In this document: positions 1-42,168 of the stretch, one piece after another
Layout of the letters: each line of letters opens with the position of its first letter
Position numbering within the stretch: the first letter of the stretch is position 1
NCBI GenBank assembly: GCA_012842565.1
Contig: DUSO01000018.1
Span: 1-42,168, forward strand
Reading direction: 5' to 3'
Length of the DNA: 42,168 nt
Source: Bacillota bacterium
GTDB taxonomy: Bacteria; Bacillota; SHA-98; Ch115
Made by a program: the position numbers and the translations under genes
The notes under the pieces: model-generated
Databases searched by the model: none
Seen by the model: the letters and a program-made list of their open reading frames with translations, nothing else
Told to the model about the DNA's origin: nothing

Positions 1-1
1 C

Positions 2-292
2 GAGGCGGCCGATAAGGCCTTTCATGCTGCTATTGCAAAAGCCGCTGACAACCGTATCTTGCTCAGGGCGGTTCAATGTATCGGCGAGGCCATGCAGGAG
101 GAATTCTGGGTTTCCTTGAAGAGGAGGAGGCTCTCGAGAATACATTCCCTGAGGTATTTAGTGGATCACGAGATGATCCTGCAGGCGATCAAGGCTAGGG
201 AACCTGGAAAGGCCCGGCGGGCCATGATTCGCCATCTGCAGCGGGTGGAAAAGGATCTCCTCGGCGGGAGAAAGAGGGTATCTACGACATGA
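2..292 (+). CDS. GntR/FadR-family transcriptional regulator, C-terminal part (partial)
   Basis: The reading frame enters from the left edge and ends at a TGA at 290-292. The visible ~96 residues look like the end of an FCD ligand-binding domain: an FHxxIAxAAxN block near the edge, a central HxxILxAIKAREPGKARRAM segment, and a final HLxxVEKDLL helix. In this family the FCD histidines usually bind a metal that helps hold a small carboxylate effector. The N-terminal winged helix that would bind DNA lies outside the window. The stop overlaps the start of the next gene (ATGA), so the two are probably translated together. The effector cannot be told from this fragment; the catabolic genes that follow suggest a small organic acid, which is inference. 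Confidence 0.75.
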   Translation, partial: EAADKAFHAAIAKAADNRILLRAVQCIGEAMQEEFWVSLKRRRLSRIHSLRYLVDHEMILQAIKAREPGKARRAMIRHLQRVEKDLLGGRKRVSTT

Positions 293-1020
293 GGGAGACT
301 TTGACCTGGCTCGGCCAGGCAGCTACTAGATTGGTTTCTGCAACTGGAAGTCATCTTTTCTTTGACCCATGGGTTACTGGGAATCCGGTATGCCCGGTAA
401 AACTCGAGGACCTCGGGCGAGTTGATGTAATACTGGTCACGCACGGCCATTTCGATCACTTTGGCGATAGCCTTGCAATATGCCGTAGGACCGGCGCCAA
501 GCTGGTCGGCTCGCCTGAGGTGGCGTGGTATGCGGACCAGAAGGGCATAGCCCGCGGCAGCCAGGCATTGCCCATGGGCATCGGGGGCACTATACAGGTC
601 GGCGGCTTCATAATTCATATGGTGCCGGCGCTTCACCAGACAGCCCTCTACGGCGAGGAGTGGCAGGCCGAGAGGCGTTTCATCCCCGATGGCGGCGCTG
701 CCGGGTATGTCGTGAGGACGCCGGGGGGTGTAAACGTATACCATGCCGGGGATACGGCTCTATTTTCCGACATGAGGCTCATCGCTGAGCGCTTTTCGCT
801 GGATGTGGCGCTCTTGCCAATAGGCGGGAGGTTTACAATGGACCCATTCGATGCCGCGAGGGCGGTGGAATTGCTTAGGCCTAGAGTGGTCATCCCGATC
901 CACTACAACACAAACCCGGATCTCACGGTCGACGTATCTGAGTTTGTACAGGGCGTCAAGGCAAGGTCGCCGCGGACTGAGGTGGTCGTGCTGAAACCGG
1001 GGGAATCTGTGGAATTATAA
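289..1020 (+). CDS. UPF0173-type metal-dependent hydrolase (metallo-beta-lactamase fold)
   Basis: A 243-residue protein with the metallo-beta-lactamase signature THGHFDHFGD at about residues 51-60, a downstream HAGDT motif near 152-156 that supplies the bridging aspartate, and an IPIHYNT block near 203-209 for the last metal-ligand histidine. These features and the length fit the UPF0173 (YtkL-like) family of soluble dinuclear metal hydrolases, whose physiological substrates are mostly unknown. The ATG overlaps the stop of the preceding regulator by four bases, so translational coupling is likely. No signal peptide is seen. The fold is secure; the substrate is not. Confidence 0.85.
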   Translation: MRETLTWLGQAATRLVSATGSHLFFDPWVTGNPVCPVKLEDLGRVDVILVTHGHFDHFGDSLAICRRTGAKLVGSPEVAWYADQKGIARGSQALPMGIGGTIQVGGFIIHMVPALHQTALYGEEWQAERRFIPDGGAAGYVVRTPGGVNVYHAGDTALFSDMRLIAERFSLDVALLPIGGRFTMDPFDAARAVELLRPRVVIPIHYNTNPDLTVDVSEFVQGVKARSPRTEVVVLKPGESVEL

Positions 1021-1377
1021 GGGAATTGCGGCTGGGGCTATTTCTGGTAAAATTAGGATGTCAACTCCTAAAACCCTAAGACGCATTGCGGAGGGGGTGC
1101 GGTATTGAGCTGTAACTTCAATTCTCTAGAGTCAAGCAAGGCTCAATACCAGGCCCGTTCTTGAGGCGAACAGGCAGCTCAGGCAGGAGTTTCCCGTAAA
1201 AGGCTGTTTATCTTCGGTTCCGTTGGCTGCAGAAGGCAGACGAGAGCCTTGCGTCGGCCAAGAGTCTATATGATGAGTTATTCCACTTGGCTACACCCCC
1301 AATAGGGATAAAATGGAAGGAGGCAATGGCGGCTTTCCCTCTAGCTAAACTGAGGAGATTCGCCGCAACGTGAACCT
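1021..1377. other. Intergenic stretch without a recognisable gene
   Basis: No credible reading frame fills these 357 bases. The clearest structure is a perfect 10-bp inverted repeat, GGTATTGAGC at 1101-1110 and GCTCAATACC at 1141-1150, with a 30-base loop. It lacks a T-tract, so it is not a standard terminator. A short open run around 1164-1200 reads LRQEFPVK, faintly like the start of IS3-type transposase OrfB proteins, but it breaks at once and is too weak to call an insertion-sequence remnant. An AGGAGA sequence at 1353-1358 lies rather far upstream of the next start codon. Confidence 0.4.
1101..1150. repeat. 10-bp perfect inverted repeat with 30-base loop
   Basis: GGTATTGAGC at 1101-1110 is the exact reverse complement of GCTCAATACC at 1141-1150. 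It could be a widely spaced regulator site or an RNA hairpin in the leader of the gene at 1378. No T-run follows, so termination is unlikely. Confidence 0.5.
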
Positions 1378-1869
1378 ATGGAAACTCCAGAGATCAGAGG
1401 CATCAAGGTAGAACCATTGACGGCCGAGGCTTTCAGGCCTTTCGGGACGGTCCTCGAGATTCCTTCGGGTAAACCGGATAATTTCTCGGACGTGTTCGCA
1501 ATGTGGCAGGACCTGGCCGACATCGGGGTTCTGGGAGAAAAGGCCAGCATAGTCTACCTTGTGAACAAGAGAAGGGCTTTTGTCCTTGACATCATGGAGA
1601 GGCACAAGAATGGGATTGAGGTGTTCTTCCCGGTGAAAGGGCAGAGCATCCTTGCAGTGGCGCCTCCCAGCAAGGACCTGCCAAAACCTGAGGACATCCG
1701 GTGTTTCTACATTGACGGCACAAAACCCTATATCATCAACAAGGACGTGTGGCACTGGTCAACGTTCCCCCTGGGAGATGAAGCGGGGTTTTTCCTCATA
1801 TTCAAAAAAGGACTCCCCAGGGAGGATGTAGAAGAACAAAAGATGAATCCAATCCCCATCCTTCTCTAA
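1378..1869 (+). CDS. Ureidoglycolate lyase family protein (AllA-like)
   Basis: A 163-residue protein opening with IKVEPLTAEAFRPFGTVLE, the usual N-terminus of the ureidoglycolate lyase (PF04115) cupin-like family, and carrying the late block NKDVWHWSTFPLG that lines the active site in this family. The classical enzyme splits ureidoglycolate into glyoxylate and urea in allantoin breakdown; many homologues outside purine operons have unknown substrates. An in-frame TGA at 1351-1353 leaves ATG 1378 as the only reasonable start, although the nearest SD-like AGGAGA (1353-1358) is about 20 bases away. A family regulator and an amidohydrolase flank it, which fits a purine or ureide salvage locus, but no allantoinase or urease is visible. 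Confidence 0.75.
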   Translation: METPEIRGIKVEPLTAEAFRPFGTVLEIPSGKPDNFSDVFAMWQDLADIGVLGEKASIVYLVNKRRAFVLDIMERHKNGIEVFFPVKGQSILAVAPPSKDLPKPEDIRCFYIDGTKPYIINKDVWHWSTFPLGDEAGFFLIFKKGLPREDVEEQKMNPIPILL

Positions 1870-1899
1870 CGAGCGGCATCGCGCAAATGGCGTCAAACG

Positions 1900-1913
1900 G
1901 CATCACGTGATGC
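1900..1913. repeat. 14-bp perfect palindrome GCATCACGTGATGC
   Basis: A perfect 14-bp palindrome between the AllA-like gene and the amidohydrolase. Size and placement fit an operator for a dimeric regulator, but no promoter was pinned next to it. The rest of 1870-2080 is GC-rich and holds no gene. Confidence 0.4.
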
Positions 1914-2083
1914 TAAGCCAACCGCGCCGGCCGACGACGGCCGCGGCTGGGCTCGGGGCATCCGAGGATACGCGGGTGTGATTCGGTTCCCGGTGCCTGG
2001 GGGTGGGTCACGGCGGTGATCACCCTAATTCGCCTTGGACATGCAGGTATGCATGCCGGGGGCACGGGGGTGGAGACCTGGTG

Positions 2084-3535
2084 ATGGCTCTCGGAAATGG
2101 GCACCCGGTAGATAGCCCAGTACCATTTGGCGACCCGGCGGGCGGTAAGCTTCCTGTGGACTACCTCATAGCAGGCTCCATGGTCCTCACCCTTGACCCG
2201 CAAGGTACAGCCTATAGAGACGGGGCGGTCGCGACCCGCGGTGATGTGATCCTTGCTGTGGGCCCGGCGCGTGAAATCGAGGCAAGGGTCGCACCTAGGC
2301 GGAGAATTGATGGCAGCGGCAAACTGGTTATACCTGGGTTGATCAACGCCCACTCGCACATGGCCATGGCCCCGATGAGGGGGATCACCCATGACGTGCC
2401 CGGCGTGATCTACAGCATCATGTGGCCGGTCGAGGCGTCCCTGAGAGAAGAAGACATCTATGACCTCGCAATGCTGGGGGTGGTGGAGAGTCTCAGGGCC
2501 GGGACGACGTGCCTGGTAGACCACTACTTCTTCATGGAGGAAATCGCCCGCGCGTGCCAGGATGCGGGGATCCGCGCCGTCCTGGGCCATACTGTGATGA
2601 GCTCTGATGGGCCCTTTACGGGCGAGGACCAACTTCGTGCAGCCTTTGATTTCGTCGAACGCTGGCATGGCAGGTCTCCGCTAATCACTCCCTGGTTTGC
2701 CCCGCACGCGCCTGATACAGTAAGGCCTGAATGGCTCCGCGAGATGGCCGCGGCCTCCGGGAGATCCGGTGCGGGAATACACCTCCACCTTGCCCAGACC
2801 GAGCGCGAGGTGGAGGTCGTTCGGAGCCGCTACGGCCGGACGCCCGTAGAACAGCTGGCTGAATGCGGAATCCTCGGCCCAAGCACTCTCGCCGCACATT
2901 GCATTTACCTTACTGAGTCGGATATCGACCTCCTGGCCCAAAGCGGGACTACCGCTGTCTTTTGTCCCACCGTGCATGCAAATACCGGGAAGGTTTGCCG
3001 TGCAGCTCATCTTATGAGACGGGGTGTCAGGGTTGGGCTCGGGAGCGATTGTGCTTCAAACAATGACGACATGAACATGCTCGAGGAAATCCGGATGGCG
3101 GTAGCTGTCCAGAATACAATCGAAGGCCATCCGGGTGCGCTTACTGCAGGTCAGGCCTTGCGCATGGCTACTACGGTTAATGCCGCTGCCATCGGTCAGG
3201 CGGACAGGCTCGGCTCGATTAAGCCCGGTTACCAGGCGGATCTAGTGCTATTGGATATCAGAAAGGCAAGATGGACACCGCTCATAAACGCGGAAGCCAA
3301 TCTCGTGTATTGCGGGTCGGAAAGCGATATAGAGATGGTCTTCGTCGCAGGGGTCCTGGTTGTTGAAAACGGGAGGGTTACGACCGTGGAAGAGGACGAG
3401 GTTGTGCGGCGCGGTGCGGCAGCATGCCAGCGCATCTTTGACCGGGCAGGCCGTGCAATGCCCCGGTTTCGTAACCTGCCCGCAACCGTGTTTGCAGACG
3501 GCCCTCAGGGCGTGTTTTCTACAGATTTCTTTTGA
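2084..3535 (+). CDS. Amidohydrolase, SAH/5-methylthioadenosine deaminase–chlorohydrolase group
   Basis: A 483-residue protein of the metal-dependent amidohydrolase superfamily. The metal ligands are visible in order: HSHM near residues 90-93, HLHLAQT in the middle, AAHCIYL, and GLGSDCASNND. The C-terminal GSIKPGYQADLVLLD block is the beta-sandwich typical of the S-adenosylhomocysteine/MTA deaminase, guanine deaminase and atrazine chlorohydrolase group. The exact substrate cannot be assigned; an aminopurine or aminated heterocycle is likely. The frame stays open upstream to 2003, but GGTGGAG just before 2081 favours GTG 2081 or ATG 2084, close to the conserved DYLIAGSMVLTLDP beginning. With the AllA-like neighbour it could belong to purine salvage (inference). 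Confidence 0.85.
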   Translation: MALGNGHPVDSPVPFGDPAGGKLPVDYLIAGSMVLTLDPQGTAYRDGAVATRGDVILAVGPAREIEARVAPRRRIDGSGKLVIPGLINAHSHMAMAPMRGITHDVPGVIYSIMWPVEASLREEDIYDLAMLGVVESLRAGTTCLVDHYFFMEEIARACQDAGIRAVLGHTVMSSDGPFTGEDQLRAAFDFVERWHGRSPLITPWFAPHAPDTVRPEWLREMAAASGRSGAGIHLHLAQTEREVEVVRSRYGRTPVEQLAECGILGPSTLAAHCIYLTESDIDLLAQSGTTAVFCPTVHANTGKVCRAAHLMRRGVRVGLGSDCASNNDDMNMLEEIRMAVAVQNTIEGHPGALTAGQALRMATTVNAAAIGQADRLGSIKPGYQADLVLLDIRKARWTPLINAEANLVYCGSESDIEMVFVAGVLVVENGRVTTVEEDEVVRRGAAACQRIFDRAGRAMPRFRNLPATVFADGPQGVFSTDFF

Positions 3536-3715
3536 TCCTCTTGCAGGAATTACTCAAGAGATGAATAAATATGTACTGAATAAAAGACGCCAATCAGGCG
3601 GATACCAACAGGATAGATCAGGCCAGGTGATATCCGGGGGAGAGACCTGCCGGGTTAGGGCGGCGAGATAGGCCGGGGAATGAGCCAGTCCGGGCGGTGC
3701 GTCATAATGGCGGGT
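3536..3715 (+). other. Leader region upstream of the glycine riboswitch
   Basis: About 180 bases between the amidohydrolase stop and aptamer 1. The promoter of the gcv operon should lie here; the AT-richest part (about 3550-3590) is the best place for it, but no hexamer pair stands out. No gene is seen. Confidence 0.35.
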
Positions 3716-3923
3716 GCTCCGGAATGGCGGGGCGAGTCCTATAACCCAAGCCGCGGCAGGCGCCGAAGGAGCAAGGTCGGAGTGCCGTACGGCGTGCCGT
3801 CCTCCGGCTGAAACTCTCAGGCAGACGTACTTCGGGTTGATGGCCCTCTGGAGAGAATCCCCGGCCCTATTCGGCCGGGGGCGCCGACGGGGTAATGCAA
3901 TCTCTCAGGCTGTGGGACAGAGG
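3716..3923 (+). promoter_or_regulatory. Tandem glycine riboswitch (two gcvT-type aptamers)
   Basis: Two copies of the glycine aptamer core lie in series. Aptamer 1 has CGCCGAAGGAGCAA at 3761-3774 and AAACTCTCAGGC at 3811-3822. A linker leads into CTCTGGAGAG at 3846-3855, which opens aptamer 2. Aptamer 2 has GCGCCGACGGGG at 3881-3892 and ATCTCTCAGG at 3900-3909. Its P1 helix can be drawn exactly: CCTCTG 3845-3850 with CAGAGG 3918-3923. Order and spacing match the cooperative tandem class found upstream of gcv operons. Aptamer 1 is less canonical in its first paired strand (GCGAGTC instead of GGAGAGTC). Glycine binding is expected to raise expression of the operon that starts at 4036. Confidence 0.93.
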
Positions 3924-3968
3924 AGACAGGCAGCGGGGTTTTGCTTGTTTTCTTCTGTCCCTTGTTTT
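3914..3968 (+). terminator. Riboswitch expression platform: intrinsic terminator sharing the aptamer-2 P1 strand
   Basis: GGGACAGAGGA (3914-3924) pairs with TCTTCTGTCCC (3951-3961) with one G·U, and the helix continues with ACAGGCA (3926-3932) against TGCTTGT (3942-3948), leaving a 9-base loop. TTGTTTTT follows at 3962. The left strand includes CAGAGG (3918-3923), the 3' strand of the aptamer-2 P1 helix, so aptamer folding and terminator folding exclude each other. This predicts a glycine-activated ON switch. Confidence 0.85.
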
Positions 3969-4035
3969 TGGTGCAACTCGTTACCACAACTGCTGTCACG
4001 AAACCTTTATAAAAGCTCGCCGGGAGGGAGATTGG

Positions 4036-5142
4036 ATGAAACGCACGCCGCTATATGACGTGCACGTTGGCCTTGGTGCCCGGATGATCGGGTTTGGGGG
4101 GTGGGAGATGCCCGTCTCTTACACGGACATCGTTGAAGAACACCTGGCGGTAAGGAGCAAAGCTGGGCTGTTTGACTTAAGCCACATGGGAGAAATAGAG
4201 ATAAGCGGGACGGGGGCACTGGAGCTTATCCAGCGTCTTACGACCAATGATGCGTCGAAGCTCGCCCCCGGGCAAGTGCAGTATTCCCTGATGTTATACC
4301 CGGACGGGGGCATCGTCGACGACCTCCTGGTATACAGGTTCGCGGGTCATTACATGCTGGTGGTCAATGCATCGAATACAGGTAAGGATTTTGAATGGAT
4401 CAGAGAACATGCGAGCGGGGATGTAGCTGTCCGGGATGTGTCCCATGAGACCGCACTTGTGGCTATCCAGGGGCCATTTTCCGAGAGCATCCTGCAAAGG
4501 GTGACTGACTTTGACCTTTCATCCCTGGGCTATTATCGCTTCGCTGAGGCCAGCATCTCTGTTTTGGATGGTAAAGCGCGCCGGGCGTGTGTCATTTCTC
4601 GCACCGGCTACACTGGCGAAGACGGGTTTGAAATATATATTGACCGCAACTATGCTCGTGAGGCCTGGGAGACGCTCCTGGAAACAGGGAAGCCTGAGGG
4701 CCTTGTGCCAGTCGGGCTCGGGGCCAGGGATAGCCTGCGCCTCGAGGCCGCATATTCTCTCTATGGTCACGAAATTAATGAGGAGACCCTGCCGTATGAG
4801 GCCGGCCTTGGTTGGGTTGTCAAGGTCGACAAGGGAGATTTCGTAGGGAGGGAGGCCCTCCTAAAAGCTAAGGAAAGAGGTCTTGTCCGGAAACTTGTCG
4901 GGCTCGAGCTTGTCGAGCGCGGGGTGCCCCGCGCAGGATTTAAGATCGTCAAGGGAGCCGAAGAGGTGGGCTACCTCACAAGCGGCACGTTCTCCCCATC
5001 GCTCCAGAAGGGAATCGGCCTGGGGTACGTGTCCACTCAGGAAGCCAGGCCGGGAAATGAGCTTGCGGTCATGATAAGAAATAAGCCAGTCGGTGCGAAG
5101 GTGGTAAAGACTCCCTTTGTGGAGTCACACGTGAAGAAGTAG
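4036..5142 (+). CDS. gcvT: Glycine cleavage system T protein (aminomethyltransferase)
   Basis: A 368-residue T protein. It takes the aminomethyl group from GcvH-bound lipoamide, releases ammonia and forms 5,10-methylene-tetrahydrofolate. It begins MKRTPLYDVHVGLGARMIGF and continues with FGGWEMPVSY and the folate-site region FDLSHMGEI, followed by the typical DDLLVYR, SRTGYTGEDGFEIY and GLGARDSLRLEAAY blocks. The frame is open further upstream, but that part is riboswitch and terminator; GGGAGGGAG just before ATG 4036 sets the start. First gene of the operon gcvT-gcvH-gcvPA-gcvPB; 20 bases separate it from gcvH. Confidence 0.96.
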   Translation: MKRTPLYDVHVGLGARMIGFGGWEMPVSYTDIVEEHLAVRSKAGLFDLSHMGEIEISGTGALELIQRLTTNDASKLAPGQVQYSLMLYPDGGIVDDLLVYRFAGHYMLVVNASNTGKDFEWIREHASGDVAVRDVSHETALVAIQGPFSESILQRVTDFDLSSLGYYRFAEASISVLDGKARRACVISRTGYTGEDGFEIYIDRNYAREAWETLLETGKPEGLVPVGLGARDSLRLEAAYSLYGHEINEETLPYEAGLGWVVKVDKGDFVGREALLKAKERGLVRKLVGLELVERGVPRAGFKIVKGAEEVGYLTSGTFSPSLQKGIGLGYVSTQEARPGNELAVMIRNKPVGAKVVKTPFVESHVKK

Positions 5143-5162
5143 CCATACGAGGGGGGACTAGC

Positions 5163-5555
5163 ATGTATCCTGAGGACTTGAAGTATACCGAAAAGCATGA
5201 ATGGGTGAGGCTCGAAGGGAATAGAGCGGTGATAGGGATTACAAGCCACGCCCAGGACCAACTGGGGGCCATAGTTGGAATCGGGCTGCCACAGGTAGGG
5301 GACGTTGTGGAGCAAGGGCAGGAGCTGGCGGATATAGATTCTATGAAGACGGCTGATGTGATTTACGCTCCTGTGAGCGGCACCGTCGTTGAGGTGAACA
5401 AAAAGCTGGAGGAACACCCGGAGCTTATCAACGACGATCCTTACGGCGAGGGATGGGTGGCGGTGATTGAGATATCCAACGAGGAGGAGATAGGCTCCCT
5501 CATGAGCGCCGAAGAATATCGCGCCCTGGTGGAGGAAGGGGAGGAGGGCCATTGA
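5163..5555 (+). CDS. gcvH: Glycine cleavage system H protein (lipoyl carrier)
   Basis: A 130-residue H protein that shuttles the aminomethyl group between P, T and L proteins on a lipoyl arm. It starts MYPEDLKYTEKHEWVRLEGN, and the lipoylation site is K62 in ADIDSMKTADVIYAPVSG. The family more often has ESVK at this site; here it reads DSMK, with the acceptor lysine intact. In Firmicutes GcvH is also the first acceptor of octanoate from LipM, which matters because a LipM-like gene lies at 18714. The preceding SD is GGGGGG at 5152-5157. The stop overlaps the TTG start of gcvPA. Confidence 0.96.
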   Translation: MYPEDLKYTEKHEWVRLEGNRAVIGITSHAQDQLGAIVGIGLPQVGDVVEQGQELADIDSMKTADVIYAPVSGTVVEVNKKLEEHPELINDDPYGEGWVAVIEISNEEEIGSLMSAEEYRALVEEGEEGH

Positions 5556-7012
5556 ACTACATCCCCAACACAGAACGGGATCTTAGGGAAATGCTGGCGG
5601 CGATAGGGGTCGGGTCGGCCGAAGAGCTTTTCTCTGACATCCCGGCTGCTGTCCGGCTCAATAGAGACCTTGACCTCCCGCCGGCGCTGTCCGAGTACGA
5701 GCTCATAAAGCACATGAGCGGGCTTGCGGCGCGAAACCGTGGCGTCGATGATTATGTATCATTTCTGGGGGGCGGCGCATACGACCATTTCATCCCGAGC
5801 GCACTATTCACCATCCTTGGACGGTCGGAGTTCTACACAGCCTATACACCCTACCAGGCGGAAGTGAGCCAGGGCGTCCTCCAGTCGATATTTGAATACC
5901 AGTCGCTCATATGCGAGCTTACCGGCATGGATGTCAGCAATGCATCACTCTACGACGGGGCGACAGCCGTAGCCGAGGCGGCCACCATGGCGGCAAGGCA
6001 GACTCGCCGTAATGAGATTGTGATATCCCGCGCAGTTCATCCGGAGTATAGAATGTTGCTTAAGACCTATGCGCATGCCCTTGGCCTGCCCGTAAAGGAA
6101 ATCAGTTTCTCCGGTGGTATAACCGACCTCGAGGAGCTCAAGTCCGCCGTCACCGGTGCTACCGCATGTGTGATACTGCAGAGCCCCAACTTCTTTGGGT
6201 GCATTGAGCCCATGGGAGAGGCGGCGGATATATCTCACGCCGAAGGGGCGCTCTTTGTAGCGTGCGTGGACCCCATATCATTGGGGATCTTGGCACCCCC
6301 AGGCGAGTATGGTGCGGACATCGCCATAGGCGAAGGACAGGCGCTTGGCAATCCTCTCAATTTCGGTGGCCCCTACCTGGGCTTCCTTGCGTGCAAAAAT
6401 GAGTTCATTCGAAACATGCCGGGGAGGGTGGTGGGCGAGACCACCGACCCTAGGGGGCGGAGGGGATTTGTGCTGACGCTCCAGGCGCGCGAGCAGCACA
6501 TAAGAAGGGAAAGGGCTACCTCCAACATATGTTCCAATGAGGCGCTGTGCGCCCTTGCGGCTACCGTCTATCTCTCGCTTCTGGGAAAAAGCGGCATACG
6601 TGAGGTGGGCGAGCTTTGCGTGCAGAAATCCCACTACGCGGCAAAGAGGATAGCATCCATCCCCGGGTTTTCTATGAAGTATTCGGCTCCATTCTTCAAA
6701 GAATTCGTCATCGGCTGCCCCGTCGAGCCCTCATCCCTGATAATAGAGCTTAAGGGACAGGGGATCCTGCCAGGCATAGAGCTTGCCAGGATGTTGCCGC
6801 AAGATGAAAATCTAAAAGACGCGCTCCTTGTGGCCGTGACGGAAAAGCGGACAAAGGAGGAGATTGACAGGCTCGTCCAGGCTATGGCGCAATGTGCCGG
6901 GGCTGCCGTGCAGTCTGATGTCGGGGCTACAACACAGCCCGCCGGGGATACCCGGACAGAACGAGCGGCTGGCGACAGGGGACCCGCCTGCGGAAGAGAG
7001 GGATTGGCATGA
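5552..7012 (+). CDS. gcvPA: Glycine dehydrogenase (decarboxylating) subunit 1
   Basis: A 486-residue alpha subunit of the two-part P protein, which with GcvPB decarboxylates glycine and loads the aminomethyl group onto GcvH. Family landmarks are [12 protein letters not shown] at the start, [32 protein letters not shown] and NFGGPYLGF. The start is TTG 5552, overlapping the gcvH stop (TTGA) and preceded by GGGGAGGAGGG. The last ~35 residues (from about 452) are an Ala/Gly/Thr/Arg-rich tail beyond the usual ~445-450-residue length and look like low-complexity extension. The stop overlaps gcvPB (ATGA). Confidence 0.95.
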
Positions 7013-8601
7013 TCATCGAGCCAGAAGGACTCGGGCCAGGGGTGGAATCAAGAGCTATGGCGCAGAACAAGGCGAGGGGTCCAGAGCCCCTGATCTCGGA
7101 GCTGTCTTCGCCGGGCCGCAAGGGTTACTCGCTTCCGCCAATGGATGTGGAGGCAGGCAGGCTCGAGGACCTAATCCCGGAGGCCTACCTGCGGAAGGCC
7201 CCTCCTGGGCTGCCCGAGGTTTCAGAGGTTGACGTGGTTCGTCACTTCATCCGCCTCTCGCAGAAAAATTACGGCGTCGACGTCGGCTTTTACCCGCTCG
7301 GCTCCTGTACAATGAAATACAACCCGAAAGTGAATGAATACCTGGCCTCGCTCCCCGGCTTCATGTCATTACACCCTTATGAGCCGGAAGACCTGGTGCA
7401 GGGCGCACTCGAGCTCATGTATGAATTGCAGCAGTATCTCTGCGAAATCGGGGGCATGGACAGCGTGAGCCTCCAGCCCGCCGCAGGCGCCCATGGGGAG
7501 CTCACCGGGCTCCTGATGATCCGGGCATACCATGAGTACAGGGGAGAAGGCCAAAAAAGGACCAGGGTTATCGTCCCTGATTCAGCACATGGCACCAATC
7601 CAGCAAGTGCTGCCTTTTGCGGGTATAAGGTGGTAGAGGTTAAATCGGACGACAGGGGAGGGGTAGACGTCCGGGCCCTCCGTGAGATCATGGACGATTC
7701 CGTTGCGGCGCTGATGCTCACAAACCCCAACACCCTGGGCCTGTTTGACGAAAACATAGTAGAAGTCGCCGAGATCGTCCATGAGAAGGGCGGTCTCCTC
7801 TACTACGATGGCGCCAACATGAATGCTATAATGGGAATGGCAAGGCCGGGGGACATGGGCTTTGACGTGCTCCATTTCAACCTGCACAAGACCTTCTCCA
7901 CCCCCCATGGCGGTGGAGGGCCGGGCAGCGGGCCGGTAGGCGTCAAGAAAGCGCTGGAGCCGTTCCTTCCTGTGCCTGTCGTGGCGAGGAGGGATGCCCG
8001 GGCGGGTGACGTCCAAACCGGGAATGAACAGGCGGGGAACGGCCGGGTAGAGGACAGCCGGGGCGAGGGAGCCCCCCGGTATTTCCTTGATTACGACCGG
8101 CCGCTCAGCATAGGCAGGGTCAGGTCTTTTTACGGGAATTTCGGGGTGATGGTCAAGGCCTATGCATATATCCGGGCGCTTGGAGCTAAGGGCCTTAAGG
8201 AGGCGAGCGAGGCGGCCGTGATAGCCGCCAACTACGTGCTCAGCAGGCTCAAATCCCACTATCATGTGCCTTATGATCGCCATTGCAAGCACGAATTCGT
8301 CATATCTGCAAAGAACCAGATGGAATATGGGGTCCGTACGTCCGACATCGCCAAGGCTCTCCTGGACTACGGTTTCCATGCGCCGACCATTTACTTCCCG
8401 CTCATCGTCAAGGAGGCCATAATGGTGGAGCCGACCGAGACCGAGAGCAAGGAGACGCTGGATGCGTTTTGTGAAGCGTTGATCGAGATCGCGGACAAGG
8501 CGCGGAGTGACCCGGAATACCTGCACCAAGCGCCTCACACTACCGTAGTCGGCCGGCTGGACGAAGTAACTGCGGCGAGGAAGCCAAAGCTAAGGTGGTA
8601 G
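7009..8601 (+). CDS. gcvPB: Glycine dehydrogenase (decarboxylating) subunit 2
   Basis: A 530-residue beta subunit carrying the pyridoxal-phosphate lysine, K294 in [18 protein letters not shown]. Other landmarks are [35 protein letters not shown] and [11 protein letters not shown]. Two oddities: about 27 extra residues at the N-terminus before the conserved [15 protein letters not shown], and a Gly/Asp/Arg-rich insertion of about 30 residues at 327-357, just where most homologues go straight from VPVV to YYLDYDRP. The start ATG 7009 overlaps the gcvPA stop; ATG 7057 is an alternative closer to the family length. No dihydrolipoamide dehydrogenase (L protein) gene is in the window. Confidence 0.95.
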
Positions 8602-8682
8602 GTAGACCTTGGGATTGGCCGGGTTGCTTGTGCCTTAGATCGGGGTGTATCCAACACGGGAATTGCCAGGGACATCACTTTT

Positions 8683-9474
8683 GTGAATCCAACTAGGACA
8701 GCGAGCCTTAGCGTCACGGGGACAAGATGCTCGCTCAACTGCGCGCACTGCGGCGGGCATTACCTGCGGCATATGCTCCCCCCACAACTTTGGGGACGGC
8801 TTGACCCTGGACATACCACGAGCTGCCTTGTAAGCGGGGGGTGTGATGTGACGGGGAAGGTCCCAGTCCTGGCGTATAAGCACGAATTGCAGGCACTTGC
8901 CCGGGATTTCCGGCTAAACTTCCATGTCGGGCTTATGGACGAAGACGAGGCGAGGGAAATCTCCCCCCTCGTCTCCGTCGTTTCGTTCGATTTTGTCGCC
9001 GAGGATGAGACCATTCGCGAGGTCTACGGGGTCCGGCGCACGGCCGGCGATTACCTGGCCACCTATGAGATGTTAAGGAAGCACGTGCGGGTCATTCCCC
9101 ATATCTGTATCGGCCTTCGCGGGGGCAAGATATCAGGCGAGTATGCCGCCATTGATGCACTGAGCGAGATCGGCGCAGAGGCCATCGTATTCCTCGTTCT
9201 CATCCCAACTAGGGGAACGAGGTATTCCGGTATCGACCCGCCTCCCGTAGGAGAGGTTGTCAAGGTCATTCAGTATGCCCGTGAGGCTATGTCCACGTCG
9301 CCGATCTACATAGGGTGCATGAGGCCGCGGGGCGAATACCGGGCAAGATTAGATCAGGATGCGGTGGAGCTTGGGGTAGACCGGATCGTGGCCCCGGCCA
9401 GAGAGGCGGTGGTGCTCGCCCGCGAGCGGGGCCTTAACATCACGTGGCGCGAGGAGTGTTGCGCTTTTGCATAA
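8683..9474 (+). CDS. Radical SAM protein, LipS1/LipS2-type split lipoyl synthase component (COG1856-like)
   Basis: A 263-residue protein with the radical SAM cluster motif C16-x3-C20-x2-C23 in VTGTRCSLNCAHCGGHYL, the pattern of archaeal-type 'biotin synthase homologues' (COG1856). Proteins of this kind form one half of the two-protein lipoyl synthase described in Thermococcus kodakarensis. Further cysteines that could hold an auxiliary, sulfur-donating cluster are C48, C54, one in IGCMRPRG and C259/C260 at the C-terminus. The gene follows gcvPB by 81 bases with no terminator seen, so it may be the fifth gene of the glycine-riboswitch operon. The start is probably GTG 8683 (AGGGAC about 10 bases upstream); the same frame stays open back to the gcvPB stop. 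Radical SAM membership is secure; the lipoyl role is inferred from family and context. Confidence 0.75.
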   Translation: MNPTRTASLSVTGTRCSLNCAHCGGHYLRHMLPPQLWGRLDPGHTTSCLVSGGCDVTGKVPVLAYKHELQALARDFRLNFHVGLMDEDEAREISPLVSVVSFDFVAEDETIREVYGVRRTAGDYLATYEMLRKHVRVIPHICIGLRGGKISGEYAAIDALSEIGAEAIVFLVLIPTRGTRYSGIDPPPVGEVVKVIQYAREAMSTSPIYIGCMRPRGEYRARLDQDAVELGVDRIVAPAREAVVLARERGLNITWREECCAFA

Positions 9475-9497
9475 AGATGGGGAGGTTATGAACCGTA

Positions 9498-11393
9498 GTG
9501 GTTTATCAGCTTCTTGACGCGACAACACTGGAAGACATGCTCTCCACATATCATCTTGAAGATCTCAAGCAACTGTTGAGGCTGGCAAGGCCGCTCATAG
9601 AAGGCAGGCTGCCAACTCGAAAGGACGATATCGTCGCTGTCCTCTGCCGGTTGATGTCACGCGAGAACCTTCCAGGAATGTGGAGGCGCCTTACTGACCT
9701 CCAGAAGGCGGCGGTTGCGGAGGTCCTGTACAGTCCCATCAATAAACTGGATAAAGAGATGTTCAAGGCGAAGTATGGGAACAATGAGAAGAGGGACGAG
9801 CATGAGTTCCATAGGGACTCCTCTCGTGAGGATAACGAGGATGGCCTGCGTTCCGGCTACCTTCCGCTCTTTATTGGTCCTGATGGGAGAATGCCGCTCG
9901 ACCTGAGGGAAGCCTTGCGTAGTTTCGTTAAACGTCCCGCCGATGCTCGCGTAGAGACACTCGATGATCTTCCGGAGATGCCCGGCCTTAAGCGTGTGGA
10001 GACAGCCCGCCAGGCGATCCATGAACTCCCTGCCATCCTGCGCCTCGTAGAAATGGGCAAGATCAGGGTTAGCGCCACCACGCAGCGGGTAACTGCTGCC
10101 GGTATCAGGGAAATCACGAGGGTGCTTTTTAATGGGGATTTCTACCCGGCTGGCCGCGGGGTGGCCGACCACGCAGAGGCCGACCGCGGGGTGGCTGGCC
10201 GCGGGGAGGTTGATCATAGGGCGTCAGCCGGGCGTAGGCTGGATGAATATCAGCCTGAGGTTGGACCAATTCGCGCCTTCGCCTGGCCCCTCCTTCTCCA
10301 GGCTGGGAATCTAGCAGCAGTCGTTGGCGGGAAACTGGGATTGACGTCTGCCGGGCGGAAGGCCTTGAATGCCCCACCGCATGAGATCTTGCGGAGTATC
10401 TGGAGGCGCTGGCTCAAGACCACCATTATCGATGAATTCAGCCGCATCGAGGCCATCAAAGGCCAGCGGGCTAAAGGCGGCCGCCACATGACCGCACCTT
10501 CAGGGCGGCGGGCTGCTATCGCTGAAGCCTTAGCTGAAGTTCCTGTAGGCGAGTGGATCGGTGTTGAGGAGTTTGGCCGTTTCATGAGGGCCTCGGGCCA
10601 TATGTTTGAGGTAACCCGCAACGAGTGGAACCTCTACGTGGGTGACCCCCAATATGGAAGCCTGGGGTATGCAGGATTTGGCGGATGGAATATCCTGCAG
10701 GGGCGGTACCTGATGGTGTTCCTGCTGGAATACGTCGCGACACTGGGCATGGTGGACGTGGCCTATACAAATCCGGAAGAAGCCCCGCGTGATTTCGGGA
10801 ATATCTGGGGTACAGATGACCTCTTGTACCTGAGTCGCTATGATGGCCTGCGCTACATCCGCCTGAATAACCTGGGAGCTTACTGCCTTGAATTGGTAGA
10901 AGACTATGCCCCGGAGCCGGAGGATGAGCGCAGGAGCATTACTGTCCTGCCAAACCGGGAGATCATTGCCCCGCCTCAGCAGCTCTTGCCTACCGATGAG
11001 CTGCTCCTGGCGCGTTTTGCCCGCAAGACCTCAGAGTCAGCTTGGTCCATGGATCTCGGCACCATACTTGCGGCCGTCGAAGGTGGGCTGGATCTGGACG
11101 AGATAAGGAGATTCCTCACGGTCCGTAGCAAAAACCCGCTACCTGACACGGTTCGCGATCTCCTGGAGGATGCAGCAAGGCGACTTAAGCGGCTTACAGA
11201 CTGCGGACAAGCCCGTCTGATTGAGGCCGACGATCCCGCCCTGGCCCTGGAGATCGTGAACAACAGCAGCCTGCGTGGACGTTGCCTGCTGGCGGGCGAA
11301 CGCTACATTGTTGTGCCATCCGATTCGGAGGGGCTATTCCGGTCGACGTTGCGCGAGCTTGGATATATCTTGTCCGGGGCTTCCAAGGTATGA
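9498..11393 (+). CDS. Large uncharacterised protein, possibly helicase-associated (XPB/Ssl2 N-domain-like)
   Basis: A 631-residue soluble protein not confidently recognised. It starts at GTG 9498 with GGGGAGGT at 9479-9486. The N-terminal ~110 residues contain short helical, leucine-rich segments (LKQLLRLARPLIEGRLPTRK) like those of SAP-type or helicase-associated modules. The C-terminal region with RSITVLPNREIIAPPQQLLP, then LLLARFARKTS and ...FRSTLRELGYILS, resembles the 'helicase conserved C-terminal' (PF13625, Helicase_C_3) proteins of Actinobacteria and Clostridia, but no Walker motifs are present. Around residues 220-245 is a Gly/Asp/Arg/Ala-rich insertion made of near-repeats of CCGCGGGG. 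It lies between the LipS-type gene and the glycoside hydrolase and shares no obvious task with either. Confidence 0.6.
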   Translation: MVYQLLDATTLEDMLSTYHLEDLKQLLRLARPLIEGRLPTRKDDIVAVLCRLMSRENLPGMWRRLTDLQKAAVAEVLYSPINKLDKEMFKAKYGNNEKRDEHEFHRDSSREDNEDGLRSGYLPLFIGPDGRMPLDLREALRSFVKRPADARVETLDDLPEMPGLKRVETARQAIHELPAILRLVEMGKIRVSATTQRVTAAGIREITRVLFNGDFYPAGRGVADHAEADRGVAGRGEVDHRASAGRRLDEYQPEVGPIRAFAWPLLLQAGNLAAVVGGKLGLTSAGRKALNAPPHEILRSIWRRWLKTTIIDEFSRIEAIKGQRAKGGRHMTAPSGRRAAIAEALAEVPVGEWIGVEEFGRFMRASGHMFEVTRNEWNLYVGDPQYGSLGYAGFGGWNILQGRYLMVFLLEYVATLGMVDVAYTNPEEAPRDFGNIWGTDDLLYLSRYDGLRYIRLNNLGAYCLELVEDYAPEPEDERRSITVLPNREIIAPPQQLLPTDELLLARFARKTSESAWSMDLGTILAAVEGGLDLDEIRRFLTVRSKNPLPDTVRDLLEDAARRLKRLTDCGQARLIEADDPALALEIVNNSSLRGRCLLAGERYIVVPSDSEGLFRSTLRELGYILSGASKV

Positions 11394-11405
11394 GGTAGCT
11401 GGTGT

Positions 11406-13628
11406 ATGGTCGATAGGAATGCATCCAAGCATGGGGTTGTCCTAAGAGGGTCGCCTGTCTTTAGAGGATCGCCTGCCCGCTTTGTCTTAGGCGTCAATTA
11501 CTGGCCAAGGAACCATGGCGTCCAGATGTGGAAGGAGTGGGACCAAGGCGAGATCAGGCAGGAATTTGCGGAGATTTCCGCCCTCGGACTGGATGTCGTG
11601 AGGGTATTTCTCCTTTGGGAGGACTTCCAGCCCTCCCCCGAGGTCGTGGATGAACAAAATCTCGGTAAGTTCGACGAGTTGCTGGCCATTGCCCGCGACT
11701 GCGGGCTTAAGATTGTCCCTACCTTTTTCACCGGTCACATGAGCGGGGAGAATTGGGATGTTCCCTGGCGACATGGGCGCGATCCCTATTCCGATCCATT
11801 CATGCTGAGGGCTCAGGCGAAGCTCGTTGACGTCTTCGCGAGGCGATATGCAGAGGAGAATACTATACTGTTTTGGGACCTCGCCAACGAGCCCGATATA
11901 TTCGTGCGGCCACGATGTCGCCACGCCGCGTGGCTCTGGGCGGACTTCATGGCCAAGACTATACGGATTTGGGACCGTAACCACCCTGTCACCCTCGGAA
12001 TTCACATGCAGTCGCTCTCCGATGACAACGGGATAAGGCCTGAAGACATGGCTGAGTCCAATGACTTCCTCTGCATGCATGCGTATCCACTGTATACCGA
12101 GCTTTGTCCAGAGCCCCTGAATGCGTTTCGCAGCACATATCTTGTCCCGTTTTGCAGCAAGCTCACAGAAGGAATGGGCCGTAAGTCGGTCTTCTTCGAG
12201 GAATTTGGCGGGACCACGCAGATGGTTTCCGAGGATATATTGGCGGGGTACTATTCAGCTACACTATACAGTCTCCTGGCCAACGGAGCTCTTGGCGCCC
12301 TCGCCTGGTGTTTTGGCGACTTCACCGTGGGCGAGAGGTTACCATACAACTCCACGCCTTATGAAGCCGGGTTTGGCATTACAAAAGTGAGCGGTGAACC
12401 CAAGAAGCCAGCCTTGGTCATGAAGCAACTTGCCTTGCTCGCAAGGCGGGTCGGCCCGGTTTCGCCCTTCCCTGGCGCTCCTCGCGCCGCGATCCTCATC
12501 CCGCGGCGGTATTATGACAACTATGACCCGGACGTCACTCCGGAGAGGAACATGAGGGCGCTGTTTAATTCCTTCCTGCTGGCGAAGCAGGCCGGGCTGA
12601 ATCCGGACCTGGTGCGGCTTGATTCGGACCTCGAAGGCTATGATATCTACTTCCTCCCGTCATTTTCAAGGAGGGGGAGCCTCTATGTATCCGACTGGAA
12701 GCGGATTACGGAGCTTGTGCACGCGGGAAAGACACTTTACTGCTCCTATGGGGGGATAGCCATAGAGGGGTTTGACGAGGTCTTCGGCATCGAGGTTGTC
12801 TCTACGTCGTACAAGTGGCCGGGGATGAGAATCGGAATTTTTGATGATTTGGGCGGCCTCGAATGCGAGACTGCCGGGTTTGAGGACAAACTCGTCCTTC
12901 CCATTCCCGGTGTCGCGCTTGGCCGTACGAAGGTGCTGGACGTGAGGCCGGCTGGTTGCAGGGTCGTCGCCTCTTATCTTGCCGATTCTCATCCTCTGGT
13001 CCTCCATTCGCGGGGGACGGCATCTCGGAAGGCTCGTTATGCTTGCGAGGAGGATCCTTGTGAGAATTGTGAGAAGGTACAGGTTGAGATACCCTTACAT
13101 GGAAGCCCTGCTATCGTCGTAAATGATTTCGGGCGCGGGAAGACCATCCTTGTCACCTTCCCCTTGGAGTTGGCCATTTCATATGAGGTAGGCGTCTATG
13201 AGACCAGCCCCTGGTACAGGGTTTACAGATATGCCGCAGGGCTTACCGGTAGGAGGTCGGCATTCACTTGTACAAACCCCTTTATCGAAATAATGCCCTT
13301 GATTAAAGGCACCGGAGCCAGCAAGGAACCAGGTGGAGGGCCCGCGCTTCCCGATTACTCAATCCCCGACTACTTGATCGTAGTGAATCATGATAGTTCG
13401 CCCAAGGTAGCGGACCTTCAGGTAGGGGCACCATGGGTCGACCGGCTACGCAGGCTCACCGTATCCGATGCCGGTGACGTCGAACCCTTTGATATTTCGG
13501 GCTTCAGTCCAAATGCTCCAATTGACGGGATTGTCCTTGACGGGACTCTCCCGCGCGTTTTCAGTACCCGCCTGGATGCGAATGAGGGTTGCATACTGCA
13601 GGTGGTGGTCAGGCTGCGTGAGGAATAG
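11406..13628 (+). CDS. Glycoside hydrolase of clan GH-A (GH5/GH42-like, beta-mannanase-type active site)
   Basis: A 740-residue protein without a signal peptide, so probably cytoplasmic. The first ~330 residues form a (beta/alpha)8 glycosidase: LGVNYWPRNHGVQMWKEWD, VVRVFLLWEDFQP, the acid/base site WDLANEPD (E162) and the nucleophile site FFEEFGG (probably E266). The middle (about 370-520) looks like the GH42-type glutamine-amidotransferase-like trimerisation domain (ILIPRRYYDNYD, YDIYFLPS, CSYGG), and the end is beta-rich. The likely role is hydrolysis of beta-linked gluco-, manno- or galacto-oligosaccharides. Start ATG 11406 follows GAGGT by about 10 bases and lies 13 bases after the preceding stop. 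An 18-bp tandem repeat encodes RGSPVF/RGSPAR near the N-terminus. Confidence 0.85.
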   Translation: MVDRNASKHGVVLRGSPVFRGSPARFVLGVNYWPRNHGVQMWKEWDQGEIRQEFAEISALGLDVVRVFLLWEDFQPSPEVVDEQNLGKFDELLAIARDCGLKIVPTFFTGHMSGENWDVPWRHGRDPYSDPFMLRAQAKLVDVFARRYAEENTILFWDLANEPDIFVRPRCRHAAWLWADFMAKTIRIWDRNHPVTLGIHMQSLSDDNGIRPEDMAESNDFLCMHAYPLYTELCPEPLNAFRSTYLVPFCSKLTEGMGRKSVFFEEFGGTTQMVSEDILAGYYSATLYSLLANGALGALAWCFGDFTVGERLPYNSTPYEAGFGITKVSGEPKKPALVMKQLALLARRVGPVSPFPGAPRAAILIPRRYYDNYDPDVTPERNMRALFNSFLLAKQAGLNPDLVRLDSDLEGYDIYFLPSFSRRGSLYVSDWKRITELVHAGKTLYCSYGGIAIEGFDEVFGIEVVSTSYKWPGMRIGIFDDLGGLECETAGFEDKLVLPIPGVALGRTKVLDVRPAGCRVVASYLADSHPLVLHSRGTASRKARYACEEDPCENCEKVQVEIPLHGSPAIVVNDFGRGKTILVTFPLELAISYEVGVYETSPWYRVYRYAAGLTGRRSAFTCTNPFIEIMPLIKGTGASKEPGGGPALPDYSIPDYLIVVNHDSSPKVADLQVGAPWVDRLRRLTVSDAGDVEPFDISGFSPNAPIDGIVLDGTLPRVFSTRLDANEGCILQVVVRLREE
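11445..11480 (+). repeat. 18-bp imperfect tandem duplication inside the glycoside hydrolase gene
   Basis: Units 11445-11462 (agagggtcgcctgtcttt) and 11463-11480 (agaggatcgcctgcccgc) follow directly and match over most positions. They encode RGSPVF and RGSPAR, before the conserved LGVNYWP beginning. Similar 18-bp units occur in two other genes of this window. Confidence 0.65.
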
Positions 13629-13666
13629 CATGCATACCGGGATCGCTCTGCTCGATGCCGGCAGAG

Positions 13667-14917
13667 TTAGGCCTTTGCCGCATCACCGGCCGATGGGGGA
13701 CACATCCTATCAAATCGCTCCACGGCAAGTTTAAGCAAGATCGCATGATTGAGATTCTTGGCCGGTTCCAGGCCGGTGAGTTCTCTTATCTTGGCCAGGC
13801 GGAAAATAAGGGTGTTCCTGTGAATATAGAGGTTCCTGGAAGCTCGGGCTATGTTCATGTTGGTGTCAATGAGGGCCTTGGCGGTGCGAAGCAAGTCCAG
13901 CTGCTGTCCCGGCTTTTTCCGGAACAGCCTGTCGGCGATTGGATCCACGAAGTGGGCGAGCGTTGTTTCGTCTATTTCCCCCATCAGGTAGTTCGCGAGG
14001 ATATCCGGGTCATAAATAAACTGAACCTGCCTTGCAGTGTCGGTTTGGCTGAGTTGACCGAGCCTGAGTATTGCCAGTGCTTCCTGATAAGAGGCTTTGA
14101 GCCCGCCGGGGTTCAAGTGGAGGCTGCCAATTGCCACGTTGACCCCGTGCCCTCCAAAGGCGTCTATCATGATTTGGTGCAGTTTCAGGGCCCACCGCCG
14201 TAGTTCGTCAACCGCCCGCTGCTCAGGCGTCCCTATAGCCTTCAGTATTACAAGCCGCGTGTCGCTCAGGTATGCTGAGATATCTTGGGATGTCAGTGTT
14301 TGTGAGGAGCCAAGCAGGTCCAGGACCCTTTCTCTTGTCCTCGAGGCTACAAGGTCGGCTTCCGAACAGACTGCCTTCAGGCGAATAAGGAGGCCGGCGA
14401 TATCTACTATCGTGACTACCCGTGGGAGGAGCATATCATAGCCCAGGAGATGCCCCCATTCAATTATTGCATCGGGGTCCTGCAGTGCTTTGTCGGACAG
14501 GACCTCCCTCATAAACTGTTCCCTCACCCTATATTGCGACTGTACCTGTTCCCGGAGGGCCTCTCGCTCCAAGAGAAGCTCTACGGCCATTCTGACTAGC
14601 TTGGCGATATCCCTCACCTCGTCAGGATCGCCAAATACTCCCACCACGCCGACGACCCGGTCGTTAATCTTGATGGGCATATTGACTCCTTCTTTTGCGC
14701 CGGGAAAGTGGTCTACCTGGTCCGGTCGTATCTCCACCGTCTCCCCAGACTTGATTACGTCGTCGGCTCCCTTATGGTAGGTAAACAGGCGGTGCCTGTG
14801 CCCTGAGCCGATTATGATGCCCCTATTATCCATAATGTTCACATTTCTTTGGACGATCGCCATCGTGGCGTCGACTATCCTTTGCGCAAGCTCATGTGTG
14901 ATTATCACACATCTCAC
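13667..14917 (-). CDS. cdaR: CdaR-family (sugar diacid-type) transcriptional regulator
   Basis: A 416-residue regulator with three parts: an N-terminal sugar-diacid recognition domain (ITHELAQRIVDATMAIVQRNVNIMD, then IIGSGHRHRLF, NMPIKINDRVVGVVGVFGDP), a degenerate GGDEF-like middle, and a C-terminal PucR-type helix-turn-helix (TAKALIDTNMNIARASRNLYIHRNTLIFRL, quoted in parts). In Escherichia coli CdaR senses glucarate/galactarate/glycerate. No diacid catabolic gene is adjacent here, so its target may be elsewhere or be itself. The start is GTG 14917 or the second GTG at 14908, which has GGGGTGAGA just upstream. Convergent with the glycoside hydrolase, 38 bases apart. Confidence 0.88.
   Translation of the reverse strand: MRCVIITHELAQRIVDATMAIVQRNVNIMDNRGIIIGSGHRHRLFTYHKGADDVIKSGETVEIRPDQVDHFPGAKEGVNMPIKINDRVVGVVGVFGDPDEVRDIAKLVRMAVELLLEREALREQVQSQYRVREQFMREVLSDKALQDPDAIIEWGHLLGYDMLLPRVVTIVDIAGLLIRLKAVCSEADLVASRTRERVLDLLGSSQTLTSQDISAYLSDTRLVILKAIGTPEQRAVDELRRWALKLHQIMIDAFGGHGVNVAIGSLHLNPGGLKASYQEALAILRLGQLSQTDTARQVQFIYDPDILANYLMGEIDETTLAHFVDPIADRLFRKKPGQQLDLLRTAKALIDTNMNIARASRNLYIHRNTLIFRLAKIRELTGLEPAKNLNHAILLKLAVERFDRMCPPSAGDAAKA
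14894..14912. promoter_or_regulatory. 19-bp perfect palindrome over the cdaR translation start
   Basis: ATGTGTGAT-T-ATCACACAT is a perfect palindrome around position 14903, covering the first codons of the CdaR-type gene. It resembles an operator for a dimeric regulator, with TGTGA and TCACA arms but only three bases between them, unlike the six of a CRP site. Autoregulation is a reasonable guess. Confidence 0.5.
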
Positions 14918-15217
14918 CCCAATGCGGGGAGAGCCGATCCTGCCGCCCTCCGCATCGACTACTCCCGTGGTCTCTCAAGGCGGCGCCCCTCAATTTTTGG
15001 ATTCGCCTCCTGCCGCGGGGATTCCTTCTCCTGGGCACCTGGCACAAATGCCGGCTGAATAATTGGGCCCTTGTTGTATATTTCGTCAATTGATGCGCTC
15101 AAACCATGTCATTAAAATTATATTAGCATATGCCCACATAGCGTAGCGACGATGAATTGTTGCGGGCGACTCCTAAGCGGCGCATCTAGGAGTAAAAGCG
15201 AGTGAGTGAAAGCACAA
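14918..15217. other. Divergent intergenic region between cdaR and the MBL-fold gene
   Basis: No gene is seen. The right two thirds are AT-richer and hold a candidate promoter (15090-15118) reading right. A perfect 7-bp inverted repeat, ACTCCTA at 15169-15175 and TAGGAGT at 15187-15193, lies in the leader and would tie up the only good SD-like sequence (TAGGAG) upstream of ATG 15218. The left third is GC-rich leader of cdaR. Confidence 0.4.
15090..15118 (+). promoter_or_regulatory. Candidate sigma-A promoter
   Basis: TTGATG (15090-15095), a 17-base spacer, then TAAAAT (15113-15118). It reads toward the MBL-fold gene at 15218 and would give a leader of about 90 bases. Confidence 0.45.
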
Positions 15218-16061
15218 ATGACGGTGACCATCATCACGCTCATCGAAAACCGTCAGGGAACTCATACCCGGCTTCTGGCCGAGCACGGGTTGTCCTTTTT
15301 TCGTAGAGGTCAAGGGTCAGCCACCCTTTCTTTTTGATACGGGTCAGAGCGACAGCCTAATATGGAATGCCGGGCAGATTGGTGTAAGCCTCAAGGACGT
15401 AGATACCGTCATACTGAGCCATAGCCACTACGACCATACCGGCGGGCTAATTCCCTTTGTTAAGAAAACCAAACCCAAGGAGGTGTTGGTGCCTCGGGAC
15501 TTTTTTGACCCCAAGTACAAGGTGAATGGCATTAAAAGAGAATTCATTGGCAACAGTTTTTCCAAGGAGGAACTCGCCTCCCAGGTGGAAAGGGTGACTG
15601 GTGTCCTGGATGACCTATATGAGCTTCGCCCGGGCGTCTTCGTAGCTACCAACATCCCGGCAGTAACGCCCTATGAAGGCATCTCCGAACCATTTTTTAT
15701 CCTGAAAAATGGGGCTCTTGTACGGGACGACTTCAGGTCCGAATTGGTAGTGGTCATCATGACTCCTGAGGGGCTTCTGGTAATGTGCGGGTGCGCCCAC
15801 GCGGGCATTGTGAATATCGTGCGCCACGTCTCACGGCTTACAGGTATATCCAGGATTCGGGCTGTACTGGGGGGCACGCACCTGGTGCATGCGAGTCGCG
15901 CCAGGATCCAGAATACCGCTATTGACCTCAAAACAGCGGGCGTGGAAAGCATAGGAGTTTCTCACTGTACTGGGCAGCAGGCTGAAAGACAGTTGGCGAA
16001 GGTGTACGGCGATCGGTTCTTTTCAAACAATACGGGCACAATGGTCGAGTTCGACTTATGA
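15218..16061 (+). pseudogene. MBL-fold hydrolase (COG1237-like), interrupted by a one-base frameshift
   Basis: The N-terminus reads MTVTIITLIENRQGTHTRLL and AEHGLSFF in frame from ATG 15218, then meets a stop. One base further on, the protein continues as VEVKGQPPFLFDTGQ, the metal-site motif LSHSHYDHTGGL, then MCGCAHAGIVNI and VSHCTG, to TGA 16061. The break is at a run of six T at 15296-15301; five T would restore one frame of about 280 residues. The family (COG1237, 'RFA-phosphate synthase-like' metallo-beta-lactamase fold) has poorly known substrates. A sequencing or assembly error is as likely as a real mutation, because every downstream motif is intact. A start at 15483 would lose the metal-binding histidines. 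Confidence 0.75.
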
Positions 16062-16122
16062 GGCTAAAGTCGAATCCGGCCAAGAGGTCGAATTCGATTA
16101 GTGCATCCAGGAGGTGGGAGAG

Positions 16123-17538
16123 ATGAGTAGGCAACCGTTAGAGATTCAGCAACCCCCCAGAGGGTGGTCTATGCTTCTCATGGTCGGTCCTGGAATCGTC
16201 TGGACGGGCATGGCAATCGGTGGCGGCGAGCTTGTGCTCAATCCACGCGTTGGTGCAATATTTGGGATAACAACGCTCTGGATGCCCCTCCTGGCGATAG
16301 CGCTGAAATGGTTCATGGTTAATGAAATCGGCCGCTGGAGTATCTACACCGGTACTTCGATCCGAGAAGGGCTCGCTCTCCTCCCCGGTCCACGCAAGTG
16401 GCTTTCGTGGATCATACTCTTGAGTGGGCTCTACCTGGGCGCTGTGCACATAGGCGGCCTTGTCGCAATGGTGGGAGTGATTACCTCCACGATTCTGCCG
16501 TTCTTGCCCCCTTATGCATGGGCCGTAATAATGATGCTATCATACGTCCTCCTGACATGGAGTGGACGGTATAGCCTGGTAGAGCGCATAATGATGGCCT
16601 GTGTGGCTATGCTTACGATCACCACGGCTTTCATCACTTTTCGGATATTCCCGGGATGGGGCGCCATCCTCGACGGATTCCGGTTCATCGTGCCTACATC
16701 GACGCCGGAATGGGCGGTAGAAAACTTCAAGATATCACCCAATCCACTAGTGGAGATACTTCCAGCCATGGCCTTCGCCGGGGCCGGAGCCATCAATAGC
16801 CTCTGGTATTCTGACTGGGTACTGGCAAAGGGATTTGCCTCTGCCGGTTACTATAACCTCGGCTCATCTTCATTTGATCTTGCTCAACTCAAGGAGCTTG
16901 GCCGGAATGAGGTCGACAAGCTCCGGGGATGGTACAGGGTCATGTTCCATGACGCCCTCTGGGGAGGGAATGTGCTCACGCTTGTGGTTACAGGATTTTT
17001 CGTGTTAAACGCCACGGTAATCCTGCATCCCCTCCATCTAGCCCCGGCAGGGGTCAATTTCATCATGACCCTCTCCAAGACTTTTACGGAGGTTCTGGGG
17101 CCGGGAGCGAAATGGCTATACTTGATAGGCGCCTGGGCAGTTATTTATAGCACAATGGCGACCGTATATGACGGGTATGCGAGGCTCATCGACAATTCTA
17201 TAAAGATATGCCTGCCCAATTGGCGCCAGTATCTCTCGATACCTCTCCTCTGGAGGTACAGGATCTGGGTGCTCTATGGCACCCTAACCAATTTCGTTCT
17301 CGTCTACATGTTTAGTGCGATTCCCGTAGGTTTCCTCCAAGCAGCTTCGTGGGTTGAGGGCACATATCTCCTGCCGATCGTTGCTTTCGGCATAGCCTAT
17401 CTAACTCGCGTGATCCTCCCCAGGCTCTACCCGCCTGAAATGGCCGACAAGGTGCGGCCTCATTGGGCAATGACCGCGGGCACCGTAGCTGCAGGTATGT
17501 TCTATCTCATTCTCATTATCTATGCCCTGATTCTATGA
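16123..17538 (+). CDS. Nramp-like metal ion transporter with non-canonical metal site
   Basis: A 471-residue membrane protein with about 11 hydrophobic segments, in the Nramp fold family. TM1 reads VGPGIVWTGMAIGGGELVLN, where classical Nramp metal transporters have DPGN; the TM6 region reads ILPAMAFAGAGAINSLWYSD, where they have an A-x-x-MPH motif. Both classical metal-binding elements are therefore altered, as in several distant 'Nramp-related' clades of unknown substrate. GTG 16114 is in frame, but GGAGGTG at 16110-16116 is better placed for ATG 16123. It follows the MBL-fold gene by 61 bases and may be co-transcribed with it. Confidence 0.8.
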   Translation: MSRQPLEIQQPPRGWSMLLMVGPGIVWTGMAIGGGELVLNPRVGAIFGITTLWMPLLAIALKWFMVNEIGRWSIYTGTSIREGLALLPGPRKWLSWIILLSGLYLGAVHIGGLVAMVGVITSTILPFLPPYAWAVIMMLSYVLLTWSGRYSLVERIMMACVAMLTITTAFITFRIFPGWGAILDGFRFIVPTSTPEWAVENFKISPNPLVEILPAMAFAGAGAINSLWYSDWVLAKGFASAGYYNLGSSSFDLAQLKELGRNEVDKLRGWYRVMFHDALWGGNVLTLVVTGFFVLNATVILHPLHLAPAGVNFIMTLSKTFTEVLGPGAKWLYLIGAWAVIYSTMATVYDGYARLIDNSIKICLPNWRQYLSIPLLWRYRIWVLYGTLTNFVLVYMFSAIPVGFLQAASWVEGTYLLPIVAFGIAYLTRVILPRLYPPEMADKVRPHWAMTAGTVAAGMFYLILIIYALIL

Positions 17539-17680
17539 AATATCAACTCTCCCTTCGCAGTTCTTGAAGCCGGATTTTGGCGCGGGGGAGGTCCGGTGCA
17601 GGTGAGATCCGGGCCTCCTCGCAATATATGGTTCGCCCCAACGCTTGACTGGGCCACCGGCTAGAGTATAAAGTGAAACC
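17539..17680. other. Intergenic region with a GC-rich hairpin and a promoter
   Basis: GGAGGTCCGG and CCGGGCCTCC (about 17588-17617) can form a ~10-bp hairpin with one G·U. No T-run follows, so a terminator role for the Nramp-like gene is doubtful. The right end carries a promoter-like pair described separately. No gene is seen. Confidence 0.4.
17645..17672 (+). promoter_or_regulatory. Candidate sigma-A promoter directly before the LipS-type/lipM pair
   Basis: TTGACT (17645-17650), a 16-base spacer and TATAAA (17667-17672). The start codon at 17681 is only nine bases past the -10 box and no SD is visible, so transcription may start at or next to the ATG (leaderless mRNA). Confidence 0.55.
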
Positions 17681-18724
17681 ATGGAGCACGAACCCTTATC
17701 GTCCATGCGTTATCTCAGGGTATCACTCGGCACCGCGATGGCCCTCGGACTCACGAAGGGCCGGATGGACGTTCCTCCGACGACAGCATATTTCCTGGTA
17801 CCGGGAGGCTGTCAGGGGACCTGCATGTTCTGCCCGCAGGCCCGGACCAGCTTGGGACACAGGGATCTTCTTTCGCGAGTGAGCTGGCCTCTATTCCCGG
17901 CCGAGGATGTCCTGGCGGCCCTAAGAGAAAACCAGAGTTCGCCTGTGGAGCAGAGTTCGTCTATAGAGGGCCGGGAGGGCCCTGGCGCAGGTCCGTCAAG
18001 CGCAACGCTCAGATTTCAGCGCGCCTGTATTCAAGTCGTCCAGAATCCTAAGGCGATGGAAATTGTGAGTTTCCTCTTGACGGAGCTCGGCACACTCCTG
18101 CCCGTCTCGGTGTCTTACCACCCTAAATCGCGGGAGGAGCTCGCTCGGATATTTGACCTTGGCGCCCAACGGGTTGGAATCGCGTTGGACTGTGCCACCG
18201 AGGGACTCTATCGTAAGATTAGAGGCGGGTCATACCGCGAGACGATAGACCTCCTGGAGTGGGCTGCACAGGCTTTTCCGGGGCGCATCAGTACCCACCT
18301 GATAATCGGCCTCGGCGAAACTGAGGAAGAAGCACTCCATACCATCCAGACGATGTATGATCTCGGGATTACGGTCGGCCTTTTTGCTTTTACTCCCGTC
18401 CCCGGCACACCATTGGAGGGCAAGGAGCCTCCTGATCCTCTTGCGTACCGGAGGGTCCAGGTGGCTCGATGGCTTATATCGCATGGCCTAAAGCGTTTTG
18501 ACGACTTTACGTTCGATGATGGCAGGGTCATTGCCTTTGGTATGAGCTCGCTCGAGCTTGCAAACTTGCTTTCCTCGGGGGAGGCTTTTCAGACATCAGG
18601 TTGCGCCGGCTGCAACAGGCCTTATTATAATGAGAAGCCCGGCGGGTTCATCTATAATTACCCCAGGAAGCTCACAGCAACTGAGGCCGAAAGCATCAGG
18701 GAGGCTTTGCTCGATGCCATCTGA
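17681..18724 (+). CDS. Radical SAM protein, LipS1/LipS2-type split lipoyl synthase component (COG2516-like)
   Basis: A 347-residue protein with the radical SAM motif C44-x3-C48-x2-C51 in PGGCQGTCMFCPQARTSLG. It has a second cysteine pair, C308 and C311 in TSGCAGCNRPYYNE, near the end. This layout is that of the 'biotin synthase-related' COG2516 proteins, one of which is a half of the split lipoyl synthase of Thermococcus kodakarensis. The paired C-terminal cysteines may help hold the sacrificial cluster that donates sulfur. Its last 11 bases overlap the start of a LipM-like octanoyltransferase gene, the strongest context for a lipoyl role. A low-complexity insertion (QSSPVEQSSSIE, then a Gly/Pro stretch) follows the first 85 residues. 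The start ATG 17681 lacks an SD; ATG 17705 is an alternative. Confidence 0.8.
   Translation: MEHEPLSSMRYLRVSLGTAMALGLTKGRMDVPPTTAYFLVPGGCQGTCMFCPQARTSLGHRDLLSRVSWPLFPAEDVLAALRENQSSPVEQSSSIEGREGPGAGPSSATLRFQRACIQVVQNPKAMEIVSFLLTELGTLLPVSVSYHPKSREELARIFDLGAQRVGIALDCATEGLYRKIRGGSYRETIDLLEWAAQAFPGRISTHLIIGLGETEEEALHTIQTMYDLGITVGLFAFTPVPGTPLEGKEPPDPLAYRRVQVARWLISHGLKRFDDFTFDDGRVIAFGMSSLELANLLSSGEAFQTSGCAGCNRPYYNEKPGGFIYNYPRKLTATEAESIREALLDAI
17933..17968 (+). repeat. 18-bp imperfect tandem duplication inside the LipS-type gene
   Basis: Units 17933-17950 (cagagttcgcctgtggag) and 17951-17968 (cagagttcgtctatagag) lie head to tail and encode QSSPVE and QSSSIE in register with the gene's frame, in an insertion between the cluster domain and the rest of the barrel. 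Confidence 0.7.
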
Positions 18725-19583
18725 GATATCTTATGGCAACTGGCCGCCCGATACGTGGCGTTTCCTGAATACAGGTTTTGCCAGGGGTTCATGGAATATG
18801 GCCGTTGATGAGGCCATTCTGACCTGTCACGCGAAAGGGGTTGTGCCTCCAACCGTGCGCCTGTATGGCTGGAGTCCTCCTGCTCTCTCGCTTGGGCGCA
18901 TCCAGTCTCTTAAGCGGGACGTAGACCGGGATGCGTGTATAGCTATGGGGATCGACATCGTCCGCAGGCCCACTGGCGGCCGAGCAGTGCTCCACGACAA
19001 GGAGGTGACATATAGTTTCATCCTCGCCGAATCCAACCCGTTGTGCCCTAAAGATATCAGCGGAGCTTTCAGCCTTGCGACGTCCGGCATAATACACGGA
19101 CTCGCCATCCTCGGCATTGATGCCCGTATTCATGGCGGGCCCGGGAGGCGGGAAGGCGATATTGGAGCTTCCTCGCCGGCGTGCTTTGACTCTCCTTCAT
19201 GGTATGAGGTCGTCGCCGGCGGCAAGAAGCTTGTGGGAAGCGCCCAGGCCAGGATGAAAGGCGTGCTGATGCAACATGGTTCAATCCTCCTGGAGCTGGA
19301 GCCCGAGAAGGTGGCCAGGCTCTTTCGCTTCTCTGATAGTGTGACCAGAGATAGGATAGCATCTGAGCTCGAGAAGCAGGCTACGAGTGTATCCAGGCTG
19401 GCCGGGAGGCCGGTTCGATTTGATGAAGTCGCATCTGCCCTGCGGGACGGATTTCGCAGGTTCTTTGCCGGTGCTTTCGGTATCACGTTGAAAGACGGGG
19501 AGCTCCTGCCCGAAGAACTCTGCCTTGCCCGGGAGCTCGAGAGGGACAAGTACGGGTCGGATTCCTGGACAGCGCTCAGGTAG
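18714..19583 (+). CDS. lipM: Octanoyltransferase LipM-like (lipoate–protein ligase A family)
   Basis: A 289-residue protein of the BPL/LplA/LipB family. Landmarks are RFLNTGFARGSWNMAVDEAI, SLGRIQSLKRDVD, the substrate loop RRPTGGRAVLHDKEVTYS, the block ACFDSPSWYE and KKLVGSAQARMKGVLMQHGS. The cysteine in ACFDSPSWYE is C157; Bacillus subtilis LipM uses Cys150 as nucleophile in an equivalent position, so an octanoyl-ACP:GcvH transferase fits better than an ATP-dependent LplA. The ~80-residue LplA C-terminal domain is absent. ATG 18714 lies inside the end of the LipS-type gene with GAGG about 10 bases upstream; the frame is open further back, but only within the upstream gene. It would supply octanoyl-GcvH for the two radical SAM proteins. 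Confidence 0.85.
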   Translation: MPSEISYGNWPPDTWRFLNTGFARGSWNMAVDEAILTCHAKGVVPPTVRLYGWSPPALSLGRIQSLKRDVDRDACIAMGIDIVRRPTGGRAVLHDKEVTYSFILAESNPLCPKDISGAFSLATSGIIHGLAILGIDARIHGGPGRREGDIGASSPACFDSPSWYEVVAGGKKLVGSAQARMKGVLMQHGSILLELEPEKVARLFRFSDSVTRDRIASELEKQATSVSRLAGRPVRFDEVASALRDGFRRFFAGAFGITLKDGELLPEELCLARELERDKYGSDSWTALR

Positions 19584-19643
19584 CCTTACTCACAGACAGT
19601 CCTCAGGTAGTCCTGCGCATAGACGGCCCTCCCCCATGAATAT

Positions 19644-19672
19644 TTGATGCGCCAGTGGTCAACATATAGGAT
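19644..19672 (+). promoter_or_regulatory. Candidate sigma-A promoter for the small membrane protein
   Basis: TTGATG (19644-19649), a 17-base spacer, then TAGGAT (19667-19672), 38 bases before GTG 19711. A perfect 7-bp inverted repeat (TGCGCCA 19648-19654, TGGCGCA 19676-19682) spans the promoter and could be a regulator site. Confidence 0.4.
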
Positions 19673-19710
19673 TAGTGGCGCAAAAATCAGATTCTGGGGG
19701 TGAAAGGTAA

Positions 19711-20046
19711 GTGAGCGATTGGGTCCGTCACTTGGTGAGGTTTGTGGTCTCGGCTCTGGTGCTTATGTTCGTCGGGCTGATCGTGCCAGGTTTCAGTACC
19801 CTTAGCTTCTTGAATGCCTTGATTGCTGCGGCCGTTATAACGATTTTGGGATACGTGATCGAGGCGATTATCGGCAAGGGTGTCTCGCCCTATGGCAGGG
19901 GAATCGTCGGGTTTCTGGTTTCCGCGGCCGTGATCTACGCAGCCCAATTCGTGGTGCCCACGATGCGGGTGACCGTCCTGGGCGCCCTGATAGCGGCCTT
20001 TGTAATCGGGCTGATAGATATGTTCATTCCTACCACCCTCAGGTGA
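19711..20046 (+). CDS. Small four-helix membrane protein, phage holin family 4 type (YvlD-like)
   Basis: A 111-residue protein that is almost entirely hydrophobic, with about four membrane segments: FVVSALVLMFVGLIVPGF, LIAAAVITILGYVIEAII, GIVGFLVSAAVIYAAQFVV and VLGALIAAFVIGLIDMFIP. This matches the small chromosomal 'holin family 4' (PF04020) proteins common in Firmicutes, which are not phage-linked in most genomes and lack a settled function. The start is GTG 19711 after AAAGGTAA. No lysis genes are nearby, so a prophage origin is not supported. Confidence 0.75.
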   Translation: MSDWVRHLVRFVVSALVLMFVGLIVPGFSTLSFLNALIAAAVITILGYVIEAIIGKGVSPYGRGIVGFLVSAAVIYAAQFVVPTMRVTVLGALIAAFVIGLIDMFIPTTLR

Positions 20047-20375
20047 GGGTTTCAGCCTGATGTAGGGCTATGACGGCAGCCGAATATAGGGCTGCAACGG
20101 CGGCCAGGGGCACGGGCGAAGGAAGCGGCCGGTGAGACAGGGGACATATAAGGGGGGATGGGATGCGAGAGGGGGTAAGCCCCTCTCACAACTTCTCCGA
20201 GACTTGTTTTTGGGCAGAGACAACCTGGTCTCCGCTCTCAGGGCAGAGACAGATGGGTCTCCGCCTTTTTGCGTACCCATTCCGGACCCGCGAGATCCTC
20301 GCGGCCCGTTTTCCACCGGGGCGGCAGGATTGCTTGGGTCGGTGGAGAAGTAAACTAAGCCGGAGGGGGTTAAAG
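20047..20375. other. Structured intergenic region with serial hairpins
   Basis: No gene is supported. The stretch holds a perfect 8-bp hairpin (GAGAGGGG 20167-20174, CCCCTCTC 20180-20187), then two head-to-tail 29-bp units (20212-20240 and 20241-20269). Each unit can fold GCAGAGAC against GTCTCCGC with one mismatch, and the second ends in TTTTT. These could be the terminator of the upstream gene or a structured leader for mscS. The GGAGGGGG at 20362-20369 belongs to the mscS start. Confidence 0.45.
20212..20269 (+). repeat. Two 29-bp tandem hairpin units
   Basis: Both units open with GGGCAGAGAC and share GGTCTCCGC about 15 bases later. The second is followed by a T5 run at 20266-20270 and may act as an intrinsic terminator. 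Confidence 0.55.
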
Positions 20376-21278
20376 GTGCCTCAGTTTCCATGGATGCCGT
20401 CGGATAAATTCTGGGATGCTGTCTTTGCACTGGGCAAAGGGGCATTTTCCATCATTATCACAGTAGTTGCGGCCTTGATCCTGCTTCGACTGAGCGGTCC
20501 AGTCATCGACCGGGCGATCGCAAGGACTGCGAGACCCGAAAAGGGCTATTTCGATGACCGGAGGGTCAAGACCCTGGCTCTGCTCCTCAAGAGCGCGATC
20601 CGGTACGCCATTTACTTTTTCGCAGGCATGGCAGTGATAAGCAAGCTCGGGGTGGACACGGCGAGCCTCCTTGCAGGGGCGGGCCTTGCAGGCCTGGCGA
20701 TAGGCTTTGGCGCCCAAAGCCTTGTCAAGGATGTCATCAATGGTTTCTTCATCCTGTTCGAGGACCAGTTTGGCGTCGGGGATTATGTCGGCATCAACGA
20801 CGTATCCGGCATTGTCGAAGACATAGGCCTCAGGGTTACTCGCATCCGGGATTTCGGCGGGCAGCTCCATATTGTGCCCAATAGCCAGATATCCAGGGTC
20901 ACCAACTACATGGGCTCTTCAATGAGGGTGCTTTTTGAGGTCGGGGTGGCATATGACTCCGACGTGGATCACGTTCTCGAGGTCCTCGCCAGGGATTTCG
21001 AAAAGGCCAGGACGGAGATCCCCGGGATCGTTGAGGGCCCTACTGTACTCGGAGTAAGCGACCTGGCTGAGTCAGCCATAAAGATCATGGTTATCGCGAG
21101 AACCCAGCCGATGGAGCAGTGGCGCGTGGAACGCGAGTTGAAAAAGCGCATAAAACAACTTCTGGACCGTGAAGGCATAATAATACCATATCCTCACATG
21201 AACGTGATCATAGAAGGTGCGATAGCTCCCCAAGCCGCCCCTCATGGGAACGGGAGGCCGGACTCCTGTGAAGTTTAG
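20376..21278 (+). CDS. Small-conductance mechanosensitive channel (MscS family)
   Basis: A 300-residue membrane channel that opens under membrane tension to release solutes after osmotic downshock. An N-terminal hydrophobic segment (FSIIITVVAALILLRL) and a second (AIRYAIYFFAGMAVI) lead into the pore-lining TM3 signature GLAGLAIGFGAQSLVKDVIN, then ILFEDQFGVGDYV and the beta/C-terminal vestibule ending near PYPHMNVII. The frame is open to 20163, but GGAGGGGG at 20362-20369 points to GTG 20376. Its stop overlaps the DUF951 start by 11 bases, a pairing with DUF951 and ychF that is common in Clostridia. Confidence 0.9.
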   Translation: MPQFPWMPSDKFWDAVFALGKGAFSIIITVVAALILLRLSGPVIDRAIARTARPEKGYFDDRRVKTLALLLKSAIRYAIYFFAGMAVISKLGVDTASLLAGAGLAGLAIGFGAQSLVKDVINGFFILFEDQFGVGDYVGINDVSGIVEDIGLRVTRIRDFGGQLHIVPNSQISRVTNYMGSSMRVLFEVGVAYDSDVDHVLEVLARDFEKARTEIPGIVEGPTVLGVSDLAESAIKIMVIARTQPMEQWRVERELKKRIKQLLDREGIIIPYPHMNVIIEGAIAPQAAPHGNGRPDSCEV

Positions 21279-21471
21279 GATCGGAGACGTTGTAAAAATG
21301 CGAAAGCAACACCCCTGCGGGAGCTTTCTCTGGGAGGTCATGCGGGTGGGGGCGGATTTCCGCATCAAGTGCAAAGGATGCGGGCGGGTGGTAATGTTAC
21401 CCCGCCTCAAGTTTGAAAAGGCTGTAAAGGAGGTTGTCTCTTCCCTCGACTGGCCATCTCCGCCCCGCTAG
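21268..21471 (+). CDS. DUF951 family protein
   Basis: A 67-residue protein with the DUF951 pattern FRIGDVVKMRKQHPCG, WEVMRVGADFRIKC and GCGRVVMLPR. Three cysteines (HPCG and CxGC) may bind a metal. The function is unknown; the fold is a small SH3-like barrel in related entries. The start is probably GTG 21268, inside the end of mscS, with GGGAGG upstream; ATG 21244 is also in frame. It precedes ychF in many Firmicutes, as here. Confidence 0.85.
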   Translation: MKFRIGDVVKMRKQHPCGSFLWEVMRVGADFRIKCKGCGRVVMLPRLKFEKAVKEVVSSLDWPSPPR

Positions 21472-21505
21472 CCCGGGTCAGATGCTGAGAAAATGAGGTG
21501 GCGAC

Positions 21506-22582
21506 GTGCTCAAGGTTGGACTCGTGGGACTTCCAAATGCCGGAAAGTCTACACTTTTCAATGCCCTCGTCTCTGGAGCCGCCGAGGTTGCGGATTACCC
21601 ATTCACCACCATTGACCCAAATGTCGGCGTTGTGGCAGTCCCTGACGAGCGGCTCCAGAAGATCGCAAGTCTGGTTGGTGCGCAAAAGGCGACCCCTGCC
21701 ACGGTGCAGTTTGTAGATATCGCGGGGCTTGTAAAGGGCGCGAGCAAGGGCGAAGGACTCGGAAACCAGTTTCTTGCAAATATCCGAGAGGTAGACGCCA
21801 TTTGCCACGTCGTGAGGTGCTTCGGGCCCGCCAAAATACCTCATGTCTATGGCAGTGTAGATCCTGTGAGGGATGCAGAAATAGTAAACGAGGAACTAAT
21901 CCTGGCCGACCTTGATACCATCGACAGGCGGATGGCGAAGACCGAACGGATGCTCAAGAGCGGGGAGAGGAAATACCAGGAAGAGATGTCTTCCCTCCGG
22001 GTTCTCAAAGACACCCTGAGCAGGGGGCGGGCGGCCCGCCTTGCAGGGCTGGAGGAGATGCCCGAAGGGCTCTTCCTGCTCACTGCGAAACCCATGCTCT
22101 ATGTGGCGAATGTATCAGAAGAAGAGGTGGACTCGTCTCCTGAAGCAGCCAGGCTCGAGGAATATGCCAGGAGGCAGGATGCCCCGGTGGTGGTCGTGAG
22201 CGCCAGGATCGAATCGGAGCTGGCGGAGCTATCACCGGGTGAGGCAGCCGAGGTGCGAAAGTCATATGGGCTCTCTGACCCCAGCCTCAACCGGGTCGTC
22301 AGGGTATCTTACGACCTCCTGGGCCTGGTAACCTTTTTTACTACCAAAGGTCCTGAGACAAGGGCCTGGGCGGTCCGGGCGGGTACCACGGCGGTGGAAG
22401 CTGCAGGCAAGATCCATTCTGACATGGAAAAGGGTTTTATAAAGGCAGAGGTCATATCATACAGGGATCTCCTGGCGGCCGGCAGCATGGGTGCGGCTCA
22501 TGATCGGGGCCTGGTCAGGGTAGAGGGAAGAGACTACATGGTGGCAGATGGCGACGTGATACTTTTCAGGTTCCGGGCCTGA
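21506..22582 (+). CDS. ychF: Redox-regulated ATPase/GTPase YchF (OLA1 family)
   Basis: A 358-residue Obg-related P-loop NTPase. The P-loop is GLPNAGKST (residues 8-16), the G3 motif is VDIAGLVKGASKGEGLGNQF, and the usual NKxD is replaced by NVSE (in YVANVSEEE), the hallmark that shifts this family toward ATP. The C-terminal TGS domain (VRVSYDLLGLVTFFT, FIKAEVISY) is present. YchF binds ribosomes and modulates stress responses. Start GTG 21506 follows GAGGTGG. It leads the conserved block that continues with rpsF. Confidence 0.95.
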   Translation: MLKVGLVGLPNAGKSTLFNALVSGAAEVADYPFTTIDPNVGVVAVPDERLQKIASLVGAQKATPATVQFVDIAGLVKGASKGEGLGNQFLANIREVDAICHVVRCFGPAKIPHVYGSVDPVRDAEIVNEELILADLDTIDRRMAKTERMLKSGERKYQEEMSSLRVLKDTLSRGRAARLAGLEEMPEGLFLLTAKPMLYVANVSEEEVDSSPEAARLEEYARRQDAPVVVVSARIESELAELSPGEAAEVRKSYGLSDPSLNRVVRVSYDLLGLVTFFTTKGPETRAWAVRAGTTAVEAAGKIHSDMEKGFIKAEVISYRDLLAAGSMGAAHDRGLVRVEGRDYMVADGDVILFRFRA

Positions 22583-22591
22583 TGCTATAAT
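22563..22591 (+). promoter_or_regulatory. Candidate sigma-A promoter for the rpsF–ssb–rpsR operon
   Basis: TATAAT at 22586-22591 is a perfect -10 box. TTTTCA at 22563-22568 (four of six bases) lies 17 bases upstream. The pair overlaps the end of ychF and would start transcription near 22598, at the edge of the leader hairpin. Confidence 0.6.
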
Positions 22592-22599
22592 AACAACGG

Positions 22600-22641
22600 T
22601 CCCCGCTCCACGTGTATCGTGGGGCCACAAGTCCGAGGGGA
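22600..22641 (+). promoter_or_regulatory. Candidate S6:S18 autoregulatory leader of rpsF
   Basis: The leader can fold TCCCC (22600-22604) with GGGGA (22637-22641) and CCACG (22608-22612) with CGTGG (22618-22622) over a TGTAT loop. This leaves an asymmetric internal loop with CCGA at 22633-22636 next to the outer helix. A bulged CCG beside a hairpin is the hallmark of the S6:S18-binding mRNA motif, which copies the 16S rRNA site. The outer helix uses part of the rpsF SD (GGGGAGGTG), giving a direct way to block translation. Confidence 0.5.
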
Positions 22642-22651
22642 GGTGAACCAA

Positions 22652-22939
22652 GTGCGGGATTACGAGGTGATGTTCATCATCCGTCCCGACCTGGACGAGG
22701 CTGCCATTGAGGGTGTTATCAATAAGTTTGAGGAGCTCATCAAAAATGGCGGCGGCGAAATCCTAAAGCTCGACAGGTGGGGTAAAAGGCGCCTCGCTTA
22801 TGAGATCCAGCACCTCAGTGAGGGGTTTTACGTAGTAATCCAATTCAAGGCCCCGAGCGAGCTCGCGCATGAGCTCGAGAGAGTGCTCAGGATCACCGAC
22901 GAGGTAATCCGTCACCTTGTTACACGAAAAGATGAGTAG
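22652..22939 (+). CDS. rpsF: 30S ribosomal protein S6
   Basis: A 95-residue S6: [20 protein letters not shown], then [23 protein letters not shown] and [14 protein letters not shown]. It binds 16S rRNA with S18 in the platform of the small subunit. GTG 22652 has GGGGAGGTG seven bases upstream and gives the normal length; the longer in-frame start at 22619 would run through the leader hairpin. First gene of rpsF-ssb-rpsR. Confidence 0.95.
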
Positions 22940-23012
22940 TGGTCCGGGCCCGTTGCCTGAAATCAATGAGGCCGTAAGGTTTCGAGATGGCCTTTGTCAG
23001 GTGGTGTTTCCG

Positions 23013-23414
23013 GTGAACCGAATTGTGCTCGTGGGGAGACTTGTGCGAAACCCTGAGCTACGTTATACTCAAACCGGTGTGCCAGTTGCCACGTTTACTC
23101 TGGCTGTGAGCCGGCCCTTTGCCAATCAGCAGGGGGAGAGGGAAGCAGATTTCATAGACGTGGTAGTTTGGAGGAATCAGGCCGAAAACTGCTCGCAGTA
23201 CCTCAGCAAGGGCAGAATGGTGGGCGTAGACGGGCGCCTCCAGATTAGATCCTATGAGACTGCGGATGGCCAGAGGAGAAAGGCCGCCGAGGTGGTGGCG
23301 GATCGAGTGGAATTCCTCGATAGGGGCAGGGAAGGACCGGGACCCACGGGGGATTTTGAGCCCGGGATAGGTGACATGGACGTGCCGGATGGCACTCCTT
23401 CTTTCGATGAATGA
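23013..23414 (+). CDS. ssb: Single-stranded DNA-binding protein
   Basis: A 133-residue SSB with the OB-fold blocks [52 protein letters not shown] and [20 protein letters not shown] 23013 with AGGTGG about 8 bases upstream reproduces the usual MNRxxLxGRL beginning; the frame is open back to 22917. The acidic tip that recruits replication and repair partners normally ends DDDIPF; here the protein ends DGTPSFDE, a variant without the final Pro-Phe. It lies between rpsF and rpsR, as in most Firmicutes. Confidence 0.93.
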
Positions 23415-23470
23415 ATGCCGGGATAGCCGGCATCACATTTGCGGTATCAATGTTGCTAGGAGGTAATTGC

Positions 23471-23701
23471 GTGAAACGAGAAAAGGGACGCAAAGGCAAG
23501 AAACGAGTATGCAGCTTTTGCGTTGATAAGATGGAATTCATTGATTACAAAGATGTTCCCAAACTGCGCAAGTATATTACAGACAGAGGCAAGATACTTC
23601 CCAAGAGGATTTCAGGGAATTGTGCTCATCACCAGCGCCAGCTGACTGTCGCCATCAAGAGGGCAAGGCAGATGGCCTTGCTCCCATATACTGTCGAATA
23701 G
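23471..23701 (+). CDS. rpsR: 30S ribosomal protein S18
   Basis: A 76-residue S18 with [36 protein letters not shown] and [20 protein letters not shown]. The CxxC pair and the later cysteine/histidine (GNCAHH) make it a zinc-binding 'C+' form. Start GTG 23471 follows AGGAGGT by about six bases; the open frame upstream to 23411 is not used. It partners with S6 and probably co-represses the operon. Confidence 0.95.
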
Positions 23702-23780
23702 TGGGAGATTGCTAAGTGGCAGGGGCTACGGCCGCTCCGAGTCTGGTATGAGATCCCTTGTTCGTTGCGTGGTTTTGAAA

Positions 23781-23808
23781 GAGGGGGGCTGTAACTGCTC
23801 CCCTTTTA
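23781..23808 (+). terminator. Probable intrinsic terminator after rpsR
   Basis: A GGGGGGC arm (from 23783), a short loop and GCTCCCC (to 23803), with one mismatch, followed by TTTT at 23804-23807. It lies in the 135-base gap between rpsR and the MazG-like gene and would end the ribosomal-protein transcript at least in part. Confidence 0.5.
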
Positions 23809-23836
23809 ATCGTTGTCTTGAGGGGGGAGCAGTATC

Positions 23837-24178
23837 ATGGTAGATGGACGTCCCCATCAACCGCAGCAGCTGAACCCGGAGATTGACATAGCTCGCGAGA
23901 TCAAGGCGATAGAGTGGCTCAAGACAGAGCTTTTGGGGAGCCTGGCGTCACTTTACCAGGCTATGGCCAGAAACAATGAGGAGCTTACGGCCGAATCTCT
24001 CTCCAACATTGTGGTTGGCGCTTACCTCCTTGGCCGCCGTCTTGGGGTGAGTTTTCAGGCGTTGGACGCCAAGGTGGAGGGCAAAGTACGTGCCAATCTC
24101 GAGAAAGAGCATGAGCTTGAGAAGTGGTACGGTGATTTTACTGCATTTTACCAGTATATCAGGGAAAGGAAGAGGTGA
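23837..24178 (+). CDS. MazG-like family protein
   Basis: A 113-residue helical protein: IDIAREIKAIEWLKTELLGSLASLYQAM, AESLSNIVVGAYLLGRRLGVSF and VRANLEKEHELEKWYGDF (parts quoted). It resembles the short MazG-like proteins (PF12643) found at this exact place, between rpsR and the DUF2232 gene, in many Clostridia. MazG relatives hydrolyse nucleoside triphosphates, but the metal-binding EExxE motifs are not obvious, so enzymatic activity is uncertain. Start ATG 23837 follows GAGGGGGGAG. Its end lies five bases before the likely TTG of the next gene. Confidence 0.75.
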   Translation: MVDGRPHQPQQLNPEIDIAREIKAIEWLKTELLGSLASLYQAMARNNEELTAESLSNIVVGAYLLGRRLGVSFQALDAKVEGKVRANLEKEHELEKWYGDFTAFYQYIRERKR

Positions 24179-24182
24179 GCGT

Positions 24183-25130
24183 TTGGCAGTGCGGGACCGT
24201 ATGTCAACCAGGGCTATGGTGGAAGGCGCGTTACTTGTCGCCATCACCATCCTGCTATGTGTGCTGGACGCCTATGTACCTCTCTTTGCCCTTGTGTATC
24301 CCATCCCTGTCGTCATACTGGTGACCAGGCATGGCCTGCGAGCCGGGCTTCTGGCTACCGTCATCGCGGTCCTGGGGACGGCTGCGATTACCGGGCCTGT
24401 GCAGGGGGTAACGGTGCTGGCAAAGGTAGGGATTGCCGGCGTGACGCTGGGGGAGTGCCTCAGGCGAAAGCTCTCTCCCATATTGACAATAGGGATAACA
24501 GCAGTGGCCGTTGCCGTTTCCGTCGCTCTGTTATTTGGCATATCAGCGCTGGCCTTTGGTTTTGACGTTGCACAGCTGGAAAAGGAATTTACCCGCAGCA
24601 TCCAGGGTGCACTGGCCTTTTACAGACACCTCGGGATGCCCGAGAAAGAACTGGAGACAGCGAGGAAGACACTCCAGCAGATGATAGAGATTGCGAAGAT
24701 ATCTCTACCTGCTATACTGTTTTTGGCTGTTATAATGTTAAGTGTGATCAACTATCTTATATCGGCTGCCGTCCTGAGAAAGCTGCGGTACGAAATACCG
24801 CAATTGCCCAGGTTCTCAATGTGGCAGATACCCTGGTACTGGGGATGGGGGTATATTGCCGGCGGGGCCATGACAGTGCTCGGGCAGGCCTACGGAAGAG
24901 ACATCATATTCAGGATCGGGTTTAATCTCGTGGCCATATTCTCTTACGTATTCCTCATCCAGGGTTTGTCTGTGGCATGGTACTTCATGGACAGGTATAA
25001 AGTCAGCAGTCCCTTGCGATATTTGCTGACGTTTTTCATGATGTTTACCCGGCTGATCTCCCAGGTTGTGGTCTGGGCTGGCCTTTTTGATGGATGGTTT
25101 GACTTTAGAAAAATCCGGTCCCGGGCATGA
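24183..25130 (+). CDS. yybS: YybS-like DUF2232 membrane protein
   Basis: A polytopic membrane protein of about 315 residues with at least seven hydrophobic stretches, among them GALLVAITILLCVLDAYV, AVAVSVALLFGISALAF, LPAILFLAVIMLSVINYLI and FNLVAIFSYVFLIQGLSVA. This pattern and the place upstream of rplI match YybS (DUF2232), an ECF-S-component-like family of unknown substrate. The start is uncertain: TTG 24183 is five bases past AGAGGTG, GTG 24189 is eleven past it, and ATG 24201 is further. Confidence 0.8.
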   Translation: MAVRDRMSTRAMVEGALLVAITILLCVLDAYVPLFALVYPIPVVILVTRHGLRAGLLATVIAVLGTAAITGPVQGVTVLAKVGIAGVTLGECLRRKLSPILTIGITAVAVAVSVALLFGISALAFGFDVAQLEKEFTRSIQGALAFYRHLGMPEKELETARKTLQQMIEIAKISLPAILFLAVIMLSVINYLISAAVLRKLRYEIPQLPRFSMWQIPWYWGWGYIAGGAMTVLGQAYGRDIIFRIGFNLVAIFSYVFLIQGLSVAWYFMDRYKVSSPLRYLLTFFMMFTRLISQVVVWAGLFDGWFDFRKIRSRA

Positions 25131-25157
25131 CCAATCTGGATTTGGGGGGCGTCTTAG

Positions 25158-25607
25158 ATGAAGGTCATTTTGAATCAGGACGTCAAGGGTCTGGGCAAAG
25201 AAGGAGAGATCGTCAATGCGTCTGAGGGGTACGCCCGGAACTATCTTATCCCCAGAGGGCTGGCGATAGAGGCTTCAGAGAAGAATCTCAAGATCCTCGA
25301 CGCCAAGAAAAAAGCAGCTGATGATAAGGCCCGGCGGGAACTTGCCCAGGCCAGGGATGCCGGCGAGCGCCTCTCCAGGGGAGTTGTCAGGATAAGAGCC
25401 CGCGCTGGCGAGGGTGGGAAGCTCTTTGGCTCCATAACGGCCAAGGACATCGCTGACGCGGTTGCATCGAGTCTCAGAGTTGAAATCGATAAAAAGAAAA
25501 TTGAGCTTGAAGAGCCGATAAAGGTGGCCGGAAGGTATACGGTGCCGGTAAGGCTGCACCCTCAGGTTACGGTAGACTTGCGCCTTGAGGTCGTCGCCGA
25601 AACGTAA
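25158..25607 (+). CDS. rplI: 50S ribosomal protein L9
   Basis: A 149-residue L9 with the N-terminal [20 protein letters not shown] and [17 protein letters not shown], a long central helix (about 45-80), and a C-terminal domain with [15 protein letters not shown]9 binds 23S rRNA near the L1 stalk and limits frameshifting. Start ATG 25158 after GGGGGG; 27 bases follow the yybS stop. Confidence 0.96.
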
Positions 25608-25648
25608 CCTGCCGGAGGCTCTTTGTGTCTGTGGTGGGGGGAGAAGTC

Positions 25649-27739
25649 ATGCCGGTGAATTCGTTAATGAAGAAGATTGCAGCTATAGCGAGCCCGAACC
25701 TCGCAAGAAAAATGGAGGCGGACGAGCAGGTAAAACGCCAGACGGCTGCCCTGTTTGGGCTTCTTTCGAGCATTTACGGGGCGGATAAGCTCGTCCTGCG
25801 TGCGGGCAAGCTCGATGCCCTTGCCTTGATGAGGTCTCCGGTGCTCGAAGAACGTGTCCTGGCATTAGAGAGACTGATCTACGAGGACCCCACCATCGAA
25901 GCCGTACCTCGTCCGAACGAGATTCCTCAGATATTGGATGAGCTGGAGGACGAGATTGCCGACCTGGTTGCACGCAAGGCTGTAGAGGACAAGATTGAGA
26001 AAAAGATAGCCGAACGAATGCAGAAGCGCCACGAGGAGTACATCCGCGAGATCAAGATGCAGCTTGTCAAGGAGCAGGGAGGTCCTGACAATGCTCAGAC
26101 GCTAAAGAAGTATGCTGATCTTGAGAAGCTCGAGCAGAGAAAACTGTCAAGATCAGTGATCGACCTCCTCAGGCCATCTTCCTTGGATGAGGTTGTTGGA
26201 CAGGAACGCGCAATACGGGCGCTTTTGTCAAAGATAGCCTCGCCTTTCCCGCAGCATGTCATTCTTTACGGACCTCCCGGGGTGGGCAAGACCACAGTGG
26301 CGAGGCTCGTGCTCGAAGAGGCGAAGCGCAGGAAATTCACGCCCTTTGATAAAAGGGCGAAGTTCGTAGAAGTCGACGGCACCACGCTCCGGTGGGACCC
26401 GAGGGAGGTTACGAACCCGCTCCTGGGATCTGTTCATGACCCGATCTACCAGGGGGCAAAAAGGGACCTGGCGGAAACCGGCATACCGGAGCCCAAGCTC
26501 GGGCTTGTGACAGAGGCCCACGGCGGGGTGCTGTTCATCGATGAGATAGGGGAGCTTGATCCCCTCCTCGTGAGCAAGTTGCTCAAGGTCCTGGAGGATA
26601 AGAGGGTCATGTTTGATTCGTCGTATTACGACCCCGACGATCCACATGTGCCGAAATATGTAAAGAAGCTTTTCGAGGAGGGTGCTCCGGCGGACTTCAT
26701 CCTGATAGGCGCCACTACCAGGGATCCCGAGGAAATAATCCCGGCCTTGAGATCCCGCTGTGCCGAGGTCTTCTTTGAGCCCCTGACCACCAGCCGTATT
26801 CAAGAGATAGTCAGGAATGCGGCTGCAAAATTAAAAGTGGACCTTGAAGATGGTGTGACGGAGGTAATCAGCGATTACACAGTTGAAGGCCGCAAGGCCA
26901 TAGGCATCCTCGCAGATGCATACGGTCTGGCCCTGTATCGAAGCTACCAGGGTAAATCCGGTGGTGGTGATACTCGCATGATGGTGACCCGGCAGGATGT
27001 CCTGGAAGTGATTCAGACATCCCGCCTTGTCCCCAATATCGTGACCAAGGCCGCTGATACCTGCGAGATCGGCAGGGTCCTGGGGCTTGGCGTGCGCGAG
27101 TACCTGGGCTCCATCATCGAGATCGAAGCTGTGGCCTTCCCGGCGAGGGATCAGGCCAAGGGGAGCATCAGGTTCAATGAGACCGCCGGGAGCATGACCA
27201 GGGATTCGGTTTTCAATGCTGCATCTGTATTCAGGAGCCTGACCGGACAAGACCTCTCAGATTGGGATGTTCATGTTAACGTAGTCGGTGGTGGGCTCAT
27301 AGATGGGCCCTCGGCAGGCGTAGCTGTCCTCGTAGCCATCTATAGCGCCGTAAAGGGCATTCCAATCCGGCAGGATGTAGCCATTACCGGGGAGCTCTCG
27401 ATACAGGGCAAGGTCAAGCCGGTGGGGGGCATCTTCGAAAAGATATATGCCGCCCGGCAGGCCGGCATGAAAAAGGTGGTCATCCCCCATGAGAATGAAA
27501 AGGATGTGCCGGCAGGGTTGCGTGACATCGAGGTTGTAGCTGCAAAGGACATCAGGGATGTGCTCTTTGCTGTTTGCGGTGCTCCAGCAGAGGATATTGA
27601 AGCGGCACGTAAGGATATTGTAGAGGCGCGCAAGGTGCTTTCGCGGGACGACAGGCGTAAGACGAGAAAGAACACAGGGATAAAGAGCCCTGGAAAGGAA
27701 GACATTATTCAGGAAAGAAATAGCGCTACAGGGGCATAG
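25649..27739 (+). CDS. lonC: Lon family ATP-dependent protease LonC
   Basis: A 696-residue protease of the LonC group, found in sporulating Clostridia. Walker A is GPPGVGKTT (about 208-216), Walker B is GGVLFIDEIGEL, and the proteolytic dyad is S555 in DGPSAGVA and K598 in GGIFEKIYAA, 43 residues apart as in Lon. An N-terminal charged coiled-coil stretch (about 95-165) replaces the LON substrate domain. The C-terminal ~40 residues are Lys/Arg-rich and variable. The frame is open to 25625, but GGGGGGAG at 25636-25643 supports ATG 25649. It lies between rplI and dnaB; its client proteins are unknown. Confidence 0.93.
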   Translation: MPVNSLMKKIAAIASPNLARKMEADEQVKRQTAALFGLLSSIYGADKLVLRAGKLDALALMRSPVLEERVLALERLIYEDPTIEAVPRPNEIPQILDELEDEIADLVARKAVEDKIEKKIAERMQKRHEEYIREIKMQLVKEQGGPDNAQTLKKYADLEKLEQRKLSRSVIDLLRPSSLDEVVGQERAIRALLSKIASPFPQHVILYGPPGVGKTTVARLVLEEAKRRKFTPFDKRAKFVEVDGTTLRWDPREVTNPLLGSVHDPIYQGAKRDLAETGIPEPKLGLVTEAHGGVLFIDEIGELDPLLVSKLLKVLEDKRVMFDSSYYDPDDPHVPKYVKKLFEEGAPADFILIGATTRDPEEIIPALRSRCAEVFFEPLTTSRIQEIVRNAAAKLKVDLEDGVTEVISDYTVEGRKAIGILADAYGLALYRSYQGKSGGGDTRMMVTRQDVLEVIQTSRLVPNIVTKAADTCEIGRVLGLGVREYLGSIIEIEAVAFPARDQAKGSIRFNETAGSMTRDSVFNAASVFRSLTGQDLSDWDVHVNVVGGGLIDGPSAGVAVLVAIYSAVKGIPIRQDVAITGELSIQGKVKPVGGIFEKIYAARQAGMKKVVIPHENEKDVPAGLRDIEVVAAKDIRDVLFAVCGAPAEDIEAARKDIVEARKVLSRDDRRKTRKNTGIKSPGKEDIIQERNSATGA

Positions 27740-27752
27740 AGAGGTGACCAGC

Positions 27753-29090
27753 ATGGCCGCCTTACCCGCCGGGGACAGGATACCCCCCCAGAATATCGAG
27801 GCCGAGCAATCGACCTTGGGCTCCATGTTGATCGACAAGGACGCAATAGCCCGTGTCTTTGAGATACTCAGGCCCGAGGACTTTTACAAGGAGGCCCACA
27901 GGCTGGTATATGAGGCGATAATCGCCCTCTACGACAAGGCCCAGCCAGCCGACGTGGTGACCGTAACAGAACAGCTGCGCAAGCAAAACGCCCTCGAGAG
28001 GGCCGGGGGCGCCGCGTACATAACCGCCCTGGTGAATGCAGTCCCTACCGCGGCAAATGTAGAATACTATGCCCAGATTGTCAAGGATAAGGCCCTGTTA
28101 CGCTCATTGATTACCGCCGGCACCGAGATTGCTGCGCTTGGCTATGAAACTCAGGACGACGTGGAGGCTGCCCTTGACACTGCTGAGCAGCTGGTATTCA
28201 GGATCGCCCAGAACAAGCGGAGCGACGGCGTAACCGACATCAAGACTGTCCTTATCGAAAGCTTCGAGCGTATTGAATACCTTTATGCCAATAAGGGCGG
28301 GGTGACCGGGATTCCCTCGGGGTTTACCGACCTGGACCAGCTCACGTCCGGGTTCCAGCCGTCCGACCTCATAATCATCGCCGCCCGTCCGAGCATGGGC
28401 AAGACTACATTTGCCCTGAACGTAGCGGAGCATGTGGCCGTTCGAGAGAAGGTCCCGGTCATAATCTTTAGCCTGGAGATGTCCCGGGAACAGGTGGCCC
28501 AAAAGATGCTCTGTGCTGCTGCAGGCGTTGATAATCAGCGCCTGAGGACCGGGTTCTTGAAGGATTCCGACTGGGCCAAGCTCTCAAATGCCCTTGGTGT
28601 GCTGAGCGAAGCCCCGATATTCATTGACGATACGCCAGCAATGACCGCCATGGAGCTCAGGGCAAAAGCCAGGAGGACAAAGGTCCAGCACGGCCTGGGC
28701 CTCATAATCGTGGACTACATCCAGCTGCTGCAGACCAGGAACCGTTCGGAAAGCCGCCAGCAGGAGGTTTCCGAGATATCCCGCGCCATGAAGTCACTGG
28801 CAAAGGAGCTCAACGTGCCGGTCATCGCGCTGTCGCAATTGAGCAGGGCAGCTGAACAGAACCCCAGGGCAGTCCCAAGGTTGGCCAACCTGCGCGAGTC
28901 GGGCAGCCTCGAACAGGACAGCGATGTTGTCATCTTTCTCTATCGTGAGGATTACTACGAACAGGACACGGAAAACAAGGACATCACAGAGGTCATTGTC
29001 GCCAAACAAAGGAACGGCCCGACGGGCTCGGTCAAGCTGCTGTTTCAGAAGGAATTCTCGCGTTTTGCCAATATAGAGCTGAGACGATGA
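27753..29090 (+). CDS. dnaB: Replicative DNA helicase
   Basis: A 445-residue DnaB-type helicase (DnaC in Bacillus nomenclature) that unwinds DNA ahead of the replication fork as a hexamer. The N-terminal domain reads RIPPQNIEAEQSTLGSML and EDFYKEAHRLVYEAI; the RecA-like domain has Walker A AARPSMGKTT, then SLEMSREQ, LIIVDYIQLL and LRESGSLEQDSDVV. ATG 27753 has GAGGTGA about six bases upstream; GTG 27744 is in frame but less well placed. No intein is seen. Confidence 0.96.
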   Translation: MAALPAGDRIPPQNIEAEQSTLGSMLIDKDAIARVFEILRPEDFYKEAHRLVYEAIIALYDKAQPADVVTVTEQLRKQNALERAGGAAYITALVNAVPTAANVEYYAQIVKDKALLRSLITAGTEIAALGYETQDDVEAALDTAEQLVFRIAQNKRSDGVTDIKTVLIESFERIEYLYANKGGVTGIPSGFTDLDQLTSGFQPSDLIIIAARPSMGKTTFALNVAEHVAVREKVPVIIFSLEMSREQVAQKMLCAAAGVDNQRLRTGFLKDSDWAKLSNALGVLSEAPIFIDDTPAMTAMELRAKARRTKVQHGLGLIIVDYIQLLQTRNRSESRQQEVSEISRAMKSLAKELNVPVIALSQLSRAAEQNPRAVPRLANLRESGSLEQDSDVVIFLYREDYYEQDTENKDITEVIVAKQRNGPTGSVKLLFQKEFSRFANIELRR

Positions 29091-29138
29091 CCGAAAACCA
29101 AGCCTGCGCAGGCCCCGGGCCTTAGGGAGGTTATAGGT

Positions 29139-30437
29139 ATGGCCACAGTAGCAGTAGTAGGCACCCAGTGGGGTGACGAGGGCAAGGGCAAAATCACGGA
29201 CCTCTTGGCATCCAGGGCGGATATCATCGTCCGTTACCAGGGAGGCAATAATGCAGGTCACACCGTCAAGATCGGGGACGAGCTCTTTAAGCTTCACCTG
29301 ATCCCTTCAGGTATATTCTACAGTGGAAAGCTCTCCGTCATCGGCAACGGCGTGGTCGTTGATCCTGGTGTCCTGATACAGGAGATGGAGGCGCTGGCAT
29401 CCAAGGGCGTTGATCTCTCCGGCCTCAGGGTAAGCGACAGGGCCCATGTGATAATGCCTTACCATGTCCTGCTCGACAAACTGGAAGAAGAGGCGAGAGG
29501 CACCAAGCGAATAGGGACCGTTGCAAAAGGCATCGGCCCTGCCTATACCGATAAGATCGCCCGCCGAGGTATAAGGATCGCAGACCTGGTGGACGAGGAG
29601 GCTTTCAGAGAGAGGCTGGATGCGGTGCTGCCGCACAAAAACAAGGAGATAGAGCGGCTATACGGGGGCACTCCCTTCTCCAAGGCGGACATCGTGGAAG
29701 AGTACCTGGGATATGGCAGGCGGATCAAGCCATATGTGGTGGATTGTTCATCCCTATTGAACGACGCAATTGATAGGGGCAAGCATATCCTATTCGAGGG
29801 TGCACAGGGTACCCTACTCGACGTAGATCATGGTACCTACCCTTACGTGACGAGTTCGTGGCCTACTGCAGGCGGGGCTGCCGCCGGGACGGGGGTAGGG
29901 CCTACGCGGATCGGCAGAGTGGTGGGCGTGGCCAAGGCTTACACCACCAGGGTAGGCCAGGGCCCATTCCCCACCGAGATAGACGGCCCACTGCAAGATG
30001 AGCTCCGGGAAAAGGGAATGGAATACGGTACTACGTCAGGCCGGGCGAGGAGATGCGGGTGGTTCGACGCCGTGGGGGTCAGGTATGCCGCAAGAGTAAA
30101 CGGCCTGTGGGGCCTGGCAGTAATGCACCTTGACACCTTGAGCGGGTTCCCTACCGTAAGGATATGCACCGGCTACAAGCTGGGCGACAAGGTGCTGACG
30201 AGCCCGCCCAGCACCATCAAGGCGCTCGAAGCCTGCGTGCCGGTCTACGAGGAGCTCGAGGGATGGCCGGAGGGGACGTGCAAGGTGGAGCGATATGAAG
30301 ACCTGCCAGGGGCTGCCAGGAGATACCTTGCCCGTATCTCGGAGCTTATAGGTGTGCCTATTGCTATCGTTTCCGTCGGCAGGGAGCGCAGCGAGACCAT
30401 AGTCATAAAGGAGCCTTTTGAGGGAAGTCCTTCATGA
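29139..30437 (+). CDS. purA: Adenylosuccinate synthetase
   Basis: A 432-residue enzyme that joins IMP and aspartate using GTP, the first step from IMP to AMP. The P-loop is GTQWGDEGKGK, followed by QGGNNAGHT, GIGPAYTDK, FEGAQGTLLDVDHGTYPYVT and TSGRARRCGWFD. Start ATG 29139 after AGGGAGGT. It closes the conserved block, 48 bases after dnaB, and runs head-on into the AEC gene with 17 bases between stops. Confidence 0.96.
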   Translation: MATVAVVGTQWGDEGKGKITDLLASRADIIVRYQGGNNAGHTVKIGDELFKLHLIPSGIFYSGKLSVIGNGVVVDPGVLIQEMEALASKGVDLSGLRVSDRAHVIMPYHVLLDKLEEEARGTKRIGTVAKGIGPAYTDKIARRGIRIADLVDEEAFRERLDAVLPHKNKEIERLYGGTPFSKADIVEEYLGYGRRIKPYVVDCSSLLNDAIDRGKHILFEGAQGTLLDVDHGTYPYVTSSWPTAGGAAAGTGVGPTRIGRVVGVAKAYTTRVGQGPFPTEIDGPLQDELREKGMEYGTTSGRARRCGWFDAVGVRYAARVNGLWGLAVMHLDTLSGFPTVRICTGYKLGDKVLTSPPSTIKALEACVPVYEELEGWPEGTCKVERYEDLPGAARRYLARISELIGVPIAIVSVGRERSETIVIKEPFEGSPS

Positions 30438-30454
30438 TGGGGGTGCCATCCGCT

Positions 30455-31399
30455 TTACGGAAGTGCGGCAGCCTTGAGCGCCCCCGCCATATTCAGGATC
30501 AGGGGCACCGAGATCAGGCTTATTAGAGTGGTCAGGAGCACCCCGATAGAAGCTATGGCTTCATTGGCACCATAGCGCCTGGCGAATGTAGGGGCGCTCA
30601 CCATGGTGGGCATGGCGGCCTGCATGATCAGGACGGCCCTGGCAAGGCCGTCAATTCCCGTCCAGGCCGCGGTGAGGATTGCCAGGGTGGGAGATAGGAC
30701 GAGCTTGAAAAGGATCGCCGCGACCATAGTGCCCCAAATAGGCGACTGCGTTAGCGAGAAGACGGCCTCATAGAGGGTTGCCCCGAGCACAATCATTGCC
30801 AGGGGGGTCGCCATCCCGCCCAGGATGTTCATGGCTTTAAGGATTGCCCCCGGCACGCTGACGCCTGCCGCGTTCATGGCAAGGCTAAGTACCAGGGCGA
30901 TCAACGTTGGGCTCAAAATGCCTTTGGGACCGTTTTGCGTCCTGTGGCCGGAATGCCTAAAGACCCATACGCCGAGCGTCCACAGGACCACAGTAACCCC
31001 GAAATCGAACATAAGCACGTAAATCGTCGACCTCGGACCAAAAATGAGCTGTGCCAGCGGGAGCGCGAGGAAGATCGTATTCCCCTGAGCCGATATATTG
31101 ACAAAGCTGGCTCTATCCGGTTGTGCCAGGTCTAGCATACTTGTGCTGACCAGATAGGCCAGCAAAGTCAAAATACCTGATATCGCGATTCCCGCCATGA
31201 AGAGATGCCAGGCGCCAATGGGGATCCTTCCGTTCATCCCTCCGACAGAGCCAAAAGCTACAGCCGGATATGCTACATCAAGCACCAGCATACTCAGGCT
31301 ACGCACGTCGTCATAATTTATCAACCGGATCTTTCGTATGAGTGCTCCGATTGATATGATCACAGTCATGATCAGGAGCGGCTCTGACATCTGTCCCAT
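30455..31399 (-). CDS. AEC family transporter (auxin efflux carrier type)
   Basis: A 314-residue membrane protein with about ten hydrophobic segments in two repeated halves, for example LLIMTVIISIGALIRK and WHLFMAGIAISGILTLLAYL, and the family elements SAQGNTIFLALPLAQLIFG and AAMPTMVSAPTFARRYG. Bacterial AEC proteins move small carboxylates such as malate or malonate, or other organic anions; the substrate here is unknown. The start is ATG 31399 or the in-frame ATG 31390. It is divergent from the LacI gene, whose operator-like array lies about 200 bases upstream of its start. Confidence 0.85.
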   Translation of the reverse strand: MGQMSEPLLIMTVIISIGALIRKIRLINYDDVRSLSMLVLDVAYPAVAFGSVGGMNGRIPIGAWHLFMAGIAISGILTLLAYLVSTSMLDLAQPDRASFVNISAQGNTIFLALPLAQLIFGPRSTIYVLMFDFGVTVVLWTLGVWVFRHSGHRTQNGPKGILSPTLIALVLSLAMNAAGVSVPGAILKAMNILGGMATPLAMIVLGATLYEAVFSLTQSPIWGTMVAAILFKLVLSPTLAILTAAWTGIDGLARAVLIMQAAMPTMVSAPTFARRYGANEAIASIGVLLTTLISLISVPLILNMAGALKAAALP

Positions 31400-31592
31400 C
31401 TCATTCGGTACCCCTCATGCCGGTTCAGTGAGCGCCAATCCCCTCTCCGCCAATGAGGAGGGCGTTCATCCATAAAAGTAGTAAAGTAGAGTCCTGGCAT
31501 ACGATCGTGATAATTCGGGACATCGCGTAATATTCCTGCCGGGGGTGTCCGTTATATAGCAGGAGATCTGCCTAAAGGGTTGAATATATTCC

Positions 31593-31628
31593 GTGAACGG
31601 TTACGTGATCGCTCACGTGATCGCTCAC
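31593..31628. promoter_or_regulatory. Three abutting 12-bp LacI-type operator-like sites
   Basis: GTGAACGGTTAC (31593-31604), GTGATCGCTCAC (31605-31616) and the identical GTGATCGCTCAC (31617-31628) lie end to end. All fit GTGAnCGnTnAC, with the central CG and near-palindromic arms typical of LacI/GalR-family operators. TATATT at 31585-31590 just upstream could be a -10 box. The array is 43 bases before the LacI-family start, which suggests autoregulation. Confidence 0.7.
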
Positions 31629-31670
31629 GGAATGAATGCCGGAGGGTGGCGAAGGAGACGGGTCAAAACG

Positions 31671-32741
31671 ATGGGGATCACCATGAAGGATATCGCCAGG
31701 CTTGCCGGGGTTTCTGTCAACACAGTCTCCCGCGCGTTGAACGGCAAGCCTGAGATAGATGAAAAGACGAGACAGCGGATCTTAGAGATTGCAAGGGAGC
31801 ATAGCTACAGCCCAAACAGCCTCGCAGCTTCCCTCGCGTCAAAAAAGACCAGGACGGTCGGCCTTATTGTTCCTGATATATGTGACCCTTTTTACGCTCA
31901 GCAGGCTCGCGGAGTGGAAGACATGGCCAGGGCCCGGGGATATACCGTGATCCTGATAAATACCGATGAGGACCCCAAGACCGAGCTCAAGGCGGTGGAT
32001 ACCCTTCGTAGCAAGAGGGTGGATGGGATGCTCCTTACCTCAGTGTTTCCGGGCATAGACCACGTGGTCTTGCTGCAGAAGCAGCATATCCCCTTTGTCC
32101 TGCTCAATCGCCGGCTGACCTCCCTCGATACCGACTACGTAGTCAACGACAACATCAAAGGGGCCTATGAGGCCACAAGGCACCTTATAAGATTAGGCCA
32201 TACACGGATTGCCCATATCACGGGGCCGGAGCGAATTACGAGTGTCCGCGAACGCCTTGCCGGATACACCAAGGCTATTCAGGAGGCAGGGCTTTCCATC
32301 CAGGACGACCTCGTCTTTACAGGCGAAAGTCTTAAGCCCCAGTCAGGGGAAGTACTTGCACGGCGGGCCCTATCTGTCAATCCCAGGCCTACCGCTATCT
32401 TTGCCTTTTGCGACACCCTGGCGATGGGCGCCTATGCGACGGCCAAAGAGATGGGGCTTATGGTGCCTGAGGACCTTGCTATCGTTGGTTATGACGACAT
32501 CCCGTTTGCAGCCTGCTTCGAGGTTCCTTTGACCACCGTGGCCCAGCCCTCATATGAGATGGGCCGGACCGCGTGCAAAATCCTCCTCGACAGGATTGAG
32601 TCTGGTGGGAATGACCAGGAGCAGGAGGGTGTGCCCAAGGGACAGGTAGTGTTTGACGCGCGCCTGGTGATTCGAAAATCCTGTGGGGCATACTTGGGTC
32701 AGGAGAGACGGCGGCAGAATTTGGCCGTCATAAAGGGATAG
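31671..32741 (+). CDS. LacI-family transcriptional regulator
   Basis: A 356-residue LacI/GalR regulator. The helix-turn-helix and hinge are classic: MKDIARLAGVSVNTVSRALN, then YSPNSLAASLASKKTRTVG. The periplasmic-binding-like sensor follows (GLIVPDICDPFYAQQARGVE, RLGHTRIAHITGP, DLAIVGYDDIPFA). The frame is open back to 31593, but that DNA is the operator array; GAAGGAGAC at 31651-31659 supports ATG 31671, with ATG 31683 as an alternative. It heads the isomerase/ABC importer cluster and is probably its sugar-responsive repressor; the sugar is unknown. Confidence 0.92.
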   Translation: MGITMKDIARLAGVSVNTVSRALNGKPEIDEKTRQRILEIAREHSYSPNSLAASLASKKTRTVGLIVPDICDPFYAQQARGVEDMARARGYTVILINTDEDPKTELKAVDTLRSKRVDGMLLTSVFPGIDHVVLLQKQHIPFVLLNRRLTSLDTDYVVNDNIKGAYEATRHLIRLGHTRIAHITGPERITSVRERLAGYTKAIQEAGLSIQDDLVFTGESLKPQSGEVLARRALSVNPRPTAIFAFCDTLAMGAYATAKEMGLMVPEDLAIVGYDDIPFAACFEVPLTTVAQPSYEMGRTACKILLDRIESGGNDQEQEGVPKGQVVFDARLVIRKSCGAYLGQERRRQNLAVIKG

Positions 32742-32751
32742 TGATTCATAT

Positions 32752-33627
32752 ATGAAGGTCGGTTGTGCATACCTCGTTGCCATAAGCCGGTTCGGCTTTC
32801 CCCCGAGACCGGAGGACAACCTCAAGGCCATAAAGGATGTAGCTTCGGCTGGCTTTGACGGCATTGAGTTTGAAGCCGTGGCTGGTGCAAACCTGGAAGG
32901 CATTGAGCAGATCCGGGATGAAATCAAGGGGCTGCTCCGGGAATCGGGCCTGGAGGTAGCGAGTTTCACGGGTGTCATGCCGGAGCTTTATGCCCTGGAC
33001 CCCGGCTCCTCGAGCCAGGCTCTTGCCACGTTTGAGCGGATAGCCGGCCTTGCAAGCTATCTCGGGGCAAAGGTCATTGATTTCTGTCCCTACCTGCCCC
33101 CGGAGCTCCCGGGAGTTCCCGGATCCGAGCTGTATCTCGGGGGCCCTCCCACGCGTATTTCGCCAAAGCAAGGATTTTCATGGGAGAAGTTTTGGAATAA
33201 CGCAATCGACCAGACGGCACGATGCGGGGAAATAGCGGCCCGCTACGGCCTGCGCATGGCGATAGAAGGACGGGTCGGTGACTTTGTAGCTACCACTGAC
33301 GGGGTCCTGGCCCTTCTCGAGAAGTGTGACCCCGAGAATACAGGCCTCCTGCTCGATATCGCGCACGTCCATGCGGCCAAGGAGTATCTGGAGCTTGTGA
33401 TTCCAAAGGTTGGAAAGCGCATAATCCACGTCCATATCGCCGATAACCTCGGGGACCATGCCTACCACCGCCCCATGGGGGAAGGCAATATAGATTTCGA
33501 CATGGTCGTAAGGCTCCTCCGGCAGGTAGGGTATGACGGGTACCTCTGCGTTGACCTGGGGGGAATCGAGGACGTTTGGGCAAAGTCTGTGGAGGACCTG
33601 GCCAAGGTCCGCGCTCTCATTTCCTAG
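32752..33627 (+). CDS. Sugar phosphate isomerase/epimerase (xylose isomerase-like TIM barrel)
   Basis: A 291-residue TIM-barrel protein of the AP-endonuclease-2/xylose-isomerase-like family. Visible elements are AGFDGIEFEAVAG, a metal-site glutamate in MAIEGRVGD, TGLLLDIAHVHAA, the histidine run IIHVHIADNLGDHAYH and MGEGNIDFDMVVRLL. These bind a divalent metal and support aldose–ketose isomerisation or 3-epimerisation of a sugar or sugar acid. It starts 10 bases after the LacI gene and precedes the sugar importer, so it probably processes the imported compound. Confidence 0.82.
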   Translation: MKVGCAYLVAISRFGFPPRPEDNLKAIKDVASAGFDGIEFEAVAGANLEGIEQIRDEIKGLLRESGLEVASFTGVMPELYALDPGSSSQALATFERIAGLASYLGAKVIDFCPYLPPELPGVPGSELYLGGPPTRISPKQGFSWEKFWNNAIDQTARCGEIAARYGLRMAIEGRVGDFVATTDGVLALLEKCDPENTGLLLDIAHVHAAKEYLELVIPKVGKRIIHVHIADNLGDHAYHRPMGEGNIDFDMVVRLLRQVGYDGYLCVDLGGIEDVWAKSVEDLAKVRALIS

Positions 33628-33774
33628 AGGCCGGGCGCGGAGTATGCCGAATAGAGTTGGGAATAAGGGGGAATGGGCGGGGATCAGACACGGATAGACT
33701 GTTTTGGCATCAATGAAGGTCTGCAGGTCCCTATGATTGTCCCGGCACAGAATCTCGAGGGGAGGAAAAGACGG

Positions 33775-35067
33775 ATGAAACGAATCATTCCTCTAGTCGT
33801 ATTGATCGCGACCATGATCGCCATGGTGAGCGTGACAGCCTCGGCCAAGACAATCAATATCTGGACGGGGTTTCCCGAGCTCGAGCCTTTTTATAAGTGG
33901 GCTGGCGCTGAGTTTGCCAAGAGCCACCCCGGGGTGAATTTCCAGGTCTTGAGCACTAGCCTGAGGGAGTTCGAACAGAAACTTACCGCGGCGATTCCCA
34001 CGGGCACGGGTCCGGATGTTTTTGATGTCGGCCCGTACATCGCGATAAAGCTCATAGATGCAGGGCTTCTCCCGCCAAACCCTCCGGAGGTGGACGCCCA
34101 TCTCAAGGGTGGGGCCTGGAGCAAGTTTTCGGTAGACTATGTTACCATCGGCGGTAAGACCTACGGCATCCCTCTCATGAACGGGAGCCGGGCTGCCCTC
34201 TTCTACAATAAGAAAATGTTCAGGGAGGCGGGCCTTGATCCTAACAGCCCTCCTGCTACCTTCCCGGACCTGCTGCAGGCGGCGACCAAACTCACGAAGT
34301 ATGACAGCGCGGGCAACGTGGTGCGGAGCGGGCACAGTATGAGGATATCCGGAGGCGGTAGCGGACTTACAGAGAAATTCCGTTTTGTCCTGCACAACGC
34401 CGGCGGCGACGTGATTGTCCCCACAGGCGGAGGCAAGTGGAGAAACGACTTGGATAACGAGGCCGGCCAGAGGGCTCTCCAGTACTATATCGACTCCATT
34501 CACAAGTACAAGGTGGACGATCCGCAGGTACGCCACGATTCCGAGGCGTTTGTCACAGAGTCTACTGCCATGTTCCTGAGGGAGAGCTGGGTGATAGGGG
34601 AGATCAAGTCTAAGAACCCCAAGCTGGAGTATGGCGTTGCCCCCATGCCCAAGTGGGAGCGGTGGGACACCCTGGCTCAACCGTGGTCGGTGTATATGTC
34701 GGCTGAAGGCGCCAAGTCCAAGGAAGTCAGGGAATTCATCAACTTCCTGACCGGCAAGGAGGCCGCGGCGAAGCTCGTGGAGCTATCCGGCTGGATTCCT
34801 GACCGGCTTGACTTCGACTGGCAGTCGCTGGTCAAGAAAACCCCACAGTACCAGGTGTTCGTGAACCCGCCAAAGGGTATGGGCTTCTTTGCAGACCCAG
34901 TGATGCCGGCTTTTGACGAGGTGCAGACGAAGGTCGCGGATAGGCTGGTGGAGGCATTCCTCGACAAGAAGCTCGTGAACAACCAGGAAGGCATCAAGCG
35001 CGTGGTTCATGAGATCGGCGGACTGATAGACTCGATATTAAAGCGCTATGGCGCTTATGGGAAGTAG
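33775..35067 (+). CDS. Sugar ABC transporter substrate-binding protein (family 1)
   Basis: A 430-residue extracellular solute-binding protein. It begins with a Sec signal peptide (MKRIIPLVVLIATMIAMVSV, cleavage after ASA near residue 24) and no lipobox cysteine. Then come INIWTGFPELEPFYKW, GTGPDVFDVG, YGIPLMNGSRAALFYNKKMF and EFINFLTGKEAAAKL, typical of MalE/UgpB-type binding proteins. The frame is open to 33673, but GGGGAGG about 10 bases upstream of ATG 33775 and the signal peptide set the start. First of three importer genes. Confidence 0.92.
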   Translation: MKRIIPLVVLIATMIAMVSVTASAKTINIWTGFPELEPFYKWAGAEFAKSHPGVNFQVLSTSLREFEQKLTAAIPTGTGPDVFDVGPYIAIKLIDAGLLPPNPPEVDAHLKGGAWSKFSVDYVTIGGKTYGIPLMNGSRAALFYNKKMFREAGLDPNSPPATFPDLLQAATKLTKYDSAGNVVRSGHSMRISGGGSGLTEKFRFVLHNAGGDVIVPTGGGKWRNDLDNEAGQRALQYYIDSIHKYKVDDPQVRHDSEAFVTESTAMFLRESWVIGEIKSKNPKLEYGVAPMPKWERWDTLAQPWSVYMSAEGAKSKEVREFINFLTGKEAAAKLVELSGWIPDRLDFDWQSLVKKTPQYQVFVNPPKGMGFFADPVMPAFDEVQTKVADRLVEAFLDKKLVNNQEGIKRVVHEIGGLIDSILKRYGAYGK

Positions 35068-35246
35068 GTTCCCCTGGAAGCAGGGCTTCGGCGATGGGGC
35101 TCCAGCCGCAGGCAAGGCTGGTGCCCTGTCGCGACTCACCGTGGTCCGGGGGGAGGTAAAGATGAGACCTGCGCAGAGTCGTGGTTTGGCGGCCCTGGTC
35201 CGGCTGGTTCATGCCTGAATAGGGCGGTCAGGAAGAGGTGTTTGAA

Positions 35247-36155
35247 ATGGGACGGCGTCCGGGTTTCCTGGGCTATTCCTCGTTTGAGCGGTCCAAGATC
35301 GCCTTCTGCTACCTTGCTCTCTTGCCCATTCTGGCCTTATTTGCAATACTACGCATTATTCCGATAATCGAGACCTTCTGGCTGAGTCTATATGACTGGA
35401 AACTGGTGGGCAGTGTAAGGCCGTTCATAGGGCTCGCAAACTACCAGGGGCTTATCGGGGATGAACAATTCTGGCTCGCCATCAAGAATACATCCCTTTA
35501 TGCGGGTGCAAGTGTGATCCTGGGGCTAACAATTTCCCTGCCCATTGCGGTGGCACTTGCCGGGAAGATGAAGTTATCCCCGTTTTACCAGGCGATATAC
35601 TTCTTGCCTTTCATTACGCCGATGGTCCCGATGGCGGTGGCATGGAAATGGATATACGACCCCAGATATGGTATCCTCAATTACATCCTGTCTTTCTTCG
35701 GAATGCAGCCAATAGGCTGGCTCATCTACCCGGAGATAGCCATCTGGGCTCTCATAGCCATGAACGTGTGGAAGAACCTCGGGTACAACATAGTGTTGCT
35801 GTTGGTGGGGCTGAGGAATATTCCCGCTGTATACTACGAGGCAGCTAGCATAGATGGGGCGGCGGGGTGGAGCCGTTTTCGCCATATCACGTTCCCGCTC
35901 TTAAAGCCGATCCTGCTCTATGTGCTGGTAACTTCCACTATAAATGCGTTTAACGTATTCACCCAGGTCTACGTGATGACCCTTGGTTCTCAAGCGGCGC
36001 CGGGCCGGGCCGTCAGGGTCTTGCTCTACGACATATACGAGAACGGCTTCAGGTATTTTAGGATGGGCTATGCTTCTGCTGAGGCCGTAATCCTGACACT
36101 CATCGTCCTCGCCCTGACCCTGGTGCAGTTTAAGCTCGTGAAATCCGAGGCATGA
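35247..36155 (+). CDS. Sugar ABC transporter permease (MalF/UgpA type)
   Basis: A 302-residue permease with about six membrane segments, starting with FCYLALLPILALFAILRIIP. The ATPase-coupling EAA loop reads YEAASIDGAAGWSRFRHITFP. GTG 35238 is in frame but sits within the SD; AGAGGTG is better spaced for ATG 35247. The end overlaps the ATG at 36152 of the next frame. Confidence 0.92.
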   Translation: MGRRPGFLGYSSFERSKIAFCYLALLPILALFAILRIIPIIETFWLSLYDWKLVGSVRPFIGLANYQGLIGDEQFWLAIKNTSLYAGASVILGLTISLPIAVALAGKMKLSPFYQAIYFLPFITPMVPMAVAWKWIYDPRYGILNYILSFFGMQPIGWLIYPEIAIWALIAMNVWKNLGYNIVLLLVGLRNIPAVYYEAASIDGAAGWSRFRHITFPLLKPILLYVLVTSTINAFNVFTQVYVMTLGSQAAPGRAVRVLLYDIYENGFRYFRMGYASAEAVILTLIVLALTLVQFKLVKSEA

Positions 36156-36199
36156 CCGCCGGGCTTTCGAGACCCTGGGTGCGAAGGGGGGACGTTTCA

Positions 36200-37099
36200 A
36201 TGCGAGACACACAACATGGTATAGGGTCGGATACCGGTCTTCCGGGCCCTGGTGCGTCAAATCGTGGCAAGAAGCTGCCCGAATTGGTTTGGTCCGGCGC
36301 AGTGCAACTGGCCCTCATGGCAGGCGCCATATTCATGGTCATACCGTTTCTCTGGATGATATCAACGTCCTTCAAGCCCCCGACAGAGGTGCTGTCCTGG
36401 CCCCCGAATCTCGTGCCCAAGGAGCCGACGGCCTCAAACTATGTAGGCCTATTTGGCGAGGCGCCTTTTGTGAGGTTTTTCTTAAACAGCGTCTTTATCT
36501 CCACGGTTTCTACCGTGGCGATACTGGCTACCTCGGTTGTGGGCGGGTTCGTGTTTGGCAAATATCGCTTCCCGGGTCGCGATTTCCTGTTTCTTGTGCT
36601 CCTTGCGACAGCTATAGTGCCGTTCGAGAGCTACATAATCCCACTTTATGCCCGTATGGTCCGGTGGCACTGGATCAATACCTACCAGGGGATCATCGCT
36701 CCCTACCTCATAATGAGTTTTGGGATATTCCTGATGAGACAGCACATAAACTCCACGATTTCGGATGAGCTCTTAGACGCCGCCAGGATAGACGGGTGCT
36801 CTGAATGGCGGATTCTTACGAGCATTGTGCTGCCGCTATCCAGGTCAGCGGGCGGGGCCCTGGGCATCTTTGCGTTTACTCAGGCATGGATCGCCTTCAT
36901 GTGGCCGCTTCTCATCGCCAACGTCAGGGAGCTTTTCAACATGGAACTGGGACTCACCATGTTTCAGTTCAGGTTCAGCACGGACTACGGCCTTCTCATG
37001 GCGGGGTCGGTCCTGTCTGTGCTTCCCATGATCATCGTCTTTGTGTTCCTGAGGAGGCAGATCATCGAGAGCATTGCGCTTACCGGGCTCAAGAGCTAA
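36200..37099 (+). CDS. Sugar ABC transporter permease (MalG/UgpE type)
   Basis: A 299-residue permease: FMVIPFLWMISTSFKPPTEV near the start, a coupling loop LLDAARIDGCSEWRILTSIV, and six membrane segments in all. Two starts are possible: ATG 36152, overlapping the upstream stop (ATGA), and ATG 36200, which has AAGGGGGG about 9 bases upstream; the latter is taken here. No ATPase gene follows, so the importer probably borrows a shared MsmK/UgpC-type ATPase encoded elsewhere. Confidence 0.92.
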   Translation: MRDTQHGIGSDTGLPGPGASNRGKKLPELVWSGAVQLALMAGAIFMVIPFLWMISTSFKPPTEVLSWPPNLVPKEPTASNYVGLFGEAPFVRFFLNSVFISTVSTVAILATSVVGGFVFGKYRFPGRDFLFLVLLATAIVPFESYIIPLYARMVRWHWINTYQGIIAPYLIMSFGIFLMRQHINSTISDELLDAARIDGCSEWRILTSIVLPLSRSAGGALGIFAFTQAWIAFMWPLLIANVRELFNMELGLTMFQFRFSTDYGLLMAGSVLSVLPMIIVFVFLRRQIIESIALTGLKS

Positions 37100-37140
37100 G
37101 GCCGGGGGTCGCAGACCGTAAGGGGAGGAGGCCAGCCAAA

Positions 37141-37163
37141 TGGCCCGAGCCGTGCTCGGGCCA
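37141..37163. terminator. Hairpin between convergent ABC operons
   Basis: A perfect 10-bp stem, TGGCCCGAGC (37141-37150) and GCTCGGGCCA (37154-37163), with a CGT loop. It lies between the two converging operons. Only a short TTT follows on the minus strand and none on the plus, so termination may be weak or factor-assisted. Confidence 0.5.
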
Positions 37164-37186
37164 GAAGAATAGCCAAAACATCAGTA

Positions 37187-38164
37187 TCAAAACGCGCTTC
37201 GATGATCGCTGCGTCGTGTTCGTGCGCGGTCTTTTTGAGACCTTTCAAGCTCCCTGGTTTTGAGTACCTCTTCGGAGAGTTGACCCCATATGGTCCTGAA
37301 AAGGTCGAGAAAGGCAGGCTGGCTCTTGAGGTCCGTTACCTGCCTTGGCCGTGGCAGGTCTACATCCACGATGGCCTTGACTGTGCCGGGCCTCGCTGTC
37401 ATGATGATCACGCGGTCGCCGAGGATCAGCGCCTCATCGATACTATGGGTGATGAATATGGCGGTTTTCCGAGAGCCCTCCCAGATGCGCAGCAACTCCT
37501 GCTGAAGCAGAACGCGGTTTTGCTCGTCCAGCGCCCCGAAAGGCTCATCCAGCAGGAGTATCTCGGGATCATTGGCAAAGGCCCTCGCCACGCTGGTCCG
37601 CTGCTTCATGCCACCCGAGAGCTGGTGGGGATAGGCATTGGCGAATTCCGCAAGACCTATCATCTTGATATAGTGGTCAGCGATCCGGCTCCTTTCCTCT
37701 CCGGGGACCCCCCGCATCCTGAGGCCGTATTCGACATTCTGTTTCACGGTGAGCCACGGGAAGACGGATTGCTCTTGAAACACTATAGAAGTCAGGGGGC
37801 GTGAATCCCGGGAAATGGTGGATCCTTCCCGCGTCATGACCGTCCTTTCGTTATCCCCCTTGACAATGTATACCTTTCCGGCAGTCTGGCGTTCCAGGCC
37901 TGCCAATATCCTGAGAAGCGTCGTCTTGCCGCACCCACTCGGGCCTACCACGCAAACGAATTCACCTTCTCTTATCATGAACGACATGTGTTCCAGTGCA
38001 ACGATTTTGCCTGCACGCGTCCGGAAGACCTTGGAGATGTCCCTCACGGCTATTTTGGTCCCGGCCGGGAGCCGCAACGCATCCGGTGACGACCTGACGC
38101 TTGAATGCCCGGCATTTTTCAAGATATTCTCCACGGCGCTATGCGTTTGCGATGAATCATACAT
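37187..38164 (-). CDS. ABC transporter ATP-binding protein, NitT/TauT (SsuB/TauB) type
   Basis: A 325-residue ATPase: Walker A GPSGCGKTT, Q-loop SIVFQEQSVFPWL, signature LSGGMKQR, Walker B ILLLDEPFGALDEQ and switch ITHSIDEAL. This set matches the nitrate/sulfonate/taurine importer group. About 35 extra N-terminal residues precede the conserved IAVRDISKVF, and the C-terminus is Arg/Asp-rich. The ATG has GGAGGG upstream. Last gene of a three-gene minus-strand operon. Confidence 0.93.
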   Translation of the reverse strand: MYDSSQTHSAVENILKNAGHSSVRSSPDALRLPAGTKIAVRDISKVFRTRAGKIVALEHMSFMIREGEFVCVVGPSGCGKTTLLRILAGLERQTAGKVYIVKGDNERTVMTREGSTISRDSRPLTSIVFQEQSVFPWLTVKQNVEYGLRMRGVPGEERSRIADHYIKMIGLAEFANAYPHQLSGGMKQRTSVARAFANDPEILLLDEPFGALDEQNRVLLQQELLRIWEGSRKTAIFITHSIDEALILGDRVIIMTARPGTVKAIVDVDLPRPRQVTDLKSQPAFLDLFRTIWGQLSEEVLKTRELERSQKDRARTRRSDHRSAF

Positions 38165-38199
38165 CGGCGACCCTCCTACCCGAAAGCCTTATCTGGTTT

Positions 38200-39114
38200 C
38201 TAGTGTTCTTTCCACGGTATGACGATCCTTTCCAGGATATCGAGCAGAATGGACAGGAGGTAGCCAAGGATCGACATGTCTATCAGGCCGACGAACATTC
38301 TCTCGATGTCGAACATGTCATAGGCTCTCCAGATCATATACCCTATCCCTGCCCGTGCGGCAGATAGTTCCGCCGCCACGATCAGCAGCAGCGCTGTCCC
38401 CATCCCGAGCTTGAGTCCGGCAAAGATCATGGGAAGAGCCCCGGGGAGAGCCACTGTCAGGTAGAAGTCCTTCTTGCTCGCCCCGAAGCTCCTGGCTACG
38501 TCGAGATATATCCTATCGATATTGATGACCCCCGTCATGGTGTTGATGAGAACCAGGTAGAATACACCGACTGCCACAGTTACGACCTTCGAGGTCTCCC
38601 CGAGCCCGAACATCAGGAGAATAAGTGGCATTATGGCGAGTTTGGGTATGGGGAAGGTCGCTGCCACCATGGGGCCCAGGGCAGCGCGGATAGGCGGGAG
38701 GAGGCCCATGAGGAGCCCGAGCAGCACCCCGGCCAGGCTGCCCACCAGAAACCCCAGCACTATGCGCTGGACGCTTACTAGGGTGTGCATCCAGAGTTCA
38801 CCCGAAACTACAACTGGAACGAGAGACTTGAGGATCAAAGACGGCGCGGAAAAGAGCCTTACATCGACCCAGCCCAGCCTGGCCATGATCTCCCATACTA
38901 CCAGGATCAGGGCAGGGGAGATGAAGTACAAGACCCTCACCAGTATCCCGTTTGCCCCGAAGATACGGGATGATACAGTGGGCCTGGGTTCCTCGTCGAG
39001 GACCAGGATATGGTCAGCGGATATCATTTGCGCCTCCTCGTGAATCCTCTGGACCCTCTTGGGACCTGGTAGTTTCAGGGCTTGCTCCGTATCGTACAGC
39101 TCCCGGGCTCCCAT
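38200..39114 (-). CDS. ABC transporter permease, NitT/TauT (SsuC/TauC) type
   Basis: A 304-residue permease with about six membrane segments (YFISPALILVVWEIMARL; GFLVGSLAGVLLGLLMGLL) and a coupling loop reading DVARSFGASKKDFYLTVALP. The first ~55 residues are polar and longer than usual. Start ATG 39114 with AGGAGGAG six bases upstream; 16 bases after the binding-protein gene and 35 before the ATPase gene. Confidence 0.92.
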   Translation of the reverse strand: MGARELYDTEQALKLPGPKRVQRIHEEAQMISADHILVLDEEPRPTVSSRIFGANGILVRVLYFISPALILVVWEIMARLGWVDVRLFSAPSLILKSLVPVVVSGELWMHTLVSVQRIVLGFLVGSLAGVLLGLLMGLLPPIRAALGPMVAATFPIPKLAIMPLILLMFGLGETSKVVTVAVGVFYLVLINTMTGVINIDRIYLDVARSFGASKKDFYLTVALPGALPMIFAGLKLGMGTALLLIVAAELSAARAGIGYMIWRAYDMFDIERMFVGLIDMSILGYLLSILLDILERIVIPWKEH

Positions 39115-39130
39115 GCCAACTCCTCCTGTT

Positions 39131-40195
39131 TCACTTGTACTCGCCTAGCACGCCTACGGCAAAGTCGCAGTACCGGTTATCCACGACATCCTCGGCCTTG
39201 AGATCCCCTTTCAGGAGGCCGTGCTCCTTGTACCAGTCGAGGTCCATCTGGATGCCTTTCATTCTCACGTACCCATTGGGGTTTAACCCTACAGGGTACA
39301 TCTTCTCGTACACCTCGGGGTCACGCACTGTAGAGGTCTCAGCGAGGATCTTGACGATTTCGGCCTTGCCCTTGTTCTTAAAGAATGCATCGTTATAATC
39401 CCGGAGGGACTTGAGATAAGCCACCATGAAACGTTTTGCCACCTCGGGCTTTGCTGTCATGCTGGGGCCGAATACGATTATGGCCGTCTGTGCATGCGGG
39501 TCATATTCCGACGGGTCTTTCCACCGGTCGATGATGCCCTTTTCTACCCCCTGGGCTACGAACGGCTCTATGACCATGCCCGCGTCGATGCTGCCGTTGC
39601 TCAAGGCCGCCAGGATGTCCGGGAAGGACCTTATGATCTGGAGGTCGACATCCTTGGTAGTGAGGCCCCCTGAGTTGAGGCACCTGTCAAGAGCAATTTC
39701 GTCGAGAGAGGCGGTGCCCACAATCGCTACTTTCCTTCCGCGGAGGTCTCTTGCATCCTTGATTTTCCCGACGAGGTCCTTTCGAATGACCAGCCGGTAA
39801 TACCCCATGCCGGGGACGTTGGTCCCTTTGTCGGCAACGATCTTTATGGGAATGCCCCTGAGAATGGCGTTGAAGAGGCCGGCCGCCGTCACCGTGCAAC
39901 CCACGTCAAGTTGGCCGGATCCAAGGAGGTTTATCATGTCCTGGCCAGTGTTGAACTGGATCTCCTCCAGGCGGATCCCGAGTTCTTTGTAGTACCCTTT
40001 ATAGCTTCCGATCAAGAGACCACAGTCGGATGGGGCCCTCTTCATGCCCACGGTTACTCTTACCTCGGGGCTCAAGGGGGCAAGCTTTGTGTTAGAGGCA
40101 ACCGGGGCGACCGCTAACGCCAGCAACATCACACATAATAGGACAACCCTTAGCCTCCTGTGCATGCCCAATACGCTACCCTTCAGCCGACTCAT
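39131..40195 (-). CDS. ABC transporter substrate-binding protein, NitT/TauT (NMT1/SsuA-like)
   Basis: A 354-residue periplasmic-type binding protein with a signal peptide (MHRRLRVVLLCVMLLALAVA inside an extended N-terminus) and the family blocks GYYKELGIRLEEIQFNTGQD, LGSGQLDVGCTVTAAGLFNA, DLRGRKVAIVGTASLDEIAL and SNGSIDAGMVIEPFVAQG. This group binds sulfonates, taurine, nitrate, thiamine precursors or similar; the ligand cannot be told here. ATG 40195 has AAAGGAGG upstream; the frame is open to 40243. First gene of the operon, divergent from the GAF gene. Confidence 0.9.
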   Translation of the reverse strand: MSRLKGSVLGMHRRLRVVLLCVMLLALAVAPVASNTKLAPLSPEVRVTVGMKRAPSDCGLLIGSYKGYYKELGIRLEEIQFNTGQDMINLLGSGQLDVGCTVTAAGLFNAILRGIPIKIVADKGTNVPGMGYYRLVIRKDLVGKIKDARDLRGRKVAIVGTASLDEIALDRCLNSGGLTTKDVDLQIIRSFPDILAALSNGSIDAGMVIEPFVAQGVEKGIIDRWKDPSEYDPHAQTAIIVFGPSMTAKPEVAKRFMVAYLKSLRDYNDAFFKNKGKAEIVKILAETSTVRDPEVYEKMYPVGLNPNGYVRMKGIQMDLDWYKEHGLLKGDLKAEDVVDNRYCDFAVGVLGEYK

Positions 40196-40292
40196 TTGTT
40201 CCTTTCCTCCTTTGGTTTGAGATGGGCTGTAGTAAAGGGACACAATGCATTATATGAATCCAGATTTTTGGAGGTGATCGGGAGGAGACGGG

Positions 40293-41435
40293 TTGGAAGC
40301 GTCGAATTCTTCTGTTATCCGAGAAGGAGGTGGACCGCGCAGGACAGGACCCGGCTGTTTGCTGCGCCGCAAGGCTATGAGCGAAAACAAGGAGATAATC
40401 AGCGATTCTGGCGCAAGCTCGCTTTGTAAGATGTGCGAGGCGATCAGTTCCGCTCTCGAGCTCGATGAGGCCCTCGATGTTATCGTAAAGAGTGCGGTCC
40501 AGAGGCTCCACTTAAAGGCAAGCTCGATCAGGCTTCTTGACCCGAGCGGGAGCGTCCTGGAGATATCTGCTGCTTATGGCCTGAGCGACGAATACCTCAC
40601 AAAGGGCCCTATAAGAGTGGAACGAAGTCCGGTCGACCAGGAGGCACTTGCGGGTAAGATAGTATATGTGCCGGATGCTACGGTCGACTCCCGGGTGCAG
40701 TATCCGGGCGAGATGAAGCGAGAAGGCATCCGGTCAGTGATCTGCGTGCCATTGTCGTTCAAGGGGCACGTCTTGGGGGTTCTTCGCGGCTATGCCGGTG
40801 AAGTCAGGGCCTTTAGCGATAATGAGAGGGATATCCTCTGTATCCTGGCGAGCCAGGGAGCGATAGCGATCCGAAATGCCAGGCTCTACCGCAGGATGAA
40901 GACCTTGTCGCTTTTGGCGCGGGAGATTGCTTCCACCCTTGAGCTTCCCCTGATACTCAACTTGATGGTTGAGGGGGCTGCGAAGGGGCTTGGTGCAAAG
41001 GCGGCATCATTGAGGCTCCTGGACCGGATGGGCGAGCGCCTGACTGTCAGCGCAGCTTACGGGCTCTCGGACGAGTACCTTGAAAAAGGGCCGGTCGACC
41101 TGCGAAAAAGTGCTCTCGACTATGAGGTTATAACGCACCGCAAGCCGGTGACCATTATGGATGCCACCACAGACGAGCGATTCCATTACAGGCATGAGGC
41201 CCAACACGAAGGGATAAGGGCCGTTCTCTGCGTTCCTCTCATAGCCAGGGAGCGGGTGTTGGGGGTGCTCCGGGCATATGACAAGGTGGCGAGGGAGTTT
41301 ACCCAGGACGAGATCGATTTCCTCTCCGCCCTTGCAGATTTAGGTGCTGTGGCAATCGAGAATGCGAGGCTTTACAAGCAGGTCAGGGACAAATACGACC
41401 GGCTGGTTCAGGATGTGTCATCCTGGCATAGTTGA
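40293..41435 (+). CDS. Tandem GAF-domain sensor protein
   Basis: A 380-residue soluble protein made of two GAF domains (about 50-200 and 205-365) that look like an internal duplication: each holds AAYGLSDEYLxKGP, a CVPL core strand, a VLGVLRxY strand and a final AIxNARLY helix. There is no output domain, so it may signal by binding a partner or ligand. TTG 40293 has GGGAGGAG just upstream; ATG 40377 has a poor SD but would also keep both domains. It is followed by a [2Fe-2S] protein gene, a pairing seen near NuoE/HydA-type redox clusters, which suggests redox or gas sensing (inference). Confidence 0.85.
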   Translation: MEASNSSVIREGGGPRRTGPGCLLRRKAMSENKEIISDSGASSLCKMCEAISSALELDEALDVIVKSAVQRLHLKASSIRLLDPSGSVLEISAAYGLSDEYLTKGPIRVERSPVDQEALAGKIVYVPDATVDSRVQYPGEMKREGIRSVICVPLSFKGHVLGVLRGYAGEVRAFSDNERDILCILASQGAIAIRNARLYRRMKTLSLLAREIASTLELPLILNLMVEGAAKGLGAKAASLRLLDRMGERLTVSAAYGLSDEYLEKGPVDLRKSALDYEVITHRKPVTIMDATTDERFHYRHEAQHEGIRAVLCVPLIARERVLGVLRAYDKVAREFTQDEIDFLSALADLGAVAIENARLYKQVRDKYDRLVQDVSSWHS

Positions 41436-41504
41436 ACCGGTATCATCATTATTCATCGTCGAGTTCCCTCCAGTCTAGCCTTGAGGTATGGGTGGGATGC
41501 CCCC

Positions 41505-41936
41505 ATGGCGTCTGATCCTCTGGAGAGACTATATCAATTGCGCGACGATGCCCGGAGGTCCATCGAAGCGAGACGCAGTGGCAGGGCCGGACCCGAGGTC
41601 TTGGTAGGTACTGCAACCTGCGGCATGGCTGCCGGTGCAACCCAGGTCCTGGATGCGCTTAAGCACGCCATTGAGTCGCGGGGTCTTGGAAACATTGCCC
41701 TTGGTGAAGTCGGCTGCGTGGGCCGGTGCATCAAAGAGCCGCTCGTTGAGGTGGTTTTACCCGGACGCCCCCCGGTATACTATGAGAATGTGTCTCCTGA
41801 TTCGGCCGGGCCGCGAGCCATCTCTTGCCATGGATGGGTTGAGGAAGGAGAAAGTCATGCTAAAACACATCGTAGCATTCATCGCTGCACTGGCTCTTGC
41901 TGCTTCTTTACTTGGGGGATGCGGTGCCAACTCTGA
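41505..41936 (+). CDS. Thioredoxin-like [2Fe-2S] ferredoxin domain protein (NuoF/HydB N-terminal type)
   Basis: A 143-residue protein. The core VLVGTATCGMAAGATQVLDA and VGCVGRCIKEPLVEVVLPGR matches the thioredoxin-like [2Fe-2S] domain at the N-terminus of NuoF/HydB subunits: cysteines in ATCG and in GCVGRC. In those proteins a flavin domain follows; here it does not. After YYENVSPDS the sequence departs from the family and ends in a Cys-rich tail that overlaps the next gene by 80 bases, so the true C-terminus may be altered. ATG 41505 has only GGTGGG upstream; TTG 41481 is in frame. Confidence 0.75.
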   Translation: MASDPLERLYQLRDDARRSIEARRSGRAGPEVLVGTATCGMAAGATQVLDALKHAIESRGLGNIALGEVGCVGRCIKEPLVEVVLPGRPPVYYENVSPDSAGPRAISCHGWVEEGESHAKTHRSIHRCTGSCCFFTWGMRCQL

Positions 41937-42168
41937 TGTAACACAGCCTGCGCTTTCGCGGAAACCAGCCTCTGTGGAGAAGCCTGCGCCTTCGGAGAAG
42001 CCGACGCATTCAGGGGAGCCCGTCCCTTTGGCAAAACCTGTACCTCCTCAGGAGCCATCTCCCGATAAGCCGGCGGCGCCAGGGCAACCCGAACATTCGC
42101 AAGGGTCCATGCCTTCAGGAGAGCCGCTACCCCCAGGAACTTCGGAAGAGCATGTATTACAGGACGAA
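41857..42168 (+). CDS. Lipoprotein with Pro-rich hexapeptide-repeat linker (partial, runs off the right edge)
   Basis: ATG 41857 has AAGGAG at 41845-41850, well placed, and opens a frame without stop to the window end (104 codons). It encodes a lipoprotein signal, MLKHIVAFIAALALAASLLG, with lipobox LGGC (C22), followed by a low-complexity linker of about eleven units of the type P-x-x-x-x-[K/E/Q]. A folded domain should lie beyond the edge. The start overlaps the [2Fe-2S] gene by 80 bases in another frame; signal peptide and SD make this reading frame convincing. Confidence 0.75.
   Translation, partial: MLKHIVAFIAALALAASLLGGCGANSDVTQPALSRKPASVEKPAPSEKPTHSGEPVPLAKPVPPQEPSPDKPAAPGQPEHSQGSMPSGEPLPPGTSEEHVLQDE
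41947..42141 (+). repeat. Degenerate 18-bp tandem repeat in the lipoprotein linker
   Basis: About eleven units of six codons: PALSRK, PASVEK, PAPSEK, PTHSGE, PVPLAK, PVPPQE, PSPDK (one residue short), PAAPGQ, PEHSQG, SMPSGE and PLPPGT. Each mostly begins with proline and ends with a charged or polar residue, a spacer of the kind found between a membrane anchor and an outer domain. Confidence 0.7.

Follow-up and report, generated by a model that had tools for sequence, protein, structure and literature searches.

Gene-cluster and genome-wide evidence for a LipA-independent pathway predicted to lipoylate the glycine cleavage H protein in Bacillota

In Thermococcus kodakarensis, lipoyl synthase is formed by two radical SAM proteins, LipS1 and LipS2 (TK2109/TK2248), and sulfur was shown to be inserted at C8 by LipS2 and at C6 by LipS1 (PMC9585515). 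The same study described LipS1/S2 neighbourhoods which contain GcvH and a lipoate ligase-family gene. For bacteria, Tanabe et al. 2023 (PMC10332631) name Schekmanbacteria, Synergistota and Thermotogota as examples with LipS1/S2 and LipM and without a ligase, infer that LipS1/S2 there act on proteins octanoylated by a transferase, and call the co-occurrence of LipA common in LipS1/S2 bacteria. Two further routes are relevant for comparison: the sLpl(AB)-LipS1/S2 route for LbpA in sulfur oxidisers (PMC6067878, PMC10332631) and the LipM-LipA-LipL route of Bacillus subtilis (PMC6067878).

Here, we analysed a stretch of 42,168 nucleotides (contig DUSO01000018.1, assembly GCA_012842565.1, Bacillota), in the following called the window. 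Its radical SAM pair shares both families and the Cx3Cx2C motifs with the T. kodakarensis proteins (PMC9585515), and the auxiliary-cluster cysteines and the histidine match by order and approximate spacing; unlike that pair, it belongs to a bacterial host and is linked to a gcv operon and to LipM. With the bacteria of PMC10332631 it has LipS1, LipS2, LipM and the lack of a lipoate ligase in common, the differences being a Bacillota host, a gcv operon led by a glycine riboswitch and relatives that mostly lack lipA. The sulfur oxidisers likewise use LipS1/S2 as lipoyl synthase, but together with a ligase and LbpA instead of a transferase and GcvH (PMC6067878, PMC10332631). The proposed octanoylation of GcvH by LipM is shared with Bacillus subtilis, whereas the window has LipS1/S2 in place of LipA, and neither LipL nor E2 acceptors were found (PMC6067878).

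All genes named by an earlier sequence-only reading of the window were recovered at their positions, and the identities of the gcv, lipS1 and lipS2 genes are based on curated NCBIfam cut-offs (TIGR and NF models). The plus strand carries gcvT (4036-5142), encoding the aminomethyltransferase or T protein (TIGR00528, 424 bits, cut-off 236), gcvH (5163-5555), encoding the lipoyl carrier H protein (TIGR00527, 156 bits, cut-off 116), and gcvPA (5552-7012) and gcvPB (7009-8601), encoding glycine decarboxylase subunits 1 and 2 (NF001696, 653 bits, cut-off 364; NF003346, 785 bits, cut-off 441). Directly behind gcvPB, as the reading had it, follows lipS1 (8683-9474); lipS2 (17681-18724) and lipM (18714-19583) are found further downstream on the same strand. 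We consider it very probable that these genes together provide every step needed to lipoylate the glycine cleavage H protein without LipA. In the proposed route, LipM would transfer octanoate from octanoyl-ACP, via a thioester at Cys157, to the lysine of GcvH. By analogy with T. kodakarensis, LipS2 would carry out the first sulfur insertion at C8 and LipS1 the second at C6, giving lipoyl-GcvH, and each of them may sacrifice sulfur from an auxiliary [4Fe-4S] cluster.

The assignment of the two radical SAM proteins as the LipS components, first proposed from the sequence, was borne out by the equivalog models and by the conservation of the cluster residues. LipS1 matches NF053742 over its full length with 298 bits (cut-off 230, E 5.6e-89) and LipS2 matches NF053743, also over its full length, with 350 bits (cut-off 270, E 8e-105). 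The Cx3Cx2C motif is formed by C16/C20/C23 (CSLNCAHC) in LipS1 and by C44/C48/C51 (CQGTCMFC) in LipS2, which additionally carries C308/C311 in a C-terminal SGCAGC. In alignments with homologues from Bacillota, Chloroflexota and archaea, C16, C20, C23, H140, C212, C259 and C260 of LipS1 are each conserved at 1.00 (n=95), and C44, C48, C51, C116, C308 and C311 of LipS2 each at 0.99-1.00 (n=109). The T. kodakarensis proteins require C27/C31/C34, C230, C276, C277 and probably H159 in LipS1, and C39/C43/C46, C85, C276 and C279 in LipS2 (PMC9585515); the correspondence with the window residues was drawn by order and approximate spacing rather than by direct alignment with the TK proteins, and window LipS2 has additional residues between C51 and C116 relative to T. 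kodakarensis. A PDB sequence search with LipS1 gave no matches, and with LipS2 only weak ones to BioB, PylB and LipA. In a quick tree restricted to LipS1-type sequences, with weakly supported deep forks, window LipS1 groups with relatives of its order and class in which this cassette is also found (support 97 for the smallest starred set, of 14 rows), and it was not placed in a clade of another function. Judged by their sequences, 8683-9474 is thus LipS1 and 17681-18724 is LipS2; lipoyl synthase activity in this organism is predicted by analogy.

The third enzyme was classified by domain, cysteine and context, on which grounds 18714-19583 is taken to be a LipM-type octanoyltransferase. As described in the sequence-only reading, the gene overlaps lipS2, by 11 nt when its first ATG at 18714 is used, and Cys157 lies within an ACFDSPSWYE segment. 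The product matches only the domains PF21948 (132 bits, cut-off 27) and PF03099, and it also carries Lys172. Cys157 is present in 62 of 62 homologues having an ACFDSPSWYE-type segment; it is missing in 14 proteins, most of them fused Lpl(AB) ligases encoded in second, ligase-linked lipS clusters and the others archaeal LplA-like proteins. No NCBIfam LipM equivalog was found above its cut-off for 18714-19583, and a search of plasmids for annotated LipM returned only distant ligase-family proteins.

The search was extended to the whole genome (2.55 Mb, 199 contigs, 97.8% complete). The absence of LipA, noted before for the window, holds genome-wide: no gene exceeds the TIGR00510 cut-off of 310 bits, and the two best matches, with 24 and 23 bits, are LipS2 itself and HydE. 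The LipA-like match on contig C44 was rejected on the basis of its HydE score (348 bits). The incompleteness of the assembly makes it possible that a lipA was missed, which is unlikely because the same pattern recurs in dozens of relatives. The PF21948 model matches a single gene in the genome, lipM, in agreement with the earlier statement that no LipB is seen. Only one GcvH is encoded, no E2 of a 2-oxoacid dehydrogenase was detected in the genome, and two other Biotin_lipoyl matches were rejected as additional lipoyl acceptors since they represent BCCP and an HlyD-type adaptor. GcvH, regarded from the beginning as the product to be lipoylated, is therefore the only evident lipoyl acceptor. 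One lipoamide dehydrogenase scores above cut-off; LipL was neither seen in the genome nor is it needed.

In a sample of 300 genomes drawn from the phylum, LipS1 was found above cut-off in 64, and these also contain GcvH (64), an LplA/B-domain gene (62) and LipS2 above cut-off (57), with lipA present in just 8 of the 64. In 48 of the 64, a single contig carries gcvH, lipS1 and lipS2 within 12 kb, together with a gene of the LplA/B-domain family that is in most cases lipM; a few of these clusters are of the ligase type, and 42 of the 48 genomes are without lipA. The order gcvT-H-PA-PB-lipS1-lipS2-lipM is kept at 34 named Bacillota loci and partially at 13 more, some of them cut by contig ends, in genera including Desulfosporosinus, Acididesulfobacillus, Desulfotruncus, Thermincola and Carboxydothermus. 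The LipS1/LipS2 pathway type is thus common in this phylum. In Chloroflexota, the order is lipS1-lipS2-gcvT-H-PA-PB, and at three such loci (L110, L159, L173), with lipS1-lipS2 before gcvT, there is no LipM match nearby. An additional lipS1/lipS2 pair, more divergent and scoring about 220-240 bits, is present in many relatives (L073-L086; G001, G279, G124, G181, G206, G080, G117, G126 and others); in several cases Lpl(AB) and a protein similar to GcvH are encoded close by, as in the published ligase-linked type. One genome with LipS1/S2 contains a lipA match with three in-frame stops (G043:C8:65768-66637), possibly a decaying lipA.

The start distance between lipS1 and lipS2 is below 1.5 kb in 61 of the 64 LipS1-positive genomes and is widest, with 9.0 kb, in the window genome. 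Five unrelated genes (9498-17538), absent from this place in the relatives examined, separate the two here: they encode a Helicase_C_3 protein, a GH5-like protein, a CdaR/PucR-type regulator (minus strand), an MBL-fold-like protein in a broken frame and an Nramp transporter. From the adjacency of lipS1 and lipS2 in the relatives it follows that the window shows the common cluster interrupted by a five-gene insertion of about 8 kb, which parts lipS2-lipM from the rest; the segment represents a lineage-specific insertion or rearrangement, or a misassembly. Since lipS1 and lipS2 are 8 kb apart in the window genome, the evidence for an operon is taken from the relatives. The metallo-beta-lactamase-fold-like gene (15217-16061; recognised by eye, no family match) seems to lose its frame near 15300, either as a pseudogene or through a sequencing error.

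A tandem glycine riboswitch (3720-3923, plus strand) precedes gcvT, with aptamers at 3720-3842 and 3845-3923 (Rfam RF00504, 35.4 and 39.9 bits, gathering score 32). An overlapping RF03166 match reaches 45.8 bits and stays under the gathering score of 110. In seven of seven relatives tested, gcvT is also preceded by a glycine riboswitch. The gene spacing suggests that lipS1 would be included in riboswitch control, and because the four gcv genes and lipS1 sit behind the tandem riboswitch, glycine probably induces the cleavage complex and, at the same time, some of the machinery that makes its cofactor. In the window genome, lipS2-lipM is probably under another promoter; a promoter-like 9-of-12 match at 17645-17674, upstream of lipS2, alone proves nothing. 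Just before the riboswitch, 2003-3535 encodes an amidohydrolase related to 5'-deoxyadenosine/SAH deaminases, below family cut-offs, which might recycle a radical SAM by-product.

Two other interpretations have to be weighed against this pathway. The LplA-domain protein could be an ATP-dependent lipoate/octanoate:protein ligase, so that the pathway would draw on free octanoate or lipoate. The best solved relative is indeed Thermoplasma LplA (E 1.6e-20), the best NCBIfam match is LplA_large, though far under its cut-off (134 versus 480), and the bacterial LipS1/S2 proven by experiment so far work with the sLpl(AB) ligase (PMC10332631). However, no LplB-type accessory domain was matched in the protein, Cys157 is absent from Thermoplasma LplA in the alignment, and this cysteine with the inserted ACFDSPSWYE segment occurs in all members of the cassette and is missing from the linked Lpl(AB) proteins. 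We therefore regard a ligase as quite unlikely and prefer the octanoyltransferase LipM.

It is also conceivable that the radical SAM pair is BioB-like, forms some other sulfur- or biotin-like compound and stands near gcv by chance. LipS2 does have a weak similarity to BioB (35.8 bits, cut-off 225); the equivalog scores for LipS1 and LipS2 are much higher, the linkage with gcvH and lipM is kept across many families, and the genome has no other lipoyl synthase although GcvH needs one. Such a function is extremely improbable, which leaves LipS1/LipS2 acting with LipM on GcvH as the preferred reading.

The sequence-only reading had suggested that the locus would be a notable variant of lipoate assembly. 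The proposed pathway is supported, but its novelty was overstated: publications of 2022-2023 already described LipS1/S2 together with LipM (PMC10332631) and a linkage of bacterial LipS1/S2 to GcvH (PMC9585515), both families are in NCBIfam, and the arrangement is common in the phylum. New are the phylum count, the rarity of lipA in it, the riboswitch and the interruption of the cluster, and the supplementary tables of PMC10332631 may list such clusters. No biochemical test of the LipM-LipS2-LipS1 route on GcvH was found in the open-access literature searched. Published experiments with bacterial LipS1/S2 relied on the ligase route, so that cultured Bacillota offer a direct test of the route in which a transferase is coupled to LipS1/S2 on GcvH. 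The assignments should also help annotators, such proteins having been labelled biotin synthases before. Taken together, the gene clusters and the genome-wide inventory make a case for a LipA-free lipoyl synthase that works with an octanoyltransferase and is common in one phylum. In much of this Bacillota phylum, a dedicated LipM-LipS2-LipS1 line under induction by glycine has probably taken the place of LipA, and it would lipoylate GcvH alone.

Follow-up and report, generated by a model that had tools for sequence, protein, structure and literature searches.

In the 42,168-nucleotide stretch of DNA analysed here (the window), lipS1, which encodes one of two radical SAM enzymes of lipoyl assembly, probably stands at the end of a glycine-riboswitch unit, gcvT-gcvH-gcvPA-gcvPB-lipS1, presumably the remnant of a seven-gene unit that included lipS2 and a ligase gene. 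Both the content of the gap in front of lipS1 and the gene order point indirectly to co-transcription of lipS1 with gcvT-gcvPB in the window. The features of this unit are as follows:

3720-3923, + strand, tandem glycine riboswitch (Rfam RF00504, two aptamers, gathering score 32)
3914-3969, + strand, predicted riboswitch terminator (20-pair hairpin at 3914-3961, then TTGTTTTT; fold z -2.20)
4036-5142, + strand, gcvT (NCBIfam gcvT, 424.3 bits, cut-off 235.85)
5163-5555, + strand, gcvH (NCBIfam gcvH, 156 bits, cut-off 115.85)
5552-7012, + strand, gcvPA (Pfam GDC-P, 432.3 bits)
7009-8601, + strand, gcvPB (Pfam GcvP2_C, 102.5 bits, and GDC-P, 46.2 bits)
8602-8682, + strand, gap between gcvPB and lipS1 (81 bases, with no convincing promoter or terminator)
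8683-9474, + strand, lipS1 (GTG start, 263 aa; NCBIfam LipS1 NF053742, 298.2 bits, cut-off 230)

The glycine riboswitch assumed in the initial annotation is present as a tandem RF00504 element, the aptamers of which score 35.4 bits (3720-3842) and 39.9 bits (3845-3923), and gcvT, gcvH, gcvPA and gcvPB lie consecutively on the + strand behind it. The motif CCTCTG at 3845-3850 can pair with CAGAGG at 3918-3923, closing aptamer II, and this CAGAGG is also found within the 5' arm of the terminator hairpin. A crude terminator test is passed by the stretch 3914-3969 and also by 28.5% of its shuffles. The known glycine riboswitch is an on-switch. With glycine bound, the closing helix of aptamer II would retain the strand needed for the terminator at 3914-3961; with the terminator blocked, RNA polymerase would read through gcvT, gcvH, gcvPA and gcvPB into lipS1. 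Such read-through is proposed because of the known on-switch behaviour together with the CAGAGG overlap in the leader of the window.

Between the stop codon of gcvPB (8601) and the GTG at 8683 there are 81 bases, as originally described, and the absence of a hairpin plus T-run from this gap was likewise confirmed by a negative terminator test of 8602-8682 (shuffled rate 0.085). The reading frame is indeed open from the gcvPB stop codon, but this is no evidence for an operon because 2160 of 5000 dinucleotide-shuffled gaps (43%) are open too. GTG 8683 is the sole ATG, GTG or TTG in the lipS1 frame from the gcvPB stop to 8683. A consensus scan found no promoter-like site in the gap at 8602-8682, its only match there being a 5-pair stem (8608-8623) of the kind expected by chance; across positions 1-14000 the scan returned 13 terminator-like sites, this stem among them, against 11.4 in shuffles. 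The fold of the gap region is no better than that of its own shuffles (z -0.13). The two genes share one frame, with a single stop codon separating them, and a gcvPB-lipS1 read-through fusion was considered and dropped for lack of support.

The main alternative is that a separate promoter, within the gap or immediately upstream of it, drives lipS1, with the adjacency of lipS1 to gcv reflecting ancestry only and with no glycine control here. A gap of 81 bases allows a start site for lipS1, and the unit is already broken downstream; against this, no promoter-like pair was found in 8500-8690 (0.72 expected per shuffle) and the gap holds no terminator. Related genomes bear on the same question from both sides. 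The gcvPB and lipS1 genes overlap or lie no more than 5 bases apart in 21 of 60 relatives, the full range running from a 37-base overlap to a 783-base gap (distances are approximate, with start codons set by rule). On the other hand, where the distance from the gcvPB stop to the aligned lipS1 start is at least 40 bases, terminator-like sites are enriched, occurring in 11 of 50 gaps against 3.9 expected. Because of this enrichment in the longer gaps, the lip genes may be partly uncoupled from gcv in some lineages; six of the 11 relatives concerned are named Desulfosporosinus. Overall, a separate promoter for lipS1 in the window is unlikely, and transcription from the riboswitch leader is the preferred reading.

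Gene order in relatives lends good support to lipS1 being part of a glycine-riboswitch gcv operon. A sample of 85 LipS1 regions was used, 65 from named genomes and 20 from the class of the window; the named loci were picked by likeness to the window protein, and the sample leans to kin of the window. The gcvPB gene is found directly upstream of lipS1 (same strand, within 1.5 kb) in 60 of the 85 regions, namely 45/65 named regions and 15/20 class regions, with a further 20 lacking an upstream gcvPB and 5 being too short to tell. The 15 linked class regions represent the main LipS1 copy in each of the 15 relatives sampled, and the five other class regions a second, distant LipS1 copy. Mapped on the LipS1 protein tree, the gcv label requires 4 changes, where shuffled labels need 18.0 on average (0/500 as low), a contrast that is inflated by near-copies. 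The lipS2 start occurs within 350 bases of lipS1 in 56 of the 60 linked relatives, and two of the four exceptions lie at contig ends. Linkage of gcvPB and lipS1 is common in this sample, but the gene order needs a correction in that the usual unit is gcvT-gcvH-gcvPA-gcvPB-lipS1-lipS2-ligase, which is split in the window.

A number of other arrangements were observed among these regions. In regions L115-L119, from the class of the window, there is a second LipS1/LipS2 pair with 32-35% identity to that of the window, which clusters with archaeal rows in the LipS1 tree; close to the pair in L115 are an Rrf2 regulator and a ligase with an attached DUF116 domain. In two Chloroflexota loci (L082, L093) the order is reversed, lipS1-lipS2 preceding gcvT-gcvH-gcvPA (and gcvPB as well in L093); these genes seem to have been brought together independently there. 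In two Desulfofundulus loci (L038, L045) a gcvH-like gene directly precedes lipS1-lipS2, with no other gcv gene near and no glycine riboswitch. In locus L092, also with no glycine riboswitch, the lipS1 and lipS2 matches are fragmented and alternate with each other, as might be seen in a broken or duplicated region.

An Rfam search was conducted on 48 of the 65 named loci (40 in the main set and 8 more). Of the 40 main-set loci, 37 were testable, having gcv genes upstream of lipS1 and the leader present; those left out were L054 (no upstream gcv), L093 (lip before gcv) and L066 (leader beyond the contig). The gcv genes follow a glycine riboswitch in 35 of these 37 loci, and in seven of the 35 (L063, L064, L068, L072, L074, L080, L097) it is of the glycine-GGAnGA form, RF03166. 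By Rfam it is missing from the testable loci L078 and L092, the former having a weak match to riboswitch model R1 (E 0.0023) where Rfam gives none at E 0.5. The 27 aptamers underlying model R1 include that of L051, which makes the R1 match in L051 circular. Within the class of the window, a glycine riboswitch was identified in 15 of 17 genomes; it was not found in G002, which still has the gcv-lipS1 order, or in G009, for which no LipS1 over the cut-off was found. In the 14 relatives in which it could be placed, the riboswitch lies 78 to 748 bases upstream of the gcvT match.

As a control, 10 LipS1 loci without an upstream gcvPB (L054, L093 and 8 more) were searched, and a glycine riboswitch was present in only one. 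This exception is L051, from the metagenome-derived Peptoclostridium sp. AA_UR_SE bin6, in which the stretch 9674-12596 comprises an aptamer (9674-9776; Rfam 55.3 bits against a gathering score of 32), then a hairpin plus T-run, and then lipS1, lipS2 and the ligase gene. No gcv genes occur within the 20.8 kb of the L051 region, and the gene upstream of the riboswitch is on the opposite strand. The L051 leader has a fold z of -3.44; its terminator is positive in a test in which 0/200 shuffles are positive. The arrangement of lipS1-lipS2-ligase behind both riboswitch and gcv genes is found in named genomes, for example those of Pelosinus fermentans, Sporomusa ovata and Desulfosporosinus.

Unlike in most relatives, lipS2 and the ligase gene are not in the gcv-lipS1 unit in the window, where lipS1 and lipS2 are 8.2 kb apart with five genes between them, one on the opposite strand:

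9498-17538, mixed strands, the five genes parting lipS1 from lipS2, listed next
9498-11393, + strand, helicase-like gene (Helicase_C_3, 35.6 bits)
11406-13628, + strand, GH5-like gene
13667-14917, - strand, regulator gene
about 15250-16061, MBL-like gene
16114-17538, Nramp-like gene
17681-18724, + strand, lipS2 (NCBIfam LipS2, 350.5 bits, cut-off 270)
18714-19583, + strand, lipoate/octanoate-protein ligase gene (Pfam LplA-B_cat, 132.5 bits, cut-off 27)

The other 16 genomes of the class contain no match to the helicase-like gene, and 8 of them contain GH5-like matches, never on the contig of the main LipS1 copy. In the closest relative, G001, an oxidoreductase-like gene (named by eye) separates lipS1 from lipS2. 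The simplest account is that the seven-gene unit was opened up in the lineage of the window, with lipS1 remaining with gcv. Downstream of lipS1, on its strand, come the helicase-like and GH5-like genes after gaps of 23 and 12 bases; both may be passengers on the lipS1 message. The MBL-like gene appears to be split over two frames (its likely start versus its HSHYDH motif), seemingly an assembly error or a broken gene. The start of the ligase gene overlaps the end of lipS2, with ATG 18714 chosen as start codon where the open reading frame list has TTG 18558. No Rfam riboswitch was found before lipS2; a promoter-like pair (17645-17674) very close upstream of its start weakly suggests a separate transcription start.

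The lipoyl-type radical SAM gene of the initial annotation can be named LipS1 by the curated model NF053742, which is the only NCBIfam match of the 8683-9474 protein at E 0.001 and is exceeded by 68 bits over its cut-off. There is no Pfam match at E 0.001 and no relative with a solved structure at E 0.01. The Cx3Cx2C radical SAM motif (C16, C20, C23) is kept in 86/86 aligned rows. The residues proposed for the auxiliary cluster of LipS1 are one His and three Cys, two of the latter adjacent (PMC9585515), and their counterparts in the window protein are H140 (86/86), C212 (84/86), and C259 and C260 (83/86 each). Motif and spacing were used to relate these positions to the published numbering, in an alignment with a Thermococcus sp. 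row (L099) and not T. kodakarensis. Work on Thermococcus enzymes has shown that LipS2 puts sulfur on C8 and that LipS1 then does so on C6 (PMC9585515). The window LipS1 is accordingly annotated as the putative enzyme for the second sulfur of the lipoyl group, at C6 of the 8-mercaptooctanoyl carrier. That 8683-9474 should instead encode a different radical SAM enzyme, such as a biotin-synthase-like one, is highly improbable: LipS1 and LipS2 were formerly annotated as biotin synthases (PMC9585515), but the sole model match, the kept auxiliary-cluster residues and the presence of LipS2 and the ligase in the genome all speak against it.

The partners of LipS1, namely LipS2 and the ligase, are both encoded in the genome (97.8% complete), which has one each of LipS1, LipS2, ligase domain and GcvH over cut-off. 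LipA was considered as an alternative lipoyl synthase and rejected, its two weak matches both falling short of the cut-off. Two other biotin/lipoyl-domain matches were identified in the genome, a small protein and a membrane-fusion-type protein (both named by eye); the small protein has a biotin-type motif and adjoins a biotin-carboxylase-like gene. One of these two being of biotin type and the other of membrane-fusion type, whole-genome searches leave GcvH as the sole lipoyl acceptor found. The dihydrolipoamide dehydrogenase is encoded on a separate contig (527.9 bits).

Following the steps published for other organisms, the ligase of the window's bacterium would load octanoate onto GcvH, LipS2 would then add sulfur at C8, and LipS1 would do so next at C6. 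Since lipS2 and the ligase gene are parted from lipS1, and LipS1 alone is insufficient, glycine would directly raise only the carrier GcvH and the last sulfur step, with LipS2 and the ligase under other control. The initial suggestion of a glycine-driven rise in cofactor assembly for GcvH accordingly holds in part: it fits the lipS1 step but does not extend to LipS2 and the ligase, which are encoded 8.2 kb away with no Rfam riboswitch before them.

Several elements of this arrangement are already known. The LipS1/LipS2-sLpl(AB) lipoate assembly pathway has been described (PMC10332631, PMC9585515), as has the clustering of bacterial lipS1/lipS2 with a GcvH gene and a ligase gene (PMC9585515). 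The window shares with this pathway both radical SAM enzymes and the ligase, and differs in that lipS1 trails a complete gcv set and a glycine riboswitch, with lipS2 and the ligase gene parted from it; the available portions of PMC10332631 and PMC9585515 do not mention a riboswitch. Glycine riboswitches ahead of gcv operons are also well known (PMC12452182), and the window shares with them the tandem aptamers followed by gcvT-gcvH-gcvPA-gcvPB (PMC12452182, PMC3766115, PMC6944388), although no lipoyl synthase gene is named as controlled in the accessible parts of these three papers. In a text that also treats radical SAM, a glycine riboswitch precedes a serine ammonia-lyase gene (PMC7835215).

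A related arrangement is found in Thermacetogenium phaeum, the gcv cluster of which (gcvT-gcvH1-gcvPA-gcvPB-lpd-lplA1) ends in a lipoate-protein ligase gene and has dihydrolipoamide dehydrogenase and ligase genes where the window has lipS1 (PMC12674515). During growth of this organism on amino acids GcvT, GcvPA, GcvPB and Lpd were more abundant, whereas LplA1 was abundant under no condition although GcvT rose (PMC12674515). This pattern calls for caution, as trailing genes need not follow the first genes of a cluster.

A literature search of article texts found no description of glycine-riboswitch control over the LipS1/LipS2 pathway; supplements, such as table S5 of PMC10332631 or the additional files of PMC3766115, may list the linkage. 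The location of the LipS1/LipS2 pathway behind a glycine riboswitch may be new, the pathway itself, its clustering with GcvH and ligase genes and the riboswitch-gcv operons being known.

These results suggest that the cofactor is made when its substrate, glycine, appears, both in the uncultured bacterium of the window and in many anaerobic relatives. More broadly, the balance tips slightly towards lipoyl synthesis in many anaerobic Bacillota belonging to a glycine-riboswitch regulon that spans enzyme, carrier and charging proteins, with at least one Peptoclostridium having the switch on lipS1-lipS2-ligase alone and with LipS1 as the one glycine-gated assembly step in the window. The targets of riboswitches are usually genes for making, moving or using the ligand. 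If the arrangement proposed here is correct, a substrate-sensing switch would also govern how a protein-bound cofactor is matured for the very enzyme consuming that substrate, and the named genomes would offer a simple test system for whether lipoylation follows demand in anaerobes.

Follow-up and report, generated by a model that had tools for sequence, protein, structure and literature searches.

The lac repressor LacI is the textbook repressor, and classical blocking operators are positioned at the transcription start. The lac operator O1, like the symmetric lac operator, shares both this position and a nearly identical half-site (GTGAnC) with the array described here, but the lac system differs in relying on one central site, auxiliary sites at a distance and a repressor that is a tetramer. 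Much closer packing was reported by Ravcheev et al. 2014 (PMC4052901), who counted 110 operons with LacI-family sites spaced at about 13 bp, an arrangement they could not explain, and three adjacent sites grouped at 116 operons. Sites packed at 12-13 bp lie upstream of many operons with no accepted structural explanation, and a search of the open-access literature for zero-gap LacI arrays returned nothing beyond that study. Outside the family, CodY dimers occupy partly overlapping sites cooperatively, lying side by side along one face of the DNA with an offset of 60 degrees and 30 A, with three dimers lined up on the ureA operator (PMC10415144).

The window analysed here is the whole 42,168-nucleotide stretch of Bacillota contig DUSO01000018.1. 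Read directly, positions 31593-31628 consist of GTGAACGGTTAC, GTGATCGCTCAC and GTGATCGCTCAC again, three CG-centred 12-mers with zero gap between them; the first-pass annotation had given both the sequence and the coordinates of this array exactly, including the identity of the last two sites. Site 1 (31593-31604) has the half-sites GTGAAC and GTAACC, site 2 (31605-31616) the half-sites GTGATC and GTGAGC, and site 3 (31617-31628) has the same letters as site 2; none is assigned to a strand. All three are even palindromes with a central CG, as expected of LacI-family operators, with 4/6, 5/6 and 5/6 symmetrical pairs, respectively, and they follow the template G-6, A-3, C-1, G+1, T+3, C+6. Two further features had been overlooked in the annotation. 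The array lies inside a strandless 46-bp dyad (31588-31633, running from ATTCCGTGA to TCACGGAAT) that pairs at 19 of 23 positions and is centred on site 2, and CG dinucleotides stand at 6-bp intervals, seven in succession when the flanks are included, because each 12-mer begins with G and finishes with C. Twelve base pairs is the tightest spacing at which two 12-bp cores have no base pair in common.

Compared with the published systems, the array is a zero-gap, triple version of the closely spaced LacI-family sites already described, and the annotation's phrase "rarely described" is not supported in view of those 110 operons (PMC4052901). In both cases the layout is conserved in orthologues. 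Like the window array, the GntR sites at E. coli gntKU are too close to their neighbours for ordinary independent dimer binding. The sequence upstream of E. coli gntK reads GTTACCGATAAC-A-GTTACCCGTAAC, giving a 1-bp gap and a 13-bp spacing, and GntR sites occur in twos, whereas the window has zero gap (12 bp), three sites and the 46-bp dyad. The relatives in this analysis also have zero gap, unlike the 13 bp of GntR, and the published peak at about 13 bp may merge 12-bp and 13-bp spacings. CodY offers a mechanistic analogy only: its fold is unrelated to that of the LacI family, and its sites are offset by 9 bp with true sequence overlap, as against 12 bp and none.

The array ends 42 bp before a forward-strand gene for a LacI-family repressor (31671-32741, 356 aa; Pfam PF00356 at E 1e-19, PF00532 and PF13377). 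Together, the CG-centred palindromes and this linked gene, with its PF00356 helix-turn-helix domain, bear out the annotation's description of the sites as LacI-type, as judged from the sequence. The recognition helix of the protein is VSVNTVSRALN, and none of the NCBIfam models reached its cut-off against this regulator. Translation would begin at ATG 31671, with an alternative start at 31683, and a possible ribosome-binding site (AAGGAG, 31652-31657, forward strand) can be read from the sequence. A GTG at 31593 opens the longest reading frame but falls inside the array, and is not likely to be the start codon. The genes that follow, all on the forward strand, encode a xylose-isomerase-like TIM-barrel sugar isomerase/epimerase (32752-33627, PF01261), a carbohydrate ABC-transporter solute-binding protein (33673-35067, PF01547) and two ABC permeases, one UgpA/MalF-like (35238-36155, PF00528) and one UgpE/MalG-like (36152-37099, PF00528).

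A possible -10 hexamer, TATATT (5/6 matches; 31585-31590, forward strand), ends 2 bp before site 1 and had also been overlooked. Its -35 partner is weak, and a sigma-70 consensus scan of 31400-31700 found no promoter above threshold (shuffles gave 0.4), yet its position matches that seen in relatives. In 20 of these, a TATAAT-like hexamer, perfect in 16, stops 4-7 bp short of the first site, which places the array at the probable transcription start.

The array is not a product of chance. The pattern GTGANCGNTNAC has five matches in the 42-kb window, palindromic ones being counted on both strands, and all of them lie in 31593-31628; 100 dinucleotide shuffles gave a mean of 0.20, a largest count of 2 and never five. 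Across the 2.5-Mb genome, a two-site 24-bp pattern with up to 3 mismatches gave 18 matches against 14 for the reversed control, and with fewer than 3 mismatches the window array stood alone; matches at three mismatches did not rise above control level.

Two candidate regulons were considered and rejected. The genome-wide search with the single 12-mer, which the annotation had proposed for defining the regulon, defined none: there were 5 forward matches against 6 for the reversed control, hence no enrichment, and the four places outside the array, no more than the control gave, include at least two within reading frames. The double pattern likewise offered no place besides the window array below 3 mismatches. 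A single copy of GTGAACGGTTAC does occur elsewhere, about 260 bp before a gene for a secreted protein (L003 1501; G000:C90:7516), as is expected by chance at such a frequency.

The annotation had held that absence of the repeat from close relatives would count against its reading; relatives in fact carry two or three abutting sites. A scan of genome contigs for close relatives returned only three distant Lachnospiraceae LacI genes (27-31% identity), and one genome (G001) was the sole other member of the same family available for comparison. Its LacI protein is 55% identical to that of the window and has the same helix, VSVNTVSRALN. Two abutting sites, ATTAACGTTCAC and GTAACCGATACC, lie upstream of the orthologous gene, and two more, ATTAACGTTCAC and GTAAACGATACC, in front of the gene that follows it in the cluster; these sites match the pattern less well than the window array, but both pairs were recovered in a genome search allowing 2 mismatches, with no other such match near the LacI gene. 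In a genome of the same order (G003; the helix is again the same, SVNTVSRAL), the motif ATCGATmACGTkATGGT precedes the LacI gene and recurs about 22 kb off, on the same contig, in front of another gene. The two blocks, TTAATCGATAAC with GTGATGGTTAAT and GTGATCGATCAC with GTTATGGTTAAC, respectively, are alike at most positions over 24 bp. All four blocks in these genomes are two abutting 12-mers, against three in the window, and the operator is kept before the orthologous regulator genes of both and, in altered sequence, across the wider clade. By eye, the gene behind the second G003 block (L215 near 4662; G003:C17:32656) resembles inositol-1-phosphate synthase and is followed by kinase-like and oxidoreductase-like genes, a possible pointer to a ligand of polyol type for regulators of this group.

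Each dimer has two possible centres. Instead of sitting within the 12-mers, a dimer could be centred on the ACGT junctions between them (CGnTnAC/GTnAnCG), in which case the window would hold two overlapping sites and the G001 and G003 operators one each. Both operators of each of those genomes are indeed conserved over about 24 bp around the junction, a CG is always found there, and the 6-bp CG lattice allows a second register. We nevertheless consider junction centring unlikely. The junction CG is automatic when abutting 12-mers end in C and start with G, and the junction half-sites of the window and G001 lack A-3, having T or C instead, whereas A-3, which half-sites read within the 12-mers also carry, stands on both sides in 19 of the 24 strong palindromes that precede LacI genes (two of the five exceptions are the junction centres of the G005 array). 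The argument carries most weight for the window and G001 pair, since A can stand in the junction half-sites of G003 and of the wider clade. Among 18 double operators, neither A-3 and T+3 of the two sites nor the outer G-6 ever varies, and conservation extends as far as 9 and 12 bp away from the junction, which is too far for one junction-centred dimer; in most of these operators the CGs were required by the search and provide no evidence, but A-3, T+3 and G-6 were not required. Centring within each 12-mer is thus the register that these sequences favour, although it is not proven.

The zero-gap layout extends well beyond the closest relatives. Abutting sites precede about 10 of the 28 LacI genes examined in the phylum, nearest by DNA-binding domain and picked by protein search alone, and, within the order to which G237 belongs, the majority of 26 orthologues (TTGGAAACGTTACCGTTAACGTTTCCAA and TTGAAAGCGTTACCGTTAACGCTTTCAA are examples). 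Across a large clade of related regulators there are two sites, rarely three, exactly 12 bp apart. Upstream of 81 LacI genes, full-template pairs occurred 14 times at 12 bp and 12 times in total at 6, 18, 24 and 26 bp; the set includes a few pattern-found loci, which biases the absolute rate, but the spacing peak also rests on protein-found loci. At no other spacing up to 40 bp were such pairs seen before these genes, and 50 shuffles produced practically none. On a tree of 72 regulators, arrays fall into two distinct clades and at least six changes are required, so the abutting layout is either ancient with frequent losses or has been gained repeatedly.

G163 and G425 carry triples, as does another LacI group in G004 and G005; G014 holds the array of this second group too. 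In these last three genomes, which belong to one genus, the triple is a perfect 36-bp palindrome (L070, L071 and L069; GATACCGGTTAC, GTAACCGGTTAC and GTAACCGGTATC in direct succession); it precedes a LacI gene in G004 and G005 and is located at a contig end in G014. Single operators like TCGTAAACGTTTACGA, with CG at both outer edges, precede LacI genes at L019, L169, L176 and L179 and go with the helices VSYATVSRALN or VSIATVSRVFN; such a half-array could be a precursor of the CG lattice.

We conclude that the array is a real, conserved control element, as far as comparison of genomes can tell, and its best-supported reading, which we hold to be probable, is that of a predicted autoregulatory LacI-family operator at the transcription start. 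That position makes repression of the LacI promoter and operon the likely role, and LacI-family sites at such positions in Caldicellulosiruptor have likewise been taken as repressor sites (PMC8579813). The sequences show the array itself, its conservation in two or three units 12 bp apart before related LacI genes and the distance between -10 and array in relatives, whereas binding by the window LacI protein, repression and ligand release are inferred. The repressor, a dimer by family precedent, would bind the array and block initiation of its own gene, probably together with the isomerase and ABC-transporter genes behind it, until a sugar-type ligand frees it. The autoregulation proposed in the annotation is thereby supported, through position and conservation. 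LacI binding is a prediction, and sites 2 and 3 are identical, as a recent 12-bp duplication would leave them; even so, it is very improbable that another regulator uses the array or that it is no more than a neutral short tandem duplication. The array is unique in the genome and adjoins a LacI gene, and arrays accompany LacI genes in many genera, with template and spacing constant while the sequence varies.

How an autoregulatory operator of this form would be occupied can be argued in two ways. A LacI-family dimer contacts about 7 bp on each side of its centre, so that neighbours 12 bp apart collide at their edges (PMC4052901), while sites 1 and 3, at 24 bp, are sufficiently separated. Occupancy might then be exclusive, in line with the sliding or alternating filling suggested in the annotation: a single dimer at a time on any of the three sites, or a pair of dimers on the outer two. 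The extra registers would raise effective affinity, being several and allowing fast re-binding, and the response would become graded or tighter. We regard this as a possibility to be taken seriously, if well short of probable. Exclusive filling does not need a fixed spacing, yet 12 bp is kept in many orthologues, and because most relatives have two sites only, the 24-bp outer pair is not a general reason for the layout.

The most likely version of the mechanism would place more than one dimer on the array at once in a fixed 12-bp geometry, with the third site lengthening or strengthening a two-site unit. The conservation over many genera of 12 bp, precisely the tightest spacing that leaves the cores separate, and the intact key bases of both sites speak somewhat for such side-by-side filling, and CodY offers a precedent for dimers placed next to one another, three of them in a row. 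By arithmetic rather than modeling, the 12-bp offset corresponds to about 41 A along and about 51 degrees around B-DNA. Recognition helices of dimers 12 bp apart would be merely about 3 bp from each other, as estimated from family structures, and dimers at such distances have been judged unable to interact (Ravcheev 2014, PMC4052901); both points count against co-filling. As a full proposal, that zero-gap 12-bp sites are filled simultaneously by dimers side by side (three here), in a geometry not known from the family, and that this is how the autoregulatory operators of a large LacI clade work by default, it remains tentative and somewhat doubtful. A regular triple, together with a clade whose normal operator is the zero-gap pair, provides clean natural substrates for distinguishing stacking from turn-taking.

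Elsewhere in the window, a tandem glycine riboswitch with two aptamers (RF00504, 3720-3923) immediately precedes a cluster of glycine-cleavage genes (gcvT-like from 3895, gcvP-like 5552-8601), an ordinary arrangement.
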